A stretch of 64,000 nucleotides of DNA, taken from positions 27,474 through 91,473 of the forward strand of contig NZ_JNYZ01000035.1 of NCBI RefSeq assembly GCF_000717335.1, read 5' to 3'. This DNA is from Amycolatopsis jejuensis. GTDB taxonomy: Bacteria; Actinomycetota; Actinomycetes; Mycobacteriales; Pseudonocardiaceae. The position numbers and the translations under genes are program-made. Of this stretch, positions 1 to 64,000 are shown in pieces. The notes under the pieces were generated by a model that had not been told where the DNA came from, searched no databases, and saw only the letters and a list, made by a program, of their open reading frames with translations. Position 1 is the stretch's first letter, and each line of letters begins with the position of its first letter.

Positions 1-37
1 GGTCCCGGACGTCCAGTAACGCGTCCTGTTCAGCCAT
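1..37 (-). CDS. Peptide ABC transporter ATP-binding protein, N-terminal fragment
   Basis: Only the first dozen codons are inside the window (reads MAEQDALLDVRD), which resembles the start of an oligopeptide/dipeptide transporter ATPase. The ATG overlaps the stop of the upstream permease in an ATGGCTGA arrangement, so it is translationally coupled and is the natural next gene of this ABC operon. The Walker motifs lie outside the window, so the function is inferred from position and N-terminal wording only. Confidence 0.6.
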   Translation of the reverse strand, partial: MAEQDALLDVRD

Positions 38-917
38 CGCTCCGCCTCGGGTCGAGCACGTCCTCCAGCGCGTCACCCAGCACCAGGAAGCTGAGGACCG
101 CGACGCTCAGGAACAGTGCGGGGAAAATCAGCAGATGCGGGTGGACCTGGAAATCGCTCTGCGCGTTCGACAGCTGCAACCCCCAGGAGATCGCGGGCTG
201 CTGCAGCCCGACGCCCAGGAACGTCAAGGTCGCCTCCGCCGCGATGACCCCGCCGATGTTCAGCGCGCTCACCACGATCACCGGTGAGATCGCGTTGGGC
301 AGCAAGTGTTTCCGGATCAACCGCCAGTCCCCGGCACCGAGACTCCGCGCGGCGAGGACGTAATCGAGCTCCTTCACCGACAGCACCGACGCCCGCATCA
401 TGCGCGTCAGCGCGGGCCAGGTGAACATCGCGAGCGCGGCCGACACCGTCCACACGCTGTGCGACCGCGACGCCGTGAGCAGCACCAACGCCCCGAGCAG
501 GAACGGAAAACCGAAGAAGATGTCGGAGATCCGGCCGATGATCGCGTCCACCACGCCGAGGTAATATGCCGAAAGGGAGCCGAGCAGCACCGCGACGCAC
601 AGGCCGAACAGGCAGGCCAGCAGGCCGACACTGATCGAGTCGCGGGTGCCGTAGATGACGTTGGCGTACACGTCACAGCCCTGTTTGTCGAAGCCGAACG
701 GATGCCCGGACACCGGCCCGCTCGCGCTCTGCCCTAGATCGCAGGCCCGCGGGTCACCGTTGCCGAACCAGCCCGCGAAGGCTTGCGGGACAACGGAAAT
801 CGCCGCCAGCAGCAGCACGAAGAACAGCGCGAGCAGGAACCCCGGCCGACGCCGCAGCCGGCGCCAGGCGCCGCGGGACGGCGCCGTTTCCTCGGAAGTG
901 ATCAGCAGGTCAGACAA
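30..917 (-). CDS. Dipeptide/oligopeptide ABC transporter permease (DppC type)
   Basis: Inner-membrane permease of a family-5 peptide importer, 295 aa. An N-terminal membrane helix (about residues 27-50) is followed by an extracytoplasmic loop, then five more helices. The ATPase-coupling EAA loop lies at about residues 185-215 (AARSLGAGDWRLIRKHLLPN). The start is TTG at 917: no ATG fits, a GAGGA ribosome site lies 6 nt upstream, and it overlaps the stop of the DppB gene by 8 nt. It pairs with the DppB permease upstream and the ATPase downstream. The substrate is probably peptides, supported by the peptidase in the same operon. Confidence 0.9.
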   Translation of the reverse strand: MSDLLITSEETAPSRGAWRRLRRRPGFLLALFFVLLLAAISVVPQAFAGWFGNGDPRACDLGQSASGPVSGHPFGFDKQGCDVYANVIYGTRDSISVGLLACLFGLCVAVLLGSLSAYYLGVVDAIIGRISDIFFGFPFLLGALVLLTASRSHSVWTVSAALAMFTWPALTRMMRASVLSVKELDYVLAARSLGAGDWRLIRKHLLPNAISPVIVVSALNIGGVIAAEATLTFLGVGLQQPAISWGLQLSNAQSDFQVHPHLLIFPALFLSVAVLSFLVLGDALEDVLDPRRSDG

Positions 918-1836
918 CGCGGATCCTCGGGTCGAGTAGCCCGTAGCCGATGTCCACGAGCAGGTTGAGCAACAGAAAGACCAGTACCAGCACCGTCGCG
1001 ACGCCGACCACCACCGACCCCTGCTGCTGCCGGATCGAGGTGAAGAGCAGCTGGCCGATACCGGGCAGGTTGAACACGCCCTCGACGACCACCGTGCTGG
1101 CGAGCAGGTACCCGAGGTCGAGCGCGACGAACGTCAGCACCGGGATCAGCGCATTGCGCAGCGCATGCCGGACGACCACGCGGAACCACGGCAGGTCTTT
1201 CGCGATCGCGGTCCGGATGAAATCGGCCTGCAACGCCTGGATCATGCTCGACCGCGTGAGCCGGGTGACCGCCGCCGCCCCGACCGCGCCGAGCACCGCC
1301 GCGGGCAGCAGGTAGCTCATCGGCCACCCCTCCTGGTTCCCGGCGATCGGGAAGATCCCGGCTTTCACGCCGAGCAGCAGCTGGGCCGCGAACGCCGCGA
1401 CGAACGCCGGGATCGAGATCAGGCCGACCGACATCAGCAGGATCGTGTGGTCGCCCAGCTTCCGCCGCCGCAGCGCCGCGATGATCCCGAACCCGACGCC
1501 GAACACGATCTCGAACGCCCAGGCCATCGACGCCAGCTGCAAGGTGACCGGCCAGCGGTCGGCCATCAGGTCCAGCACGCTCTCGCCGTAGAAATCGGTG
1601 CCGAAATCGCCCTGCACGACGCCGCCGAGGTACCGGCCGTACTGCTGCCAGAACGGTTCGTCGAGGTGGTACTGGTGGCGGATCGCGGCGAGGGTGTCCG
1701 GGGCCAGCTGCTGGTGCCCGGCGAGGTTGCCGATCGGGTCACCGGGCAGCGTGAACACCGCGAGGTAGATCAGCAGCGTGACCCCCACGAAGACGAGCAC
1801 GAGCTGCAGCCCGCGGCCGATCAGGTAGCGGGCCAT
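910..1836 (-). CDS. Dipeptide/oligopeptide ABC transporter permease (DppB type)
   Basis: First permease subunit of the importer, about 308 aa, with the family N-terminus MARYLIGRGLQLVLV and a helix at residues 9-30. The TLPGDP segment and a C-terminal EAA loop (about 220-240) ending in LNLLVDIGYGLLDPRIR are typical of DppB/OppB. An in-frame GTG at 1863 would add nine residues, but the ATG at 1836 starts 1 nt after the stop of the peptidase gene and gives the usual N-terminus. It forms a heterodimer with the DppC-type subunit. The tight spacing implies one transcript. Confidence 0.9.
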   Translation of the reverse strand: MARYLIGRGLQLVLVFVGVTLLIYLAVFTLPGDPIGNLAGHQQLAPDTLAAIRHQYHLDEPFWQQYGRYLGGVVQGDFGTDFYGESVLDLMADRWPVTLQLASMAWAFEIVFGVGFGIIAALRRRKLGDHTILLMSVGLISIPAFVAAFAAQLLLGVKAGIFPIAGNQEGWPMSYLLPAAVLGAVGAAAVTRLTRSSMIQALQADFIRTAIAKDLPWFRVVVRHALRNALIPVLTFVALDLGYLLASTVVVEGVFNLPGIGQLLFTSIRQQQGSVVVGVATVLVLVFLLLNLLVDIGYGLLDPRIRVV

Positions 1837-1837
1837 G

Positions 1838-3211
1838 TCAGCGCTCCCGGACGTGCACGGCACCGGCCAGGATCGCGCCGAGCTGCACGCCGACCAGCGC
1901 GTTGATCGGCAGGGTCTCAGCCGGGGTGGCGCGGACGGCTTCGGCGCCCCACTCGTCGTAGACCGCGCGCAACCGCCGGTACTGGCCGCGGATGCGCGGG
2001 GTCCCGTTGCCCGCGTTGATCTCGGCTTCCAGCAGCCGCAACGTCATTCCGCCGTACCGCATCCGGTACCCGTGCGCGAGATCGGTTCCGGAGAACACCT
2101 CCGCGACGGTCGCGAGACGGTCGTTGTCGGCCAGCTCCGCGCGCCGCGCCTCCTGCCGGGCGCTTTCCAGGAAGTGCGGCGCGAACTGGCGCATGGCCCG
2201 GAGGAACGGCGAATCGAGCGACAGGTCCGGCCCGGCTTCGGTGAGCACGCTGGTGATCCGCTCGCCGAGATCGGCCAGTACCTCGGACCGGTCACGCAGG
2301 ACCTCCGGGTACGGGATCGAGCTGGACGTCGCGTCTTCGGCGTCCGGGTGGATCCAGTACGGCAGCTCGCTGACCACCGTGAACGTGCCGTACTTCGCCG
2401 CGTACGCCGCACTCGAAGTACCGCTGACCATCCCCTCCTTCGGGTCCAGACCGAGGGAAAGCGCGTACTCGTAATGCTTTTCGACGCCCGTGTCGCCGTA
2501 GATCCCGGTGGCGTACTGCGGGATGAACGGCGCTTCCGGCTCGCCGGACGTGAGCGGGATACCCAGATGCCGCGGGATCGCGTGCAGCATCGGGTACAGC
2601 TCCGGCGCCGGGGCGCTCACGTAGTAGTAGACGCCGCCGATCTCCCCGTTGTGCAGGGTGCACATGAACGCGGGCTGGATCTCGTCGATCAACCGCATCA
2701 GCGCGAGGGTCTCGGGCATCACGCGGTCGAAGTAGAGATCCTTGTACGCCAAGGGAAACGTCCATTCGACCTGTTCGTCGGACGCCGGGCGGAAGAACTC
2801 CCGCCCGTACCCGGCCCGGTCGAGCGTGCAGCTGAACCAGCCTTCGTTGAGCCGCATGCCGTCCGGGTCGACGCAGCCGATGATGTGCCACGTGTACCCG
2901 AGGTCCTCGCGCAGCTGCGCGTCGGCGGCGAGCGTCCGGGCCAGGTGGAGGGTGGTGGGGCTGCCGATCGGCTCGTTCGGATGGACGCCGCCGATCACCA
3001 GCGCGTGCTGGTCACCGGTGCCGATGACGACCTCGTGGATCGGCTCGCCGAGGCGGGACGAGCCGATCCGGCGCCGGCGGACCGTGTCCGGCTCCTGTTC
3101 GGCGAGTGCGGCGAACTCGTCGACGAGCTCGTCCACCGAGGGGAACCGGTCGATCGGCGGGATCGCGGACGCGAGCCCGAGGATGCGGTCCGGCGGCACG
3201 GCCTGAGTCAC
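1838..3211 (-). CDS. M14-family zinc carboxypeptidase-like protein
   Basis: About 457 aa. The metallocarboxypeptidase signature is visible: VIGGVHPNEPIG (His and Glu as zinc ligands, near residue 80), a later LHNGEIGG (third ligand His) and a C-terminal alpha/beta fold. No signal peptide is seen, so it is probably cytoplasmic. The start is GTG at 3211, overlapping the stop of the binding-protein gene as GTGA. Sitting inside a peptide-transporter operon, it probably trims imported peptides or amide-linked substrates; this is inference from context. Some members of this clan are deacylases or deacetylases, so the exact bond cleaved is unknown. Confidence 0.8.
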   Translation of the reverse strand: MTQAVPPDRILGLASAIPPIDRFPSVDELVDEFAALAEQEPDTVRRRRIGSSRLGEPIHEVVIGTGDQHALVIGGVHPNEPIGSPTTLHLARTLAADAQLREDLGYTWHIIGCVDPDGMRLNEGWFSCTLDRAGYGREFFRPASDEQVEWTFPLAYKDLYFDRVMPETLALMRLIDEIQPAFMCTLHNGEIGGVYYYVSAPAPELYPMLHAIPRHLGIPLTSGEPEAPFIPQYATGIYGDTGVEKHYEYALSLGLDPKEGMVSGTSSAAYAAKYGTFTVVSELPYWIHPDAEDATSSSIPYPEVLRDRSEVLADLGERITSVLTEAGPDLSLDSPFLRAMRQFAPHFLESARQEARRAELADNDRLATVAEVFSGTDLAHGYRMRYGGMTLRLLEAEINAGNGTPRIRGQYRRLRAVYDEWGAEAVRATPAETLPINALVGVQLGAILAGAVHVRER

Positions 3212-4815
3212 TTCAGCTTCACCGCCTCGACCGCGGTGTCGATCTGCGCCGGGCGTGCGTGCACGTCGGTGACCCGCTGCGAATACACCACCGGGAACTT
3301 CTCGTAGAACAACGGCACCACCGGGAAGTCGGCGGCAATGGCGCGTTCGGCATCCTGGTATGTGCGCACGCCGTCGGTGGCCGCGGGGGCTGCGTCGCCC
3401 TGGGTGATCAGGTCGGTGACCTTCGGGCTGGAGTAGCCGCCCACCGAGTAGTTGTAGTCCCCTCCTGGCAGGAACAGCTTGTGCAGCGTGTCGGCCGGGC
3501 TCGGGTAGCTCGAACCCCACTTGCCGCGGAACGGGCCGGGCACCTTCTTCTCCTTCACGTCGGTGGCGAAATCGGAGAACCCGACCGTCGGCTTTGCGGT
3601 GACCTCGATGCCGAGGTTCTGCCGGATCTGGTTCGCGATGGACTGCATCGCCTGGTCGTAGCCCGCGCCGCCGGGGTAGGTCAGCGTCATCGGGCCGCCG
3701 GACCACCCGCCTGCTTCGGCGAGCAGCTGCTTGGCCTTGGCCGGGTCGTAGGCGCAGTACTGGCAGGACCGCGTCGACCCGCCGAGCATGCTGGACGAGA
3801 ACAGCGAGTCCGCCGGTTCGTACTGGCCGCCGAAGATCTGCTTGTTGATCGTCGCCCGGTCGATCGCCAGCGAGATCGCCCCGCGGACCCGGACGTCCTG
3901 GTACCGCTTGTCCCACAACGGGAATCCGAGGTACTCGATCGACGGCCCGGCGAGATGCGCGACCCGGTCGCCGAAGTCGTTCTTGATCTGCTGGAACTTG
4001 TCCTGCGGCGCGAGCGCGATGTCGACGTTGCCCGCCTGGGTGTCGGTGTAGGCGGTACCCGGGCTGGTGTACATCCGGAAGGTGATGTTCTCGATCTGCC
4101 CGGGGTTCGGGCCCTTGTACCCGGCGAAACGCTTGAGCCGTACCTCCTGGTTGAGCTTCGCCGGCGCACTCATCTGGTACGGGCCGTCGCCGATCGGATT
4201 GGTCTTGAACGCCGCGAGATCGTTCAGCCCGGCCTTGGGCATCGGGTAGAACGCGCCGTTGCCCTGGCTGAGCTCGAACGGGAACTGGCTGTCCGGCTTG
4301 GTCAACGTGACCTGCAGCGTTTCCTGGTCGACGACCTTGAGGCCGGACAACGTCTTCGCCGTCGGTTCGCCCTTGGCCGGGTGCACGGCGTCGTACCCGG
4401 CGATGTTCGAAAGTTCCCCGGCGGCCACGTAGGCGTTGGGGCCGTAGGCGGTGAGGTTCCAGCCGTCGGCGTAGCTCTGCGCGGTGACCGGCTCGCCGTT
4501 GTGGAACGTCCATCCGGGACGGAACTTGATCGTCCACTGCTTCGCACCGTCGCTGCCGGTGATCGAACTGGCCTGGACGTAGTCGAGACCCCCGTCCGGC
4601 TTGAACGCCACGATCGGCGCGAAGAGCACGCCGAGCTGGGAGAACGCCAGCGCCGTGTTGCCGGGGACCAGGGTGTCGAGCTGGCTGTTGCCGTCGGCGA
4701 CCACGAGCGTGCCGCCTCCTCCGGAAGCACCGGAGGAGCTCCCCGAACAGGCGCTGAGGGTGGTTGCGACGCAGGCGAGCGCGAGCACGCTCACTGCCGT
4801 ACGCAGGGACTTCAT
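3208..4815 (-). CDS. Peptide ABC transporter substrate-binding lipoprotein (family 5)
   Basis: 535 aa extracytoplasmic solute-binding protein. A signal peptide with lipobox LSAC (Cys about residue 23) is followed by a Ser/Gly linker, as in lipid-anchored actinobacterial binding proteins. The SBP_bac_5 pattern appears as KQWTIKFRPGWTFHNGEPVTA at about 88-108 and VRGAISLAIDRATIN at about 300. The ATG at 4815 has AAGGAG 5 nt upstream; an in-frame GTG at 4821 would overlap that ribosome site. It is the first gene of the minus-strand transporter operon. It probably responds to the divergent MarR-type regulator through the palindrome in the shared promoter region. Confidence 0.92.
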   Translation of the reverse strand: MKSLRTAVSVLALACVATTLSACSGSSSGASGGGGTLVVADGNSQLDTLVPGNTALAFSQLGVLFAPIVAFKPDGGLDYVQASSITGSDGAKQWTIKFRPGWTFHNGEPVTAQSYADGWNLTAYGPNAYVAAGELSNIAGYDAVHPAKGEPTAKTLSGLKVVDQETLQVTLTKPDSQFPFELSQGNGAFYPMPKAGLNDLAAFKTNPIGDGPYQMSAPAKLNQEVRLKRFAGYKGPNPGQIENITFRMYTSPGTAYTDTQAGNVDIALAPQDKFQQIKNDFGDRVAHLAGPSIEYLGFPLWDKRYQDVRVRGAISLAIDRATINKQIFGGQYEPADSLFSSSMLGGSTRSCQYCAYDPAKAKQLLAEAGGWSGGPMTLTYPGGAGYDQAMQSIANQIRQNLGIEVTAKPTVGFSDFATDVKEKKVPGPFRGKWGSSYPSPADTLHKLFLPGGDYNYSVGGYSSPKVTDLITQGDAAPAATDGVRTYQDAERAIAADFPVVPLFYEKFPVVYSQRVTDVHARPAQIDTAVEAVKLK

Positions 4816-4947
4816 GGGCACTCCTTGACCATGAGGGCCCCGGGCCGCCGGTTGCCGGCCAGGGGTGGCGCACTCGATCCCCGGGGAGAGCTGGCCGCAG
4901 CAGCGCGGCCGGGGCGATCGATGCCGCTACCGTGCCAGACTTGTCGT

Positions 4948-4969
4948 ATCTTCGGAATATTCTGAAGAT
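4948..4969. promoter_or_regulatory. Palindromic operator in the SBP/MarR divergent promoter
   Basis: A 22-bp near-perfect palindrome with arms ATCTTC and GAAGAT around a GGAATATTCT core, with one mismatched pair. It is strikingly AT-rich for this genome and lies midway between the divergent starts at 4815 (minus) and 5037 (plus). This is the expected place for the MarR-type regulator to control both genes. Confidence 0.65.
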
Positions 4970-5036
4970 TACAATTTCCAAACACTCGGCTATGCTCACG
5001 AGCGGTGACCGCCCCGGAACCGGAAGGATGGACTGC

Positions 5037-5543
5037 ATGCCGCGATCGAGCCGGGAGCCCCGCCATCTCGGCGACGAGGCCCGCCACGAGATCATCGACG
5101 ACATGGGGATGCTCTGGCAGACGCTGGGGATGCCGCGCGCCGAGGGCCGGATCGTCGGCTGCCTCATGCTCAGCAACGCACCGTCGATGTCCAGCGCGGA
5201 GCTGATGGAGGAACTCGGCTCCAGCCCGGCAGGGATCTCCACGGCCACGCGGCGGCTCGTCGACGTTGGCTTCATCAAGCGGGTCACGCAGACCGGGCAG
5301 CGCGGGCACTTCTTCAAGGTCGAGGACGACGTCTGGGGCGCGTTCCTCGCGGGCGAGCGCGCCTATCTCGACAAGCGGGCGGCCTTCGCCGAGTCCGTGC
5401 TGGAAAAGCTGGGCACCGGCGACGAAGGCCCCCGCCGCCGGGTCACCAACATGCGCGACTACATGGCGTGGCTGAGCACCTACCACCGGAAGATGCTCGA
5501 CGACTACGAGAAGTTCAAGCAGGAGCGGGAAGCGAACGGCTGA
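5037..5543 (+). CDS. MarR/GbsR-family transcriptional regulator
   Basis: 168 aa winged-helix regulator. The helix-turn-helix spans about residues 55-85 (SSAELMEELGSSPAGISTATRRL), followed by the wing GFIKRVTQTGQRGHFFKV and a helical C-terminal dimerisation part. The ATG at 5037 follows GGAAGGA by 8 nt; the in-frame ATG at 5028 overlaps that ribosome site. It is divergent from the peptide transporter operon and probably regulates it. The ligand is unknown. Its stop codon abuts the stop of the convergent DUF1963 gene with no spacer. Confidence 0.85.
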   Translation: MPRSSREPRHLGDEARHEIIDDMGMLWQTLGMPRAEGRIVGCLMLSNAPSMSSAELMEELGSSPAGISTATRRLVDVGFIKRVTQTGQRGHFFKVEDDVWGAFLAGERAYLDKRAAFAESVLEKLGTGDEGPRRRVTNMRDYMAWLSTYHRKMLDDYEKFKQEREANG

Positions 5544-6395
5544 TCAGGGGTTCCAGTAGAACGTCGTGTACGCGCGTTCGAACCGCCCGGCGGACAGGTC
5601 GGCCTCCGGGATCGACCAGTGGATCTGCATCCCTTCCCAGCCGCTGATGTCCGGGCTCCAGCTCGCCAGGAGCACCCAGCCCGAGGAGACCGCGCTTTTC
5701 GCCCGGTTACCCGCTTTCTCGGCCTCGGCGGCGAACTCCGCGGCACCGCGCACCGGGTCGCCGCCGGATTCGTCGGTGGCGTACCCGCCGATCTGCAGCG
5801 GGCCGTCGGCGGTGATCTCGCCGCAGGTGTCGAGCCAGACGCCGGCCAGTTCCTCCGAGCGGGGATGCCCTGGCAACGGCCTTTCGTAGGGCGGGTCGGG
5901 GATTTCCACGAATCCGGCGTACGGCAGGGAGACGTCGGCGGCCAGGTGCAGATCGCCCTGCGGGTACGCCTCGGACAGCTCGCGGTACGACGAATCGGGG
6001 CCGTAGAAGTACGGATTCTGCGCGCGTTCCCGGAGTTCCGTGCCGGCCGGGAGGTAGCGCACCGCTCCGTCGGATGCCGGGGTGCCGGGGTCGTCGAAGG
6101 CCGGGAAGGCGAAGAGCAGCAGGTGCCCGTCACGAGGCAGCGGGAGACCGGTGGAGCCCTCCGGAAACGTTGCCAGGTCGAGGGTGGCGACGAGCGGGAA
6201 CCACGGGTCCTCGGCGTCCGGCGGCAGCAGGAGCGGGCCGCCGAACCGGGCCACCACCGGGCCTTCGCCGTGGGTCAGGGTCGCGCATGCGCGGGCTTCG
6301 GAAAGCCAGCGGTCGACGTCGTTCGCGGGGAGATCTCTGCGGAGTGCTTCGTCGCGGAACGGGCTGAGCCGTTCCTTCAGTTCGGTGGGGATCAC
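5544..6395 (-). CDS. DUF1963 (YwqG-like) family protein
   Basis: 283 aa soluble protein with the DUF1963 layout: an N-terminal helical piece, then the beta-rich core FGGPLLLPPDAEDPWFPLVA with a conserved-looking GGxxxLP, and a C-terminal QIHWSIPEADLSAGRF. The family function is not established. In other bacteria such proteins are annotated as predicted cytoplasmic proteins. It stands alone between convergent neighbours, with its own start at 6395, so context says little. Confidence 0.75.
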   Translation of the reverse strand: MIPTELKERLSPFRDEALRRDLPANDVDRWLSEARACATLTHGEGPVVARFGGPLLLPPDAEDPWFPLVATLDLATFPEGSTGLPLPRDGHLLLFAFPAFDDPGTPASDGAVRYLPAGTELRERAQNPYFYGPDSSYRELSEAYPQGDLHLAADVSLPYAGFVEIPDPPYERPLPGHPRSEELAGVWLDTCGEITADGPLQIGGYATDESGGDPVRGAAEFAAEAEKAGNRAKSAVSSGWVLLASWSPDISGWEGMQIHWSIPEADLSAGRFERAYTTFYWNP

Positions 6396-6476
6396 GGCGG
6401 CAAGCTACCGCCGGGGAACGGCAATCGCCCCGCCGATCGTCCGGATGTGCCCGGACGACCGGCAGGTGCGGCAATT

Positions 6477-8294
6477 TCAGGACAGGTGATGCACTTCCGG
6501 CAACCCGTACACCGGGGTGGACACGCCCTCGTAGCGGGCTTTCAGTTGCAGCGCAAGGTACAGCGAGTAGTGCCGTGACTGGTGGAGGTTCCCGCCGTGG
6601 AACCACAGTCCGTCTTGCCGGGTCGGCTTCCACATGTTGCGCTGCTCGCCCTCCCACGGGCCAGGGTCCTTCGTCGTTTCCGAGCCGAGGCCCCAGCATT
6701 TGCCGACCTTGTCCGCGGTTTCCCGGCCAACGAGGTCGGCGACCCAGCCGTTCATCGAGCCGTACCCGGTGGCGTAGACGACCAGGTCGGCGTCCAGTTC
6801 GGTGCCGTCGGCGAGCACGACCGTCTTGGCGGTCAGATGGTCGACCTGGCCGTGTGCGAGCTTGATGCTGCCGTTGGCGACGAGCTCCGAAGCACCGACG
6901 TCGATGTAGTAACCCGAACCGCGGCGGAGGTACTTCATGAAGAGGCCGGACCCGTCGTCGCCCCAGTCGTGCTTGAAGCCGGCCGCTTCGAGCCGGGCGT
7001 AGAAGTCCTTGTCCCGCTCGTGAATTGCCTGGTACACCGGGATCTGGAACTCGGGAAGGACCCGGTACGGGATCGACGCGAAGATCAGGTCGGCCTTCTC
7101 GGTGGTGACCCCGGCGGCCAGCGCGCGTTCGGAGTACAGGTCGCCGAGGCCGAGGTCCATCAGCGAATCGGACTTCACGATGTGCGTGGACGAGCGCTGC
7201 ACCATGGTCACGTCGGCGCCGTGTTCCCACAGCGCGGCGCAGATGTCGTGCGCCGAGTTGTTCGACCCGACGACCACGGCTTTCTTGCCTGCGTACGCGT
7301 CCGGGCCGGGATGCTGCGACGAGTGGTGCTGGTCGCCCTCGAACTCGTCCATTCCGGGGAACGACGGCAGGTTCGGCTTGCCGGACATCCCGGTCGCGAA
7401 CACGACGTGCCGCGGGGTGAGGACGATCTGCTCGCCGTCGCGTTCCACCGCGACGTGCCACTGCTTCGCCTCGTCGTCCCACGACGCGGAGGTGACCGCG
7501 GACCGCGTCCAGTACGGCACCTCCATCAGGCGCGTGTACATCTCCAGCCAGTCGGCGATCTTGTCCTTCGGCGCGAACACCGGCCAGTTCTCCGGGAACG
7601 GCAGGTAGGGCAGGTGGTCGTACCAGACCGGGTCGTGCAGGCAGAGGTTCTTGTACCGCTTGCGCCAGGAGTCGCCGGGCCGGTCGTTGCGTTCCACGAC
7701 CAGCGCCGGTACGCCCAGCTGACGCAGCCGCGCACCGAGCGCGATCCCGCCCTGCCCGCCGCCGATCACGACGACGTACGGCTGCTCGTCGTACCCGAGC
7801 GTCTCTTGCTCCGCGGCGCGTTTCTCCGCCCACGAACGGCGGCCGCGGACCACGCCGTGCTCCACGCCCTTCGGCCGCCGCTCGCGCTGGGCCTCCTCGA
7901 AGCCCTTCAGCTCACGCAGTGTGGTGAGCAGCGTCCAAGCGCCTTCTTCCTTCAGCCGCAGGTGCCCCTTCGCGCGGCCGGTGGCGGTCTCGAACTCGAT
8001 CCACGCCTCGGTGACGCCGTCGGCCTCGGTGGCCGGTTCGGTGGTGCGGAACCCGCGCGGATCGGTCGTCGCCAGGCAGCCGCCGAGCAGGCCCGCGATG
8101 CCGTCGCGGCCCTCGACGGTCTTGATGTTCCAGGTGAAGGAAACCAGGTCACGCCAATAGGAATCGACGGCGAACAGGGCCGCGGCAGCCTCGACGTCGC
8201 GAGCGGCGAGCGCGGCCTCGAACCGCTCCAGCCAGCCCTCGACCCGGGCCTGCGGCGAGTCTGCCGGCGCGATCCGGTCGACCGTCTGTGTCAT
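6477..8294 (-). CDS. NTF2-like/flavin-containing monooxygenase fusion
   Basis: 605 aa. Residues 1 to about 150 resemble a SnoaL/NTF2-like barrel (WLERFEAALAARDVEAAAALF). From about 180 there is a class-B flavoprotein monooxygenase: FAD site VVIGGGQGGIALG, a second Rossmann motif VVVGSNNSAHD for NADPH, and between them an FxGxxxH fingerprint-like FEGDQHHSSQH. It probably oxygenates an organic substrate (N-, S- or Baeyer-Villiger type) with NADPH and O2. The start at 8294 has GGAGGAG about 6 nt upstream. It is divergent from a GAF regulator that probably controls it. The two-domain architecture is not unusual in actinobacteria, but the substrate is unknown. Confidence 0.85.
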   Translation of the reverse strand: MTQTVDRIAPADSPQARVEGWLERFEAALAARDVEAAAALFAVDSYWRDLVSFTWNIKTVEGRDGIAGLLGGCLATTDPRGFRTTEPATEADGVTEAWIEFETATGRAKGHLRLKEEGAWTLLTTLRELKGFEEAQRERRPKGVEHGVVRGRRSWAEKRAAEQETLGYDEQPYVVVIGGGQGGIALGARLRQLGVPALVVERNDRPGDSWRKRYKNLCLHDPVWYDHLPYLPFPENWPVFAPKDKIADWLEMYTRLMEVPYWTRSAVTSASWDDEAKQWHVAVERDGEQIVLTPRHVVFATGMSGKPNLPSFPGMDEFEGDQHHSSQHPGPDAYAGKKAVVVGSNNSAHDICAALWEHGADVTMVQRSSTHIVKSDSLMDLGLGDLYSERALAAGVTTEKADLIFASIPYRVLPEFQIPVYQAIHERDKDFYARLEAAGFKHDWGDDGSGLFMKYLRRGSGYYIDVGASELVANGSIKLAHGQVDHLTAKTVVLADGTELDADLVVYATGYGSMNGWVADLVGRETADKVGKCWGLGSETTKDPGPWEGEQRNMWKPTRQDGLWFHGGNLHQSRHYSLYLALQLKARYEGVSTPVYGLPEVHHLS

Positions 8295-8363
8295 GGCTAC
8301 TCCTCCGACGTCGGTGTCGCGTGTTGTGCCGATCACACTCCTCGCGGCGGCCCCGCAGCAAGG

Positions 8364-8379
8364 GTTGCAGCGAGTTGCA
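8364..8379. promoter_or_regulatory. Direct repeat between monooxygenase and GAF regulator
   Basis: GTTGCA occurs twice with a 10-bp period (8364-8369 and 8374-8379), i.e. one helical turn, in the divergent intergenic region. It is a candidate binding site for the adjacent regulator; the evidence is only the repeat and its position. Confidence 0.3.
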
Positions 8380-8454
8380 CGCGGCTGGTCCATGGCGGCA
8401 TCGGCGCAGGTCACCTATGCTGAAGCGCTGACGCAACGCAGCGGGAGGTGGACT

Positions 8455-9636
8455 GTGGCGGTGCACAGTGCGGTCCCTCCGGGCCGCAACCTGCCCGCCT
8501 ACGCCCGCGATCTGGTCCGCATGCACGAGGCCGTGATCGGCGGCAGCCGTCCCGTCGTGCCACCCCGCCCGCTGGTCTCCCGCTCCTGGTCCCGTGTGCT
8601 GAGCCTCGGGCTCACCGCCGACGGCATGAACGCGCGCGATTCGGTGCCCGGCGACGAGATCGAACGGCGGCGGCACGGGTCACCGCTGCGGCACGTGATC
8701 GAAGACCTCCGGCAGATCGTGGGAGCAACGTCCGACGCGGCGCACATGTTGCTGGTAGTGACGGATGCGGACGGCGTCATCCTGTGGCGCGAAGGCTCGT
8801 CGGCCGTCCGGCGGCGGGCGGACACGCTGGGTTTCACCGAAGGGTCGGAATGGACCGAATCGCGGGTCGGCACGAACGCGATCGGCACCGCGCTCGCCGA
8901 AGCCGCACCGATCGAACTGCTCGCGGGTGAACACTTCGAGCAGAACCAGCATCCGTGGTACTGCACGGCGTCGCCGATCCACGACCCGCGCACCGGCGAA
9001 CTGCTGGGCGTCATCGACGTGAGCGGCCCGGCGCTCACCCTGCACCCCGCAATCGGCGCCCTCGTCGACACCGGCCGCCGGCTGGCCGAATCCGAGCTGT
9101 GGCGCTCGCACCGGCAACGCCTCGAACGGCTACGCCAGGTCGCCGAACCGGTGCTGGCATCGGGCCCGGCACTCGTCGTCGACGAGGACGGCTGGGTGGC
9201 ACACAGCGTGGGCGTCTCGGCAGGCGAACGCATTGCCGCCCCGCGCGCAGGCCAGGTAGTCGCGGTCCCCGGCCTGGGCGCGTGCCTGCCGGAACCCGTC
9301 GGCGACGGCTGGCTGGTCCGCCCGTCCGGCACGGGCCGCGCCGTCCTGCTCGAACTGGACCTCACCCCCGCTCCCCTGCTGAGCCTGCAAACCGGCGACA
9401 CCGGCTGGCGCCGCCCGGTGACTCGCCGGCACGCAGAAATCCTGGTACGACTGCAGAACGCGGGCCGCGAAGGCCTGTCCGCAGTTGCCTTGAGCCACGC
9501 GCTTTACGGCGATGCCGAGCACCTGGTCACTGTGCGCGCCGAGGTGTCCCGCCTGCGCCGCCTGCTGGGCGCCATCGTGGACACCCGCCCGTACCGCCTC
9601 GCGGACGGCGTCCGGATGACCGTGCACGCCGGGTAG
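8455..9636 (+). CDS. GAF-domain transcriptional regulator (AcoR-like N-terminal architecture)
   Basis: About 393 aa. The central GAF domain (about 75-225) carries the NAIGTALAE motif typical of AcoR-like activators, preceded by PLVSRSWSRVLSLGL. There is no sigma-54 AAA+ domain. The C-terminal about 80 residues look like a winged-helix module (VRAEVSRLRRLLGAIVDTRPYRL), as in actinobacterial GAF regulators. The GTG at 8455 follows GGGAGG by 6-7 nt; a GTG at 8461 is also possible. It is divergent from the flavin monooxygenase, so it is probably its sensor/regulator, with GAF binding the inducer. The inducer cannot be read from sequence. Confidence 0.8.
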   Translation: MAVHSAVPPGRNLPAYARDLVRMHEAVIGGSRPVVPPRPLVSRSWSRVLSLGLTADGMNARDSVPGDEIERRRHGSPLRHVIEDLRQIVGATSDAAHMLLVVTDADGVILWREGSSAVRRRADTLGFTEGSEWTESRVGTNAIGTALAEAAPIELLAGEHFEQNQHPWYCTASPIHDPRTGELLGVIDVSGPALTLHPAIGALVDTGRRLAESELWRSHRQRLERLRQVAEPVLASGPALVVDEDGWVAHSVGVSAGERIAAPRAGQVVAVPGLGACLPEPVGDGWLVRPSGTGRAVLLELDLTPAPLLSLQTGDTGWRRPVTRRHAEILVRLQNAGREGLSAVALSHALYGDAEHLVTVRAEVSRLRRLLGAIVDTRPYRLADGVRMTVHAG

Positions 9637-9702
9637 CGAGGGGTCGCTGTCAGCCGTCGCCGGACGGTCCGCTAGGGTTTACCTCACGTTGCACAGCGAC
9701 AA

Positions 9703-9774
9703 GCGCGATTAGCTCAGCGGGAGAGCGCTTCCCTGACACGGAAGAGGTCACTGGTTCAATCCCAGTATCGCGCA
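9703..9774 (+). tRNA. tRNA-Val (GAC)
   Basis: 72-nt cloverleaf. The acceptor arms GCGCGAT and ATCGCGC pair fully, the D arm is GCTCAGCGGGAGAGC, the anticodon stem is CTTCC/GGAAG with loop CTGACAC (anticodon GAC at 9735-9737), and the T arm contains GGTTCAATCCC. The 3' CCA is not encoded. Confidence 0.95.
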
Positions 9775-9776
9775 CT

Positions 9777-9796
9777 CCGGCCTACCCCAAGGCCGG
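9777..9796 (+). other. Inter-tRNA hairpin
   Basis: CCGGCCT and AGGCCGG form a perfect 7-bp stem around the loop ACCCCA, immediately 3' of the first tRNA and before the second. It may act in processing of a tandem tRNA transcript; this is inferred from position. Confidence 0.4.
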
Positions 9797-9810
9797 CGAG
9801 TTGCTGAAAC

Positions 9811-9885
9811 GGGCGATTAGCTCAGGGGGAGAGCGCTTCGTTCACACCGAAGAGGTCACTGGTTCGATCCCAGTATCGCCCACCA
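9811..9885 (+). tRNA. tRNA-Val (CAC)
   Basis: Acceptor GGGCGAT pairs with ATCGCCC; the D arm is GCTCAGGGGGAGAGC; the anticodon stem CTTCG/CGAAG encloses loop TTCACAC (anticodon CAC at 9843-9845); the T arm contains GGTTCGATCCC. Unlike its neighbour, the CCA tail is encoded (9883-9885). The two genes are nearly identical outside the acceptor ends and anticodon stem/loop, indicating tandem duplication. The AT-richer island starts directly downstream. Confidence 0.95.
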
Positions 9886-11030
9886 TCGCGGTCCTTGTTC
9901 ACACCTCGGCAGCACACGGTGCGCGGCGACGTACGGACGACGGCCGTTCCAGTATCTGACACACCCGCTATACCTGACCACGCGTCACGTCTAGCAAGAA
10001 GCTCACCGACAAACGCAATGTCATGCTCCGTCGACGACGTACGCAGTTGATTGGCCAGTTAAGGGTCTTGAAGGAAAAGAACTTCCCGACCGCTGGCCGC
10101 AAGGGCGCACCACAGCACAACGCAAGCAATGCTCTCTCAGCCCGGTTACCGCATCCGCGGCAACCGGCGTCGACCTCGTGCGCGATGCACGATGAAGAGT
10201 GGCTACCTCGTCCCATGGCGCTTACTAGGAGCCGGTGAATACCTGCGTCCGGCGGCTGCCACGGCCCGGAGGAGATTCGGGCACTCACCGCTCCAGCCAG
10301 CAAGCGGGCAACGCCTGCTCCCGCCACATCGCTACCGTGAGGTTGTACTGTTGGTGCCCGGAACCTCAGGCTGAACGACCTCGTCGGGCTTTCGGCACGA
10401 GCGAACGTCGTGGGAAGTCAGGCAATCGTGTCCGAGTTCGGCCAACGGCGAAGGCTGGCCGACGAGCGCGCGGGCTTCGGGATGACTCCGCCCACGATGA
10501 CAAGCGCAACAAGCGGACTGCCGGGACGACACGGCCACGCGACGTCGGCCCGGATGGCCCGCCAGGTTCCTGGCCGATTCCGATCAGGCAACAGCGCTTC
10601 AGCCGCCAATGTGGCGACGTCCTCGATGACCCAGGAGGATAGGTCGAGAGTCGACCGGATGGCTCCGCAGCCAGCATTTAGCCAACTCCAGGGAATTTCG
10701 CCAATCGAATTCCAGTCTCTCTCGTCGTGAGCCGGTTCTTCTCCGTAACAAGTGGTTCTTGCCGAACGATAAGGTCCAAGTTCCGAAAGGTCGGTGGTCG
10801 ACTGCGTCCAGGTACATCACAACGAGCCACCGCTGCTCGGGGCTATTGGCGACCTCCCTTGGGACCGGACATCGCAGCTTGTGTAATAGGGCTATCACTG
10901 CACATGGAACTGGAAAGGAAATCTTGGAGGATCGCCCGACAGGTTGACGGCAACTAACTAATCAACCGGCAGTTTGACCCTGCAGCAAGTTGCCTTATTG
11001 AACCGTACGCCATGGTCATGCTTGTTGGCA
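9886..11030. other. Gene-poor stretch between tRNA-Val and the PHP-SMC ATPase gene
   Basis: About 1.1 kb with no reading frame I can assign to a family on either strand. Base composition is lower in GC than the flanking chromosome, and stop codons are frequent in all frames. No integrase, transposase or duplicated tRNA 3' end was recognised. The position immediately 3' of tRNA genes suggests the eroded edge of an integrated element. The longest open stretches (near 9968-10327 and 10599-10898 on minus) lack good ribosome sites or family features. Confidence 0.4.
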
Positions 11031-11048
11031 TAAGGAGGCCGAATATCT

Positions 11049-11123
11049 ATGTCTACGACACGGTCGGGTAGCTCCGATCAACTGTGGCCTGAGAGGATGA
11101 ACGAGACTGACAAGCATGCGTGA
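11049..11123 (+). CDS. Putative 24-codon leader ORF upstream of the PHP-SMC ATPase gene
   Basis: A short frame (starts MSTTRSGSSDQ) with a strong AAGGAGG at about 11032-11038. Its TGA overlaps the ATG of the large ATPase gene in an ATGCGTGA arrangement. The ATPase start itself has no convincing ribosome site at normal spacing, so translation may be coupled through this leader. The peptide shows no recognisable motif, and the frame could also be fortuitous. Confidence 0.4.
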   Translation: MSTTRSGSSDQLWPERMNETDKHA

Positions 11124-13917
11124 CGATAGCGGCGCACACTTTTATCGATGCGACTTTCAGGTGCATTCACCCCGTGACGCCCAATGGAAAGGTCGGCGTC
11201 CGCGGACACTCGAAGATCGGAAATCATATGCGAGCAGATTTGTGGCAAAATGTCGTGCACTCGGGTTGGATGCGGTTGCGATCACCGATCACCATGACCT
11301 TGTCTTCGCACCACTGATCAGGGCTGCCGCTCAGCGCGAGACGGGCCCAGACGGTCGTCCGATTCCACTAGATCAACAGCTCGTCGTCTTCCCCGGTGTC
11401 GAACTTACCCTGGGAGTTCCGTGTCAAGCCCTGTTGATCCTCGACGCCGACATGCCGGATGATCGCCTCCCCCAGGTACTGGATGCCTTGGCCTGTGAGC
11501 AACACAATGAACAGGCCGGAAAGCTTCCCGACGTAAAACCACTCGAACACATCTCGAGCCTAAGCAAGCTATACGAGCTACTCAACCAACGAACTTGGCT
11601 CAAAGGCCGATTTATTGTACTACCAAATGTGACCGATAAAGGCCACCAAACACTCATGCGCCCTGGCATGCAATCGAAATACAAGGAAATGCCATGTGTA
11701 GGCGGCTACCTCGATGGCTCGGTCGCCAGTATCGGCACGGGTAACGCTCGGAAGTTCGCCGGCATGGACGCAGCGTGGGGCAGCAAGCCGCTTGCACTCT
11801 TCCAGACATCCGACAGCCGAAGCGACACACTAGAGGATCTCGGGAAATACTCAACCTGGGTCAAGTGGGCCGAACCAACGGCGGAAGCTTTGCGTCAGGC
11901 ATGCTTGGGGTATCAGTCGAGAATCTCGCAGCAAATGCCCGAACTACCAAGTGTATTCATTTCCCGGATCAACGTCTCAAACAGCAAGTTTCTCGGCCCT
12001 ATCGATGTAGCATTCAACTCCCAGTACAACTCGGTAATCGGAGGACGAGGAACCGGAAAGTCCACCATACTGGATTACCTTCGTTGGGGCCTTTGCGACC
12101 AAGCAGCTCAAGCAGGCGACGACGAACTTGCCGACCCAACAGTTCGTCGTGAAAAACTGGTAGAACAAACCTTGAAGCCCGTCTCTGGTCAGGTTGAGGT
12201 CTACTTCACAATCAACGAGATCCCACACGTTGTTCGACGAGACTCTGCAACCGGAGAGATTCTCCTCAAAGTTGGCGATGACGAATTCGAAAAGGTCCGA
12301 GAAAGCCACGTGCGCTCACTTCTTCCTATTCACGCGTACAGTCAGAAGCAATTGAGCAGCGTGGCCCTTCGAGTTGACGAACTCACACGTTTCGTCACCT
12401 CACCTGTCAAGCGAGATCTTGACGCAGTCGATCAAAGGATTTCAGAACTTGCTGGGCGAATTCGCGAGAACTATGCTAAGGTGCAGCGTGCACAACACCT
12501 GGACGTGACAATTAGGCAACAGAGACTCGCCAAAAGGTCACTTGCAGAACAAGCAGCCAACTTGCGCAACTCTCTCACTGACCTTTCACAAGATGATCGC
12601 ATGGTGCTCGATTCCAAACCCGACTACGATCGCATCGGCCAGTCTTTACAGATCCAGGAACGTGATTTGCATCAGGTCAATGGTTCAGCTGCAGCTCTAA
12701 TCAATGAATTGGAGCAGGTTTCACGAGGCCTCGAAGATCTGATCGATGCACCGGCACACCTTAATGATCTTGTGACGGCGGTACTCACCGCAAATAGATC
12801 CGCGATCGAAGGCCTGCACGAAGCTGTCGCGGCCGGAGCGACCGCATTCGCGCAAACCCAAGAAGCAGGCTCTACATCACAGCTAGCAAAAACGGCTCTA
12901 GAAAGAGAAATTTCCGATTTCGAAATTCGTTACGAAGAAGTGAAGCAACGTTCTACTTCCCATCAGACTCATCTAAAGGAGCTTGCCCAGATCGAAGCTC
13001 AGCGGAAGAGTGTAGCTGACCTCCTTCAACAGCACGAGCTTGACCGAAGGACCCTGGGCGATCCTAGAACTCTTCATTCCGAATTGCGATCTGAATTTGT
13101 AGCCCTATTTTGGGAACGGTCTTCGTTACTTTCGGAAGAATGCATTCGACTAACCAAGCTATCGCAGGGACTCTTACGCGCATCAATCAACCGCGGGCGA
13201 GGGATCAATGCCATCGAGCAAAAGTTTCGAGCGACCATTCAAGGGTCCGGGGTTCGCGGAGGACGGGTCGAGCAGCTTTTCTCAGGGCTTCGCGACGAGT
13301 CGGCCCCCTTGGCGACCTGGGAGGAGGTACTGAATGAAATCGAGTCAATTCTACTACTGGAAGCGGATGCCCAACATACTTCCGAGGCGACACCGAACCT
13401 AACTCGACTCGGCTTCCCAATCGCCGACCAGCACCGCATCAGAACCCAGATTACACCAGATTCGTGGCTCGATCTCTCACTCACACCCATAAGCGACGAA
13501 CCCGTTTTTGAGTATCAAACAAAAGAGGAGGAGTTCATCGCCTTCAGTGCCGCATCAGCCGGCCAGCAAGCGACCGCATTGCTACGGGTCCTTCTTTCAC
13601 AAACGGGAGCACCGTTGATCATTGACCAGCCGGAAGATGACCTCGACAGCCAGGTCATACAAGACGTCGTGGCACAGATCTGGAAGACCAAATCAGGACG
13701 GCAAATTGTTTTTGCAAGCCACAATGCCAACCTGGTGGTGAACGGTGATGCGGAACTTGTCGTCGCATGCGACTACCGGAAGGCAGGAGACCAGTCCGGC
13801 GGAAAAATCAGCTTGCAAGGCGCGATAGACGTCCCCGGCCTTCGGGACGAGATCACGAAGGTCATGGAAGGGGGTGAGAAGGCGTTCCGCCTTCGCAAGG
13901 AAAGATACGGCTTTTGA
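11116..13917 (+). CDS. PHP-domain/SMC-like ATPase (TrlF-like family)
   Basis: 933 aa. The N-terminal PHP metal-phosphoesterase domain (about 9-225) shows CDFQVHSP, AITDHHD and FPGVEL. The first His of the usual HxH is Gln here. Next comes an SMC/RecN-type ABC ATPase: Walker A GGRGTGKST at about 309-317, a long charged coiled-coil-like region (about 430-690), signature SAGQQATALL at about 812, Walker B PLIIDQPEDDLD at about 836 and H-loop FASHN at about 867. The domain order matches TrlF-like ATPases and single-gene PHP-ATPase phage-defence proteins (Ppl type). The role probably involves nucleic-acid or nucleotide processing; defence is inference. Codon use is far AT-richer than its neighbours, and the tRNA-proximal position points to horizontal transfer. 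No partner gene is visible. Confidence 0.85.
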   Translation: MRDDSGAHFYRCDFQVHSPRDAQWKGRRPRTLEDRKSYASRFVAKCRALGLDAVAITDHHDLVFAPLIRAAAQRETGPDGRPIPLDQQLVVFPGVELTLGVPCQALLILDADMPDDRLPQVLDALACEQHNEQAGKLPDVKPLEHISSLSKLYELLNQRTWLKGRFIVLPNVTDKGHQTLMRPGMQSKYKEMPCVGGYLDGSVASIGTGNARKFAGMDAAWGSKPLALFQTSDSRSDTLEDLGKYSTWVKWAEPTAEALRQACLGYQSRISQQMPELPSVFISRINVSNSKFLGPIDVAFNSQYNSVIGGRGTGKSTILDYLRWGLCDQAAQAGDDELADPTVRREKLVEQTLKPVSGQVEVYFTINEIPHVVRRDSATGEILLKVGDDEFEKVRESHVRSLLPIHAYSQKQLSSVALRVDELTRFVTSPVKRDLDAVDQRISELAGRIRENYAKVQRAQHLDVTIRQQRLAKRSLAEQAANLRNSLTDLSQDDRMVLDSKPDYDRIGQSLQIQERDLHQVNGSAAALINELEQVSRGLEDLIDAPAHLNDLVTAVLTANRSAIEGLHEAVAAGATAFAQTQEAGSTSQLAKTALEREISDFEIRYEEVKQRSTSHQTHLKELAQIEAQRKSVADLLQQHELDRRTLGDPRTLHSELRSEFVALFWERSSLLSEECIRLTKLSQGLLRASINRGRGINAIEQKFRATIQGSGVRGGRVEQLFSGLRDESAPLATWEEVLNEIESILLLEADAQHTSEATPNLTRLGFPIADQHRIRTQITPDSWLDLSLTPISDEPVFEYQTKEEEFIAFSAASAGQQATALLRVLLSQTGAPLIIDQPEDDLDSQVIQDVVAQIWKTKSGRQIVFASHNANLVVNGDAELVVACDYRKAGDQSGGKISLQGAIDVPGLRDEITKVMEGGEKAFRLRKERYGF

Positions 13918-14002
13918 GGTACCACGCATATCTATCGAACTTGGTGTTCGGCGATGTGCGGCCGTGACGACCTCTGTATGTTATGTGCGTATGACACCAC
14001 GC

Positions 14003-14722
14003 TCACCGGGGCCAGCGCGAAGTACGCCTCCGCGCGGCGATCCCGGTGAGTTCTGACGTTAGTTCCCCGGGATGGGTGATCATCGCGTCGTGGGTGGCGG
14101 CCAGTTCGCGCATCGTCCAGCCTTCGGTTTCCGCTAGCCGGGCGGATCCATCGACGCCGGGGAACAGCGGGGCGGTGCAGCGTAGGTAGGTGACAGGGAC
14201 TCCCGCGCCCAGCGGACCTGGTGCGGGGAACGGGTCCAGGTAAGGCTGCAGGGGGTGCGGGGTCAGTCGGCGGGTCAGCCATGCGGCGTCGTCCGGGGTG
14301 GTTACGCCGAACATGGACGGTGGGGGTGGCGGCAGGAAAGGGCCGGTTGGGGTGCGTTCTTCCAGTGCGTCCGGGTTCAGGGCGGCGAAGCCGGAGGTGC
14401 CCGGTCTCGCGACGATGCCGTCCAGGACTACGACATGTGTGAGTCGCTGCGAGACGCGTGGGAGTGCGCCCAGAACTGGGAGGGCGCCGAAGCTGTGGCC
14501 CACCAGGATGGCGTCCGTTACTTCCTCCGCCTCGCAGGTGCCGACGACGTCGTCGATCATCGTCTGCAGGCCGACGGCGGGGGTCAGGAGGTGGGCTCGC
14601 TCGCCCAGGCCGGTGAGGGTCGGGGTGTGCACGGTGTGGCCTTGCGCCCGCAAGCGGTCGGACACTCGGCGCCAGCACCAGCCGCCGTGGTAGGCGCCGT
14701 GGACCAGGACGAAAACGGCCAT
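14003..14722 (-). CDS. Alpha/beta-hydrolase (esterase/salicylate-esterase-like)
   Basis: 239 aa alpha/beta-hydrolase. The oxyanion region is FVLVHGAYHGGWCW (about 4-17), the nucleophile elbow is VGHSFGALP (Ser about 76), and a candidate catalytic His lies in ATHDAMITHP near the end. This resembles the MES/EstC-like group. It begins 1 nt after the folD stop, with AGGAG 8 nt upstream of the ATG, so it is the last gene of the C1-folate operon. In that setting it may release a methoxylated aromatic acid from an ester before demethylation; this is inference from context. Confidence 0.8.
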   Translation of the reverse strand: MAVFVLVHGAYHGGWCWRRVSDRLRAQGHTVHTPTLTGLGERAHLLTPAVGLQTMIDDVVGTCEAEEVTDAILVGHSFGALPVLGALPRVSQRLTHVVVLDGIVARPGTSGFAALNPDALEERTPTGPFLPPPPPSMFGVTTPDDAAWLTRRLTPHPLQPYLDPFPAPGPLGAGVPVTYLRCTAPLFPGVDGSARLAETEGWTMRELAATHDAMITHPGELTSELTGIAARRRTSRWPR

Positions 14723-14723
14723 G

Positions 14724-15560
14724 TCAGGGCTCCTGTCGGCGAGCTGCGTGGAGGGTGTTGGCCAGCAGCATCGCGATCGTCATGGGACCGACGCCGCCGG
14801 GGACCGGGGTCAGGAGACCGGCGATTTCGCGGACCTCGGGGAAGCGGACGTCGCCGTGCAGGCCAGCCCTGGAGCGGTGGATGCCGACGTCGATCACTGT
14901 TGCGCCGGGGCGGACGTGTTCCCGTCCGATCAGGCCGGGGATTCCGGCGGCCACGATCAGGATGTCCGCGGTCCGGGTTTCGGCGGCGAGATCCTTGGTG
15001 CGGGAATGGCACAGGGTGACCGTCGCGTCGCGGGTCAGGAGCAGGTGCGCCATCGGGCGGCCGACCAGGACCGAGCGCCCCACCACTACGGCCTTAGCGC
15101 CGGAGAGCGGGACTGCGTATTCGTCGAGGAGACGTTCGATTCCGGCGGGGGTGCAGGGGCGTAAGCCGTCGCGGCCTTGGGCCAGGCGGCCTGCGTTGCC
15201 CGGAGTCAGGCCGTCTACGTCCTTGTGCACGGGAATACGGTCGATGAGTGCGTCGGCGTCGAGGTGGCCGGGCAAGGGTAATTGCAGGAGGATGCCGCTG
15301 ACGGCGGGGTCTTCGGCGAGGCGCGCCAGTTCCTCGTCGACCTGCTGCTGGGTCGCCGTGCCGGGGAGGCGCCGGTGGAAGCCGGCCATTCCCGCGGCGA
15401 CACAGGCGCGGCGTTTGCTGCGGACGTACACCTCCGAAGCGGGGTCCTCACCGACCAGGACCGTGGCCAGGCCGGGCGCGGGCCCACCGGCCACCTTGGC
15501 CGCCACCTCCTGCCGGACTTTGGCGGCGACGGCCTTTCCGTCGATCAGCTCGGCGGTCAT
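14724..15560 (-). CDS. folD: Bifunctional methylene-THF dehydrogenase / methenyl-THF cyclohydrolase
   Basis: 278 aa, the normal FolD length. It interconverts 5,10-methylene-THF and 10-formyl-THF using NADP(H). Visible motifs are YVRSKRRACVAAGM (catalytic Lys region near 53), LLQLPLPGHLDADALI, the PCTPAG loop, GRSVLVGRPMAHLL (NADP site) and the C-terminal TPVPGGVGPMTIAMLL. The ATG at 15560 follows AAGGAGA. It lies between the O-demethylase and the esterase, so it probably serves this catabolic operon and may be a second, dedicated copy; that needs the rest of the genome. Confidence 0.95.
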   Translation of the reverse strand: MTAELIDGKAVAAKVRQEVAAKVAGGPAPGLATVLVGEDPASEVYVRSKRRACVAAGMAGFHRRLPGTATQQQVDEELARLAEDPAVSGILLQLPLPGHLDADALIDRIPVHKDVDGLTPGNAGRLAQGRDGLRPCTPAGIERLLDEYAVPLSGAKAVVVGRSVLVGRPMAHLLLTRDATVTLCHSRTKDLAAETRTADILIVAAGIPGLIGREHVRPGATVIDVGIHRSRAGLHGDVRFPEVREIAGLLTPVPGGVGPMTIAMLLANTLHAARRQEP

Positions 15561-15584
15561 CGGCTCTCCTTCCACGGAGTGAAC

Positions 15585-16976
15585 TCAGGCAATCCCGCTG
15601 CGCTGCATCCGTTGCACGGCACCGGCGAACGGCGCCGGGGCGACCGTCACGCGGATCTCCGTCTGCTCGTGTTTCTCGACCTGCGGCTTGCGTGAACCGC
15701 CATCCGGCTCGCCCCAGGTCAGGACCAGTTCAGTACCGATCTCCGCGTTGTCCGCACCGAGCATCGCGAGCGAAACCAGGTGCCCGTCGCTGTACCCGGC
15801 GTGGCAGGAAACTCCGGCGAATCCACCGGAAGTAGTCTGCACAGTGTCGAACTGGTTCCAGCCGTAATGACTGATCGGTAGCTCGATTGCCTTGTACCGC
15901 GGACCTTCGCCGAACTGCGACGCAAGCACCCGCACGACGTCGTCGCGGTTCCACACCAACGTTCGCTTGGTACGGCGGTCTTCCGCGCCGATCTTTTCCA
16001 GCGCGTCTCGCCCGATGAAATCGTGGTCGAATTTCACCACGCGTTCGTACCCGAGGTCGTACGGGGTCACGTAGTAATCCTCGATGTCCGGCGAACGGAA
16101 GCTGCCGGTGAGCTGAATCCGCGCTTCCCAGGACGTCGACGGAAGCCATTCGCGGAAGCCGCGCAGCTCTTCCCCGTTGTAAATACCCGGTACCGGATAA
16201 GGCATCCAGCCACTCGAGAACGGGGTGCTGTAATACGCCTGCGTTCCGGCCGGGACGAGCCCGTACTCCTCGCCCGCCGCGATCAGCGCGGACCGTACCA
16301 CGTCGTGGTCCTCGAATGCGCCGGACAGTTCGACACCCTTGTACCCGGCCATTCCGTGGCGCAGGACAAGGACTTCCCGTCCGGCAATCGACACCTTGGC
16401 GGTGCGGAAGAACGGGATCGCGGGAGGCTCCCCATCGACCGCTGCCGCGAAAATGGCGCCCGCATTCGGGCCGTCGAGCTGGAACCGGAATCGTACCCGG
16501 CGGCCGGTGGGATTGTCGGTGGACTGGTCGTCGCGGACCACGGAAACGTCGTAACCGCCGGTTTCGGCATGGTAGTGCACCCAGTCGAGCGCGGGCATTC
16601 CGCTGACCAGTTCGAAACTCTGCTCGCCGAGCCGGTAAAGAATGCTTTCCCCGATCACGTGGCCGTCCGGCGTGCAGACGACGAACTGTTTGGCCCGATC
16701 GGCGGGAAAATTCGCGAAAGTGTTCACGCCGAGGCGTTCGAGCAGCTTGAGTGCGTCCGGGCCGTCGAGGAACAGTTCCGGCATGTTGTGGGTTTGCTGG
16801 AACAGCACGGCAGTTTCGCTCCAGGCACGTTGCTCGCCGCGCCAGTTGGAGTACGCGGGCGGGGTGAGCGCCGCTGCCCGGCCGCCGGCGGATTTGAACG
16901 TCGGCGCCTGGGTTTCGTGGTAGAAGTAGTCGACCAGGCCGGGCAGGCGGTCGACGAGATCTTGCAGCGACTGCAT
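15585..16976 (-). CDS. GcvT-like THF-dependent O-demethylase (LigM/DesA type)
   Basis: 463 aa, the length of the vanillate/syringate O-demethylases LigM and DesA rather than the shorter glycine-cleavage T protein. The GcvT fold is visible as LGVNTFANFPADRAKQFVVCTPDGHVIGESILYRLGE, and a C-terminal barrel has GYSDGHLVSLAML. The inferred reaction is methyl transfer from a methoxy-aromatic (or methylamine) donor to tetrahydrofolate, giving 5-methyl-THF. The neighbours support this: metF, purU and folD in the same operon would recycle the methyl group to formate and free THF. No glycine-cleavage H or P genes are nearby. The ATG at 16976 follows GGAAGGA. Confidence 0.8.
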   Translation of the reverse strand: MQSLQDLVDRLPGLVDYFYHETQAPTFKSAGGRAAALTPPAYSNWRGEQRAWSETAVLFQQTHNMPELFLDGPDALKLLERLGVNTFANFPADRAKQFVVCTPDGHVIGESILYRLGEQSFELVSGMPALDWVHYHAETGGYDVSVVRDDQSTDNPTGRRVRFRFQLDGPNAGAIFAAAVDGEPPAIPFFRTAKVSIAGREVLVLRHGMAGYKGVELSGAFEDHDVVRSALIAAGEEYGLVPAGTQAYYSTPFSSGWMPYPVPGIYNGEELRGFREWLPSTSWEARIQLTGSFRSPDIEDYYVTPYDLGYERVVKFDHDFIGRDALEKIGAEDRRTKRTLVWNRDDVVRVLASQFGEGPRYKAIELPISHYGWNQFDTVQTTSGGFAGVSCHAGYSDGHLVSLAMLGADNAEIGTELVLTWGEPDGGSRKPQVEKHEQTEIRVTVAPAPFAGAVQRMQRSGIA

Positions 16977-17003
16977 GGGAGTCCTTCCGGTAGCGGGGGC
17001 GGT

Positions 17004-17882
17004 TCAGAAAACGATCGTGCGGTTCTCCCATCGGACGACCCGGTCCTGGCTGTGCCAGAGTACGGCGCGGGCCAGCACCTCGCGTTCGACATTCGCCCCG
17101 CGGCGCACCATTTCCTCCAGGCTTTCCTTGTGCGACACGCGCACCACGTCCTGTTCGATGATCGGCCCCTCGTCGAGATCCTCGGTGACGTAATGCGCGG
17201 TCGACCCGATCAGCTTGACCCCGCGTTCCTGCGCCCGGCGGTACGGCCCGGCCCCGATGAACGCGGGCAGGAACGAATGGTGGATGTTGATCACCGGCAC
17301 GTCGATCTCCTTAAGGAAGGTGCCGGACAGAATCTGCATGTACCGCGCGAGCACTACCAGATCGACATTGCCGGACAGCAGCTCGGCGATCCGGCGTTCC
17401 GCGTCGGACTTGTCCTTCCCGGCCGCGCTGGGCACGTGGAAGAACGGAATGTCGAAGAACCGCACGTCCTCGGCCACGTCGGGATGGTTGGAAATCACCA
17501 TGCAGACGGAAATCGGCAGTTCCTGCCGCCGTTGCCGCCACAGCAGGTCGAGCAGGCAGTGGTCCGATTTGGACGCGAGGATCGCCACTCGCAACGGAAC
17601 GGAAAGATCCCGTAACCGCCAGTGCAATCCCAGCTGGGTGCCTACGGTGGCAGCCAGATCCTCCTGCAGCGCAGGCAGAATCGCGGGCAGACCCGGAATG
17701 TGCACCACGGTGCGCTGGAAAAATGCGCCGCCTTCGGGATTGTCGCTGTGCTGGTCGAGCGCGACGATGTTCGCCTGATGCCGGGTCAGCACGGCGGCGA
17801 CTGCGGTGACGATTCCCCGTTTGTCGTCGCCGTGCACGACCAGGCTCGCGTGATCCCGTAACAGGCCGATGTGTTCCATCAT
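17004..17882 (-). CDS. purU: Formyltetrahydrofolate deformylase
   Basis: About 292 aa. The N-terminal ACT-like domain (VVHGDDKRGIVTAVAAVL, about 15-32) is followed by a formyltransferase domain with the hydrolase signature INIHHSFLPAFIGAGPYRRA and a later TEDLDEGPII, giving the Asn-His-Asp catalytic set. It hydrolyses 10-formyl-THF to formate and THF. The start ATG at 17882 overlaps the metF stop (ATGA); the next codon is also ATG. It lies in the C1 operon between metF and the O-demethylase, where it would regenerate free THF for further demethylation. Confidence 0.93.
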   Translation of the reverse strand: MMEHIGLLRDHASLVVHGDDKRGIVTAVAAVLTRHQANIVALDQHSDNPEGGAFFQRTVVHIPGLPAILPALQEDLAATVGTQLGLHWRLRDLSVPLRVAILASKSDHCLLDLLWRQRRQELPISVCMVISNHPDVAEDVRFFDIPFFHVPSAAGKDKSDAERRIAELLSGNVDLVVLARYMQILSGTFLKEIDVPVINIHHSFLPAFIGAGPYRRAQERGVKLIGSTAHYVTEDLDEGPIIEQDVVRVSHKESLEEMVRRGANVEREVLARAVLWHSQDRVVRWENRTIVF

Positions 17883-18739
17883 TCCGCCCTCGCAGTCCGG
17901 ACCCATTCCGCAGTCGCGCGTACGCCGCCGAACGTGTAGAAATGCACGAGGATTTCGCCGTGCACTGCCGGGTCGATCGCGGATTGGAGATCGGCGATGA
18001 AGCGTGTCGGACCCGCCGTGCCGAGCAATCCGGTGAGCGAGAATCCGTACTTCTGCACCACACTTGCCGACGAGCTCACCCCGAACCGCTTGGCATACCG
18101 CAGCAATCGCTGTACCCCGGCCGGTCCAGGTACGCCGATGCGCACCGGAGCGTCGATCCCCTCGCCGCGCAACCGCTCGATCCACCGCACCACCGCGCCC
18201 GCGTCGAAGCCGAACTGCGTGGCGATGGCGTAGCTCAATTCCTGCGCCCGCAGGGCTTCCGTCTTGTCCCGAATGGCCTGCCACAACACCTCGTCCGGGA
18301 TTTTCGGGTGCCCTTCGGGATACCCGGCGATGTCCACCGACCGCACGCCATACGCGGTGAGGTCGCCTCCGGTGAGCACGGCCAGCGAGTCCTCGAACGG
18401 CCCGGCCGGCTGCGCCGGATCACCGGCGACGACCACGACGTCCTCGGTGGCCCCGACCGCGGCCAGCGCCGCCAGGTAGCTGCCGAGTTCCTCGCGCGAA
18501 GCCAGGCGGCGGGCCGAAATGTGCGGGACCGGCCGGAAGCCGAGGTTCTTGATCACCTCCGCTGCGTGGACCCGGACCGAGGCGTCCTCGTTCGCCAGGA
18601 ACGTGATGTTGACCCTCGTCCCGCGCGGGATTCCGGCCACCGCCTGCTGCAGGTCACGCAGGTCCTTGCCGGTGATCTCCAGGGAGAAGTCCTTCAGGAG
18701 ACCCGAACCGGGGCTCGTATCGCACTCAAGTGGGCTCAC
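17879..18739 (-). CDS. metF: Methylenetetrahydrofolate reductase
   Basis: About 286 aa TIM-barrel FAD enzyme. Visible parts are FSLEITGKD at the N-terminus, NITFLANEDASVRVHAAEVI, VVVAGDPAQPAGPF and YPEGHPKIPD, then a C-terminal segment rich in GFDAGAVVRWIERLRG. In this operon it probably runs toward oxidation, turning 5-methyl-THF from the demethylase into 5,10-methylene-THF. The GTG at 18739 has GAGGAG 8 nt upstream. It is the first gene of the operon and is divergent from a TetR regulator. The sequence is shorter and more divergent than canonical biosynthetic MetF, fitting a catabolic paralogue. Confidence 0.85.
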   Translation of the reverse strand: MSPLECDTSPGSGLLKDFSLEITGKDLRDLQQAVAGIPRGTRVNITFLANEDASVRVHAAEVIKNLGFRPVPHISARRLASREELGSYLAALAAVGATEDVVVVAGDPAQPAGPFEDSLAVLTGGDLTAYGVRSVDIAGYPEGHPKIPDEVLWQAIRDKTEALRAQELSYAIATQFGFDAGAVVRWIERLRGEGIDAPVRIGVPGPAGVQRLLRYAKRFGVSSSASVVQKYGFSLTGLLGTAGPTRFIADLQSAIDPAVHGEILVHFYTFGGVRATAEWVRTARAE

Positions 18740-18857
18740 GATGTCAACTCCTCGTCGGCGAACAGGCTCGGGAAAGGGGCGGATGGGCCCCGGTGGAAAC
18801 TCAACCGGCTGGCCGCGCCTGTGTTGAGCAGAATAGGGGATGTCAGGAGACACGGCA

Positions 18858-18875
18858 ACTGTCAGGCTGTACAGT
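18858..18875. promoter_or_regulatory. Inverted repeat upstream of the TetR / metF pair
   Basis: ACTGT and ACAGT face each other across 8 bp in the divergent region. TGTCAGG is also repeated (18841-18847 and 18860-18866). It is a candidate TetR operator that would control both the regulator and the C1 operon. Confidence 0.4.
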
Positions 18876-18902
18876 CTCGGGAAAGCCAGCGAAGGAGGCG
18901 CG

Positions 18903-19505
18903 ATGTCCGGGCTGCGAGACGAGCGCACACGGCAGAGCCGCGAGATGATCTTGTCCGCTGCGGCGGAACTGTTCGCCGAGCAGGGCTACCAGCAGACGTC
19001 ACTGATCGACGTCGCCAACCGGTCAGGCGTCAGCCGAGGGTCCATTCCCTGGCATTTCGGGGACAAACAAGGACTTCTGGTCGCGGTCGTCGACCACATT
19101 TACGACGAAGCATCCTCGTCGCGGGCCGCGGCGCCGCTGCGGCCGGGCCCGGAAGGCGCGCACGACCTCGCCCACATGGCGACCCGGGCGATCCGCAGCC
19201 GCACGACGCAGCTGATGCTCGCCCTGCTGCTCGAAGCGAGCCAGCCCGAATCCCCCATCCACGAGTCGTTCATCAAGCTGCACGACAACTTCCGCTCGCA
19301 CGTCAGCGAATGGGCGCGGCAGCCCGACGTCGCGTCGCTGCTTCCGGACGGGGTGAGCCCCGACGCGCTCGCGGTGATGGTCTTCGGCACCGTGATCGGG
19401 GTCAACCAGCAATGGAACCTCAGCCCGGACCGCGTCGACCTCACCGAAACCTACGAGGTCCTCACGCGCATGCTGCTGAGCCTCCTCGGCCGGCGAGACG
19501 GCTAG
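18903..19505 (+). CDS. TetR-family transcriptional regulator
   Basis: 200 aa. The N-terminal TetR helix-turn-helix reads MILSAAAELFAEQGYQQTSLIDVANRSGVSRGSI then PWHFGDKQGLL (about 14-58), followed by an all-helical ligand domain. The ATG at 18903 has AAGGAGG 5 nt upstream. It is divergent from metF, so it is probably the repressor of the THF-demethylation operon, with the aromatic substrate or its acyl-CoA as a plausible inducer (inference). Its DNA-binding region resembles the TetR at 37192 (both have SRGSIPWHF), so they belong to one subfamily. Confidence 0.9.
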   Translation: MSGLRDERTRQSREMILSAAAELFAEQGYQQTSLIDVANRSGVSRGSIPWHFGDKQGLLVAVVDHIYDEASSSRAAAPLRPGPEGAHDLAHMATRAIRSRTTQLMLALLLEASQPESPIHESFIKLHDNFRSHVSEWARQPDVASLLPDGVSPDALAVMVFGTVIGVNQQWNLSPDRVDLTETYEVLTRMLLSLLGRRDG

Positions 19506-19509
19506 CGCC

Positions 19510-20403
19510 ATGCCCCGGGTCAGCGCGGACGACTTCCTGATCCTGCTCGAGGTCGCGCGTGCCGGACGGTACACGCGCGCGAGCGAGACGCTCGGGCTCA
19601 GCCACACCACGGTCGCCCGCCGGATCGACTCGCTCGAACGGGCGCTCGGCGGCCGGGTGCTCATGCGGTCGACCTCCGGCTGGGACCTCACCCCGCTCGG
19701 ACGGCAGGCCCTGCGCACCGCCGAACGCCTCGACGAAGCCCTGCACGAGCTGCGCAGCGGCGCCGACGAAACGCTGCTCGACGACGTCGTGCGGCTGTCC
19801 ACCCCGGACGCGTTCAGCGTGCTCGTGGTGGCCCCGGCGGCCGCCCGGCTGCGCCGCCGACATCCGCGCCTGAGCATCGAGATCGTGTCGTCCACCCGCC
19901 CCGCCACCGTGCATCGCTCCGGGCTGGATTTGGAGGTGGTCGTCGGGGAACCTCGGGTGCTCCGGGCCGATGCGGTCAAGATCGCCTCCTATACTCTCGG
20001 TTTGTTCGGCTCCCGCGATTACCTTGCGGCACAAGGCACTCCGGCGTCGGTGCGGGATCTCACCACGCACGGGCTGGTCTACTTCATCCCGTCGATGCTG
20101 CAGATCGACGACCTCGACGTCGGCCGCCGCGTGGTGCCCGACATGCGCGAAGCGGTCACGTCCACCAATGTGTTCGCGCACGTGGCCGCCACCCGAGCGG
20201 GTGCCGGGCTCGGGTTGATCCCCACTTTCCTTGCGCGGCAACACGAAGACCTCATCCAGGTGATGCCGGACGAAATCACCGCGACAGTCGGCTACTGGCT
20301 CGTGACACGTGTCGAAGCCTTGCGAAGACCGGCTGTCGCAGCCACGGTCGCCGAACTGAAAGCCGTCGCCGCAACGCTTTTACCCGAGCGCGCCCCGGTC
20401 TGA
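19510..20403 (+). CDS. LysR-family transcriptional regulator
   Basis: 297 aa. The N-terminal LysR winged helix reads DDFLILLEVARAGRYTRASETLGLSHTTVARRIDSLE (about 7-43), followed by a substrate-binding domain (about 90-290). It starts 4 nt after the TetR stop, so it may be co-transcribed. Its 3' end overlaps the convergent hydratase-like gene by 24 bp. The target operon is probably one of the neighbouring catabolic units; no clear T-N11-A box was pinned down. Confidence 0.88.
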   Translation: MPRVSADDFLILLEVARAGRYTRASETLGLSHTTVARRIDSLERALGGRVLMRSTSGWDLTPLGRQALRTAERLDEALHELRSGADETLLDDVVRLSTPDAFSVLVVAPAAARLRRRHPRLSIEIVSSTRPATVHRSGLDLEVVVGEPRVLRADAVKIASYTLGLFGSRDYLAAQGTPASVRDLTTHGLVYFIPSMLQIDDLDVGRRVVPDMREAVTSTNVFAHVAATRAGAGLGLIPTFLARQHEDLIQVMPDEITATVGYWLVTRVEALRRPAVAATVAELKAVAATLLPERAPV

Positions 20404-21141
20404 GCCGACGATCGCAGTCAGCGGCCGGGCATTCTCGATCTCGCAGGTGACGACGTCGCCGGTTCGAATGGTCCGCGGCGGCGCGGCGGCGCCGGTGAGC
20501 ACGACCTCGCCCGCGCGAATGTCGTTGCCCTGTCCGGTGACGGTGTCGACCAGCCAGACCAGGGCGTCACAGGGATCGCCGAGCGCGTTGGCTCCGAAAC
20601 CCTCGGACGAAACGGCTCCGTTGATCCGCAGGACGACCCAGTGGTCCCGCAACTCCTCGGCACGCCAGCGTTCGAGAGGCTCGCCGAGCACGACGAATCC
20701 GGCGCATGCGAGGTCGGCGACCAGCTGTGCTTCCCCGGCAGCGGACACGTCGAGGAAACGGGAGTCCGGGATCTCGATGGCCGGGAGGACGTCCGACACG
20801 GCGGCCAGGACTGTTGCGCGGTCGTACCGGCGTCCGGCAGGCAGGTCCGCGCCGAACCCGAACGCGATTTCGGGCTCGGCCGAGGCCATCGAGGTCAGCG
20901 GCACCCGGTCGCCGTCCGCCCGGACCCCCGGCGCGAGCAATGGCCCGGCCAGCGGACCGGACACCCCGAGGTGCCGCTGCCCGGCGAGGCTGCTCGCTGC
21001 GACCTTCCACCCCGCCCGCGGCCCGGCCAGTTCGGTGAACGCCAGCTGGACCGGCCATGCCTCCTCCGCCGTGACCGGCAGCGGCCCACCAGGTACCCTC
21101 GACTGCCAGCGCCGCCACAATTCCGCGGCGAGGCCGCTCAC
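20380..21141 (-). CDS. 2-keto-4-pentenoate hydratase-like enzyme (MhpD/FAH fold)
   Basis: 253 aa. The family signature PAIEIPDSRF (about 128-137) and ASAEPEIAFGFG (metal-binding Glu residues) are present, with a C-terminal beta-strand set ending TGDVVTCEIENARPLTAIV. The family hydrates 2-hydroxypentadienoates or decarboxylates oxalocrotonate after meta-cleavage of aromatics. The GTG start at 21141 overlaps the stop of the quinone reductase gene (GTGA). It could serve the meta-cleavage pathway encoded at 40-50 kb, although an aldolase and acylating aldehyde dehydrogenase are absent from the window. Confidence 0.82.
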   Translation of the reverse strand: MSGLAAELWRRWQSRVPGGPLPVTAEEAWPVQLAFTELAGPRAGWKVAASSLAGQRHLGVSGPLAGPLLAPGVRADGDRVPLTSMASAEPEIAFGFGADLPAGRRYDRATVLAAVSDVLPAIEIPDSRFLDVSAAGEAQLVADLACAGFVVLGEPLERWRAEELRDHWVVLRINGAVSSEGFGANALGDPCDALVWLVDTVTGQGNDIRAGEVVLTGAAAPPRTIRTGDVVTCEIENARPLTAIVGSDRGALG

Positions 21142-22109
21142 GCGTTCGCCGAAACGGTCAGCACGATCTTGCCCAGATGTTCGTCCGCGGCAAGGACGTC
21201 CTGGGCTTCGAGGACGTCCGTCCAGGGCATGATGCGGTCGATCCGCGGGTCGAGCCGTCCGCCGTGCAGCGCCGCGGACAGATCAGCGCGGACCCCGGCG
21301 GCGATCGCGGCCTTCTCGGCGTTGTCCCGGGTGCGGAACGTGACGCCGACGATCTCCAACCGCTTGAATGCCAACGTTTCCAGGTCCAGCGAGCCGAGCG
21401 CACCACCGAGCCGCCCGACGCCCACAATGCGGCCCTTCACGGCTGCCGCGGCGACGTGCTGTTCGAGATAAGGACCGCCGACGTGGTCGACGATGACGTC
21501 CACACCGTGTCCGTCGGTGGCCGCCCGGATGGCGTCGGCGAAGGCACCCGAACCGGTCCCGACCACGGTGTCCGCGCCGAGTTCCTTGAGGAACTCCTCG
21601 TCCCGCAACGACCGCACCGCCGCGATGACCCGGCTCGCGCCGAGCTCGTTCGCGATCCGGATGGTGGCCTGCCCGACGCCCGACCGGGCCGCGTTGACCA
21701 GAACGGTCTCGCCGGGGATGAGCCGTCCCGCCGTGCGCAGCGCGTTGTGCCCGGTCATCAGCGCCAGCACTGCGGCCGCGCCCATTTCGAACGACCACGC
21801 GTCCGGCAAGCGGATCGGCAAGCGATCGTCGACGACCACCCGTTCCGCCAACCCGCCACCCACGATGGTCATCACGCGATCACCCGGCGCCAGCGCGGAA
21901 TCCGCATCGGCTTCGAGCACGACGCCCGCGCAATCGAGCCCGGCGACGGTGCTGGCCCCGTGCGTCCCGCCTCGAGCGGCGAGATCCGCCCGGTTGACCG
22001 ACGCGGCCCGGACCCCGATGAGGACCTGACCGGCCGACCGCTCCGGAGCCTCGATTTCGCGCAGCTGAATCGCCGGTCCCGGCCCCTGCGCGACCATCAT
22101 CGCCTGCAT
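21138..22109 (-). CDS. Zinc-free quinone oxidoreductase (MDR superfamily)
   Basis: 323 aa medium-chain dehydrogenase/reductase. The GroES-like N-terminal part is IGVRAASVNRADLAARGG, the substrate loop region is AAAVLALMTGHNALRTAG, and a Rossmann motif VLVNAARSGVGQATIRIA precedes a C-terminal LGKIVLTV. No catalytic zinc ligands are seen, as in NADPH:quinone reductases or enoyl reductases. The ATG at 22109 follows GGGAGGAA. It is coupled to the hydratase gene downstream and lies 27 bp after a second reductase of the same superfamily. It probably reduces an unsaturated ketone or quinone intermediate. Confidence 0.85.
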   Translation of the reverse strand: MQAMMVAQGPGPAIQLREIEAPERSAGQVLIGVRAASVNRADLAARGGTHGASTVAGLDCAGVVLEADADSALAPGDRVMTIVGGGLAERVVVDDRLPIRLPDAWSFEMGAAAVLALMTGHNALRTAGRLIPGETVLVNAARSGVGQATIRIANELGASRVIAAVRSLRDEEFLKELGADTVVGTGSGAFADAIRAATDGHGVDVIVDHVGGPYLEQHVAAAAVKGRIVGVGRLGGALGSLDLETLAFKRLEIVGVTFRTRDNAEKAAIAAGVRADLSAALHGGRLDPRIDRIMPWTDVLEAQDVLAADEHLGKIVLTVSANA

Positions 22110-22135
22110 GTGTTCCTCCCTTCCGGAAGGCCGCG

Positions 22136-23044
22136 TCAAGCGGCCATCCGCAACACAACCTTCCCCAGCGAGTGCCCGTCCTCGACCAGCGCGAGCGCGG
22201 CCTTGGCGTCCTCGAAGGGCCGGATTTCCGTCACCAGCGGATCGAGCGTTCCTGCCTCGACCCGCCGGACCAGCTCGGTCAGCACGCGCGTGCTGCGATC
22301 CCGCGTGACGTCCTGCCCGCCCAGCTCCCCGACCAACGGTTTGTCGGCGACCGACCGCAGCCGCGACTTGTCGGCCACGAGCTCGGCGACGGTCCGCAGC
22401 GCGTCGCCGCCGACCAGGTCGAACACGGCGTCGACGCCGTCCGGTGCGAGGGCGCGGAGCCGGTCGAGCACGCCGTCGCCGTACGCCACCGGGATTCCGC
22501 CGTACCGCCGCACGATCTCGTGCTTGGCCGGGCTGGCCGTCCCGAGCACCCGCAGTCCCTGGTCCCGGGCGAGCTGCAGCATCGGAATCCCGACCCCGCC
22601 GCCCGCGCCGTTCACCAGCAGCGTCGCGCCCGCCGGGAGCGCGAGGCCCTCCAGCGCGTCCCACGCCGTCCCCGCCGCGACCGGCAGGGATGCCGCCAGC
22701 TCGGGGCTCACCGCGGGAGGCCGGTGCGCGGCAAAGGAAGCCGTGACGATGGCCTCCTCCGCCCATCCGCCGACCATGCCCGGGCAGCCGCCGAAAACCT
22801 CGTCCCCCACGGCGAATCCACTCACGCCCTCGCCGACCGCGGTCACGGTTCCGGCGACCTCGCGGCCCAGCACCGCCTGCCCGGCGGTGCCGTACGAGCC
22901 CTCCCGCAACCGCCAGTCCCCCGGATTCACCCCGGCCGCCCGCACCCGGACCCGAAGCTCGTCCGGCCCCGGCTCGGGCACTCCGACCTCCAGGAACGCC
23001 TCGTTGTCCGGCCCGCCGACCTGGGTGAATCCGTACGCCCGCAT
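22136..23044 (-). CDS. NADP-dependent MDR oxidoreductase
   Basis: 302 aa, the same superfamily as its downstream neighbour. The N-terminal MDR part is VRVRAAGVNPGDWRLREGSYG, the nucleotide site is LLVNGAGGGVGIPMLQLA, and the C-terminus is HSLGKVVLRMAA. It has no zinc-ligand pattern, so it is a quinone/enoyl-reductase type. The ATG at 23044 has GGAGG 6-7 nt upstream. It sits between the MFS transporter and the second reductase on the same strand, so it is probably part of the same transcript. Two adjacent but clearly different reductases suggest successive steps on one substrate. Confidence 0.85.
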   Translation of the reverse strand: MRAYGFTQVGGPDNEAFLEVGVPEPGPDELRVRVRAAGVNPGDWRLREGSYGTAGQAVLGREVAGTVTAVGEGVSGFAVGDEVFGGCPGMVGGWAEEAIVTASFAAHRPPAVSPELAASLPVAAGTAWDALEGLALPAGATLLVNGAGGGVGIPMLQLARDQGLRVLGTASPAKHEIVRRYGGIPVAYGDGVLDRLRALAPDGVDAVFDLVGGDALRTVAELVADKSRLRSVADKPLVGELGGQDVTRDRSTRVLTELVRRVEAGTLDPLVTEIRPFEDAKAALALVEDGHSLGKVVLRMAA

Positions 23045-23063
23045 GTTCGTCCTCCATCGCTGC

Positions 23064-24419
23064 TCATCCGGCATGAGCAGCATCGCCCGTGCGGCTGGAC
23101 GTGTCGTCGGCGGGTCGGGGCCCGGCGGTGCGACCCAGGTACAGCGGGAGTTTCGCGACCACTACCGCCGCGACGACCGAGACGCCCACTCCGACCAGCG
23201 CGAGGTACATCGGCGCGCCGACGCCCAGCAGCGAGATCAGGCCGACCATGACCAGCCCCAGCACCCCGCCGATGGAGGCGATGACCAGGTTGTACGACAG
23301 CGAGTAGCCGGTCTGGCGGACCTCCGCGGGATACAGGGACGACACCAGGCCGGGCACCATCGCGATGGACGCGCCGGACCCGATCGCGCCCGGCAGGCCG
23401 ATCCAGTAGACGAGGCTCGACCCGGCCGGGAGCCCCGGCAGCACCACGAGCAGCAGCACGGACCCCGCGGCCGAGATCGCCGCCGCGCAGAGCAGCGCCC
23501 GCCGCCAGCCGAAACGGTCGGCGACCCGGCCCCACACCGGCATCAGCACGAGCGCCCCCGAAATCGACACCAGGCTCGTCATGAGGGCTTTCGTCGGCGA
23601 AATGTGCAGGGAATGCTGGAGATACGTCGGCCAGAAACCGATGTAGGCGGTGTTGCCGATGACGAGCGTCGACACGATTGCCGCGCCGAACAAGGCCGCG
23701 CGACGGTGGTTCCTGAACACCTCGCGCACCGGGCTCTTCTGAACGGTGCGCTCGGACGCACTGAAGACCGGCGTTTCGTCGAGCTTGCGGCGCAGATACA
23801 TCGACACGACACCGAGGACTCCGCCGACGAGGAACGGCAGCCGCCACGCCAGGTCGGGCATTCCCGGCGTCAGGTTCGCGGCGATGACCCCGCTCAGGAA
23901 AGCGACCCCGGCACCGCACAGCTGCCCGATGAAGGTCACCATCTGCTGGAATGATCCGGCTCTCGCGACACCGCCACGAGGAGCGTGTTCGGTCACGAAA
24001 ACCGCCGCCGCGGGGACTTCACCGCCCATCGCGCAGCCCTGGATCGCCCGCATCAGGATCAGCAGGATCGGGGCTGGCCAGCCGATCTGCGCGTAGGTCG
24101 GCAGGAGACCGGTGGCGAGCGTGGCCGCGGACATCACGATCACGTTGAGCACGAACAACCGTTTCCGGCCGACCTGATCCGCAATGCGCGCAATGAGAAT
24201 TCCGGCGACGGGACGGATCAGGAAACCGATGGCGTAAATCGCGAAAGTCTGGGCCAGCCGGAGCGTTTCGGACGATCCGGAGGGCAGGAAGTCCTTGCTG
24301 ATCAGGGTCGCGACGTAGAGGTAGACGACGAGGTCGTAGTTCTCGAGACCGACCCCGAGCGAGCCGAGGCGGATGTTCCGCCGGATCCGACGCTGTTCGG
24401 ACTGTGGCGAGAGCACCAT
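23064..24419 (-). CDS. MFS transporter, metabolite:H+ symporter (MHS) type
   Basis: About 451 aa with 12 predicted membrane helices. The cytoplasmic loop motifs ARIADQVGRKRLFVLN (between helices 2 and 3) and RVADRFGWRRALL (between 8 and 9) are typical of MHS symporters such as ShiA/ProP, as is the N-terminal RRNIRLGSLGVGLENYDLVVY. It probably imports an organic acid used by the adjacent reductases and hydrolases. The ATG at 24419 follows AAGGGTG by about 8 nt. It ends 19 bp before the reductase start, so it probably heads that operon. Confidence 0.9.
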   Translation of the reverse strand: MVLSPQSEQRRIRRNIRLGSLGVGLENYDLVVYLYVATLISKDFLPSGSSETLRLAQTFAIYAIGFLIRPVAGILIARIADQVGRKRLFVLNVIVMSAATLATGLLPTYAQIGWPAPILLILMRAIQGCAMGGEVPAAAVFVTEHAPRGGVARAGSFQQMVTFIGQLCGAGVAFLSGVIAANLTPGMPDLAWRLPFLVGGVLGVVSMYLRRKLDETPVFSASERTVQKSPVREVFRNHRRAALFGAAIVSTLVIGNTAYIGFWPTYLQHSLHISPTKALMTSLVSISGALVLMPVWGRVADRFGWRRALLCAAAISAAGSVLLLVVLPGLPAGSSLVYWIGLPGAIGSGASIAMVPGLVSSLYPAEVRQTGYSLSYNLVIASIGGVLGLVMVGLISLLGVGAPMYLALVGVGVSVVAAVVVAKLPLYLGRTAGPRPADDTSSRTGDAAHAG

Positions 24420-24444
24420 TGCAACACACCCTTGAGTCGAAGAG

Positions 24445-25392
24445 TCAGTACGCGTCGTGCGCGAGCACGGTTTCCATGACCTCGTGGTACGGCACCTGCT
24501 CGCCGTCCGGATCGAGCTCCCGGTACACCGCGTTGATCGCCTGGAACACCCGCGAACCGTGCGCCCAGAGCCGGTACCTGCCGAGGTCGATGCTCTTGAA
24601 CGCCTCGAACGACGTGTCCCCGGCGGCAAAGCGCGCCGAAGCGTGCTCGTGCACCATGGTCAGGTAGTCGCAGAGGTCGCGGATCCCCGTGCGCTCGGCC
24701 GCGGAGCCGTGCCCGGAGACCACCACCGCGGGGTCGAGCGAGAGGATCAGCTCGCACGCGGCGACCACATTGGACAGCGGACCGGTCCACACCATCGGCG
24801 TCGTGCGGTGGAACACGATGTCCCCGGCGAACACGACCCCGTGCTCCGGCACGTGCACGAGAACGTCGCCGGTGGTGTGCGCCGGACCGACCGGGATCAG
24901 GTCGACCTGGATTCCGCCCACGGTCAGCGACTTCGACGTGGAAACGGTGTCGGTCGGGAAGACCGGCCGCCAGCCGGTGTAGTCGAACATGTCGGCGCGC
25001 CACGTGAGGAAATTGCGCAGGGCCGGTCCGGGCGCGGCTTCGGCGGTCTTGCGGATGATCCGCGGATCGCGCCGGAGTTCGCGCATTTGCGCGGCCGCCT
25101 CCTCGGTGGCGAAAATCCGCGCCTCCTCGAAAAGCAGATTGCCGAACCAGTGGTCACCGTCGGCGTGCGTGTTGACCACGGTGGTGATTTCGCGGGGACC
25201 GGCCACCTCGCGCACCGCGTTCCGCAGGTTCCGCGCCCGGGGCACGTCGTTCTGGGTGTCGACGACGAGCACTTCGTCGCCCGCCACCACGATGCCCGAG
25301 TTGGCGAGTCCCCAGCTCCCCGGCGGCTCGAACCAGGCGTAACACCCGTCGGCGATCCGGTTGAGCCCGGTGGTGTACGGCGTCGCTGCCAC
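24445..25392 (-). CDS. Metallo-beta-lactamase-fold hydrolase
   Basis: About 315 aa. The metal site is NTHADGDHWFGN (HxxxDH, about 95-106), followed by PVGPAHTTGDVLVHV, VVFAGDIVFH and VVSGHG, the ordered ligands of the MBL fold. No signal peptide. The GTG at 25392 has GGTGAGG upstream. It is divergent from the acyl-CoA synthetase across an elaborate dyad region, so the two are probably co-regulated. It may hydrolyse a thioester or lactone; this cannot be settled from sequence. Confidence 0.85.
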   Translation of the reverse strand: MAATPYTTGLNRIADGCYAWFEPPGSWGLANSGIVVAGDEVLVVDTQNDVPRARNLRNAVREVAGPREITTVVNTHADGDHWFGNLLFEEARIFATEEAAAQMRELRRDPRIIRKTAEAAPGPALRNFLTWRADMFDYTGWRPVFPTDTVSTSKSLTVGGIQVDLIPVGPAHTTGDVLVHVPEHGVVFAGDIVFHRTTPMVWTGPLSNVVAACELILSLDPAVVVSGHGSAAERTGIRDLCDYLTMVHEHASARFAAGDTSFEAFKSIDLGRYRLWAHGSRVFQAINAVYRELDPDGEQVPYHEVMETVLAHDAY

Positions 25393-25466
25393 GGTTTCCT
25401 CACCTTCGATCCGGTGCAGAAGCACAGAGAACCTGGCTGAAGCCTGTGCCACGCGACGGCGCGCCG

Positions 25467-25546
25467 CAATGACGTCTTGCGTGCCTTGGATGTGCAGCAA
25501 TGCACATCTGCAGTTCTGCACACCGGCAGCACGAAAGACGTCATTG
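25467..25546. promoter_or_regulatory. Nested inverted repeats in a divergent promoter
   Basis: The outer arms CAATGACGTCTTGCGTGC (25467-25484) and GCACGAAAGACGTCATTG (25529-25546) match at 17 of 18 positions. Inside is a perfect dyad GATGTGCA-gcaa-TGCACATC (25489-25508), and TGTGCAG (25491-25497) also mirrors CTGCACA (25516-25522). The array lies between the MBL hydrolase and the acyl-CoA synthetase genes. It looks like a multi-site operator that could loop DNA; the cognate regulator is not identified. Confidence 0.6.
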
Positions 25547-25579
25547 CCGGTGCGTTTCCGCGCCATCCATGCTGGGCGC

Positions 25580-27061
25580 GTGAGCACCTTCGACGAGGTA
25601 TGGCGGCGTACTGTCGGCGAGCACGGCGACCGGCCGTTCCTGCTGTTCCGCGAGGAGTCCGGCACGACCACCCGGTGGACCTATGCCGAGTTCGAGGACG
25701 TGGTCGCCCGCGTGGCCGGGACCCTCGCGGAGTCGGGGGTGACACCGGGTTCCGCCGTGCATCTCGTCCTGCGCAACTCGCCGGTGTTCGTGGCGGTGTG
25801 GCTGGCGGTGGCCCGGCTCGGCGCCTGGATGGTGCCGGTCGACCCGGCGTCGTCGACCCGCGATCTCCGCAGCCAGCTCCGCCGGGTCCAGCCGGTCTTG
25901 TCGGTGGTGGCAGCCAGCCGAACTGCTTTGCCGGAAGGTGCCGTGGCGATAAAGGTTTCCGAGACTGCGTCCGATGTGGACCGGAATTCACCACTCCTGC
26001 GCGGCGCACCTCTCGCTGCCGGTCCGGCGACCCCTGATGCCCGGCTCGCGGTGATGTTCACGTCGGGTACGACGTCGGAACCGAAGGGCGTCGAGCTGAC
26101 CCAGGCCAACTATGCCCAGGTCGCGACGGCAATGGCGACCGGACTCCGCCCCGAGCACCGATGGTTTGTCACGCTGCCGCTCTTTCATGCCAACGCGCAG
26201 TACTACTGCTTTGCGCCCGCGATCCGCGCGGGCGCGAGCGTGGCCCTGACGGCGTCGTTCTCGGCGTCGGCCTGGGTACCTGTGGCACGCGAACTCGGCG
26301 TGACGCATGCCAGCCTGTTCGCTGCCCCCATCCGGATGATCCTGGCTCGCTGTCCGGAGATCGAGCCGCTCGCGCTTAAGCACGTCTGGTTCGCGCAGAG
26401 CCTGGGCGTCGAGCATCACCGCGCGTTCGGCAAGCTCGTGGGCACGCTGCCGCGCCAGCTTTACGGGATGACCGAGACCGTTGCGATCGTCACCGCCGAC
26501 GACCGAAATCCGCCGGTGCACGACGTCATCGGCCCGCCGGTGCGCGAGATCCGGCTGGTCGACGACGGCCGCGACGTCCCGGACGGGACTCCCGGCGAGA
26601 TCTGGGTCCGCGGCGAACGCGGCCGGGACCTGTTCGCCGGGTACCTCGACGCGCCCGAACTCAACGCCGCGGCCTTCACCCCGGACGGCGACCACGTCTG
26701 GTTCCACACCGGTGACCTGGCCGTGCGGGACGACGGTGCGCTGCGCTTCGTCGGCCGGGTCGACGACGTGATCAAGGTGTCCGGCGAGAACGTCAGCCTC
26801 ACCGAGGTCGAAGCGGCCGCCGCGCAGGCCCCCGGGGTGCTGGAGGTCGCCGTGGTCGCGCGGCCCGATCCGGTGCGCGACCAGGTACCGGTCGCCTATG
26901 TCGTACCCAAGGACAAGGCCGCTCCACCGACACCGGCCGAGCTGGAGAACTGGGCCGTGGGCAATCTTCCGCCCGCTGCCCGCCCGCGCGCTTGGCATCT
27001 CATCGGCGAGCTTCCCCGCACGAGCGTGGGCAAGGTCCGCCGTTTCCGTATCCCGCAATGA
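25580..27061 (+). CDS. Acyl-CoA synthetase / AMP-dependent ligase
   Basis: About 493 aa ANL-superfamily enzyme. The ATP loop is FTSGTTSEPKGVEL (about 157-170), A5 is LYGMTET, A7 is WFHTGDLAVRDDG, A8 is GRVDDVIKVSGENVS, and the catalytic Lys is in RTSVGKVRRF at the C-terminus. It activates a carboxylic acid to its CoA thioester (or acyl-AMP). The start is uncertain: GTG at 25580 (VSTFDEVW) gives the family N-terminus, and an in-frame GTG at 25550 is possible but lies beside the dyad region. It is followed 21 bp later by an FAH-family gene, probably the same transcript. Confidence 0.88.
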   Translation: MSTFDEVWRRTVGEHGDRPFLLFREESGTTTRWTYAEFEDVVARVAGTLAESGVTPGSAVHLVLRNSPVFVAVWLAVARLGAWMVPVDPASSTRDLRSQLRRVQPVLSVVAASRTALPEGAVAIKVSETASDVDRNSPLLRGAPLAAGPATPDARLAVMFTSGTTSEPKGVELTQANYAQVATAMATGLRPEHRWFVTLPLFHANAQYYCFAPAIRAGASVALTASFSASAWVPVARELGVTHASLFAAPIRMILARCPEIEPLALKHVWFAQSLGVEHHRAFGKLVGTLPRQLYGMTETVAIVTADDRNPPVHDVIGPPVREIRLVDDGRDVPDGTPGEIWVRGERGRDLFAGYLDAPELNAAAFTPDGDHVWFHTGDLAVRDDGALRFVGRVDDVIKVSGENVSLTEVEAAAAQAPGVLEVAVVARPDPVRDQVPVAYVVPKDKAAPPTPAELENWAVGNLPPAARPRAWHLIGELPRTSVGKVRRFRIPQ

Positions 27062-27082
27062 TTGTGCCGAAAGGATTCCTCG

Positions 27083-27985
27083 ATGAAGCTGGTCCGGGTC
27101 CGCGCACGCGGCGAGTCTCGCTTCGCGTTCGTCGAAAGCGACGACCGATTCCGCCTGCTGCCGCCGAACCTGAGTCTCGCCGACGCGCTCCGCTCCGAGC
27201 CCGGCGGTGAGACCGTACCCGCTGGTGAATGGGAATTACTTGCCCCGGTGCCAAGTCCGGCGAGCCTGCGCGACTTCGTCGGCCACCTGCAGCACATCCG
27301 GAACACGCGGCGCAGCCGGGGTGTCGTCGATCCCCTGCCACCGGAATGGGCCGCGCGTCCCGCGTTCTATTTCGCGAATCCGCACTCCCTGCATTCGTGC
27401 TCTGCCGACATCGCGATTCCGGCCGGGAGCAAGGCGTTCGACTTCGAATTGGAAATCGCCGTGGTCGTCGGAAAAGGTGGTCGCGACCTCACCCTCGCCG
27501 AGGCAGGCGAGGCAATCGCCGGATACGTCCTGTACTGCGACTGGAGCGCCCGTGACATCCAGACCGAGGAGCGCGCCATGCAAATCGGGCAGGGCAAAGG
27601 GAAAGACTCGGCCATTTCCCTCGGTCCGTGGATTCTGCCCGCTGCGGACGCCGCGCCGTTCGTGCGTGCCGACGGCCTCGACTTCCCGGTCAGCGTGCAG
27701 GTCAACGGCGAGGAGGTGACCGCCCCGGGGACGCGGTACGCCGGGATGGACTGGACCTTTTCGGAACTCGTGGCGTACGCGTCGGCCGGGGTCGATCTGG
27801 TACCCGGAGAGGTGATCGCGGCGGGCACGGTCCCCACTGGGTGCCTGCTGGAACACTCCGGCGCCGACGATTTCCGCGGCTGGCTCGCCCCGGGCGACGA
27901 AGTCCGCCTCTCCGCCGGGCCGCTCGGCGAAATCACCAGCACGATCCTGCCCGGGGTCCCGCTCGCCGCGTGGCGCCGACCTTGA
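27083..27985 (+). CDS. Fumarylacetoacetate hydrolase-family protein
   Basis: 300 aa. The FAH fold metal ligands are visible as DFELEIAVVVGKGG (two Glu) and CDWSARDIQTEE (Asp), then GKGKDSAISLGPWI and a C-terminal GEVIAAGTVPTGCLLE. Such enzymes hydrolyse C-C bonds of acylpyruvates or decarboxylate/hydrate related keto-acids with Mg2+. The ATG at 27083 follows AAAGGA. It is the second gene after the acyl-CoA synthetase; together they suggest processing of a diketo or ring-opened acid, but the substrate is unknown. Confidence 0.88.
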   Translation: MKLVRVRARGESRFAFVESDDRFRLLPPNLSLADALRSEPGGETVPAGEWELLAPVPSPASLRDFVGHLQHIRNTRRSRGVVDPLPPEWAARPAFYFANPHSLHSCSADIAIPAGSKAFDFELEIAVVVGKGGRDLTLAEAGEAIAGYVLYCDWSARDIQTEERAMQIGQGKGKDSAISLGPWILPAADAAPFVRADGLDFPVSVQVNGEEVTAPGTRYAGMDWTFSELVAYASAGVDLVPGEVIAAGTVPTGCLLEHSGADDFRGWLAPGDEVRLSAGPLGEITSTILPGVPLAAWRRP

Positions 27986-28003
27986 GTAAACCCCCGTCGT
28001 CGG

Positions 28004-28303
28004 CTAATGCGGCTCGGCAAATCCGTCCGCGAGCAGCAATTGCGTATCGGCAGTCCGTTGCCGGACGCCGCGCAGCGGCGCATAGCGATCACTGGTGTAC
28101 CAGCGGCGCGCCTGCTCGAGGTCGGCGAATTCGATGAGGACGAACCGGTTCGGCCGCCAATCGCCTTCCAGGGAAACGGTTTCGCCGCCCTTGACGAGAT
28201 ACCGGCCGCCGAACTCGGCGGTGAGCGGCGGCGAGTCGCGCCGGTATTCCTCGTAGTTCTCCGGGTCGTGGACCGCGATGTTGGCGATGACGAACGCAGG
28301 CAT
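28004..28303 (-). CDS. DUF1330 family protein
   Basis: 99 aa ferredoxin-like dimeric alpha/beta barrel. The family pattern is PAFVIANIAVHDPENYEEYRR, RYLVKGG, FVLIEFADLEQARRWYTSDRY. The biochemical role of DUF1330 is not established; members often sit in catabolic clusters. The ATG at 28303 has GGAGG 5 nt upstream. It is convergent with the FAH-family gene. Its promoter carries three helically phased AGTAC repeats. Confidence 0.8.
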   Translation of the reverse strand: MPAFVIANIAVHDPENYEEYRRDSPPLTAEFGGRYLVKGGETVSLEGDWRPNRFVLIEFADLEQARRWYTSDRYAPLRGVRQRTADTQLLLADGFAEPH

Positions 28304-28314
28304 CGAGCCTCCAT

Positions 28315-28343
28315 TTTGTACTAGCACGTACTTACTTTGTACT
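28315..28343 (-). promoter_or_regulatory. Three phased AGTAC repeats upstream of the DUF1330 gene
   Basis: Read on the minus strand, AGTAC occurs three times at 11- and 10-bp steps, with the outer copies extended to AGTACAAA. The spacing is one helical turn, as for a cooperative regulator, and the site lies 12 bp upstream of the minus-strand start at 28303. The surrounding sequence is unusually AT-rich. Confidence 0.4.
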
Positions 28344-28426
28344 GGATAATTAAAACATGCACGAGTGTGCCGCGCCAGCGGTTCTTTCCACGCCGCGCGG
28401 AGCCCGGACCGGGGATCTGGCCGGAA

Positions 28427-29560
28427 TCACCGTGGAATGCGGGCCCGCCACCGAGTTCCGCCGTCCGGATTCGCCTGGACGTCCAGCGCTCCCCCGATCG
28501 CCCCCAGCGCATGCGCCGACCCGGCCAGCCCGATCCCCGCGGTGGCCGGATCGGGGTCGAACCCGGTCCCGTCGTCGGTCACCGCAATGACCACCTCGTT
28601 CTCGGTGGCGGACAAGGTCACCGCAACCGACTGCGCAGCAGCGTGTTTCTCGACGTTGTGCAGGGCTTCGCGCACTGCGCGGGTGATCGGTTCGAGTACT
28701 TCCCGGCTCAGCGGCGGGAGATCGCCGAGGGTGAGCACGTGTGTCTGTATTGCCGTTCGTTCTTCGAGCGCCCGGCATTCGGCGTGCACGGCGGCGGTCA
28801 GGGCGAGTTCCGTCGGAGAAGCGTGCAGGGCGCGAAGGGCATCGCGCAGGAAACGGGATGCCTCGGCGGTTTGTGCTTCCAATGCGGTGATCCGGTCGGC
28901 GGTTTCCGGCGCCGAGGGTTCGCGTAGGCCACGCAATCCGCTGCCGATCGCGTACAGCAGCGCGCCGACCGTGTCGTGCAATTCCAATGCGACCCGACGT
29001 CGTTCCTCGTGCACGGCGAGTTCGGCCGCGTGTCGCGCGCGTTCTGCTGCGGTGACCGCGAAAGCGGCGCTGTTGGCGGCGGCCACGACCTGCTCGATCG
29101 CCCGGTCACCGAACGCACCGGCCTTGCGGGCGCCCGCGGCCAGCACACCGAGGGTCCGGCCGTCGTGCACGATCGGGATCGCGATCAGCCGCTGGATGCT
29201 TTCGGCCTGGATGTGCCGGTCGAACTCGTGCGTGATGGACGGCGCCGTGGCGTACTCGTTCACCCAATCCATTGCCGCGTGCTCGTACACCTTCCCGGTG
29301 AGCCCCGACCCGGACGGCACCGGCAGCCCGGTGAGCAGGTCGGTGCGGGTGCCCGCGGTGACGCCGATGGTCAGGTCCGGCCCGTCCCCCGGCTCGCCTG
29401 CCCAGGCCACGTCCAGCACCCCGGATTCGATCAGCCGCGCAACCGACTGCCGCAGCGCCGCATGCCGGTCGGCGACCGTGAGCGACTCCCGGTAGAGCCG
29501 GTCCAGCCCGGCGAGCGTGGTCAGAACAGCGTTCAGATCGGTGAGTTCTCCACGGTCCAT
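28427..29560 (-). CDS. GAF-domain sensor histidine kinase (NarL-system type)
   Basis: About 377 aa, without membrane segments. The GAF domain spans about 25-170 (LTGKVYEHAAMDWVNEY, LIAIPIVHDGRTLGVLAAG). A HisKA_3 dimerisation helix has the phospho-acceptor His in VALELHDTVGALLYAIGSG (about 205). A HATPase_c domain follows with EALHNVEKHAAA (N box), VTDDGTGFD (G1) and GIGLAGSAHALGAIGG. It is therefore a cytoplasmic sensor whose GAF domain may bind a small ligand. It is divergent from the NarL-type response regulator, its obvious partner. A GTG at 29575 is a less likely start. Confidence 0.9.
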   Translation of the reverse strand: MDRGELTDLNAVLTTLAGLDRLYRESLTVADRHAALRQSVARLIESGVLDVAWAGEPGDGPDLTIGVTAGTRTDLLTGLPVPSGSGLTGKVYEHAAMDWVNEYATAPSITHEFDRHIQAESIQRLIAIPIVHDGRTLGVLAAGARKAGAFGDRAIEQVVAAANSAAFAVTAAERARHAAELAVHEERRRVALELHDTVGALLYAIGSGLRGLREPSAPETADRITALEAQTAEASRFLRDALRALHASPTELALTAAVHAECRALEERTAIQTHVLTLGDLPPLSREVLEPITRAVREALHNVEKHAAAQSVAVTLSATENEVVIAVTDDGTGFDPDPATAGIGLAGSAHALGAIGGALDVQANPDGGTRWRARIPR

Positions 29561-29630
29561 CCCGCCACACTCCACATTCGGCTACCCGCGAATGTACGCG
29601 CGACACTACGATGCACGCGAGAGGAGCAGC

Positions 29631-30251
29631 GTGGACATCACGAATGGCGAACCGGTGCGCGTGCTGGTGGTCGACGACCATCCGGTGGTCCGGGACGGGG
29701 TCACGGCCCAGCTCGGCGCCGCGCGCAGCTTGCGCGTAGTCGGGTATGCCGGCTCCGCCGCGGACACCCTGCCCGCCGCGCGCGAGCTCCGTCCCGACGT
29801 GGTCCTGCTCGACCTGCGCCTCGGCGGAACCCTCGCGCCGGAGATCATCCCGGACCTGCTCCGAGCGCTACCGGGCGTGAAAGTCGTGCTGTTCACCGCG
29901 TATCCCGAACACGCCGGTGTGCAGGCCGCCGTCGACGCCGGGGCGCACGGGGTGCTGATCAAGGACGCCGCCCGCGGCGATCTCGTGCACGCCATCCTCA
30001 CCGTCGCGCGCACCGGCGCACTGCCCACCGTCGTCACCGGTGAGAACGGCGCGCCCAGCCAGGTGATCGCGCCGCGCGAGTACGAGCTGCTCCGGCGCGT
30101 CGCACTGGGGCAGAGCAACCCGGAAATCGCCGCAGCGATGGACATTTCGCGCAACACCGTGAAGAGCTACCTGCGCAGCGTCCTGCAGAAACTCGGTGCC
30201 CGCAACCGGGTCGAGGCGATCGCGCGGGCCAGGGAACTCGGCCTCCTCTGA
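29631..30251 (+). CDS. NarL/FixJ-family response regulator
   Basis: 206 aa. The receiver domain (about 8-125) shows VLVVDDHPVVRDG (acidic pocket), VVLLDLRLG (phospho-Asp about 62) and VLIKDAARG (Lys). The C-terminal LuxR-type helix-turn-helix is SNPEIAAAMDISRNTVKSY then LRSVLQKLGARNRVEAI. The GTG at 29631 has GAGAGGAG upstream. It is divergent from the kinase and 89 bp upstream of the alcohol dehydrogenase / LDI-like operon, which is its likely target. Confidence 0.92.
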   Translation: MDITNGEPVRVLVVDDHPVVRDGVTAQLGAARSLRVVGYAGSAADTLPAARELRPDVVLLDLRLGGTLAPEIIPDLLRALPGVKVVLFTAYPEHAGVQAAVDAGAHGVLIKDAARGDLVHAILTVARTGALPTVVTGENGAPSQVIAPREYELLRRVALGQSNPEIAAAMDISRNTVKSYLRSVLQKLGARNRVEAIARARELGLL

Positions 30252-30252
30252 C

Positions 30253-30280
30253 CCCGGCACGCCCAGGTGGGGGTGCCGGG
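30253..30280 (+). terminator. Hairpin between response regulator and alcohol dehydrogenase genes
   Basis: CCCGGCAC and GTGCCGGG form an 8-bp stem directly after the regulator stop, with an additional CCC/GGG step inside. There is no T-run, so it could be a weak terminator, an attenuator or an mRNA stabiliser. Confidence 0.4.
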
Positions 30281-30340
30281 CCTGCTGCCCGCCGGGGCAC
30301 GATGTGCTCGCTCTGCACCCGTGACCTGCGAGGAGCGTCG

Positions 30341-31441
30341 ATGAAGACGACCGCCGCCGTACTCCGCACCGCCGGAGCCCCCCTGTCCCTGGAAGAGGTC
30401 GACGTCGAGGACCCGCGTGCCGGAGAGGTGCAGGTGCGGCTGGTGTCGTCCGGGGTGTGCCACACCGATCTCGGCGTGATCGCCACCGCGGCCGCCGAAC
30501 AGCTGCCGGTGGTTCTCGGGCACGAGGGCGCGGGTGTCGTCGAGGCGGTGGGCGACGGGGTGGCCGGTGTCGAAACGGGCGACCACGTGGTGCTGACCTA
30601 CAATTTCTGCGGCGGCTGCGACAATTGCCGCGCCGGGGTGATGGTGCACTGCCGTGATTTCGTCCCGTTGAATCTCACCGGTGCGCGGCTCGACGGGTCC
30701 AGCCCGTTCTCCTCGGGCGGCGGCAATGTGTTCGGGCACTTCTTCGGCCAATCTTCCTTTGCCCGTAATGTGATCGCGACCGAGCAGAACGTGGTGAAGG
30801 TGGACCCGGCGCTGCCGCTGGAACTGCTCGGACCACTGGGCTGCGGCGTGCAGACCGGCGCGGGTGCGGTACTCAACACGCTGAACCCCGAGCCCGGGTC
30901 CGGCATTGCCGTGTTCGCCGCCGGGTCCGTGGGGCTGAGCGCCATCATGGCCGCAGCGGCCGCCGGGTGCGCCACGATCATCGCGGTGGACCCCCAGCCG
31001 CAGCGGCTCGACCTCGCCCGCAAACTCGGCGCCACCCACGTGATCGACCCCGGCGAAACCGATCCGGTCGCGGCGATCCGCGAAATCACCGGAACCGGTG
31101 CTCGTTATTCGGTGGACTGCCTCGGGCTTTCGTCGACCGTGCGGCAGGCACTGGAATGCCTGCAGTCGCCGGGAACCTGTGTGAGCGTCGGATTCCAGGG
31201 CATGACCAACGAGCTCACCATCGACCAGGGGCACCTGCTGTTCGGGCGGACGCTGATCGGGGTGATCGAGGGGGATTCCGTACCGGCACAGTTCCTTCCG
31301 CGGATGATCGAACTGTACCAGGCGGGCTCGTTCCCGTTCGACAAACTGATCAGCACGTTCCCGTTCGAGCAGATCAACGAAGCCGTCGAAGCGGCACACC
31401 ACGGCAAGGTGGTCAAAGCCGTGCTGACGTTCGAATCGTGA
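30341..31441 (+). CDS. Zinc-dependent alcohol dehydrogenase (aryl/allylic alcohol type)
   Basis: 366 aa. The catalytic zinc region shows SGVCHTDLGV and GHEGAGVVEAVGDGV, the structural zinc site is FCGGCDNCRAGVMVHC, and the NAD(P) fold has VFAAGSVGLSAIMAA with DPQPQRLDLARKLGATHVID. This long-chain Zn-ADH group includes benzyl-alcohol and geraniol dehydrogenases. It oxidises a primary alcohol to an aldehyde. The ATG at 30341 has GAGGAG upstream. It is the first gene of an operon with an acyl-CoA ligase and an LDI-like enzyme, consistent with oxidation of an allylic alcohol made by the latter (inference). Confidence 0.9.
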   Translation: MKTTAAVLRTAGAPLSLEEVDVEDPRAGEVQVRLVSSGVCHTDLGVIATAAAEQLPVVLGHEGAGVVEAVGDGVAGVETGDHVVLTYNFCGGCDNCRAGVMVHCRDFVPLNLTGARLDGSSPFSSGGGNVFGHFFGQSSFARNVIATEQNVVKVDPALPLELLGPLGCGVQTGAGAVLNTLNPEPGSGIAVFAAGSVGLSAIMAAAAAGCATIIAVDPQPQRLDLARKLGATHVIDPGETDPVAAIREITGTGARYSVDCLGLSSTVRQALECLQSPGTCVSVGFQGMTNELTIDQGHLLFGRTLIGVIEGDSVPAQFLPRMIELYQAGSFPFDKLISTFPFEQINEAVEAAHHGKVVKAVLTFES

Positions 31442-32945
31442 GCACCATGGCCGCGGTGAACGAGATTCTGCCGCGCAGCGCCGCGCGGTTCGGGGACAAG
31501 ATCGCGCTGGTCACCCCCACCGGCAGCTGTCCTACGCCGAACTGGACCGGGAGTCCGGCAGCGTCGCGGCTTCCCTGATCGCACAGGGAATCCGTCCCGG
31601 CGACCGGGTCTCGCTCTATTCGCAGAACCGGTGGGAATGGGTCGTCGCATATCACGGCGCGCTCAAAGCCGGGGCCGTCGTGAATCCGATCAACGTGATG
31701 CTCACCCCGGAAGAAGTGGGCTACGTCCTGCGCGACTGCGGGTCGGCGGCGCTGTTCGCTTCCGCAGGTAAACTGGCCACCCTGGGCGAGGAAACCGCCA
31801 CCCTGAAGACCGTGCTCTCGTTCGACGGTCCGTCCTTTGCCGAATGCCTTGAAGCTGACCCTGTTCCGCCGGTCGACGTCGATGCCGGACAACCGTCGAC
31901 CATCGGGTACACCTCGGGTACCACCGGCCGTCCGAAAGGTGCCGTGCAATCGCATCGGGCGGTGCTGCGGAACTGCGAATCGACCGCCGCCATGCACGGC
32001 CGGTCCGAAGTGGACACGGTGCTCACCGCGCTCCCGGCCCCGCATGTCTACGGCAATGTGGTGATCAACAGTACATTCCTCGTCGGCGGAACCGTTGTGC
32101 TGATGGAACGGTTCGACGCCGGTGCCGCGCTCGAACTCATCGAAAAGCACCACGCGACGATGTTCGAAGGCGTACCGGTGATGTACTCGATGCTGCTCGC
32201 GCATCCGGGGCTCGGTACCGCCGGCCTGTCCACGGTGACCCGCTGCACTGTCGGCGGGCAGACCATCGCACTGTCCACAATAGAACGCTGGGAGAAGGTC
32301 AGCGGGGCCCGGCTCATCGAACTGTGGGGCATGACGGAGCTGTCCGGCCTCGGCACCACCCATTGGCTCGACGCCGCACCCTGCCCCGGTTCGATCGGAG
32401 TTGCCCTTCCCGGCACGGAAATCCGGGTCGGAGACTTGACAAACCCCGTGCAGACTGCACCCCCGGGTACCCCCGGCGAGCTGCTCGTGCGCGGCGACCT
32501 GGTGATGCTCGGCTACTACGGCAACGACGAGGCCACCGCGAACACGATCGACGCCGACGGCTGGCTGCACACCGGAGATGTCGCGTATGCCGACGAAGCC
32601 GGGCACTTCTTCATCGTCGACCGGCGGAAAGACATGATCATCACTGCGGGGTACAACGTGTACCCCGCGGAGATCGAACGCGTGCTCGCCGCCCATCCCG
32701 CGGTGGCGATGGTGGCCGTGGGACCCGTTCCCGACGAGGTCAAGGGCGAAACCGCGCGAGCGTACGTCGTGCGCGCCGAAGGCGTTGCGGCAACAGCGGA
32801 AGAGCTCATCGACTACTGCCGCGGGAACATCGCCGCGTACAAGGTACCGCGATCCGTGCGGTTCGTGACCGCTCTTCCGCAGACGTCCACCGGCAAGATC
32901 ATGCGCCGGGAGCTGGCCCGCTCCACGGTGGAGGACTTCCGGTAG
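31438..32945 (+). pseudogene. Acyl-CoA ligase, frameshifted near the N-terminus
   Basis: The reading begins at GTG 31438 (GTGA overlap with the dehydrogenase stop; next ATG 31447) as AVNEILPRSAARFGDKIALVTPTG. It then loses frame at a CCCCC run (31514-31518); the correct continuation RQLSYAELDRESGSVAASL lies in the next frame and runs to 32945. One base appears to be missing. Downstream, all ANL motifs are intact: YTSGTTGRPKGAVQ, LWGMTELSG, WLHTGDVAYADE, and the catalytic Lys in TSTGKIMRREL. It is either a real frameshift or a homopolymer sequencing error. An internal start around 31680 would lack part of the N-domain. If functional, it would activate an acid for beta-oxidation. Confidence 0.75.
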
Positions 32946-32981
32946 AGTCGGTGCCCTACCGCAAAAATCAGGAGGTCACGA

Positions 32982-34493
32982 GTGTCCACGACGCTCACCG
33001 CCCAGCAGCTGGGCCACGTCCGGCACTTCGACAACCTGTCCCGGCAGCTGCCCAACGACTGGTCCCTCATGCAGGGCAAGGGAACCAACCAGGAGGACTT
33101 CGGCGGCTACCGGTTCCAGCTCGCGTACATGGCGTACGCGCTGGCGCTCACCCACCGGCATCGGCTGCCCGCCGCACCCGGGCTGTTCCAGCCGGTGCTG
33201 CAACGCCTGGTCGAGAAGATCCTGCACCCCGAGGTGTGGATGTACTGGCGGGACGTCGGCCGCGGCGGCAGCGTCTTCAACGCACATCTCTCGGATTCCC
33301 TCGGCGAGCAATGGGATCCGGTGGTGCAGGACAACATCATGTACAGCGCGTACGTGCAATCGATGGCGCTGCTGCACGACTACCTCTTCGACAGCGACCG
33401 GTACGCCGCCGAAGGTTCGCTCACCTTCGAGTACCAGTCGTTCTTCTGGGGTGGAGAAGGGCACCATTTCCCGTACGATCGGGAAAAGCTCAACGAGCAC
33501 ATCTACTGGCAGATGGTGAACAACGGGTATCTCGGCGTCGCCTGCGAACCCAACTGCATTTTCCAGATCTGCAACCAGCCCGCGATCCTCGGCTTCCGGC
33601 TGCACGACCTCATCACCGGCGGGCAGCGCGCGGAGGAGGTCGTCACCGGGTACGAACGGGCCTGGGCCGATTTCGGCAGGCTCGACGAAACCGGGCGCTA
33701 CAACATGATGGTGCTCGAGGATTCGCGCAAGGTCCTGCCGAACGGCAGGCAGCTGCCCTGGGTCGATGCGTGGTGCGGTGCCCTGATGAACATGTGGAAC
33801 CGCGATTTCGTGCACTCGAACTATCCGGAGCAGGTCGCGCGGCTGCTGGAGGAGAGCCCGGCAGGCACGCTGTCGGTGGCGCCGTCCCCGCCGCAGGAGT
33901 TCATGGGCCGCCCGGTCGTGTCCGACACGTGCGATTTCGGCTGGGTCACCGCATGGGCGTCGGAAATGGGTGACGAGCGCACGCTGGGCAGGCTGCTGGA
34001 GCACGTCGACCGGTTCATGAACCCGACCTGGCGCGACGGCGGCCTGTACTACCCGCGCAACGACACGCTCACCGACGAGCACGGAAACCGCACGGAAGTC
34101 GAGCCGATGACCGGAAACGTGCTGCTCGGTTACGCGCGGCTGAACGTGCCGGACGGGTTGTGGCGGCTGTACAACGAACCCTGGGACCGCGCGCGGTTCG
34201 AGGAGCCTGCGCTCACCGCGGTCGAGCGGAATGTGGACGTCAGCCGCGCCGAAGTCGTCGACGGCGCGTTGCACACCCGGCTGCAGCGAGCGGCCGGGCT
34301 GCCCGGCGAGGGCACGGTCACGATCTCCCGCGTCGCCGGGCGCGGCCGGTGGACGGTCACCGTTGACGGAGCTCCGCTCGCGCAGATCGACGGCGCCACC
34401 GAGACGCCGGACATCCTGCGGGTCGACGGCGAGGACGTCATCCTCCGCTGCCCGGACGAAGCGCAGACCTTCACCTTCCGGAAGGAATCATGA
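32982..34493 (+). CDS. Linalool dehydratase/isomerase-like (LDI-fold) protein
   Basis: 503 aa. The best recognisable part is GVACEPNCIFQICNQPA (about 186-201), which matches the catalytic CEPxN...C stretch of linalool dehydratase-isomerase, with two Cys nine residues apart (188 and 197). An upstream DFGGYRFQLAYMAYALA (about 39-54) fits the first helices of the (alpha/alpha)6 barrel. It is about 100 residues longer than the Castellaniella enzyme (about 397 aa), with a beta-rich C-terminal extension (about 420-500) and no signal peptide. It probably isomerises or dehydrates a tertiary allylic alcohol. The start has GGAGG about 7 nt upstream; its stop overlaps the SCO gene. Confidence 0.72.
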   Translation: MSTTLTAQQLGHVRHFDNLSRQLPNDWSLMQGKGTNQEDFGGYRFQLAYMAYALALTHRHRLPAAPGLFQPVLQRLVEKILHPEVWMYWRDVGRGGSVFNAHLSDSLGEQWDPVVQDNIMYSAYVQSMALLHDYLFDSDRYAAEGSLTFEYQSFFWGGEGHHFPYDREKLNEHIYWQMVNNGYLGVACEPNCIFQICNQPAILGFRLHDLITGGQRAEEVVTGYERAWADFGRLDETGRYNMMVLEDSRKVLPNGRQLPWVDAWCGALMNMWNRDFVHSNYPEQVARLLEESPAGTLSVAPSPPQEFMGRPVVSDTCDFGWVTAWASEMGDERTLGRLLEHVDRFMNPTWRDGGLYYPRNDTLTDEHGNRTEVEPMTGNVLLGYARLNVPDGLWRLYNEPWDRARFEEPALTAVERNVDVSRAEVVDGALHTRLQRAAGLPGEGTVTISRVAGRGRWTVTVDGAPLAQIDGATETPDILRVDGEDVILRCPDEAQTFTFRKES

Positions 34494-34978
34494 CCGCCCC
34501 CACCACCCCGGCGTACTCGCTCGTAGATCACCATGGCCGCCCGGCCACGGAGCAGACCTATCGCGGGCGATATCAGCTGGTGTTCTTCGGTTTCACCCAT
34601 TGCCGGGCAGTGTGCCCGCGGGCGCTGAAGCGGCTGTCGTCCACTGTGGACAGTCTCGGCGGGCTCGCGGACACCGTCACGCCGTTGTACATCACGGTCG
34701 ATCCGGAGCGTGATACGCCGGAGGTGATGAAGGAGTTCCTGCGCGACTATCCGGCGTTCACCGGGCTCACCGGACCGCCCGAGGCCATCGACGAGGCCAA
34801 GAAGGCCTTCCGGGTGTTCGCCCGGCGCAAGGACGATCCGGAAGACCCCGACGGGTACGCGGTTCCGCACACGGCCATCACGTATCTGGTGTCGCCGGAG
34901 GGGAAATACGTCGCGCATTTCCCCGACTCGCTGTCCGACGAGGAACTCCGCACCCGGCTGCGGGCCGAACTCAGCTGA
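34490..34978 (+). CDS. SCO1/SenC-family protein without membrane anchor
   Basis: 162 aa thioredoxin-fold protein with the SCO metal/redox motif CRAVCP (CxxxC, about 38-42) and a downstream copper-ligand His in AVPHTAITYLVSP (about 126). The usual N-terminal signal peptide or membrane anchor is missing: the protein begins MTAPTTPAYSLVDHHG. Its ATG overlaps the LDI-like stop (ATGA), so the two are translationally coupled. It may act as a cytosolic thiol-disulfide or copper partner of the LDI-like enzyme, which relies on active-site cysteines; this is inference. It overlaps the convergent CMD gene by 8 bp. Confidence 0.83.
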   Translation: MTAPTTPAYSLVDHHGRPATEQTYRGRYQLVFFGFTHCRAVCPRALKRLSSTVDSLGGLADTVTPLYITVDPERDTPEVMKEFLRDYPAFTGLTGPPEAIDEAKKAFRVFARRKDDPEDPDGYAVPHTAITYLVSPEGKYVAHFPDSLSDEELRTRLRAELS

Positions 34979-35354
34979 CCTCGGCGGTGATCTCGCGCAC
35001 CGTTTCCATCGCGGCCGACGCGTGCGCGTAGCCGAGGTAGTTGGCCAGCAACACCATCAATGCGGTGAGGGTGTCCGGGTCGAGTCCATTCGCGACGGCC
35101 AGCCGCAGGTGGGCGCTGAGGCGTTCGCCGGACACCCCCTGCGCGACGAGTGCGGTCACGATGGCGACGCTGTGGTCGCGGTCGGTCAGCCCGGCGTGCG
35201 ACCACGCCGGGCCACCGGCCGACGACAGCACCTCCTCGGCGAACACCGGGCCCACCCGGGCAGCCATCGCCGCCGGCAGTTCCTGCTCGGGTACGCCGAA
35301 GATCCGGGCGTAGGCGGCAATACCGCGGTCGCGTCGTGTCGTGTCGATGTCCAC
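34971..35354 (-). CDS. Carboxymuconolactone decarboxylase-family protein
   Basis: About 127 aa, all-helical AhpD/CMD-like fold. It has a helix with HSVAIVTALVAQGVSGERLSAHLRLAVANG and a C-terminal ALMVLLANYLGYAHASAAM. The AhpD CxxC redox pair is absent, so it resembles the CMD (lactone decarboxylase) branch rather than peroxidase partners. The GTG at 35354 has GGGGAG 8 nt upstream; the GTG at 35363 overlaps that site. It is divergent from a metallo-hydrolase and convergent with the SCO gene. Function in this context is unclear. Confidence 0.78.
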   Translation of the reverse strand: MDIDTTRRDRGIAAYARIFGVPEQELPAAMAARVGPVFAEEVLSSAGGPAWSHAGLTDRDHSVAIVTALVAQGVSGERLSAHLRLAVANGLDPDTLTALMVLLANYLGYAHASAAMETVREITAEVS

Positions 35355-35535
35355 TGTGGTCACTCCCCTTTTCGGATGCTGCCTTCCACGCAACCGCTGC
35401 CCGCGCGCGGATGTCCAAGACCGATCGGGTCCGGCCCATACCGAACCGATATCGCCGCAGCCCGGACGGCGAACCCGCGGCAATGCCACTCTGGTCACCT
35501 TGCCCTGGGCACTTCCGCGTTCCTACCCTGAAACC

Positions 35536-36378
35536 ATGAGCCCGCTTCCCCTTCCTCCGGCCTGGTCCGGCGCCCTTCCCAAGGCGACGCCACCGGCGGA
35601 GATGACCTTGCACCAGCTGCCCACGGGCACCTACGTCACCCGGGCCGCCTTCGCCTTCCGCGGCGGAAAGTTCCGTGACAAGCGCGATTTCGCCTCGACC
35701 GCGGTACTGGTGCAGCATCCGGAGGGCGACCTGCTGATCGACGCGGGGTTCAGCTCGGAAGTCGCGGACCACATCAAGCTGCTCCCCCGGTTCGTGCAGT
35801 CGCCGTTCACGCAGCGCGGCACGGTCGACGAGCAGCTCACCGCCGCCGGTTACGACCGCAGCCGCCTGCAGGGCGTGGTGGTGACGCATTCGCATTGGGA
35901 CCACGTGAGCGGAGTGTCCGACCTCTCGCTCCCGATCTGGATGAACGAGGGCGAACTGCAGTACGCGGCCAAGGATTCCGACGGCAAGGTCTTCCGCGAA
36001 ATCTCGCCGGGGCACCGGATCCGGCACTACGATTTCCCCGGCCCGGCATATCTGGGTTTCCCGTCGAGCTATGATGTGTACGGCGACGGCTCGGTGGTGA
36101 TCGCACTGGCAGGCGGCCACACGACCGGCTCGGTGATCGTGTTCGTCACCCTGCCGACCGGCAACCGCTACGCGTTCATCGGCGACCTCGCGTGGCAACT
36201 GGACGCCCTCCGCCTGCGCGTCGACCGCCCCCTGATGCTCCGCCTACTGGCCGACACCGACCCGAAACTGGTCCGGCAAGGCCTGCTGCGCATGCTGGCG
36301 CTCACCGACCGGATGCAAATCGTACCGTCACACGACGTCTCCGCCTACGACGGCATCCCCCTGCTGACCGCCCACTGA
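35536..36378 (+). CDS. Metallo-beta-lactamase-fold hydrolase (lactonase-like)
   Basis: 280 aa. The metal motif is VVVTHSHWDHVSG (HxHxDH, about 115-127), followed by LAGGHTTGSVIVFV, FIGDLAW and a C-terminal VPSHD. The overall length and N-terminal GTYVTRAAFAFRGG resemble N-acyl-homoserine lactonase-type enzymes. No signal peptide. The ribosome site upstream of the ATG at 35536 is weak. It ends with a good intrinsic terminator. It is divergent from the CMD-family gene, so it may act on a lactone intermediate; the substrate is not determined. Confidence 0.85.
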   Translation: MSPLPLPPAWSGALPKATPPAEMTLHQLPTGTYVTRAAFAFRGGKFRDKRDFASTAVLVQHPEGDLLIDAGFSSEVADHIKLLPRFVQSPFTQRGTVDEQLTAAGYDRSRLQGVVVTHSHWDHVSGVSDLSLPIWMNEGELQYAAKDSDGKVFREISPGHRIRHYDFPGPAYLGFPSSYDVYGDGSVVIALAGGHTTGSVIVFVTLPTGNRYAFIGDLAWQLDALRLRVDRPLMLRLLADTDPKLVRQGLLRMLALTDRMQIVPSHDVSAYDGIPLLTAH

Positions 36379-36390
36379 CTCCAGTCATCC

Positions 36391-36421
36391 GGCCTGCCCA
36401 GCGGCAGGCCGTTTCCCTTTT
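36391..36421 (+). terminator. Intrinsic terminator after the metallo-hydrolase gene
   Basis: GGCCTGCC-cagc-GGCAGGCC forms an 8-bp G/C stem with a 4-nt loop, followed by GTTTCCCTTTT, 13 bp after the stop codon at 36378. Confidence 0.8.
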
Positions 36422-36426
36422 CCGGC

Positions 36427-36456
36427 CATGCTCTGTGTCGGTTGACATAGACTTGG
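36427..36456. promoter_or_regulatory. Degenerate copy of the TetR operator
   Basis: The right half CATAGACTTGG is identical to the right arm of the perfect palindrome at 38672-38701. The left half (ending CTCTGTG) is degenerate, with the same 8-bp spacer. It lies 63 bp upstream of the membrane-protein/TetR gene pair, so it is a probable autoregulatory site. Confidence 0.55.
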
Positions 36457-36518
36457 TTGTTGTGTTTGCTGGAGGAAGCCGGACCCGGCAAACCAGCTCG
36501 GAGGAGAGGTCTGGACCC

Positions 36519-37190
36519 ATGCCCGCACCCCACGAACCGGCCCCGCCGACGACGGCCAGCCCCACCGGCAATCCGGGACGCGACCAGCACACGGCCGGTG
36601 CGAGGCAGCAGCGCCGGTCAGGTCGGGCCGATCCGGATGGGTCTGGCTGCACCGCGCCTCCCGAGCACGAGTCAGGTCGGGCCGGTCCGAGCGGGCCCGG
36701 CCGCGCAACACCTCCCAAGCGCCACGAGTCACGCCCGCCCGAGCCTCGTCCGCACCACCGCGCCACCACCACCCCTCCCAAGCAGCGCCACCGACCCGCC
36801 GAAGGAAAGCGTCCCTTTCGGCAACCTCCCCTCTTCTCCGGCTTTTCCCGTACCCGGCAAGCCATCTCCCTCGCGGCCATCCCGGTCGCCTTCGGCGTTG
36901 TCGCCCTTCTTGCGCTCCGGTGGGCGGCGCCGGTCTGGTGGGGGTGGCAGGCGCTCGGCATGCTGGGTGCGCTGATCGCCGGGCTCGAGCATCGCCGGTG
37001 GTGGTCGGCGGCTCTGCGCGGCGCGATCGGCGGGCTGGCCGCCGCGGGCGTCGTCGTCCTTCTGCACGCAGCCATTCCCGGCGTGGACGCCGCGGACTTC
37101 GATCCCGCAGCTTTCCCCGTCTACGCCGCCGCCGCGTCCGCCGCGCTGCATGCCGGTGGTTCTCTCCTGCGGCGGCGTAGCCTGTTCTAG
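36519..37190 (+). CDS. Hypothetical proline-rich membrane protein
   Basis: About 223 aa; no family recognised. Residues 1 to about 110 are rich in Pro, Arg, Gly and His and look disordered. The remainder contains about four hydrophobic segments (ISLAAIPVAFGVVALLAL, WWGWQALGMLGALIAGL, AIGGLAAAGVVVLLHAAI and a last one before the C-terminus), so it is an inner-membrane protein. The ATG at 36519 has GAGGAGAGG 9 nt upstream. It ends 1 nt before the TetR gene start, so the two form an operon. It may be a sensor or efflux accessory for that regulator; this is only a guess from context. Confidence 0.65.
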   Translation: MPAPHEPAPPTTASPTGNPGRDQHTAGARQQRRSGRADPDGSGCTAPPEHESGRAGPSGPGRATPPKRHESRPPEPRPHHRATTTPPKQRHRPAEGKRPFRQPPLFSGFSRTRQAISLAAIPVAFGVVALLALRWAAPVWWGWQALGMLGALIAGLEHRRWWSAALRGAIGGLAAAGVVVLLHAAIPGVDAADFDPAAFPVYAAAASAALHAGGSLLRRRSLF

Positions 37191-37191
37191 G

Positions 37192-37857
37192 ATGGCGGCC
37201 GTGAGTTCCCCAGGACGGCGCCGGATCGACGAGATCGGCGACGAAAGCCGACGGCGCATTCTCGATGCCGCCGAGGAGCTGTTCGCCGAGCGCGGATTCG
37301 ATCGGACGTCGTTCGTCGACATCGCCGAGCGGTCCGGCATCAGCCGCGGCAGTATTCCGTGGCATTTCAAGAACAAGGACGGCCTGGTGATCGCCGTCCT
37401 GCAGCGGGCAATGGACCGCTACATGGGGCCCGAGCAGTACGCCGAAGCGTTCCCCACCCTGGCCGAGGTCGTGCTCGACTACCGGAAGTGGGCCGAGAGC
37501 GACAATTCGGCGCTGATCTTCATGGTCCTCGCCGAAGCCATGGGCAACACCGGCGACGTCCACAGCCAGTATCAGGAATTCCTGGGCCGGCGCCGCGCCG
37601 GGGTCGAACTGTGGTTGCGGGCGCAACGTCCGGCCAGGGCCGACCCGGCCGCCGCGGCGAAACAGGAGCACGCGGTCGCGGTTGCCCTGCAGGGCGCCGT
37701 GCTGGGTATCCACCTGCAAGCCCTGATCGACCCGGACGGGGTCGACCTCGACGGCGCGCTGCAGTCACTGGCCACCCTCGTGGACCGCAACGTCGCCGAC
37801 GTGTGGGTGCCGCCGGACAAGCCCGCGAAGAAACGACGCAAGAAGAACCCGGGCTAA
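37192..37857 (+). CDS. TetR-family transcriptional regulator
   Basis: 221 aa. The N-terminal helix-turn-helix reads ILDAAEELFAERGFDRTSFV then DIAERSGISRGSIPWHFKNKDGL, followed by a helical ligand domain and a lysine-rich tail (KPAKKRRKKN). The ATG at 37192 lies directly after the stop of the membrane-protein gene; a GTG at 37201 is also possible. Its 3' end overlaps the convergent SDR gene by 4 bp. The matching operator-like sites at 36427 and 38672 flank it, so it probably represses its own operon and the SDR. Confidence 0.9.
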   Translation: MAAVSSPGRRRIDEIGDESRRRILDAAEELFAERGFDRTSFVDIAERSGISRGSIPWHFKNKDGLVIAVLQRAMDRYMGPEQYAEAFPTLAEVVLDYRKWAESDNSALIFMVLAEAMGNTGDVHSQYQEFLGRRRAGVELWLRAQRPARADPAAAAKQEHAVAVALQGAVLGIHLQALIDPDGVDLDGALQSLATLVDRNVADVWVPPDKPAKKRRKKNPG

Positions 37858-38642
37858 CCCGGCAGAGACGCGAGCAGCCGTTCCATCCGCATCGTCAGGT
37901 ACGGCCGCAGCCAATCGTCGGTGTGAATCCAGGTCGCCCCGGCTTCCATCCCGGCCAGCACGGCTTCCCCCGCAGCGTCGATGCTCACGCCCCCCGCGAA
38001 CGACGCCTCCGCCGCCCGGCGGCGTTCTTCCGGCATCAAGACACTGCCGACCGCCTCGGTGTGCTCCAGAATTCCGGTGTCGACGAACGCCGGGCACAGC
38101 ACGCTGACCTCGATCCCGTGCTCGGCCAGCTCGAGCTTCAGCGCTTCGGAAAGCCCGACCACCCCGAATTTCGCAGTCGTGTACAGCACATTCGGGCCGC
38201 CGACCAGACCGGCACCCGATGCCGTGTTCACCACATACCCGCCGTCCCCGCGTTCGATCATGCGCGGCACGAAGGTCTGCACCCCGTTCACGACCCCGCC
38301 GAGGTTGACGTCCAGCGCCAGGTCCCATTGCTCGTAGCCCAGCTGCGCCGCCGGCGCATACGGCACGATCCCGGCGTTGTTGAACAGCAGGCCGACCGGA
38401 CCGAGCTCGGCTTCCGCCCGGTCGGCCACCGCGGCGAACGCCCCGCGGTCGCGAACGTCCAGCCGGTAGGCCGCCACCTGGGTCACGGACGAAAGCTCGG
38501 CGGACGCCCGCGCCAGTGCCTCGTCGTCGATGTCCGCCAGCACGAGCCGGACGCCCCGTTTACCCAGCGCCCGCGCGATGCCCAGCCCGATCCCCTGCGC
38601 GCCTCCGGTCACGAAGGCGACCGAACCCTGCCATTCCGTCAT
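37854..38642 (-). CDS. Short-chain dehydrogenase/reductase
   Basis: 262 aa classical SDR. The cofactor loop is TGGAQGIGLGIA, followed by NNAG (about 90), the catalytic Ser in NTASGAG and YTTAKFG (Tyr and Lys, about 152-156). The acidic residue in VLADIDDE after strand 2 favours NAD(H). It oxidises or reduces a hydroxyl/keto group. It is transcribed from a promoter with a perfect 30-bp palindrome and probably controlled by the adjacent convergent TetR. The C-terminal tail (TWIHTDDWLRPYLTMRME) is longer than the minimal fold. Confidence 0.88.
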   Translation of the reverse strand: MTEWQGSVAFVTGGAQGIGLGIARALGKRGVRLVLADIDDEALARASAELSSVTQVAAYRLDVRDRGAFAAVADRAEAELGPVGLLFNNAGIVPYAPAAQLGYEQWDLALDVNLGGVVNGVQTFVPRMIERGDGGYVVNTASGAGLVGGPNVLYTTAKFGVVGLSEALKLELAEHGIEVSVLCPAFVDTGILEHTEAVGSVLMPEERRRAAEASFAGGVSIDAAGEAVLAGMEAGATWIHTDDWLRPYLTMRMERLLASLPG

Positions 38643-38671
38643 CCCGCTGCCCTCCCACGATGGCCGTCACC

Positions 38672-38701
38672 CCAAGTCTATGTCATCCAGCATAGACTTG
38701 G
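38672..38701. promoter_or_regulatory. Perfect palindromic operator upstream of the SDR gene
   Basis: CCAAGTCTATG and CATAGACTTGG are perfect 11-bp arms around the spacer TCATCCAG. It lies 30 bp upstream of the SDR start (38642). The right arm recurs exactly at 36446-36456 before the membrane protein/TetR pair, so it is the probable TetR binding site. Confidence 0.7.
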
Positions 38702-38710
38702 CCACCGTGG

Positions 38711-39016
38711 TCAGACCTCCACGTACACGACCCCATCGTCGACGCGGGTCGCATACGTGGCCAGCGGTTCCCGCGCCGGTGGCGAAAGCACCTTCCCGTT
38801 ACGCACACAGAACTTCGCGAAATGCCAGGCGCATTCCACGACGTCGCCGTCGAGGTACCCGTCTTCCGCGAGCGAGGATTCGTCGTGTGAGCAGTGGTCT
38901 GCCGTCGCGAGCCATTCTCCGTCCACATTGAACACCGCGATCGGCGGCGAATGGTCCACCCTGGTCGCCTCGCCCGGCGCGACCTCGTCCACTGCGCACG
39001 CGCGCTTCCAGCTCAC
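38711..39016 (-). CDS. Rieske [2Fe-2S] ferredoxin
   Basis: About 101 aa, the usual size for the ferredoxin of ring-hydroxylating dioxygenases. The Rieske motifs are DHCSHDESSL (CxH) and VECAWHFAKF (CxxH), ending in TRVDDGVVYVEV. The GTG at 39016 (VSWKRACAVDEV) has GAGGAGG about 5-6 nt upstream; an ATG at 39040 overlapping the IclR stop would add eight residues. It probably carries electrons from the ferredoxin reductase at 44526 to the dioxygenase at 46631, although it lies on the opposite strand behind an IclR gene. Confidence 0.88.
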   Translation of the reverse strand: MSWKRACAVDEVAPGEATRVDHSPPIAVFNVDGEWLATADHCSHDESSLAEDGYLDGDVVECAWHFAKFCVRNGKVLSPPAREPLATYATRVDDGVVYVEV

Positions 39017-39036
39017 CGTTTCCTCCTCGACCGAAT

Positions 39037-39840
39037 TCATGCCCGCACGGCGAGCTTTGCGGAGATCCCCGCCGCCGCCTTGCGTACCGCGACGGCGAAC
39101 TGGCGGGGGTCGAACCGCGGTGGGGCCCCCGAAATCGAAATGGCCCCGAGCACCTTCCCCCGGGCGATGATCGGCGCGGCAACACACGCGACGCCGACCG
39201 ACGCTTCCTCGTGGTCGTACGCCACGCCGTCGCGCCGCGCCCGGGCCAGCCCGGTGCGGAACACTCCCGGCAGCACCACCGTGTACGGCGTGCGCGGCCG
39301 GAGCCCGTGCTGAATCGCCTGGTACACCGTCTCGTCGTCGGAGAACGCCAGGATTGCCTTGCCGATTGCCGTGCAGTGGGCCGGGAACCGCCTGCCGACA
39401 TACGACGGCACCGGCGCCTTCACGTGCCCGAAAAGCTTCTCCAGGTACAGGATCTCGGTGTCCTCCAGCGTCGCGAGGTGCACCGTTTCCCCGCTGAGCT
39501 GGTACAGGTCGCTGAGATACGGCAGCGACGCGTCCCGCAGGTTCCGCGGCCGGAGGTCGGCCACCAGGTTGCCCAGCTCGAACAGCCGCCTGCCCAGGCT
39601 GTACCCGGTGCCGCGGCGTTCCACGAACCCGCTGTCGTGCAGCGCGACCAGCAGCCGGAATGCCGTCGACTTGGGGATTCCGGCCGCGTCGGCGAGCGCG
39701 GTGACCCCCAGCACCGCCGACGGCGAATCGAACGCGTTGAGGATCGCCAGCGCCTTGCCCACCGACGTGTCCAGCTTGCCCGGGACCGTCCCGTCCCGTT
39801 CGGCGCCGAGGAAACCCGGCCCGGCCGGTGCACCCGCCAT
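39037..39840 (-). CDS. IclR-family transcriptional regulator
   Basis: About 267 aa. The N-terminal winged helix reads KALAILNAFDSPSAVLGV then TALADAAGIPKSTAFRLLVAL (about 28-66). The C-terminal effector domain (about 90-260) includes CTAIGKAILAF and VACVAAPIIARGKVLGAISISG. The ATG at 39840 follows GAGG by 7 nt. It is followed by the Rieske ferredoxin and is divergent from a TetR gene across a perfect 28-bp palindrome. It probably senses an aromatic acid or early intermediate and controls the ring-degradation genes. Confidence 0.9.
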   Translation of the reverse strand: MAGAPAGPGFLGAERDGTVPGKLDTSVGKALAILNAFDSPSAVLGVTALADAAGIPKSTAFRLLVALHDSGFVERRGTGYSLGRRLFELGNLVADLRPRNLRDASLPYLSDLYQLSGETVHLATLEDTEILYLEKLFGHVKAPVPSYVGRRFPAHCTAIGKAILAFSDDETVYQAIQHGLRPRTPYTVVLPGVFRTGLARARRDGVAYDHEEASVGVACVAAPIIARGKVLGAISISGAPPRFDPRQFAVAVRKAAAGISAKLAVRA

Positions 39841-39849
39841 CGTCACACC

Positions 39850-39877
39850 TCGATCCATACGCAACCGTATGGATCGA
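39850..39877. promoter_or_regulatory. Perfect 28-bp palindrome between IclR and TetR genes
   Basis: The arms TCGATCCATACG and CGTATGGATCGA are exact complements around the spacer CAAC. It starts 10 bp upstream of the IclR start and 55 bp before the TetR start, so it is a strong operator candidate for either regulator. Confidence 0.7.
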
Positions 39878-39931
39878 CTATGTATCCTTCCTCCGAGGCT
39901 GTCAACCCGATTGCCCGAAGGGGGAACTCCG

Positions 39932-40471
39932 ATGGCCCTGACGCGCACCCCGCCCGAAGCCTGGATCGGCGAGGGGCTGCAAGCGCTGGCCGACGGCGGC
40001 CCCGACGCGGTGCGGATCGAACCGCTCGCCCAGCGGCTCGGCGTGTCCAAAGGCGGGTTCTACTGGCATTTCACCGACCGCCCGACCTTCCTCACCGCCA
40101 TCCTGGATGCCTGGGAGAAGTCAGCGACCACCGACGCGATCGAGCTCGTCGAGAGTGCCGACCCCGACCCGCGGGCGAAACTGCGGCTGCTGTTCTCGAT
40201 CTCGTCGGACGATCGCCTGTCGCGGACCGACTTCGCGGTGCGGATGTGGGCGCAGCGGGACGCGGACGTCGCCGAACGGCTCCGCCGCGTCGACCGCCGC
40301 CGCCGCGAATACCTCCGTACCCTGTTCGCCACGCTCTACGACTCGCCCGAGGTGGTCGAGGCCAAGGTCCTGCTCACCTCGGCCGTGTGGATCGGCAGCC
40401 ACCTGATGACCTACGAGGACTACAGCCGCCCCGAGGTCGTCGAGCTGGCGCTGAAACAGCTCGTGGACTAG
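39932..40471 (+). CDS. TetR-family transcriptional regulator
   Basis: 179 aa. The helix-turn-helix is GLQALADGGPDAVRIEPLAQ then RLGVSKGGFYWHFTDRPTFL (about 15-54), followed by a short helical ligand domain with RRREYLRTLFATLYDSPEVVEAK. The ATG at 39932 lies close after GGGGGA. Its stop overlaps the stop of the C-C hydrolase gene by 4 bp (convergent). It is divergent from the IclR gene, so the aromatic cluster carries two different local regulators here. Confidence 0.88.
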   Translation: MALTRTPPEAWIGEGLQALADGGPDAVRIEPLAQRLGVSKGGFYWHFTDRPTFLTAILDAWEKSATTDAIELVESADPDPRAKLRLLFSISSDDRLSRTDFAVRMWAQRDADVAERLRRVDRRRREYLRTLFATLYDSPEVVEAKVLLTSAVWIGSHLMTYEDYSRPEVVELALKQLVD

Positions 40472-41466
40472 CGCACCGCGGTTTCCGGCACCGCCACCCG
40501 GTCCGGCAACGGCGGGCGCCGCGACGAGATCCCGGCGTCGCGGGCGGTGTCCCAGGACACCTTGCCGTCGCGGAAGAACTCCAGGAACACGCGGCCGAAC
40601 AGCTCGGGCGAATCGGTCTGGCCCTGGTGGCCGGTGTCCGGCGGGTAGAAGAACTGGACGTGCGGCAGCACGTCCTCCTGCGCATGCCCGCCGATTTCCG
40701 GCGGCAGCGACCTGTCCTCGGCGCCGTAGAGGTAGATGCCGGGGATGGTGAGCCGGTCGAAGCGGCCTTTGATGCTCATCCGTGCCTGCACGTCCGGGTC
40801 GGGGCTCTTGAACACCGAATGCTCGTTCATCCGGCGGTAATACCCGACGTGCTTTGCCGCGGCGAGCCGGCGCATTTCGACCACGTCGTCGGTGATTTTC
40901 GCCGGATCGTGCACGAGCCATTCGAGCGTGCGCCGCATGGACTCGGTGGTCCCGTCGTAGCCGAACACAATACTGCGGTCCACTTCCTTGGGCTGCGGCA
41001 GTTTCGCCATCAGCTCGTCGAAGGACACCAGATCCTCCAGCCCGCCCGCGATGAGCGCGTAACTGAGGATCTTCTTCGGATGCGCGGTGATGTAGTTGAC
41101 CGCATTCTGCGAGCCCATGGAATTGCCGGAAATGTGGAATTCGTCGAGGCACAACGCGGTGACGAACTCGTGCAGGAAATCGAGGTGCCCGCTGAGGTCC
41201 GGCGGGTACGCGTGCTCGTACTGTTCGGTGAGCCCGAAACCGGGGAAATCGGGGCAGTACACCCGGAATCCATTGGCACCGAGGAACGGCGCGATCTGCG
41301 CCCAGGCCGCCGCCCCGGACGCACCCCACAGCCCGCCGTGCAGCAGCACCACCGCCGGTCCGGTCTCGCCGGACGTCACGTAGTGCGCCTGGCATCCGCT
41401 GGCCAGGCGTACCCGCCTGCTCAGCAGCCCCGATACGGGAATGAGGCCCTCTTCCGTCAGCGCCAT
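40468..41466 (-). CDS. Meta-cleavage product C-C hydrolase (BphD/HsaD-like alpha/beta-hydrolase)
   Basis: 332 aa. The oxyanion region is VVLLHGGLWGASGAAAWAQI, the nucleophile elbow is ISGNSMGSQNAVNYI (Ser about 122), an acid candidate is in YLYGAEDRSLP, and the catalytic His is in DTGHQGQTDSPELF. The GNSxG elbow and overall spacing match hydrolases that cut ring-opened 2-hydroxy-6-oxo-dienoates. The ATG at 41466 follows AAAGGTG. Its start overlaps the acyl-CoA dehydrogenase stop. It is probably the step after the extradiol dioxygenase at 48590. Confidence 0.83.
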   Translation of the reverse strand: MALTEEGLIPVSGLLSRRVRLASGCQAHYVTSGETGPAVVLLHGGLWGASGAAAWAQIAPFLGANGFRVYCPDFPGFGLTEQYEHAYPPDLSGHLDFLHEFVTALCLDEFHISGNSMGSQNAVNYITAHPKKILSYALIAGGLEDLVSFDELMAKLPQPKEVDRSIVFGYDGTTESMRRTLEWLVHDPAKITDDVVEMRRLAAAKHVGYYRRMNEHSVFKSPDPDVQARMSIKGRFDRLTIPGIYLYGAEDRSLPPEIGGHAQEDVLPHVQFFYPPDTGHQGQTDSPELFGRVFLEFFRDGKVSWDTARDAGISSRRPPLPDRVAVPETAVR

Positions 41467-42581
41467 GCCGACACCTTTCTCTCGTCGATTGCGGTGGACG
41501 GTATCGCCGCGCGGCGCTCGTCCGGTCGTCCCGCGTTTCGGTGCGCGGCACGCAGTTCGAGAAGCCCGCCCAGATGGTCCCGATGGGTTCCGGAATCGCC
41601 GAACAGGACCTGGTTCGCCTTTGCCCGCAGCAAATGCAGTGATACCTCGCGGTCCTCGCCGAAATCGCCGCCGGACTGCAAGGCTGAATCCGCAATGGCC
41701 GCATACGCGTCGTTGGCCACGATCTGGGCGACGTCCACCGCCGCCGCCGCGTCCGGCGACCGGTCGGCCACCGCCAGCGCGGCCCGATACGTTGCCGCAG
41801 CAGCGGATTCGGCGGCGACGTGCAACCCGGCCACCTCGCGCGGGACGGAGTTTTCCGACCCCGCGGACAATTCCACCAGGCGCGCCGCTCCGGCCGCACT
41901 CTCGGCGCACTGGAGTACCTTCGCCACGAGGAGCTGTTCCGCGACGACCTCCGGCCCGAGCACCGCCGAATCCGGCACGTACACCCCGTCGAACCGCACG
42001 TCGTACCACCGGCGGGTGCGATCGAGCCCGGTGCTCGCGGTGCACGTGAGCCCACGCGTACCGGCCGGGACGAGCAGCTGCACCAACCCGCTTTCCGCCC
42101 GGGCGGTCACCAGGATCAGGTCGGCCGCCTCGGCATCCTGGACGAGCGTCTTCACTCCGTCGAGCACCCAGCCGTCCCCGGCGGGCTCCGCGGTGACCGA
42201 GAACGCCGACGGGTCCCAGCGGTTTCCCGGCTCCGCGATCGCCCAGGTCGCCACCAGCACCCCGGACGCGATATCGGGCAGGTACCGCCGTTTCTGCTCC
42301 TCCGTGCCGCCCCGCTCGATCGCCAGCGCCACGACACTCGTCGGCAGGAACGGCCCCGGCTGCACGGCGCGGCCGAACTCCCCGGCGACCACCACCAGGT
42401 CGACCAGCGGCCGCCGGGTCAGGCAAAACCCGCCGTAGCGTTCGGAAACGAGCACGCCGTACCAGCCGAGCGTGGCCCCGCGGCGCCACGCGGCCCGATC
42501 GAATCCGGCCGAGCCTTCGGCCAGTAACGCGCGGGTCGCCTCGCTCAGCTGGTGCTGGTCGGCGTCGAGTTCGAAGTACAC
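41457..42581 (-). CDS. Acyl-CoA dehydrogenase-family protein
   Basis: 374 aa. The ACAD fold is recognisable: YGVLVSERYGGFCL, EEQKRRYLPDIASG, ATWAIAEPGNRWD (middle domain), a beta-barrel with DGWVLDGVKTLV, and a C-terminal helical bundle. The usual EGT/YEG catalytic-Glu stretch is not visible, so it could be the non-catalytic partner of a heteromeric FadE or have a different base. It overlaps the hydrolase gene by about 10 bp and ends a four-gene run starting at the P450. The acyl-CoA substrate is unknown. Confidence 0.8.
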   Translation of the reverse strand: MYFELDADQHQLSEATRALLAEGSAGFDRAAWRRGATLGWYGVLVSERYGGFCLTRRPLVDLVVVAGEFGRAVQPGPFLPTSVVALAIERGGTEEQKRRYLPDIASGVLVATWAIAEPGNRWDPSAFSVTAEPAGDGWVLDGVKTLVQDAEAADLILVTARAESGLVQLLVPAGTRGLTCTASTGLDRTRRWYDVRFDGVYVPDSAVLGPEVVAEQLLVAKVLQCAESAAGAARLVELSAGSENSVPREVAGLHVAAESAAAATYRAALAVADRSPDAAAAVDVAQIVANDAYAAIADSALQSGGDFGEDREVSLHLLRAKANQVLFGDSGTHRDHLGGLLELRAAHRNAGRPDERRAAIPSTAIDERKVSAWR

Positions 42582-42584
42582 GGC

Positions 42585-43148
42585 TCAGCCCTCCGTGGCG
42601 TGCTTGCGGATGAAACTGCGGATCAGGGATTCGTCCTGGGCAACGAGAACCGGCATTTCGACCGGCGGAAGGTCCGTCACCAGCAATGACTGCGCACACC
42701 GGACGATCCGGGCGACATACCGCTCGACCGGAGTGGCCAGCAGCTCGTCCCGGAACGCCGGATCGGTCGCCACCCGATGCCCGAACGGCCCGGCGGCGGG
42801 GTTCTCTTCGAGCCCGGCACCCGGACGGGCCGCGTCCACCACCGCCCGCATCCCGGACGCCCGCGCGACCCGCATGGTCTCCTCGAACAACGCCGCAACC
42901 GGTTCCCACCGGGGACCCGGCGGGCGGATGAACACCGCTGCGACCACCCGGTCCCGCGCGTCCACGGCAAACCGCATTGCGAGCGTCGCGCACCAGGATT
43001 CGCCGAGCACAATGCACCGCTTCACCCCAGCCTCGTCGAGCACGGCCTCCGGATCGGAAAGCCACGGCTCGACGGTGTGTACGGCAAACTCGTCAGCCAG
43101 TGCCCTGGGGCCGGGCGCGAACACCAGCACCGGGCAGGACGCCGTCAT
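42585..43148 (-). CDS. Short alpha/beta-hydrolase-like protein
   Basis: 187 aa. The nucleophile-elbow-like IVLGESWCATLAMRF (Ser about 51) and the following strand VVAAVFIRPPG suggest a compact alpha/beta-hydrolase, but the N-terminal HG oxyanion motif is missing and it is much shorter than normal. A possible acid/His region is in MPVLVAQDESLIRSF. Its ATG overlaps the P450 stop (ATGA) and it lies directly before the ACAD gene, so it is co-expressed. It may be a reduced hydrolase or an accessory protein; function unassigned. Confidence 0.6.
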   Translation of the reverse strand: MTASCPVLVFAPGPRALADEFAVHTVEPWLSDPEAVLDEAGVKRCIVLGESWCATLAMRFAVDARDRVVAAVFIRPPGPRWEPVAALFEETMRVARASGMRAVVDAARPGAGLEENPAAGPFGHRVATDPAFRDELLATPVERYVARIVRCAQSLLVTDLPPVEMPVLVAQDESLIRSFIRKHATEG

Positions 43149-44404
43149 GCGAGCCGCACCGGGAGCGCACGGGCCATGAGCACGTCGATCCGCCCAGGGA
43201 TCCGTTCCACCGGACCAGCCAGCGCAAGCCGCGGCAGCTGTGGAATCAACGCGCCGAACATCGCCCGCAGCTCCGCTTTCGCCAGGTTCACCCCGAGGCA
43301 GAAGTGCTCGCCGCGGCCGAATCCCACATGCGGGTTGGGATTCCGCGTGACGTCGAACGTGTACGGATCGGTGAACACGGTCTCGTCGCGGTTGGCCGAC
43401 GGGTAGAACAGCGCGACCGTCTCCCCCGGCCGGATCTCGCGGCCGTGCAGCGCGAACCTCTCCCGGCAGGTACGCGCGAAATGCCCGAAGACCGACGTCC
43501 AGCGCACGATTTCCTCCACCGCGGACGGCAGCAACCCGGGATCGTCCACGAGCAGCTGCAGCTGATCGGGGTGCTGCAGCACGGCTTCGAGTCCGAACGC
43601 CGTGGTCGACCGCGTCGTCTCGTTGCCCGCGCTGATCAGGAACAGCAGGTACTCCAGCAGTTCCCGATCGGTGAGCTGCACACCGTCGACGGTGCGGTGC
43701 ACCAGTGAGCTGAGCAGGTCCTCGCGCGGGGTGCGCCGCCGGTCGGCGATCAGGGCGAGGAAGTAGTCGTCGAACTCCCGCAGGTTGACCCGGTGGATCT
43801 CGGCCGGGGTCAGCCCGGGAATCGGGTAGTGCCCCGGATCGACCCGCGCGCCGATCCAGCGCAGCACCCGCGGCCAGTCCTCCTCCGGTACCCCGGCGAT
43901 CGAGCAGATCGCGAACAGCGGCAACCGATCGGCGAAGGCCCGCACGAAGTCGACCGGCCCGTCGGCGTCGGTGAGGACGCGAAGCAAGTCTTCCGCGTAA
44001 TGCTCGGACAGCCGCCGGAAAACCTCCTCGTGCTTGGCCACCGCTCGCGGGGTGAACTGCAGCGACGCGATCCGGCGGTTGGCACGGTGCGCGGGCGGAT
44101 CCATGGCCAGCATGTTCGACGGCGCGTCGAACGGACATCCGGTCCGTGCCGCGCGCCGGTCGTTCTCGCGGTCGACGGTGTCGAGGTCCGCGATCCGCAG
44201 CCGCTGAGTGTTGGAAAAGATCTCCGGCCGCTGCGAGATCGCGACGATGTCGGCGTGCCGGGTGATCGCCCAGAACGGTTCGAAACCCGGCCGGTGGTAC
44301 CAGAATGCCGGTGCCTCGCGACGCAGCCGGTCGAACGCGGCCCACGGATGGCCGTCGCGGGTGTAGCGGCCGGCAGTGGTCAGATCCGGTGCGGGACAGG
44401 TCAT
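43145..44404 (-). CDS. Cytochrome P450
   Basis: 419 aa soluble bacterial P450. The I-helix oxygen-activation motif is ISAGNETTRS (about 252), the ExxR region is AVEEIVRW, and the haem loop is FGRGEHFCLGVNLAKAELR, with the Cys ligand at about 365. The middle contains the N-terminal PPAHRANRRIASLQFTPRAV typical of CYP families acting on terpenoids or steroids. It needs a ferredoxin and a reductase; the reductase gene is divergent at 44526. It is the first gene of the minus-strand run with hydrolases and an acyl-CoA dehydrogenase. Confidence 0.93.
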   Translation of the reverse strand: MTCPAPDLTTAGRYTRDGHPWAAFDRLRREAPAFWYHRPGFEPFWAITRHADIVAISQRPEIFSNTQRLRIADLDTVDRENDRRAARTGCPFDAPSNMLAMDPPAHRANRRIASLQFTPRAVAKHEEVFRRLSEHYAEDLLRVLTDADGPVDFVRAFADRLPLFAICSIAGVPEEDWPRVLRWIGARVDPGHYPIPGLTPAEIHRVNLREFDDYFLALIADRRRTPREDLLSSLVHRTVDGVQLTDRELLEYLLFLISAGNETTRSTTAFGLEAVLQHPDQLQLLVDDPGLLPSAVEEIVRWTSVFGHFARTCRERFALHGREIRPGETVALFYPSANRDETVFTDPYTFDVTRNPNPHVGFGRGEHFCLGVNLAKAELRAMFGALIPQLPRLALAGPVERIPGRIDVLMARALPVRLA

Positions 44405-44525
44405 CGCACCTCCCCTCGGTTCACCGTCCAGCGAACACCGCCCGCCAGTGGATCTTCAACACCGGCGTTCAGCCAGGCGGTACACCGTCCTCGACCAGCC
44501 GGGCGGCAACGCGCACGCTCGGGCG

Positions 44526-45761
44526 ATGAGCACCCCTACGTACGCGATCGTCGGTGCCAACCTCGCGGGCGGACGCGCCGCGCTCACCCTCCGGGACGAG
44601 GGATTCGACGGGAGGATCGTGCTCATCGGAGCCGAACCGCACCCCCCGTACGAACGGCCGCCGCTGTCCAAGGACCTGCTGAAAGGCCATCGCGAGGCCG
44701 AATCGACGTATCTGCACACCGAGGACTACTACGCCGCCGTCGACATCGAACTCCGGCTCGGCACGCGGGTCGAGCGGATCGCGCCGCGCTGGAGCGGTCT
44801 CGAACTCTCCGACGGCACCACCGTCACGGCCGACCACGTCCTGCTCACCACCGGCGCCCGCGTGCGCCGCCTCGACGTACTCGGCGCCGACCTCGACGGC
44901 GTGCACTACCTGCGCACGCTCGACGACGCCCTCGCCATCCGCGAACAGCTCAGCGCCGCAACGAACCTCACTGTCGTGGGCGCGGGGTTCATCGGCGCCG
45001 AGGTGGCCGCGTCCGCATGGGAGGTGTGCAGTTCGGTCACTCTGCTCGAAGCGGGCGACCTGCCGCTGGGCCGGGCGGTGAGCGCGGAGGTCGGCCGCTT
45101 CTACGCCGACATCCACCGCGATCGCGGCGTCGACCTGCGCATCGGCACCGGGGTCGCGGAAATCCAGGGCGAGCACGGCCGGGTGCGCCGGGTCGTCACC
45201 ACCACCGGCGACGTAATCGAAACCGACCTGGTGCTGATCGGCGTCGGCACCACCGCAGCCACGGAACTCGCCGACGAGGCGGGAATCGCTACCGACAACG
45301 GAATCCTGGTCGACGAGTTCTGCCGGACGTCGATCCCGAACGTGTCGGCCGCCGGTGATGTTGCGCGGCACCCGAACCGGTACGCGGGCGGGCACGTCCG
45401 GCTCGAACACTGGCAGACCGCGCAGAACCAGGCGATGGCCGCGGCACGGGCGATGCTGGGCCGCGGCGAGCCGTACCACGAGGTCCCGTGGTTCTGGTCC
45501 GACCAGTACGACCTCAACCTCCAATACGCCGGGCATCCCGCCGCAACCGATCGCACGGTCCGCCGCGGTGATCCGGACGACCTGTCGTTCAGCATCCTTT
45601 CCTTGCGGGACAACAAGATCACCGGGGTCCTCGCGGTCAACCGGCCCCGCGATGTCCGGGCGGCGATGAAGCTGATCGAGTCCGGCACCCCGGTGGACCC
45701 GGACGTGCTCGCCGACGCGGCGACCGACCTGCGCAAGCTGAGCACGATCGGAGGACGGTAA
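44526..45761 (+). CDS. FAD-dependent ferredoxin reductase
   Basis: 411 aa. The FAD site is YAIVGANLAGGRAALTLRDE, then PPYERPPLSKDLLKG, the NADH site VVGAGFIGAEVAAS, and VSAAGDVARHPN, as in BphA4/ThcD-type reductases. It transfers electrons from NAD(P)H to a ferredoxin. It is the first gene of a plus-strand operon with the diol dehydrogenase and dioxygenase subunits. It is also divergent from the P450, so it could serve either oxygenase. The diol dehydrogenase ATG overlaps its stop (TAATG). Confidence 0.92.
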   Translation: MSTPTYAIVGANLAGGRAALTLRDEGFDGRIVLIGAEPHPPYERPPLSKDLLKGHREAESTYLHTEDYYAAVDIELRLGTRVERIAPRWSGLELSDGTTVTADHVLLTTGARVRRLDVLGADLDGVHYLRTLDDALAIREQLSAATNLTVVGAGFIGAEVAASAWEVCSSVTLLEAGDLPLGRAVSAEVGRFYADIHRDRGVDLRIGTGVAEIQGEHGRVRRVVTTTGDVIETDLVLIGVGTTAATELADEAGIATDNGILVDEFCRTSIPNVSAAGDVARHPNRYAGGHVRLEHWQTAQNQAMAAARAMLGRGEPYHEVPWFWSDQYDLNLQYAGHPAATDRTVRRGDPDDLSFSILSLRDNKITGVLAVNRPRDVRAAMKLIESGTPVDPDVLADAATDLRKLSTIGGR

Positions 45762-46552
45762 TGCTGACCGGAAATGTCACGCTGCTGACCGGCGGTGGAT
45801 CCGGCCTCGGCCGCGCCCTCGTCGAACGCTTCCTCCGCGAAGGCGCCCGCGTCGGCGTACTGGAACATTCACCCGAGAAAGCCGCCCGGCTGGAAACCGA
45901 TTTCGGGGACGCCGTCGCGGTCACGGTCGGCGATGTCAGCTCCGCGGCCGACAACGTTTCCGCCGTTTCCCGCACCCGCAAGGCCTTCGGCAAGCTGGAC
46001 ACGTTCATCGGCAACGCCGGGCTGTGGGACTTCGGCAAGGCCCTGCTCGACCTCCCGGCGGAGGCCTGGCCCGCTGCCTTCGACCAGCTGTTCCGCGTGA
46101 ACGTCCAAGGTTACCTGCTCGGCGCGCGAGCGAGCGTGGAAGCGTTGCGGGAAACCGGCGGAAGCATGATCTTCACACTGTCGAACGCGGCTTTCCACCC
46201 CGGTGGCGGCGGACCGCTGTACGTCGCCGCGAAACACGCAATCCGTGGCCTGATCACGCAATTGGCCTGGGAACTGGAAAACGTGGTCCGCGTGAACGGC
46301 GTCGCGCCCGGGGCGATGTCGACGGAATTGAGCGGTTTACCCGCCCTCGACCAGGACGGCGTCACCCTGCGCGGCACCATCGAATCCATCGGCGGCGAGG
46401 ACGCCTTCGCGACAATGATCGGACGGCCCCGGCTGCCCCGCCCGGAGGATTACGTCGGCGCATACGTCCTGCTTGCCTCCGACCAATCCCGCACCACCAC
46501 CGGCACCGTGTTCGAAACACACGGAATGCTGGGCGCACCCGCCAAGAGCTAG
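45761..46552 (+). CDS. cis-dihydrodiol dehydrogenase-like SDR
   Basis: 263 aa. The SDR cofactor loop is LTGGGSGLGRALVERF, then GNAG (about 87), the catalytic Ser in FTLSNAAFHPGGGGPLY and YVAAKHAI (Tyr/Lys about 155-159). The segment SNAAFHPGGGGPLYVAAKHA closely follows BphB/TodD-type cis-dihydrodiol dehydrogenases. It oxidises the arene cis-dihydrodiol made by the dioxygenase to a catechol with NAD+. It lies directly between the ferredoxin reductase and the dioxygenase alpha subunit. Confidence 0.9.
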   Translation: MLTGNVTLLTGGGSGLGRALVERFLREGARVGVLEHSPEKAARLETDFGDAVAVTVGDVSSAADNVSAVSRTRKAFGKLDTFIGNAGLWDFGKALLDLPAEAWPAAFDQLFRVNVQGYLLGARASVEALRETGGSMIFTLSNAAFHPGGGGPLYVAAKHAIRGLITQLAWELENVVRVNGVAPGAMSTELSGLPALDQDGVTLRGTIESIGGEDAFATMIGRPRLPRPEDYVGAYVLLASDQSRTTTGTVFETHGMLGAPAKS

Positions 46553-46630
46553 CCCGTTCTGCCTCCCGGAACACCACGCTGTCCCGGTACCGCCTCAGGT
46601 GGCACTTTGGGGCGGGACAAGGAGGAAACA

Positions 46631-47977
46631 ATGTCTGCAGACAGCACCGTCGACCAGCTCGACGACTTCGTTTCCCTCGAACGCGGGGAAATCGACCGGC
46701 GGATCTTCGCCGACGAGGAACTCTTCGAACGGGAGCTCGACCTGATCTTCGGCCGGGCGTGGAACTTCCTGTGCCACGAAAGCCAGATCCCGAAAGCCGG
46801 GGACTTCTTCGAAACCCCCATCGGCCGTGACAACGTGCTCACCGTCCGCCAGCGCGACGGCGGGATCAAAGCACTCCTGAACACCTGCGCCCACCGCGGG
46901 AATGCCGTGTGCCGCGCCGAAGAAGGCAACACCAAGGCCTTCATGTGCACCTACCACGGCTGGACCTACGACCTCGCCGGCAATCTCGTCGGCGTGCCGA
47001 ACATCGACTCGTACTACAAGGGCGAGCTCGACAAGTCGAAGCACGGCATGCGCAAGGTCGCCCAGCTCGACAGCTACCACGGTTTCGTGTTCGCCACGAT
47101 GGACCCGACCGCCCCGCCGCTCACCGAATTCCTCGGCGCGGCCGGCCGGATGAGCATCGACCTGATCGCCGCGCGCAACGTCGAGGTGCTGCCCGGCATC
47201 CAGAAGTTCGTGATCGACTGCAACTGGAAGTTCGCCGTCGACAACACTTTCGACTTCTACCACGCGCAGATCACCCACATGTCGGCGATGAGCATCATCT
47301 CCGGTACCCAGGACGGCGCGAGCGACAGCGGCGGCGCCACCGACAGCGCGGGACAGGACCTCAACGTCCCCGCCGCCGGGTCTTCCGGGCTCGAAGAAAT
47401 CGCAGTGATCGCCGAATACGGGCACGCCATCGCCGGTCCCACGGCGTCGGCCATCGCGTCGCCGTTCGTGGACGAATCGTGGCGCGAGAGGCCGGAGGTG
47501 CAGGAACTGCTCGGCCCGGTCGGCGTCCGCGTCGGCGGGCATCCCAACATCTTCCCCAACGCGTGGATTTCCACCAGCGGACCGCAGGTTTCGCTGCGGA
47601 TCCCGATCAGCCCGAACAAGACCGAGGTGTGGTGGTTCACCTTCGCCGACAAGGACGCCACCCCCGAGCAGCGCGCGAAGAGCCTGTGGTTCACCAACCA
47701 CGGCTTCGGCCCGGCCGGCCTCTTCGAACAGGAGGACGGCGAGAACTGGGCACAGTCGACCCTGCAGGTGCACGGCCCGGGCAGCCAGCAGGTACCGCAA
47801 CTGCTCTCGATGGACCTCGCCCGCGGCAAGGTGATCAAGGAACACGACCTCGCCCGGATCGAAGGCACGTCCAACGAGCACGCGCAGCTGTGGCTGTACC
47901 ACTCGTGGGTGCAGTGGATGAAGGGGCTCGGCTGGGCGGCACTGCGGGAGGCCACCACGCCTCCGGACGTTCTCTGA
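46631..47977 (+). CDS. Aromatic ring-hydroxylating dioxygenase, alpha subunit
   Basis: 448 aa. The Rieske domain has CAHRGNAVC and CTYHGWTYDLAGNLVG (CxH...CxxH, about 84-107). The catalytic domain has the mononuclear iron motif DNTFDFYHAQITHMS (two His, about 207-213), with a later Asp. The typical C-terminal region is IKEHDLARIEGTSNEHAQLWLYHSW. It inserts both atoms of O2 into an aromatic ring, giving a cis-dihydrodiol. The start has GGAGGAAAC. It works with the beta subunit 27 bp downstream, the ferredoxin at 38711 and the reductase at 44526. The ring substrate is not predictable. Confidence 0.95.
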   Translation: MSADSTVDQLDDFVSLERGEIDRRIFADEELFERELDLIFGRAWNFLCHESQIPKAGDFFETPIGRDNVLTVRQRDGGIKALLNTCAHRGNAVCRAEEGNTKAFMCTYHGWTYDLAGNLVGVPNIDSYYKGELDKSKHGMRKVAQLDSYHGFVFATMDPTAPPLTEFLGAAGRMSIDLIAARNVEVLPGIQKFVIDCNWKFAVDNTFDFYHAQITHMSAMSIISGTQDGASDSGGATDSAGQDLNVPAAGSSGLEEIAVIAEYGHAIAGPTASAIASPFVDESWRERPEVQELLGPVGVRVGGHPNIFPNAWISTSGPQVSLRIPISPNKTEVWWFTFADKDATPEQRAKSLWFTNHGFGPAGLFEQEDGENWAQSTLQVHGPGSQQVPQLLSMDLARGKVIKEHDLARIEGTSNEHAQLWLYHSWVQWMKGLGWAALREATTPPDVL

Positions 47978-48004
47978 ACCGACTGACGACGAGGTGGACA
48001 TCCG

Positions 48005-48535
48005 ATGACCATGACCGATCCCGGCCAGCTCACCGCGCTGCTGCTGCAGCGCCAGGTCGAGCAGTTCTACTACGACGAGGCCGCGCTGCTGGACTCCTAC
48101 CGGCTCACCGAATGGGTCGACCTGTTCAGCGAGGACACGCATTACTTCATGCCGATCCGGCGCACCCGGCTGCGCCGCGAGCTCGGCAAGGAGTTCACGA
48201 AACCCGGTGAAGCCGCGTATTACGACGACGACAAGAGCACGCTTCGCCTGCGGCAGGTCAAGTTCGACACCGGCACCGCGTGGGCGGAGGACCCGCCGTC
48301 GCGCACCCGGCACCTGATCAGCAACATCCGGATCACCGCGGACCGCGGCGACGAGCTGGACGTCGAATCGTACTTCCACCTCTACCGCACGCGGCTGAAG
48401 TCCGAAGTGGACACCTGGGTCGGGCGGCGGCTGGACGTGCTGCGCCGGCACGAGGGCTCGTTCCTCATCGCCCGCAGGCACATCCTGCTCGACCAGACCG
48501 TGCTGCTGGCGCGCAACCTGAGCACGTTGTTCTGA
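48005..48535 (+). CDS. Aromatic ring-hydroxylating dioxygenase, beta subunit
   Basis: 176 aa NTF2-like small subunit: QVEQFYYDEAALLDSYRLTEWVDLFSEDTHYFMPIRRTR at the N-terminus, then SRTRHLISNIRI and the C-terminal RRHILLDQTVLLARNLSTLF. It stabilises the alpha3-beta3 hexamer. GAGGTGG lies upstream of ATG 48005; an ATG at 48011 is an alternative. It is the last gene of the operon, followed by a strong hairpin. Confidence 0.93.
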   Translation: MTMTDPGQLTALLLQRQVEQFYYDEAALLDSYRLTEWVDLFSEDTHYFMPIRRTRLRRELGKEFTKPGEAAYYDDDKSTLRLRQVKFDTGTAWAEDPPSRTRHLISNIRITADRGDELDVESYFHLYRTRLKSEVDTWVGRRLDVLRRHEGSFLIARRHILLDQTVLLARNLSTLF

Positions 48536-48550
48536 CTCTGCAGACACGAA

Positions 48551-48582
48551 GAAACCGGGTCAGCCACGGCTGACCCGGTTTC
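48551..48582. terminator. Terminator between convergent dioxygenase genes
   Basis: GAAACCGGGTCAGCC and GGCTGACCCGGTTTC form a perfect 15-bp stem with a tiny loop. It lies between the plus-strand beta subunit (ends 48535) and the minus-strand extradiol dioxygenase (ends 48590), so it can act in both directions. Confidence 0.8.
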
Positions 48583-48589
48583 CCGGTGC

Positions 48590-49510
48590 TCAGCCGCGCA
48601 ACGCGTCGCCCGGCTCCAGCTGCGCCTGCGGGTCGGTGCCGTCGGGAAAACGGTGGCCCCACGTGCTGGCCTCGGCGTAGAAATCGGTGGTGTGCCGTTC
48701 GTCGTCGATGACCCGGCCGCCGAACCCGTACTCGATCGCCAGCCCGGACGGGCTGATGCAGTAGAACGACAGCATCCGGTCGTTCGTGTGCCTGCCGAGC
48801 GAGGCGGCCAGCGGAATCCCGGCGTCGTGCACGCGGTCGAGCGCCCGGCCGACGGCGTCGATGTCGTCCACCTCGAGCAGAATGTGCTGCACTCCCGAAG
48901 GAACGCCGGGCATGTTCCCGTAGGCCACCGAATGGTGCCGCGCATTCGGCGAGGTGAAGTACAACGTCATCGGACCGGCGCTGAACACGTCACTGAGCCG
49001 GAAGCCGAGCGTATTGAGGTAGAACTCCTCGGTTTTCTGCACGTCGCCGACCCACAGCACCACGTGGCCGAGACCCTGGCTGCCGGTCACGAACCGCGCG
49101 CCCTGCGCGGACACGAACGGCTCGCGCACCCGGGTGCCGCCGTAGAAGAACTCCAGCGGGTTGCCGTCCGGGTCCTCGGTGCGGAAGAGGTCGAGCACCC
49201 GGCGGCGCTTCGCGAGCTCCGGGTCGTGCTTCACCGGGAACCCGGCGGCGGTGAGCTGTTCCTGCAGTTCGGCGAACGCGTCGGACCCGTGCACTTCGAA
49301 GCCCAGCGCGGCCAGCCCGCCGTTGGTCCCCTGCTCGACGGCGAACCGCCAGCCCCAGTCGTCCACCCGGAAGTACAGTTCCGAGTCCGTCGTCATCCCG
49401 GCATTGACCTGCAGCCCGAGTACCGATTCCGCGAACGACTGCCAGGCGGGCAGATCCTCCGCGGTGATCACGGTGTATCCCAACGAACTCACGGGCTTTT
49501 TGGCATCCAT
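48590..49510 (-). CDS. Extradiol (2,3-)catechol dioxygenase, BphC-like
   Basis: 306 aa two-domain type I extradiol enzyme. The iron ligands are visible in the C-terminal half: GLGHVVLWV (His), SGVQHILLEV (His) and GLAIEYGFGG (Glu). The N-terminal half is the non-catalytic vicinal-oxygen-chelate copy. It opens a catechol ring next to the diol, giving the substrate for the C-C hydrolase at 40468. The ATG at 49510 follows AAGGAAG. It is transcribed alone, convergent with the dioxygenase operon and separated from it by the terminator. Confidence 0.93.
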   Translation of the reverse strand: MDAKKPVSSLGYTVITAEDLPAWQSFAESVLGLQVNAGMTTDSELYFRVDDWGWRFAVEQGTNGGLAALGFEVHGSDAFAELQEQLTAAGFPVKHDPELAKRRRVLDLFRTEDPDGNPLEFFYGGTRVREPFVSAQGARFVTGSQGLGHVVLWVGDVQKTEEFYLNTLGFRLSDVFSAGPMTLYFTSPNARHHSVAYGNMPGVPSGVQHILLEVDDIDAVGRALDRVHDAGIPLAASLGRHTNDRMLSFYCISPSGLAIEYGFGGRVIDDERHTTDFYAEASTWGHRFPDGTDPQAQLEPGDALRG

Positions 49511-49607
49511 GGTCTTCCTTCCCGGTCGCTGCCTGCCAGCTGAGGCTGTCCGCATGGTAGGCAGCGCCGGGGTGCCCAGGCCCGGATTCCGTTCCGATGC
49601 CCGGAAC

Positions 49608-50798
49608 TCAGCGGAAGGCGGCGTGCCCGGTGATCGCCTGGCCGAGCACGAGCGTGTGCATTTCCACCGTGCCCTCGTAGGTGAGCACCGATTCGAGGTT
49701 CGTCATGTGCCGGATCACCGGGTACTCCAGCGAAATCCCGTTCGCGCCGAGAATGGTGCGCGACGTACGGCAGATGTCCATCGCCTCGCGGACGTTGTTG
49801 AGCTTGCCGAGGCTCACCTGCTCCGGGCGCAGCGTACCGGCGTCCTTGCGGCGGCCGAGGTGGATCGCGAGCAGCAGCGCCTTGGTGTACTCCAGCGTCA
49901 TGTCGACGAGTTTCTGCTGGGTCAGCTGGAACGCGGCGATCGGCTTGCCGAACTGCGTGCGTTCCCCGGCATACGACAACGCCGCGTTGAGACACGACCG
50001 CGCCGCGCCGAGCGAACCCCACACGATGCCGAACCGCGCTTCGTTGAGACAGCTCAGCGGTCCCTTGAGCCCGGTGACCTCCGGGAGCACCGCGTCGGCA
50101 GGCAACCGCACGCCGTCCAGCACGAGTTCACTCGTGACCGACGCCCGCAGCGAAAGCTTGTGCTTGATCTCCGGCGCCGAGAAACCCGGGGCGTCCGTGG
50201 GTACCACGAAGCCGCGCACGCCCTCGTCGGTCTGCGCCCACACCACGGCCACGTCGGCGACGCTTCCGTTGGTGATCCACATCTTCCGGCCGTCGAGGAT
50301 CCAGTCGCCGCCATCGCGCCGCGCCCGCGTGCGCATGCTCGCCGGGTCGGATCCCGCGTCCGGTTCGGTCAGGCCGAAGCAGCCGATCGCCTCGCCCGCC
50401 GCCATCGACGGCAGCCAGCGCTGCTTGTGCTCCTCCGAACCCCACCGCCAGATCGCGAACATCGCGAGCGAGCCCTGCACCGACACCAGCGAGCGGATGC
50501 CCGAGTCGGACGCCTCCAGCTCCAGGCACGCGAGGCCGTACTGGGTGGCCGACATCCCGGCGCAGCCGTAGCCCTCCAGGTGCATGCCGAGCACCCCGAG
50601 CGAGCCGAGATCCTTGGCAAGGCCACGGACATCGGGCAGCTCGCCGCGTTCGTACCAGTCGCCGACGTACGGGTCGATCCGGTCGGCGCACATCCGGCGC
50701 ACCGCGGCCGCGATGTCCTTCTCGTCGTCGGTGAACAGGTCGGCGAGCCCGGCGGGGTCCCGCGGGTCCAGCGGCGGCAGGGACTTCGTGGTGGTCAT
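49608..50798 (-). CDS. Acyl-CoA dehydrogenase, glutaryl-CoA dehydrogenase-like
   Basis: 396 aa. ACAD signature: GCFGLTEPDAGSDPASMRTRA (about 138-158), DGRKMWITNGSVADV, FGKPIAAFQLTQQKLVDM, and the catalytic Glu in VLTYEGTVEMHTL (about 374). The latter and the N-terminal region match the glutaryl-CoA dehydrogenase branch, which oxidatively decarboxylates. The ATG at 50798 overlaps the CoA-transferase stop (ATGA). It probably processes the CoA ester made by the CoA-transferase upstream. Confidence 0.9.
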   Translation of the reverse strand: MTTTKSLPPLDPRDPAGLADLFTDDEKDIAAAVRRMCADRIDPYVGDWYERGELPDVRGLAKDLGSLGVLGMHLEGYGCAGMSATQYGLACLELEASDSGIRSLVSVQGSLAMFAIWRWGSEEHKQRWLPSMAAGEAIGCFGLTEPDAGSDPASMRTRARRDGGDWILDGRKMWITNGSVADVAVVWAQTDEGVRGFVVPTDAPGFSAPEIKHKLSLRASVTSELVLDGVRLPADAVLPEVTGLKGPLSCLNEARFGIVWGSLGAARSCLNAALSYAGERTQFGKPIAAFQLTQQKLVDMTLEYTKALLLAIHLGRRKDAGTLRPEQVSLGKLNNVREAMDICRTSRTILGANGISLEYPVIRHMTNLESVLTYEGTVEMHTLVLGQAITGHAAFR

Positions 50799-51931
50799 TT
50801 CTTCTCCTCTGCGAGCCAGCGGCGGATCTCGTCACTGTGCTGCCCCAGCCGGGGCGGGGCGGTGTAGCGGGTGACCGGCGTGTCCGAGTAGCCGATCGGA
50901 TGGCGGACCTGGGGTGGGACGTCGTCGCCGACCCGCACCGTCGGGGCAAGGCCGAGCGATTCCGCGAGCCGGAAGCCGTCGGCCAGATCGCCGACCGGTC
51001 CGGCAGGCACCCCGGCTTCGGTGAGCTTCGCGGCCCAGGCGACCACCGTGTCGGTACCGAGCCCCTCTTCCAGGGCGGCCCTTAGCTCGGGACGGTTGCG
51101 TACGCGTTCGGCATTCGTCGCGAACCGGACGTCGTCGGCCAGCTCGGGGGTACCCAATACCTCGGCGAGGCGGCGGAACTGACCGTCGTTGCCGCAGGCG
51201 AGCGCGAGCATGTCGTCCTTGCACCGCAAGGTTTCGTACGGCGCGATCGACGGATGCTGGTTGCCCATCCGGCGCGGCGCGCGACCGGTGGTGAGGTACG
51301 CGGACGCCTGGTTGACCATCGAGCCGAGCAGGCTGGACAGCAGGTTCACCTCGACGCGCTGCCCACGTCCGGTCGCTTCCCGCGCCCGCAACGCGGCAAG
51401 GATGCCGATGGTGGCGTCCTTGGCGGCAAGCACGTCGACCAGCGCGACCCCGGCCTTGGCCGGTTCGCCGTCCGCCGCGCCGGTGATGCTCATCAGACCG
51501 CCCATCGCCTGCACGAGGAAGTCGTAGCCGGGCAGGTCGGCGTCGCCGCCGAAACCCGAGACCGAGCAGTACACGATGCCGGGATTGTCCGCGCGGACGG
51601 ACTCGTAGTCCAGGCCGCGCCGCTGCAGCGCGCCGGTGCGGAAGTTCTCCACGAACACGTCGGCGCGGCGGGCGAGCTCGCGCGCGAGAACCAGGTCAGC
51701 CGGGTCGCCGAGGTCGAGCGTCACCGACTGCTTGGACCGGTTGGCGCATTCGAAGTACGACGCGGAATTGCCGGTCCAGGGCGGTCCCCAGCCGCGGGTG
51801 TCGTCACCCGCACCGGGCCGTTCGACCTTGATCACGGTGGCACCGAGGTCGGCCAGCAGCACCGAAGCCAGCGGACCGGCCAGCACCCGGCTGAAGTCCG
51901 CGACGACGATCCCGTCCAATGGCATGCTCAC
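50795..51931 (-). CDS. CaiB/BaiF family III CoA-transferase
   Basis: About 378 aa. Family III signature: VVADFSRVLAGPLASVLLADLGATVIKVERPGAGDD (about 8-43), SKQSVTLDLGDPADL, DVFVENFRTGALQRRGLDY (the catalytic Asp is normally near the VEN region) and GYDFLVQAMGGLMSITG. It moves CoA between carboxylic acids. The GTG at 51931 has AAGGAGG at proper spacing; the ATG at 51925 is two codons inside. It is followed by the coupled GcdH-like gene and is divergent from an IclR regulator. Together they suggest conversion of a dicarboxylic acid such as glutarate, consistent with the known CoA-transferase/GcdH pairing. Confidence 0.9.
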   Translation of the reverse strand: MSMPLDGIVVADFSRVLAGPLASVLLADLGATVIKVERPGAGDDTRGWGPPWTGNSASYFECANRSKQSVTLDLGDPADLVLARELARRADVFVENFRTGALQRRGLDYESVRADNPGIVYCSVSGFGGDADLPGYDFLVQAMGGLMSITGAADGEPAKAGVALVDVLAAKDATIGILAALRAREATGRGQRVEVNLLSSLLGSMVNQASAYLTTGRAPRRMGNQHPSIAPYETLRCKDDMLALACGNDGQFRRLAEVLGTPELADDVRFATNAERVRNRPELRAALEEGLGTDTVVAWAAKLTEAGVPAGPVGDLADGFRLAESLGLAPTVRVGDDVPPQVRHPIGYSDTPVTRYTAPPRLGQHSDEIRRWLAEEKK

Positions 51932-51948
51932 GCCCGCACCTCCTTGTC

Positions 51949-51982
51949 TACGCATACTGGCATCAAAATACGTATTTACGCA
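51949..51982. promoter_or_regulatory. Operator-like region between CoA-transferase and IclR genes
   Basis: It contains the perfect AT-rich palindrome AAATACGTATTT (51966-51977), flanked by two TACGCA copies (51949-51954 and 51977-51982, 28 bp apart). It is a candidate IclR site controlling the divergent genes. Confidence 0.5.
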
Positions 51983-52034
51983 ACCCCCTCGCGGCAGGTA
52001 GAGTTCGCGATCACCCCGAGGAGAGAAAGCACCG

Positions 52035-52787
52035 ATGCCGACGCACCCCACGCCGGACGGCCGCCCGAGGCCGCACCACCGGATGATCGACCGGGTGTCG
52101 ACCATCCTGGACCTGGCCGCCCGGTCCCGGCACGGGGTCACGCTCACCGAGTTCGCCCGCGAGCTCGACGCGCCGATGAGCTCGATCCAGGGCCTGGTCA
52201 ACGGCCTGGTCGCCACGGGGTATCTCGACGAGCACGACCGCCGCTACACCCTCGGCCCGGCGCCGTTCCTGCTCATCCGGCTGGCCGGGCGGCCCACCGT
52301 CACCACGGTCACCCACGAGGACCTCGAAGCCCTGCACACCGAAACCGGGATGACCGCGGTGCTGGCGATCGTGGTGGGCAGCGACCTCTATTACGTCGAC
52401 TATTCCTCACACGATCCGCGGTACGCCTACCTCGCCGAAGGATTCGTGCGCCGCTCCCCGATCCGCACGTCCACCGGCTGGGTTTTGCTGGCGGGCATGG
52501 AAAATCGCGACCTGTGGGCCCGGATCGGCGCACTGCCCCCGGCCGACGCGGACCTGGTCGAGCGGTTCCTCAAAGACCTCACCCAGATCCAGGCCGAGGG
52601 CGTGGTGGCCGCACCGAACGCGTCCACCGAGGCCGACGGCGTGTCGGTCGCGGTGGTGGAAGACGGCCGGACCGTTGCCGCAGTGGGGATCATGGGCAGC
52701 CACGCCGAGGTGGCCGAGCGGAAAGCCGAGCTGATCGAAGTGCTTACGCGGCACCGGGAGAAGTGGCGCGCGCCCCGGCCCTCGTGA
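52035..52787 (+). CDS. IclR-family transcriptional regulator
   Basis: 250 aa. The winged helix is RVSTILDLAARSRHGVTLTE then FARELDAPMSSIQGLVNGL (about 20-58). The effector domain includes ETGMTAVLAIVVGSDLYYVD and RTSTGWVLLAGM. GAGGAGAG lies upstream of the ATG. It is divergent from the CoA-transferase/GcdH-like pair and is the likely regulator of that pair. It differs clearly from the IclR at 39037. Confidence 0.9.
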   Translation: MPTHPTPDGRPRPHHRMIDRVSTILDLAARSRHGVTLTEFARELDAPMSSIQGLVNGLVATGYLDEHDRRYTLGPAPFLLIRLAGRPTVTTVTHEDLEALHTETGMTAVLAIVVGSDLYYVDYSSHDPRYAYLAEGFVRRSPIRTSTGWVLLAGMENRDLWARIGALPPADADLVERFLKDLTQIQAEGVVAAPNASTEADGVSVAVVEDGRTVAAVGIMGSHAEVAERKAELIEVLTRHREKWRAPRPS

Positions 52788-52869
52788 GCTGAGCGCTGGC
52801 CGTCGCTCCCGAACGCCCGGCGTGCGGCGGGCTCAACCATCGCTGCCGAGCGCCGTGCGTGCTTCGGCG

Positions 52870-53271
52870 CTAACTTTCGCCGCCGAGCGCCGTCCGGATC
52901 CTTCCCGCCGGGTCCAGTTCGCGTTCCACCTCGGCCAGTTTCGCGCTCGCCCGCTGATGCGCGCTGCGTCCGCGCGGCGCGAGGTACACCCGCACCCGCC
53001 GCCGGTCCTCGACGTCGACCTCGCGATACGCCGCCGCCGTGGTGACCAGCCGGTCGACCACCCGGGTCAGCGTGGGCCCGGTGACCAGCGTGCGCCCGGC
53101 CAGCTCGGTCATCGTGAGACCGTCACCGGCGGCAAGGGCGTCGAGCACCAGCCAGCCGTCGAGGGTGAGCCCTTCCGCTTTGAGCAGCGGTTCGATCCGG
53201 AGCGTGACCTCGCGGGCGGTGCGGGTGAGTGTGCGGATGAGCGACGCTTCGGCCGTGTCCAGCTGCTCCAT
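52870..53271 (-). CDS. MarR-family transcriptional regulator of the amidase cluster
   Basis: 133 aa. The winged helix is LTMTELAGRTLVTGPTLTRVV then DRLVTTAAAYREVDVEDRRRVRVYLAPRG, with flanking dimerisation helices. It is divergent from the amiC-like gene. A motif TTYCATCTGG appears both in the shared intergenic region and at the amiS promoter, so this protein probably controls the amidase genes. In Pseudomonas that role is filled by the AmiR antiterminator, which is absent here. Confidence 0.88.
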   Translation of the reverse strand: MEQLDTAEASLIRTLTRTAREVTLRIEPLLKAEGLTLDGWLVLDALAAGDGLTMTELAGRTLVTGPTLTRVVDRLVTTAAAYREVDVEDRRRVRVYLAPRGRSAHQRASAKLAEVERELDPAGRIRTALGGES

Positions 53272-53319
53272 CCGCCCGCCCTCGTTCCGCCCTTGCGCAA
53301 ATGCCTTCGCATTGTAAGA

Positions 53320-53333
53320 CTTCCAGATGGAAG
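53320..53333. promoter_or_regulatory. Dyad upstream of amiC, shared MarR motif
   Basis: CTTCC-agat-GGAAG is a perfect 5-bp-arm dyad. Read on the minus strand it contains TTCCATCTGG, nine of ten bases identical to the TTTCATCTGG copy at the amiS promoter (54495-54504). An alternative amiC ATG (53327) lies inside it, which favours the downstream start at 53366. Confidence 0.55.
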
Positions 53334-53365
53334 CAAGTCAACCGGCAAAGAAGCCCGGAGCCGGC

Positions 53366-54436
53366 ATGGGACTCGGACTCGCCAGCCGCGCGACCGCATT
53401 GCGCGTCGCGCTGGTCGTCCCGCTCCAGGGACCGGCGGGCCTCTTCGGGCCGTCGTGCGAGGCGACCAGCGAGCTCGCGGTCCGGGAGCTGAACGACACC
53501 GGTGGCATCCTCGGCCGCGAGGTCACGCTGGAGGTCGTCGACGGCGGCGCGCCCCCGGCGCAGGTCGCCTCCGCAGTGCGCAAGCTCGTCGACGCGGGCG
53601 AGGTCGACGCGGTCACCGGCTGGCACATTTCCTCGTTACGCAACGCCCTCGCGCCGGTCTTGGCCGACCGCGTGCTGTACGTGTACACGTCACTGTACGA
53701 AGGTGGCGAAAGGCGTTCCGGTATCTACTGTTCCGGCGAAGTCCCGCGCGTCCAGATCCAGCCCGCGCTGCGCTGGTTGCGGGACAACTGCGGCGCGCGG
53801 ACCTGGTTCGTGGCCGGTGACGATTACGTCTGGCCGCGCGGGTCCGCGGACGCAATCCGTCGCTACGCAAGGGAATTGGACCTGCGGATCGTCGGCGAAG
53901 CGTTCGTCGGGCTCGGTTCCGGCGACATGGCGCGGCTCGTCCGGCGCGTGGAAACAGCCGCATGCGACGGCGTGCTGATGTTGTTCGTGGGCCAGGATGC
54001 CGTGCGGTTCAACCGGCAGTTCGCCGCGAGGGGCCTCGACGCGCAGATGCTGCGGTTCAGCCCACTGATGGAAGAGAACATGCTGCTCGCCAGCGGAGCC
54101 GAGGCCACGCGCAACCTCTTCGTGTCCGCCGCGTACTTCCGCTCGCTGGTCACCGCGGACGCGATGGACCTCCTCGGCCGCTACGTCCACCTGCACGGCC
54201 CGGCCGCTCCCCCGCTCAACAACGCGGCCGAATCCTGTTACGAGGGCTTGCACACGCTCGCACAGCTCGCCCGCCGCGCCGGTACCCCAGACCTGCGCGC
54301 ACTCAACGCGGCCATCGACGGCGTCGCGTACGACGGGCCTCGCGGCACGGTCGAATTCCACGGCCAGCAAGCCGCCCAGCACGTGCACCTCGCCGCCGCC
54401 CGAGGCTGCGACTTCGATCCGATCACCCGGCTCTGA
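53366..54436 (+). CDS. amiC: AmiC-like amide-binding protein
   Basis: About 356 aa type I periplasmic-binding-protein fold without a signal peptide, therefore cytoplasmic. It reads LRVALVVPLQGPAGLFGPSC at the N-terminus, GILGREVTLEVVDGGAPPAQ, then GRYVHLHGPAAPPLNNAAESCYEGL. AmiC of Pseudomonas is the amide sensor of the amidase operon. The neighbours AmiS, AmiE and AmiB support the assignment. The start at 53366 has CGGAG 5-6 nt upstream; an ATG at 53327 would sit inside an operator-like dyad. Without an AmiR partner, it may work through the MarR protein or act as an amide-binding buffer. Confidence 0.8.
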   Translation: MGLGLASRATALRVALVVPLQGPAGLFGPSCEATSELAVRELNDTGGILGREVTLEVVDGGAPPAQVASAVRKLVDAGEVDAVTGWHISSLRNALAPVLADRVLYVYTSLYEGGERRSGIYCSGEVPRVQIQPALRWLRDNCGARTWFVAGDDYVWPRGSADAIRRYARELDLRIVGEAFVGLGSGDMARLVRRVETAACDGVLMLFVGQDAVRFNRQFAARGLDAQMLRFSPLMEENMLLASGAEATRNLFVSAAYFRSLVTADAMDLLGRYVHLHGPAAPPLNNAAESCYEGLHTLAQLARRAGTPDLRALNAAIDGVAYDGPRGTVEFHGQQAAQHVHLAAARGCDFDPITRL

Positions 54437-54453
54437 TCCTTTCCCCGAGCACC

Positions 54454-54504
54454 TTGACGGGCTGCCCTCGCCCAATTAGTTTCATCTGACAGTATTTCAT
54501 CTGG
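54454..54504 (+). promoter_or_regulatory. amiSEB promoter with tandem operator repeats
   Basis: A -35 TTGACG (54454-54459) and a -10 TAGTTT (54477-54482) are 17 nt apart. TTTCATCTG occurs twice (54480-54488 and 54495-54503; period 15), overlapping the -10 and the start region. The same motif appears in the amiC upstream dyad. Confidence 0.55.
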
Positions 54505-54525
54505 TACCAACTGAGAGGGCGTGCG

Positions 54526-55176
54526 ATGAACAACGTCGGCCTGCTCTACGTCGGGGCGGTACTGCTGGTCAACGGCCTGATGCTGCTCGGGAGAGTGCCC
54601 GCCCGGTCGGCGGCCGCGCTGAACCTGTTCGTGGGCGCACTGCAGTGCGTGACCCCGACCGTGCTGATCATCCAGGCGCACGGGGACTCCGAAGCGATCC
54701 TCGGCGCGTCCGGCCTCTTCCTGTTCGGGTTCACCTACCTGTACGTCGGGATCGCGAACCTCGCCGGGCTCGAACCCGAGGGCATCGGCTGGTTCTCGCT
54801 GTTCGTCGCGGGTGCCGCGATCGTGTACGCGGGCCTGGCGTTCTGGCGGCAGGACGATCCGGTGTTCGGCGTCATCTGGCTTTCCTGGGCCCTGCTGTGG
54901 GGCCTGTTCTTCCTGGTGCTCGGGCTCGGCCGCGAGGAGCTGACCCGGTTCACCGGCTGGGCGACCGTGCTTCTCAGCCAGCCGACCTGCACGGTGCCCG
55001 CCTTCCTCGCGCTCACCGGCGGGTACCGCTCCACCGCGGTCACGGCGAGCGTCGCCGCCGCGGCCGCCGTCCTGCTCGTCGCCCTCGCCGCGGTGCTCGG
55101 TTTCCGCGGCCAGCCCCGTCCGCGCACCGCCGCGGCGGATCACCCGAGGTTAGGAGAAACCCATGCGACACGGTGA
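54526..55176 (+). CDS. amiS: AmiS/UreI-family amide/urea channel
   Basis: 216 aa. Six hydrophobic segments start with [22 protein letters not shown], and [29 protein letters not shown] is typical of AmiS/UreI. It forms a pore for short-chain amides or urea. It is the normal partner of AmiE. The ATG follows GAGAGGG. It overlaps the amidase gene by 14 bp. The C-terminal tail after about residue 195 is hydrophilic. Confidence 0.92.
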
Positions 55177-56200
55177 CATTTCCGCGAGCCCGGACACGGT
55201 CGGCGTCGCGGTGGTGAACTACAAGATGCCGCGGCTGCACACCAAAGCCGAGGTGCTCGACAACGCCCGCAAGATCGCCGACATGGTGGTCGGCATGAAG
55301 GGCGGTCTTCCCGGAATGGACCTCGTCGTGTTCCCCGAATACTCGACCCAGGGGATCATGTACGACGAGCAGGAAATGTACGACACGGCGGCCACCGTCC
55401 CCGGCGAAGAAACCGCGATCTTCTCCGCCGCGTGCCGCGAAGCCGATACATGGGGCGTTTTCTCGATCACCGGTGAACAGCACGAGGACCACCCGGGCAA
55501 ACCGCCGTACAACACTCTCGTACTGATCGACAATCACGGCGAAATCGTGCAGAAATACCGCAAGATCCTGCCCTGGTGCCCGATCGAGGGGTGGTACCCG
55601 GGCGATTCCACGTACGTCACCGATGGCCCGAAAGGCCTCAAGACCTCGCTGATCATCTGCGACGACGGCAACTACCCGGAAATCTGGCGGGACTGCGCGA
55701 TGAAGGGCGCCGAGCTGATCGTGCGCTGCCAGGGGTACATGTATCCGGCGAAGGACCAGCAGGTATTGATGGCGAAAGCGATGGCGTGGGCCAATAACAC
55801 GTACGTCGCCGTCGCCAATGCAGCCGGGTTCGACGGCGTGTACTCGTATTTCGGCCATTCGTCGATCATCGGCTTCGACGGCCGGACGCTCGGCGAAACC
55901 GGCGAGGAGGAATACGGTATCCAGTTCGCCCAATTGTCGATCTCGGCCATCCGCGACGCCCGCGAGTACGACCAGTCGCAGAACCACCTGTTCAAACTGC
56001 TGCACCGCGGTTACTCCGGGGTGCACGCAGCCGGTGACGGGGACAAGGGCGTGGCCGACTGCCCGTTCGAGTTCTACCGCACGTGGGTCACCGACGCGCA
56101 AAAGGCACAGGAAAACTCGGAGGCCATTACCCGCAGCACCATCGGCGTCGCCGAATGCCCGGTGGGTGCGCTGCCGGTGGAAAAGACGAAACAGGCCTGA
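55163..56200 (+). CDS. amiE: Aliphatic amidase (acylamide amidohydrolase)
   Basis: 345 aa, nitrilase superfamily. The Glu-Lys-Cys triad is visible in [12 protein letters not shown] (Glu about 59), [16 protein letters not shown] (Lys about 134) and [18 protein letters not shown] (Cys about 166). The N-terminal [28 protein letters not shown] is characteristic of AmiE. It hydrolyses short aliphatic amides such as acetamide to the acid and ammonia. A TAGGAGAAACCC ribosome site precedes the ATG. It is translated with AmiS and followed by AmiB. Confidence 0.95.
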
Positions 56201-56243
56201 CGGTTCCGCGGTCTGCCGGTTTCTTGTTCAGGGAAAGGACACC

Positions 56244-57266
56244 ATGCCGTTCATCACCGACAGGTATCACGACCAGAACCGGAACCGGCAGACCGCACCA
56301 CCACCCACTCCCGCACCCCCGGTCTTCACTCCCGACGGCCTTGCCGAACGCCTGCGCAGCCGCATCCTCGGCCAAGACCCCGCCGTCGACGCCGTGGTCC
56401 GGGCCATCGTGCTGGCCCGGGCCGGTGCCACCGAACCCGACCGGCCGCCCGCGACAATGCTCCTGCTCGGCCCGACCGGCGTGGGCAAAACCGAGCTCGT
56501 CCGCCAGGTCGCGGCCACCCTCCGCGCCGGCCCGGACGACCTGTGCCGGGTCGACATGAACTCCCTCGCGCAGGAGCATTACGCCGCGTCCTTCAACGGC
56601 GCCCCACCCGGGTACGCGGGCAGCAAGGAAGCCTTCACCGTCTTCGACCGGTCCACAGTGGAGGGTGACCCGTACGCCCCGGGAATCGTCCTGTTCGACG
56701 AGGTGGAAAAGGCCCACCCCACAGTTCTGCGCGCACTGTTGGGGGTCCTGGACAACGGAATGCTGCGCCTGGCGAACGGTCAGGAGAAAATCTCGTTCCG
56801 GAACTGCTTCGTCTTTCTGACGTCGAACCTGGGGTCGAGGGAACTGGCCCGCCGCCGAGCCACCCGCTGGCGCACCCTCCTGGACCGCGCCCATTCCCGG
56901 CGGACCATCGTGGACAAGGCCCTGCAAGCCTTCTTCGACCCGGAATTCCTCAACCGCCTCGACGAAACCGTCATCTTCGACGAACTCGACCGCCCCACGA
57001 TCGAACGCATCACCCGGCTTGAAATCGACTTGCTGAGAACCCGCCTCCGCCGCCGAGGCGTCGATTTGGAGGTGGACGATTCCGCCATCCACCTGCTGGC
57101 CGCCAAAGGCTTCGACCCGGTGTACGGCGCCCGTGGCCTGCGCCGGACCCTGCGCACCCACCTGGCGTCCCCGGTAGCCGAGCAGATCATGCACACCCGC
57201 CCGACCGGCACGGACCCGTTGCAGATCACCGCAACCACCACCGGCGGGTCGATCGCGATTTCCTGA
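56244..57266 (+). CDS. amiB: AmiB-like AAA+ ATPase (ClpB/ClpA-type)
   Basis: 340 aa single AAA+ module. Walker A is LLLGPTGVGKTELVR (about 77-91), Walker B is GIVLFDEVEKAHP (about 152), sensor 1 is FLTSNLGSRELARR, and a ClpB_D2-small region at the C-terminus has GFDPVYGARGLRRTLRTHL. It is close in size and order to AmiB of the Pseudomonas amidase operon, where AmiB is thought to work with AmiS or as a chaperone. It starts 43 bp after amiE. Its N-terminal 30 residues are proline-rich. Confidence 0.85.
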   Translation: MPFITDRYHDQNRNRQTAPPPTPAPPVFTPDGLAERLRSRILGQDPAVDAVVRAIVLARAGATEPDRPPATMLLLGPTGVGKTELVRQVAATLRAGPDDLCRVDMNSLAQEHYAASFNGAPPGYAGSKEAFTVFDRSTVEGDPYAPGIVLFDEVEKAHPTVLRALLGVLDNGMLRLANGQEKISFRNCFVFLTSNLGSRELARRRATRWRTLLDRAHSRRTIVDKALQAFFDPEFLNRLDETVIFDELDRPTIERITRLEIDLLRTRLRRRGVDLEVDDSAIHLLAAKGFDPVYGARGLRRTLRTHLASPVAEQIMHTRPTGTDPLQITATTTGGSIAIS

Positions 57267-57301
57267 ACCGTCCCGCTCAGCGAACTGCGTACGCTGCCAT
57301 C

Positions 57302-57769
57302 ATGGAACTGCGCAAAGTGTTCGCCGGGCTGGGCCGTACCAAGGCATTCGCCGTGTTCGGACGCGCGATCATGCCCGCCGACCGGCTGCTGTTGCGCGTC
57401 AGCGGCGGCCGCGTCGGGGTCGGCGCGACCGTCGGCCTCCGGACCTTGCTGCTCACCACGATCGGCCGCACGAGCGGCGAACCGCGGCAGGTCCCACTGC
57501 TGTACGTCGAGCGTTCAGGCGGCTACGTCGTCATCGGCTCGAACTGGGGCGGCGAAAACCACCCCGCGTGGACCGCCAACCTGCTGGCCTGCCCCGACGC
57601 GACGGTCTCCGTGCACGGCCGCACCATCCCGGTCCGCGCGCGGCTCCTCGAAGACCCCGAGCGAAAGGAAATGTGGGACGAGGTGGCCTCGTACTGGCCC
57701 GCCTACGACCGGTACGCCGAACGAGCCGCCCACCGCGAAATCCGGGTATTCCTGCTGGAAAAGGCCTGA
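57302..57769 (+). CDS. Deazaflavin (F420)-dependent nitroreductase-family protein
   Basis: 155 aa split-barrel protein of the Ddn/DUF385 family. It has TTIGRTSGEPRQVPLLYVERSGGYVVIGSNWGGENHPAW (about 51-89), the cofactor-phosphate and substrate loops, and a C-terminal EIRVFLLEKA. These proteins use F420H2 to reduce nitro or quinone compounds and are typical of actinobacteria. It has its own start 35 bp after amiB. Its 3' end is convergent with the ECF sigma gene (2-bp gap). The substrate is unknown. Confidence 0.88.
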   Translation: MELRKVFAGLGRTKAFAVFGRAIMPADRLLLRVSGGRVGVGATVGLRTLLLTTIGRTSGEPRQVPLLYVERSGGYVVIGSNWGGENHPAWTANLLACPDATVSVHGRTIPVRARLLEDPERKEMWDEVASYWPAYDRYAERAAHREIRVFLLEKA

Positions 57770-57771
57770 AT

Positions 57772-59001
57772 TCAGGAGCTCAGGAACTTCGCTGCCTGCG
57801 CCTGCAGGTACCGGCGTTCCGGCAGGCTGCTCGTCCGCTTGGCCGCGCGGAGGTAATGCTCGTGCGCGCCCGCGGGGTCACCGGCGAGTTCGAGAAGATG
57901 CGCGCGGACCGCGTCGAGCCGATGCCCCTGCTTCAGCCGCGCGTCGTCCTCGAGGGTGGCCAGCAGCGCCAGCGCATCGTCCGGACCATCGACCATCGCG
58001 ACGGCAATCGCCCGGTTGAGCGTGGTCACCGGCCCGGGCGCGAGCTGTTCGAGCAGGCCGTACAGCTCGAGGATCTGCGGCCAGTCGGTGGAGTCGGTAC
58101 CGGTCGCCTGATCGTGCAAGGCCGCGATCGCCGCCTGCACCTGGTAGGGCCCGATCGGGCCGCGCCCCAGCACCTGGTTCACCAGCTCGACACCTTCGAC
58201 GATCAACGGGACCGTCCACTGTCGACGGTCCTGCTCGGCAAGGGGAGTCAGCGCACCGTCCGGCCCGGTCCGCGCCGGCCGCCGCGCGTCGGTGAGCAGC
58301 ATCAACGCGAGCAGACCGGCCACTTCGCCGTCGTCCGGAAGCAACGCGCGCACCGAACGGGTCAGCCGGATCGCCTCCTCGGACAGTTCGACCCGGTGCA
58401 GCTCCTCCCCCGACGACGCCGTGTACCCCTCGTTGAAAATCAGGTACAGCACGTGCAGCACGACCTGCAGCCGCGCCGGCCAGTCCTCGGCGGACGGCGG
58501 CGCGAAGGTCGAGCCCGCAGCCGCGACGCTCTCCTTCGCCCGCGTGATCCGCCGCGTCATGGTGGCTTCCGGCACCAGAAACGCCCGCGCGATCTCCGCG
58601 GTGGTCAGCCCGCCGACGGCGCGCAAGGTGAGCGCGACCTGCGAGCTGGCCGTGACCGCCGGATGGCAGCACAGGAACAGCAGCGTGAGCGTGTCGTCCT
58701 GGTCGGGCGGCGGCTCGTCCTCCGGCCCGGGAACGACCGCGGTCACCTGCACCGCGATGGTCTCCTCGCGCCGCCGCCGTGCGCTCTCACTCCGCCAGAG
58801 GTCGGTGAGCCGCCTGGTCGCGACGGTCAGCAGCCAGGCCCGCGGATTGTCCGGTACCTCGCCCGCGGACCACTGCTCGACGGCCGCGACCACGGCTTCC
58901 TGCACCGCGTCCTCGGCCGCCTCGAACTGCCCGTACCGCCGGACGAGCGTCCCGAGCACCTGCGGCACGAGCGGGCGGAGCAGCTCGCCGACGTCCGTCA
59001 T
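57772..59001 (-). CDS. ECF sigma factor with C-terminal TPR-like domain (ECF42 group)
   Basis: About 409 aa. Region 2 is AEDAVQEAVVAAVEQW then PDNPRAWLLTVATRRLTD (about 29-66), and region 4 has GLTTAEIARAFLVPEATMTRRITRAK (about 131-156). A long helical C-terminal extension follows (QVVLHVLYLIFNEGY, then repeats up to about 400). This architecture and the adjacent DGPF gene define the ECF42 group, which lacks a normal anti-sigma factor. The ATG overlaps the DGPF gene stop by 1 nt. Confidence 0.9.
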   Translation of the reverse strand: MTDVGELLRPLVPQVLGTLVRRYGQFEAAEDAVQEAVVAAVEQWSAGEVPDNPRAWLLTVATRRLTDLWRSESARRRREETIAVQVTAVVPGPEDEPPPDQDDTLTLLFLCCHPAVTASSQVALTLRAVGGLTTAEIARAFLVPEATMTRRITRAKESVAAAGSTFAPPSAEDWPARLQVVLHVLYLIFNEGYTASSGEELHRVELSEEAIRLTRSVRALLPDDGEVAGLLALMLLTDARRPARTGPDGALTPLAEQDRRQWTVPLIVEGVELVNQVLGRGPIGPYQVQAAIAALHDQATGTDSTDWPQILELYGLLEQLAPGPVTTLNRAIAVAMVDGPDDALALLATLEDDARLKQGHRLDAVRAHLLELAGDPAGAHEHYLRAAKRTSSLPERRYLQAQAAKFLSS

Positions 59002-59384
59002 CAGGCGAAGTCGAGCGGGGTCTCTGCGTCGGCGAAGAACAGGACCGGACGGACCTCGATGCCGAGCCCCTCGACCGCCGCGTCCGGAATCATGGCGGCG
59101 ACCTCCAGCGCCCGCTCCCGGCTCTCGCACTCCACCAGGTAGAACCCGGCCAGGAACTCCTTCGACTCGATGAACGGGCCGTCGGTCACCACCGGCACCC
59201 CGCCGCGCACGCGCACGACCGCGGCGTCTTCCGGCCCGGTGAGCGCCTGCGTGCTGATCATCTCGCCGGACTCCCGGATCTTCGTGATGAAGGCCCCTTG
59301 CCCGTTCATCACCTCCTGGCGCGTCTCCTCGCTCAGTCCGTTCCACACTTCCGGGTTCATGTGCATCGTCAACAGGAATTTCAC
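59001..59384 (-). CDS. YCII/DGPF-family protein, partner of the ECF42 sigma factor
   Basis: About 127 aa. It has the family hallmark VVTDGPFIESKEFLAGFYLVEC (DGPF) and the N-terminal KFLLTMHMNPEVW. The GTG at 59384 follows GGGGAG. It is co-transcribed with, and overlaps, the ECF sigma gene, the standard arrangement for ECF42 loci. The biochemical role of DGPF proteins is not settled. Confidence 0.9.
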   Translation of the reverse strand: MKFLLTMHMNPEVWNGLSEETRQEVMNGQGAFITKIRESGEMISTQALTGPEDAAVVRVRGGVPVVTDGPFIESKEFLAGFYLVECESRERALEVAAMIPDAAVEGLGIEVRPVLFFADAETPLDFA

Positions 59385-59458
59385 GTCGTCTCCCCAGGTA
59401 GGCGCTCCGATGGTGCCAAAATAGCGGAGCGTCGCGGTGCGGCCGGAGGCACGCCCGT

Positions 59459-60079
59459 TCACTCGAACCGGGACGGGTCTCCCGCGCCGTGCCGGACGAC
59501 CTCCGCCTCGCCGGAGGAGAAGTCGATGACCGTGGTGGGCTCCACGCCGCAGTCGCCGGAGTCGAGGACGGCGTCCAGCACGTGGTCGAGCTCCTCCTTG
59601 ATCTCCCAGCCCTGGGTGAGCGGTTCGCCGGAGTCGGGCAGCAGCAGCGTGCTCGACAGGATCGGTTCGCCCAGCTCGCCGAGCAGTTCCTGGGTCACCA
59701 CGTGGTCCGGGATCCGCACGCCGACGGTCTTCTTCTTGGCGTGCAGCAGCCGCCGCGGCACCTCCTTGGTGGCCGGGAGGATGAACGTGTACGGGCCCGG
59801 CGTGCTGGCCTTGATCGCGCGGAACACCGCGTTGTCGACGTGCACGAACTGCCCGAGCTGGGCGAAGTCCTGGCAGACGAGCGTGAAGTGGTGCCGGTGG
59901 TCGAGCTTGCGGATGGTGCGGATCCGCTCCATCCCCTGCTGGTTGCCGATGCGGCAGCCGAGCGCGAAGCACGAGTCGGTCGGATAGGCGATCAGCCCGT
60001 CGTTGCGCAGCAGGTCGACCACCTGGCCGAGAGCGCGGCGCTGCGGGTTCTGCGGGTGCACGTCGAAGTACCGGGCCAT
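59459..60079 (-). CDS. YrdC/YciO-type L-threonylcarbamoyladenylate synthase family protein
   Basis: 206 aa. The N-terminal nucleotide/threonine pocket reads NDGLIAYPTDSCFALGCRIG, KLDHRHHFTLVCQDFAQLGQFV and TPGPYTFILPATKEVPRRL, then VGVRIPDH and ILSSTLLLP. This matches the YciO branch rather than TsaC/Sua5 with its C-terminal extension. Family enzymes make threonylcarbamoyl-AMP for tRNA t6A; the YciO branch is less well characterised. It lies alone, divergent from an MgtC-family gene. Confidence 0.88.
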   Translation of the reverse strand: MARYFDVHPQNPQRRALGQVVDLLRNDGLIAYPTDSCFALGCRIGNQQGMERIRTIRKLDHRHHFTLVCQDFAQLGQFVHVDNAVFRAIKASTPGPYTFILPATKEVPRRLLHAKKKTVGVRIPDHVVTQELLGELGEPILSSTLLLPDSGEPLTQGWEIKEELDHVLDAVLDSGDCGVEPTTVIDFSSGEAEVVRHGAGDPSRFE

Positions 60080-60147
60080 TGCCCGAGCTTAGGCGTGCGC
60101 ACCGGGCCGGGCGCGCGGGCTCTCCCGGGGCCGGGCACAGTGGCGGG

Positions 60148-60867
60148 ATGCATGCTCTGTGGTCCACCGGCGAACAGTGGGCGCTGCTGCCGCCGGTACT
60201 GCTCGCCCTGGTGCTGAGCACCGTGATCGGCATCGAGCGGGAGGTCGGCAACAAACAGGCCGGCCTGCGCACGCACACGCTGGTGGGCGTCGGGTCGGCG
60301 GTGTTCATGCTGGTGTCGAAATACGGGTTCGCCGACCTGCTCGGCATCGAGCACGTGGCACTCGACCCGTCGCGGATCGCCGCGCAGATCGTGTCCGGCA
60401 TCGGCTTCGTCGGCGGCGGGCTGATCTTCGTCCGCCGCGACGCAGTCCGCGGCCTCACCACCGCGGCGACGGTGTGGCTCGCCGCCGCGGTCGGGGTCGC
60501 CTGCGGGGCCGGACTGCCGGTGCTCGCCGCCGCGACCACGGCCGGGCTCGTGGTGATCACCCGGGGATTCCCGCTGCTTTCCCGGTTCGTCGCGCGCCAT
60601 CGCCGCCGGCCACCCGTCCTCCGGTTGAGTTACGCCGACGGCCACGGCGTCCTGCGTGCCGTGCTCACGACGTGCACCGAACGGGGGTGGGCGGTACACC
60701 GGGTGGCGGTCGATCGTGAAACGGTTTCCGAAGAGGGACAACGGATCGCGGTCGTCACGCTGCTCCTGCAAGGACGCGGTGATCTTCCCGAGCTCACCGC
60801 GGAACTGGCCGAATTGCCCGGCGTACGAAGCACTGCGACCGGCGCGGAGGATCCGCTCGAAGATTGA
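60148..60867 (+). CDS. MgtC/SapB-family membrane protein
   Basis: 239 aa. The MgtC signature is LSTVIGIEREVGNKQAGLRTHTLVGVGSA (about 25-53), then IVSGIGFVGGGLIFVRRDAVRGLTTAATVW, with about four membrane helices in the first 160 residues. A cytoplasmic ACT-like C-terminal domain (about 175-235) follows, as in full-length MgtC proteins. The function is linked to Mg2+ homeostasis or acid stress in other bacteria. The ATG at 60148 follows GGCGGG. Confidence 0.9.
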   Translation: MHALWSTGEQWALLPPVLLALVLSTVIGIEREVGNKQAGLRTHTLVGVGSAVFMLVSKYGFADLLGIEHVALDPSRIAAQIVSGIGFVGGGLIFVRRDAVRGLTTAATVWLAAAVGVACGAGLPVLAAATTAGLVVITRGFPLLSRFVARHRRRPPVLRLSYADGHGVLRAVLTTCTERGWAVHRVAVDRETVSEEGQRIAVVTLLLQGRGDLPELTAELAELPGVRSTATGAEDPLED

Positions 60868-60986
60868 TCGGCCCCCGGTCTCGCACCGGACGCCACACTT
60901 CGGGCACACTGGAGGTACGCGAAAATCCCCGGCGCGGCAGGAAAAACGAGCGGCGGGGAGAAATCATCCAAATGGGAGGTGAGAGC

Positions 60987-61799
60987 ATGGCCCCCGGCGG
61001 CGGCGAGGACCTGATGTCCGTCCGGCCTGCCTTCGACCGTGCGTGGCGCGGCTACCACCGTGGCCAGGTCGAAGAATTCGCGACGTGGGTGGAGGCGGAA
61101 TTCCGGCGCCTGGCAGCAGAACGCGACGCGGCGGCCCGGCAGGCGGCCGAACTCGCCGAGCGCAACCGCGAACTGCGCGCGACGATCGACCGGATCAGCC
61201 GCACCCCCATCGAACCGGATGCCTTGCAGGAACGGTCCCGGCGCATGGTCGAACTGACCCGCGACGAGGCCACGGAGATCATCGCGCACGCCGAGCACAC
61301 GGCCGCCCGGATCATCGCCGACGCAAAAACCGAGGCCGTGCGGCTCACGGAGAAAGAACGCGCGCTGGTCGAAGCGGTGTCCCACGATCGGGAACAGCAA
61401 CGCCGGGAACACGAAGACGTGCTGCGCCGCGCGGCCGAAGAGCGCGCAGCTTTGGACGAGACCGCAGCGAAGGAACGTCAACGGCTGACGGAACACGTCA
61501 CGCGCACCCTGGCCGACCGCCGAACCGACGCAGTCCGCGAAATCGCCGACCGCACCACGTCCGCCCGCGCCGAAGCCGATCAGCTCGTCGGGGAAGCGAA
61601 GGCCCACGCCACTCACCTGGTGACCGACGCCGAACACCGGGTCGCCGAACTGGCCGCCGTGCAGCACCGGCTGAAGGCCGCACTGCGCGGTGCCCGCGAA
61701 CTCCTGGCCACCGCAAACGCCGACTTGGCCCCGGAAGGCACGCCGGTCCCGAACCAACGCCGTACGTCCGCCCTCACCGAGCCCAGCCCCACCGGCTGA
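60987..61799 (+). CDS. DivIVA/Wag31-like coiled-coil protein
   Basis: About 270 aa. The N-terminal RPAFDRAWRGYHRGQVEEFATWV resembles the DivIVA membrane-targeting segment (FdravRGYdrgQVd pattern). Almost all of the remaining 200 residues are charged heptad-type coiled coil (AERDAAARQAAELAERNREL). It probably localises at poles or membrane curvature; this is family-based. GGGAGGTGA lies 7 nt upstream of ATG 60987; an ATG at 60972 overlaps that site. The gene stands alone before csoR. Confidence 0.82.
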   Translation: MAPGGGEDLMSVRPAFDRAWRGYHRGQVEEFATWVEAEFRRLAAERDAAARQAAELAERNRELRATIDRISRTPIEPDALQERSRRMVELTRDEATEIIAHAEHTAARIIADAKTEAVRLTEKERALVEAVSHDREQQRREHEDVLRRAAEERAALDETAAKERQRLTEHVTRTLADRRTDAVREIADRTTSARAEADQLVGEAKAHATHLVTDAEHRVAELAAVQHRLKAALRGARELLATANADLAPEGTPVPNQRRTSALTEPSPTG

Positions 61800-61812
61800 G
61801 CCCCAGGCACAG

Positions 61813-61829
61813 ATACACCGGGAGGGTAT
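61813..61829. promoter_or_regulatory. CsoR operator at the csoR promoter
   Basis: The pseudo-palindrome ATACACCGGGAGGGTAT matches the CsoR box type. A -10-like TATAGT (61827-61832) overlaps its right end, so binding would block the promoter of csoR (start 61869). Confidence 0.7.
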
Positions 61830-61868
61830 AGTGGACTGGAAGTGTCCGATGAAGGGGAATGATGCGCG

Positions 61869-62150
61869 ATGACCGGCTACGGCAGTGAACGAGAGGCCTA
61901 CCTCAAACGCCTCCGCCGGATCGAAGGCCAGATCCGCGGCCTGCAGCGCATGGTGGAGCAGGACAAGTACTGCATCGACATCCTGACCCAAGTCTCCGCC
62001 GCGACGAAAGCCCTGCAGTCCTTCTCACTGGAACTACTGGACGAACACCTGGCAACCTGCGTGGTGGAAGCAGCTGCCGCCGGTGGCGAAGAAGCGGACC
62101 TGAAGGTACGCGAAGCATCGGACGCCATCGCGCGATTGGTGCGGTCCTGA
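61869..62150 (+). CDS. csoR: Copper-sensing CsoR-family repressor
   Basis: 93 aa four-helix DUF156 protein. The Cu(I) ligands are visible as Cys in DKYCIDILTQ, His in LDEHLATCVV and Cys four residues later (the C-H-C set). RLRRIEGQIRGLQRMVEQ forms the DNA-binding helix. It represses copper-resistance genes until Cu(I) binds. Operator boxes are present at its own promoter and at copZ. No copA P-type ATPase is seen in the window. The 3' end (TTGGTGCGGTCCTGACC) is the first unit of a downstream tandem repeat. Confidence 0.92.
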   Translation: MTGYGSEREAYLKRLRRIEGQIRGLQRMVEQDKYCIDILTQVSAATKALQSFSLELLDEHLATCVVEAAAAGGEEADLKVREASDAIARLVRS

Positions 62151-62520
62151 CCCTGGTGAACAGGGGCCGTGGTTGGTGCGGTCCTGACCGCGGTGCTGAC
62201 CTGGTGAACAAGCGGTCGCGGTTGGCGCGGTCCTCACCGCGGTCCTGACCTGGTGGACAACGGCCGCGCGGGCCAGGGTGACCACCGCGGTGATTGGCGC
62301 ACCGCTGAACGGCCGCGACTTGCGCAGGCCCCTGGGTGACCACCGCAACTGGCGCGCCGTGAGACAACCACGGCGACTTGCACAGGCTCGCGGCGACCAC
62401 GGCGACCGGTGAACGCCCGACAACCACCACAAGTCACACCCGCCCCAGGCAACCACCACAACCGGTGAACCCCAGGGGCAACCACGGCAAGTTACGCAGG
62501 CCCGGCACCTCCCCGGTTGA
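62136..62520. repeat. Degenerate tandem repeats between csoR and copZ
   Basis: Units beginning TTGGTGCGGTCCTGACC (or TTGGCGCGG...) start at 62136, 62173 and 62222; the first includes the csoR stop codon. They continue into a second family of about 30-36 nt units with the core (A/G)ACCAC(C/G)(G/A)C(A/G)A, at least six copies up to about 62510. No protein can be assigned. It looks like slippage-derived non-coding DNA between two convergent genes. Nothing recognisable is seen from 62521 to 62669. Confidence 0.55.
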
Positions 62521-62669
62521 TGATCCCCGAGACGTCAGCAACTTGCGCGAGCCGGGGCAACGACGGGTTCCCGGCCTCGGCTCGGCCGGTGAAGCTCGCC
62601 GCCCTGGACCCGGGCGGCGCACGACGCGCAGGTCATCCCGCCGATGACGAGTCCGTCCGAGCAATTTTG

Positions 62670-62876
62670 CTACGCGACAACCTGGTACCCGGCCTCGGCG
62701 ACAGCTGCCTCGACGGCGTCACGCGGCAGCGGCTCCTGGCTGGTGACCTTGACGGCTCCGGTGGCGAGGTCCACGTCGACCGTCTGCACCCCCGTCAGCC
62801 CGCTGACCTCCTCCTTCACCGCGCCGGCGCAGTGTCCGCACGTCATGCCCTCGACGGTGTAGGTGGCTTCGGTCAT
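62670..62876 (-). CDS. copZ: CopZ-like copper chaperone (HMA domain)
   Basis: 68 aa single heavy-metal-associated domain. The metal site is GMTCGHCAGAV (CxxC, about 10-20), followed by VDVDLATGAVKVTS and a C-terminal VAEAGYQVVA. It carries Cu(I) to an exporter or to CsoR. The ATG at 62876 has AAGGAG upstream. Its promoter has a TATAAA -10 inside a CsoR box. It is convergent with csoR across the repeat region. Confidence 0.92.
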   Translation of the reverse strand: MTEATYTVEGMTCGHCAGAVKEEVSGLTGVQTVDVDLATGAVKVTSQEPLPRDAVEAAVAEAGYQVVA

Positions 62877-62914
62877 CGCCGTGCTCCTTCTCGTGGGTCG
62901 TTCGCTGCCTCCTT

Positions 62915-62933
62915 TATACCCCTCGGGGGTAGG
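62915..62933. promoter_or_regulatory. CsoR operator at the copZ promoter
   Basis: TACCCC-tc-GGGGGTA (62917-62931) is the classic CsoR G/C-core palindrome with AT flanks. The minus-strand -10 TATAAA overlaps it. Confidence 0.8.
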
Positions 62934-62989
62934 GGTTTCACGCCCGCCCCGCTCGCGGCCTCGGATATCCGCCGGGGGAGACTTGCGGG

Positions 62990-63751
62990 ATGCGGAAGAT
63001 CTACGCGATCGGGATCGGGGCGGGCGACCCGGAGCATCTCACGGTTCAGGCGGTCGACCGGCTCAATCGCGTCGACGTCTTTTTCGTGCTGGACAAGGGC
63101 AACGCGAAGGCCGACCTGGTCCGGCTGCGGCAGGAGATCCTGGACCGGTTCGTGACCCGGCCGGGGTATCGCCTGGTGAGCGCGCAGGACCCGGACCGCG
63201 ACCGGACCCCCGCCGACTACCGCACCGCGGTCGCCGACTGGCACCGGCTCCGGACTGAGGTCTACGAGCAGCTCATCCGCGACGAGCTCGCCGACGGCGA
63301 GTCCGGTGCTTTCCTGGTGTGGGGCGACCCGGCGCTGTACGACAGCACTATCGCGCTGATCGAGGCGGTCCTGGCGCGCGGAAACGTCGCGTTCGAGTAC
63401 GAGGTGGTGCCGGGGATCAGCAGCATTTCGGCGCTGGTGGCGCGACACCGCACGACCATGAACCAGATCGGCCGCGCAGTGCAGCTCACGACCGGTCGCC
63501 GGCTGGCCGCAGGCTGGCCGGACGATGCCGACGACGTGTTCGTGCTGCTCGACGCGCACACGACTTTCGACCGGTACACGGATCGGGGGTTGTGGATCTA
63601 TTGGGGCGCGTACGTGGGGACGCCGGACGAGATCCTGCTTTCCGGCCCACTGGACGAGGCGCTGGCGGCAAAGATCCGGGATACGCGGGCCGCCGCTCGG
63701 GAACAGCACGGGTGGATCATGGACACGTACCTGCTGCGCCGACCGGAGTGA
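62990..63751 (+). CDS. cobF: Precorrin-6A synthase (deacetylating)
   Basis: 253 aa tetrapyrrole methylase. The N-terminal GIGAGDPEHLTVQAVDRLNRVDVFFVLDKG is typical of CobF, then GAFLVWGDPALYDSTI and YEVVPGISSISALVA (SAM site). A CobF-specific C-terminal region reads VFVLLDAHTTFDRYTDRGLWIYWGAYVGTPDE. It methylates precorrin-5 at C-1 with loss of the acetyl group in aerobic cobalamin synthesis. No other cob genes adjoin it. It is divergent from copZ. Confidence 0.93.
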   Translation: MRKIYAIGIGAGDPEHLTVQAVDRLNRVDVFFVLDKGNAKADLVRLRQEILDRFVTRPGYRLVSAQDPDRDRTPADYRTAVADWHRLRTEVYEQLIRDELADGESGAFLVWGDPALYDSTIALIEAVLARGNVAFEYEVVPGISSISALVARHRTTMNQIGRAVQLTTGRRLAAGWPDDADDVFVLLDAHTTFDRYTDRGLWIYWGAYVGTPDEILLSGPLDEALAAKIRDTRAAAREQHGWIMDTYLLRRPE

Positions 63752-63788
63752 GGCGGGGTTTTCGGGACCGATGGCGGGCATGCGCAAG

Positions 63789-63814
63789 GGGCCAGCCCCT
63801 GCTCGGGCTGGCCC
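63789..63814 (+). terminator. Hairpin after cobF
   Basis: GGGCCAGCCC-ctgctc-GGGCTGGCCC forms a perfect 10-bp stem 38 bp after the cobF stop. There is no T-run on the plus strand, so it may be a non-canonical actinobacterial terminator. Confidence 0.55.
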
Positions 63815-63835
63815 ACTGTTCTGGCCGCAGACACA

Positions 63836-63901
63836 AAAAGGGCTGGGCCCCGGGAGCACCCCCCGTGTGGGGGGGTGCTCGACCGGGGCCCAGCCCTTTT
63901 C
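63836..63901 (-). terminator. rRNA operon terminator
   Basis: The outer arms AAAAGGGCTGGGCCCCGG and CCGGGGCCCAGCCCTTTT (18 bp) and the inner arms AGCACCCCCC and GGGGGGTGCT (10 bp) around GTGTG are all perfect. On the minus strand the stem is followed by a T-run. It lies directly 3' of the 5S rRNA, so it is the terminator of the rRNA operon entering from the right. Confidence 0.9.
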
Positions 63902-63906
63902 ATGTT

Positions 63907-64000
63907 GAGTTCGGCGGTGTCCTACTCTCCCACAACCCTTCGGTTGCAGTACCATCGGCGCAATCAGGCTTAGCTTCCGGGTTCGGAATGGGACCGGGCG
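63907..64000 (-). rRNA. rrf: 5S ribosomal RNA (3' part)
   Basis: Read on the minus strand, the sequence runs toward GGGAGAGTAGGACACCGCCGAAC, the conserved 3' end of 5S rRNA, preceded by CGGAAGCTAAGCCTG, a conserved internal stretch. The 5' end (about 25 nt) is outside the window. It is the last gene of an rRNA operon transcribed leftward. Confidence 0.95.

Follow-up and report, generated by a model that had tools for sequence, protein, structure and literature searches.

Single-gene proteins that join a PHP domain to an SMC-like ATPase are common in databases, and in the literature we found Ppl is the only one with a described mechanism, being presented in a section of a review as an anti-phage 3'-5' ssDNA exonuclease under NTP control. 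In the literature searched, no experiments on any TrlF were found, nor was a paper on TrlF together with restriction-modification (R-M) systems in a search that excluded subscription papers. Two other systems, PrrC and RloC, are tied to R-M loci: in the excerpted text of one study PrrC is invariably linked to type Ic R-M systems, and RloC is linked to type I or III systems in 8 of 73 cases (PMC2610378). For the PHP domain, part of another report gives a nine-ligand consensus of H H D/H H E H C/H D/N H and describes the domain of E. coli DNA polymerase III, in which five of the nine ligands are changed, including an R at position 9, as binding no metal, with a structural or sensor role being proposed for it (PMC3666897).

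We analysed a stretch of 64,000 nucleotides from Amycolatopsis jejuensis, referred to here as the window, in which the following features were assigned.

9703..9775, + strand: tRNA-Val (GAC) (ARAGORN; Rfam)
9811..9885, + strand: tRNA-Val (CAC), left edge of the variable region (ARAGORN; Rfam; end of synteny)
9886..11115, no strand: lowered-GC stretch without a recognisable gene (GC bins; genus search)
9886..49600, no strand: region replacing 6.6-11.6 kb of three relatives (synteny comparison)
11116..13917, + strand: TrlF-family PHP-SMC ATPase gene, 933 aa, GC3 0.55
11137..11937, + strand: PHP domain, residues 8-274, predicted Endonuclease Q-like fold, variant ligand set
12040..12066, + strand: Walker A GGRGTGKST, residues 309-317 (motif and homologue alignment)
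12373..13161, + strand: probable coiled-coil insert, long and helical, residues about 420-682 (predicted secondary structure)
13555..13584, + strand: ABC signature SAGQQATALL, residues 814-823 (motif and homologue alignment)
13615..13647, + strand: Walker B / D-loop LIIDQPEDDLD, residues 834-844 (motif and homologue alignment)

A first-pass annotation had described the 933-aa product as a fusion of a PHP phosphoesterase to an SMC-like ATPase, and all motifs that it quoted are present in the open reading frame. The fusion was corroborated by the TrlF family profile NF045780, which the protein matches with 508.6 bits over residues 6-932 (profile positions 2-944 of 944), well above the curated cut-off of 350 bits, and several close homologues carry the NCBI name 'TrlF family AAA-like ATPase'. 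The suggested kinship with Ppl/TrlF thus holds for TrlF but not for Ppl in this HMM check, and the name 'Ppl' was rejected at 182.4 bits versus a curated cut-off of 1000 bits for NF042955. The Walker A, signature and Walker B motifs of the split ABC/SMC head that accompanies the PHP domain are intact and hardly vary across the best 120 of 3229 homologues (the window's own protein, P0002, being one of them), and in the predicted structure the probable coiled-coil insert separates the two halves of the head. Comparison with a relative of 83% identity gave a dN/dS of 0.087, indicating purifying selection, and the gene is therefore probably functional in this genome; promoter and terminator scans returned signals at or below chance level.

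The gene is horizontally acquired, as judged from its foreign composition and sporadic spread. GC content per 1-kb bin is 51-61% over 10001-14000 and 64-74% in the rest of the window, so that the drop in base composition proposed after the tRNA pair corresponds to the window's one AT-rich stretch. Likewise, codon use is foreign, the TrlF gene having a GC3 of 0.547, whereas 16 hand-picked genes elsewhere in the window average 0.865 (sd 0.053, range 0.733-0.950). Rather than being kept in all relatives with matching codon use, a TrlF gene was found in 1 of 80 genus genomes, the own genome only, and the TrlF cut-off was exceeded in 5 of 297 family genomes, the own genome included. At E 0.001 the family search matches 294 of the 297 genomes, common SMC-like proteins being the probable cause, and the count was therefore restricted to the five genomes above the curated cut-off. 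A single-protein scan of genome contigs for TrlF relatives gave no match; an alignment-based scan of genome contigs yielded at least 573 stretches encoding a relative, of which the best 80 were taken, and in phage records matches were confined to the C-terminal ATPase (12-13% of the query, 7 records). The distribution also bears on the idea that the protein is a DNA-repair or housekeeping ATPase serving the host's own breaks rather than defence, which would agree with its Rad50/RecN/SMC-type head fold and with the electronic annotation 'double-strand break repair' of a pMI3 record. However, the failure to find it in 79 of 80 genus genomes, scores above the cut-off in no more than 5 of the 297 genomes of the family, foreign GC, and relatives with plasmid and R-M linkage all argue against such a role, which we consider highly improbable.

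The first-pass annotation had further placed the gene directly after the two tRNA-Val genes, at a tRNA hotspot. The tRNA pair is present, but 1,230 bp without a recognisable gene intervene. Across the 80 genus genomes searched, this interval (9886-11115) has matches of only 26-52 bp, in 9 other genomes, and three such matches fall within IS110-like, substrate-binding-like and TetR-like ORFs elsewhere (names by eye). Candidate gene relics in the interval were rejected, scoring 22.3, 19.6 and 20.8 bits versus 23.9 bits for the best of 60 shuffles each. A blastx search of the interval against 193 neighbour proteins for R-M remnants gave nothing below E 0.6, and several linked short pieces obtained by tblastx, down to E 4.8e-7 (L049), were taken as frame noise in GC-rich DNA. 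Left synteny with three relatives stops at 9828-9883 and right synteny restarts at 49601-49607; the region differing from the relatives thus measures not 4 kb but some 39.7 kb, from 9886 to about 49,600. To the right of the TrlF gene this variable region is host-like in GC and, where scanned, contains mainly catabolic genes. At the same place the three relatives carry phospholipase C and partly aminotransferase, MFS or RHS genes, which gives no support to a defence hotspot at the tRNA pair in the relatives compared. Integration mediated by the tRNA also failed to find support, since no direct repeat of at least 13 nt was detected between 9703-9990 and 9991-64000, where one inverted 13-mer occurs at 46219, and no integrase was found in the 20 scanned ORFs of the 34 called at 14.0-49.6 kb. 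This agrees with the earlier remark that neither integrase nor partner is visible, as do the 10 neighbours of the window's TrlF gene, in which PADLOC matches were absent. Searches of the own genome gave one N6_Mtase match but neither an HSDR_N match nor a relative of the Res subunit from L142, a Blastococcus locus in which TrlF accompanies an R-M operon. A different arrangement, which favours the idea of tRNA integration, was seen in the relative L089, where a tRNA-Arg is followed by a phage-type integrase and then by TrlF.

Structure prediction, which had been proposed as a check, gave a model of the whole protein (pLDDT 88.4) with an SMC/Rad50-type head and a PHP barrel whose closest structural match is Endonuclease Q; a model of the PHP domain alone, built without an alignment (pLDDT 32), was discarded. 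Searching PDB sequences with a profile of the whole protein returned mainly SMC heads and coiled coils, and the matches of the PHP-domain profile included 7ug9, a PHP 5'-3' exoribonuclease (E 0.0017). The PHP ligand positions are occupied by Q15, H17, D21, H59, E96, Q104, N171, D233 and R235 in a mapping by sequence alignment only, a caveat that weighs most on positions 3 and 6. The site thus departs from the canonical nine-ligand set, with about four of nine ligands replaced (H1 by Q15, H6 by Q104, C/H7 by N171 and H9 by R235), and the altered site with Gln at the first PHP His, as reported initially, is borne out. Among homologues with a residue at the respective position, the replacements are near fixed (Q15 in 109 of 110, with a gap in 10 more homologues; Q104 in 117 of 117; N171 in 118 of 118; R235 in 119 of 120), and from this near fixation in the clade we infer that the Gln is no lesion. 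In addition, H17, H59, E96 and D233 are kept together with an added H60 and D61, and the dN/dS of the PHP domain is 0.076. With about four of nine ligands replaced catalysis may be lost, and the PHP domain of the clade might, as proposed for E. coli polymerase III, be a structural part or a nucleotide- or DNA-binding sensor, in which case the ATPase, or a partner that is absent here, would bring about the effect. However, the near invariance of the replacements, the six residues kept and the low dN/dS, which a working rewired site fits at least as well, make a dead domain quite unlikely. The nearly fixed variant site provides precise residues for testing.

A link to defence had been proposed as well, and it stands for the relatives and not for the window locus, where R-M linkage is absent and no defence neighbour was found. 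Of 38 loci from close relatives, 8 have TrlF behind an R-M operon of type I, II or III and 28 gave no R-M match; the upstream flank is short in 8 of the 38. Because the R-M reference proteins were drawn from close loci, one distant locus and plasmids, this census undercounts and lacks an independent background; the one control, 406 kb in 25 flank loci from a single genus, gave 0 R-M matches. The boundary between close and distant loci was set by us at 38% identity, with L158 (63%, a contig-end fragment with 7 bp upstream and no match) mistakenly counted as distant; moving it would give 8 of 39 close and 15 of 42 distant loci. A SLFN_AlbA_2-like gene lies directly downstream in 15 of the 43 more distant loci. 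On the tree, loci with the R-M label group together (a value as low arose in 3 of 500 shuffles), and hence they do not all count as independent cases; of the 38 close loci, 11 were left out of this tree (L119, L121, L125, L127, L128, L130, L131, L138, L140, L143 and L144), and L135 was dropped from it on account of one in-frame stop. Pfam, run on 20 hand-picked neighbour proteins of relative loci, also revealed contexts other than R-M, namely a MobA/MobL relaxase (L115), HlyD and PAS domains (L116), a gene-transfer-agent or phage-tail protein (L138) and TraG (L129); four neighbours of the 83% relative had no Pfam or PADLOC match.

Three TrlFs that are 82-85% identical lie behind three very different R-M systems, suggesting a shared trigger independent of one restriction enzyme. 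No subunit common to all TrlF-linked R-M operons was found, and as all R-M types make cut DNA, a broken DNA end is the likeliest common trigger; since some close relatives end quite different R-M operons, TrlF is probably a DNA-end-sensing defence protein. The explanation that we favour, tentatively and at a little under an even chance, is that the window carries a horizontally acquired, functional TrlF that answers DNA ends as a defence ATPase-nuclease and is partnerless here. TrlF would dimerise via an ATPase head of the Rad50/SMC type that has a coiled-coil arm, the dimer would engage DNA ends, and its nucleotide state would be coupled to the N-terminal PHP domain, which would cut or resect nucleic acid when a phage or plasmid attacks. 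Some close relatives carry TrlF as a module riding behind restriction operons of types I, II and III, and the orphan copy in the window, a simple one-gene test case, would act on ends produced by something else. Against this explanation stand the lack of a defence gene beside the window copy, the missing HSDR_N and Res matches in the own genome, the replaced PHP ligands, the occurrence of R-M linkage in only part of the relatives, its clustering on the tree and the other contexts given by Pfam. A related proposal, possible but rather doubtful, is that the TrlF clade as such is a type-agnostic R-M rider with a rewired PHP site, one effector swapping among type I, II and III operons because it reads the cut DNA end common to them, with the window copy being partner-free and responding to ends from any source.

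Alternatively, TrlF could be a suicide device like RloC and PrrC, in which the head detects broken DNA or an R-M enzyme that is failing and the PHP domain cuts RNA, for example tRNA, so that growth stops. The layout, with an effector domain attached to an ABC or Rad50-like ATPase, is similar, the same kind of R-M linkage is described in the PrrC/RloC study excerpted above (PMC2610378), RloC is tied to DNA breaks in part of a further paper (PMC3874168), and the 7ug9 match (E 0.0017) concerns an exoribonuclease. On the other hand, the PHP domain is structurally closest to a DNA endonuclease, and a single R-M protein is less likely to control TrlF directly when TrlFs of 82-85% identity neighbour R-M systems that differ greatly; we regard a suicide device as unlikely.

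TrlF shares with RloC and PrrC an R-M-linked combination of an ABC or Rad50-like ATPase and an effector domain, but its putative nuclease domain is a PHP domain and one relative (L117) is linked to a type II system. The nuclease domain of RloC is not known to be related to PHP, which also speaks against the suicide device, and EndoQ is not known to have an SMC head. Within TrlF, close rows show Q/Q/N/R at the four altered ligand positions, the N being H in 2 of 18, whereas more distant rows have HxH in 9 of 19 and H at the sixth position in 13 of 19 (by eye), at the seventh in 18 of 19 and at the ninth in 1 of 19. Ppl resembles TrlF in uniting PHP and an SMC-like ATPase in one gene, and a partial similarity is measurable (182.4 bits for NF042955 and 143 bits for PDLC02208 of PADLOC), but the best-matching stretch begins at residue 226-237, most of the PHP part being poorly matched.

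The 933-aa PHP-ATPase described in the first-pass annotation was found with all of its quoted motifs in 11116-13917, and the drop in base composition reported after two tRNA-Val genes corresponds to the sole clear AT-rich stretch of the window (51-61% GC in 10001-14000 vs 64-74% elsewhere, in 1-kb bins):

ending at 9885: two tRNA-Val genes, 1,230 bp upstream of the TrlF ORF
11116-13917, + strand: TrlF-family ORF of 933 codons, inside the AT-rich stretch

Since the GC3 of this gene is also low (0.547, compared with a mean of 0.865 and a minimum of 0.733 in 16 other, hand-chosen window genes), it is foreign by composition. Among 80 genomes of the genus the gene occurs in its own genome only, in agreement with the proposed acquisition, and an over-cut-off match was found in 5 of 297 genomes of the family, its own included. 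The earlier description as Ppl/TrlF-like could be narrowed, as the protein matches NCBIfam TrlF_fam_ATP over nearly its full length (508.6 bits, cut-off 350). Ppl, the best PADLOC match (143 bits, from residue 237 onward), was rejected as its identity because the Ppl model gave only 182.4 bits against a cut-off of 1000; by these models it is classed as a TrlF protein, not Ppl. Of 7995 candidates scored in a protein search, 3229 were relatives, the nearest being a protein of Amycolatopsis acidiphila (83% identity) named TrlF family AAA-like ATPase. DNA similarity to the 20 kb around this relative covers 11112-13917 and no other part of the window. For the two genes as a whole dN/dS is 0.087 (PHP part, 0.076; residues 691-933, 0.038), values that are rough because dS is about 1.1 and near saturation. 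Many close homologues (P0006, P0010, P0016 and others) bear the label 'type III restriction enzyme', or else 'chromosome segregation protein', in one source (JGI), labels that are probably automatic.

The gene is thus a real, acquired member of the TrlF family, and the first-pass annotation was right in part, whereas its idea of a tRNA hotspot is weak at this locus. The tRNA-Val pair occurs together in 46 of 60 genomes (counted from best E-values and rows). In the 20 kb fetched from each of three relatives, the left flank is collinear over window 6477-9883 only, at about 87% identity, and collinearity resumes at 49601-49607; the intervening DNA measures about 7.6, 6.6 and 11.6 kb in these relatives vs 39.7 kb in the window. 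ORFs scanned at their site encode phospholipase C (all three), an aminotransferase (two), an RHS protein (one) and an MFS protein (one, the only relative in which that ORF was scanned); in relative G009 the RHS-repeat protein follows the tRNA-Val pair (L050, 767-5044). In the window, an accessory block of host-like GC (14003-49555), with one-carbon genes among its contents, is absent at the same place in the three relatives. A scan of 20 of the 34 ORFs called in 14-49.6 kb found mainly catabolic functions, among them a GCV_T-type protein, a formyltransferase, an AMP-binding enzyme, linalool dehydratase/isomerase, a P450, a Rieske oxygenase, an extradiol dioxygenase and regulators. A FolD/GCV_T block resembling its first genes lies elsewhere in relative G068 (77%), and a 925-aa ORF chosen by GC3 (21177-23954), possibly in the wrong frame, has no Pfam match at 1e-5. 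As annotated earlier, no integrase was seen among these 20 ORFs and no partner among the ten neighbours on both sides of the TrlF gene, which have no PADLOC match; nor does any direct repeat of the tRNA region of at least 13 nt occur to its right in the window. Together with the differing gene content, these results make the locus a variable site beside tRNAs, and neither a demonstrated tRNA-integrated element nor a demonstrated defence island.

Seven other loci were fetched around the best family matches, four above the cut-off and three below. Six show a clear GC dip at the gene, L090 lying only slightly below its flanks, and three contain a tRNA somewhere within 17.5-20 kb. In the family member L089 (6622-11248), a tRNA-Arg is followed by a phage-type integrase whose end resembles GntR and then the TrlF-family gene, an arrangement that favours tRNA integration for that relative. 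L092 (9043-13875) and L093 (6161-10874) are AT-rich islands in which an SMC-like ATPase, seemingly without a PHP part, precedes three further ORFs, one resembling, by eye, a response regulator. Some match was found in 1110 of 72,556 plasmid records, 18 with at least 80% coverage in one place; of the plasmids with a match, 811 are of conjugative type.

New relative to the first-pass annotation are a clade-wide variant PHP site and the apparent swapping of restriction-modification (R-M) systems in relatives. The nine-ligand PHP consensus is H H D/H H E H C/H D/N H in the excerpted text of PMC3666897; the window protein, read from alignments, has Q15 H17 D21 H59 E96 Q104 N171 D233 R235, with four replaced. 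Among the best 120 of the 3229 homologues, including the window's own protein (P0002), these four are almost fixed in the rows that cover the position (Q15 109/110, Q104 117/117, N171 118/118, R235 119/120). The Gln noted earlier in place of the first His is thus confirmed and, being shared by 109 of 110 homologues, is on this alignment evidence a clade mark rather than decay of the window copy. In a separate alignment set, N171 is His in two of 18 close rows (L126, L141), and 19 more distant rows show HxH in nine and His at position six in 13 (by eye), seven in 18 and nine in one. The E. coli Pol III PHP, with five replacements, binds no metal according to the same excerpt (PMC3666897). A dead PHP serving as sensor in TrlF, the third reading of its mechanism, seems to us rather improbable.

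Gene neighbourhoods were compared in the best 80 of 573 relative-encoding stretches plus L087, comprising 38 close loci (at least 38% identity; 39 counting L158, a contig-end fragment) and 43 more distant ones. Eight of the 38 carry an R-M operon upstream of TrlF on the same strand:

L111, upstream, same strand: HsdM-HsdS-HsdR, then one ORF, then TrlF
L147, upstream, same strand: HsdR-HsdM-HsdS
L117, upstream, same strand: C5-methylase and Eco29kI-like endonuclease
L118, L139 and L142, upstream, same strand: Mod-Res
L112 (Mycobacterium neglectum), 969-11802, one strand: DrmD-like helicase, type III Mod, type III Res and TrlF, consecutive
L137, upstream, same strand: type I/IIG-like set, then two ORFs

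The R-M match is on the opposite strand in L140 and L143, and the other 28 close loci have none; 25 control flank loci (406 kb, window's genus only) also gave no R-M match. Three plasmid loci were inspected: pMI3 carries Mod-Res-TrlF with a gap of 8 bp, in pAt12D13a TrlF lies 32 bp after a restriction endonuclease, and the third carries RepA. Other contexts include a relaxase (L115), HlyD/PAS (L116) and, in L138, a gene-transfer-agent or phage-tail protein. In four flavobacterial loci TrlF is preceded by an SLFN_AlbA_2-like gene in divergent orientation, and in Aurantimonas manganoxydans (L123, 8012-8992) a TIR-domain gene lies 8 bp ahead of the matched TrlF start. The 43 more distant loci include ten with an R-M match and 15 with an SLFN_AlbA_2-like gene directly downstream (L160, L162, L163, L172, L175-L180, L182, L183, L185-L187), perhaps a two-gene system with the TrlF-like gene.

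The TrlFs of L111, L112 and L147 share 82-85% mutual identity, although the systems upstream are type I, type III and another type I, respectively, with restriction subunits dissimilar at E 1e-3 (BLAST) and HsdM proteins 24% identical; TrlF therefore seems to move from one R-M type to another. In a tree of 30 rows, at least five changes of the R-M label on well-supported branches are needed, and the label is clustered more than expected by chance, a value as low being reached in 3 of 500 shuffles. The window locus lacks an R-M neighbour. A search for HSDR_N, which matched 9 of 14 control genomes, gave nothing in the window's own genome, nor did a search for relatives of the L142 Res subunit, run without a positive control; N6_Mtase gave one match. 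The window copy looks like an orphan, and the A. acidiphila relative may be one as well.

Because no subunit was found common to types I, II and III, all of which make cut DNA, we infer that the DNA end rather than the restriction enzyme would be the signal. The best-supported reading, held at slightly less than even confidence, is that the Rad50/SMC-like ATPase of TrlF would bind DNA ends and drive the PHP nuclease. PrrC and RloC likewise combine an ABC or Rad50-like ATPase with a nuclease and are tied to R-M in the excerpted source (PMC2610378), RloC also to DNA breaks (PMC3874168, in excerpt), and this precedent makes RNA cleavage by TrlF a real, if unlikely, rival. For the favoured end-driven PHP nuclease, the comparison is with Ppl, to which the window protein bears distant similarity and which is described, in the excerpt of PMC12904381, as an exonuclease acting 3'-5' on ssDNA that is released when nucleotides are depleted and by 3'-OH ends.
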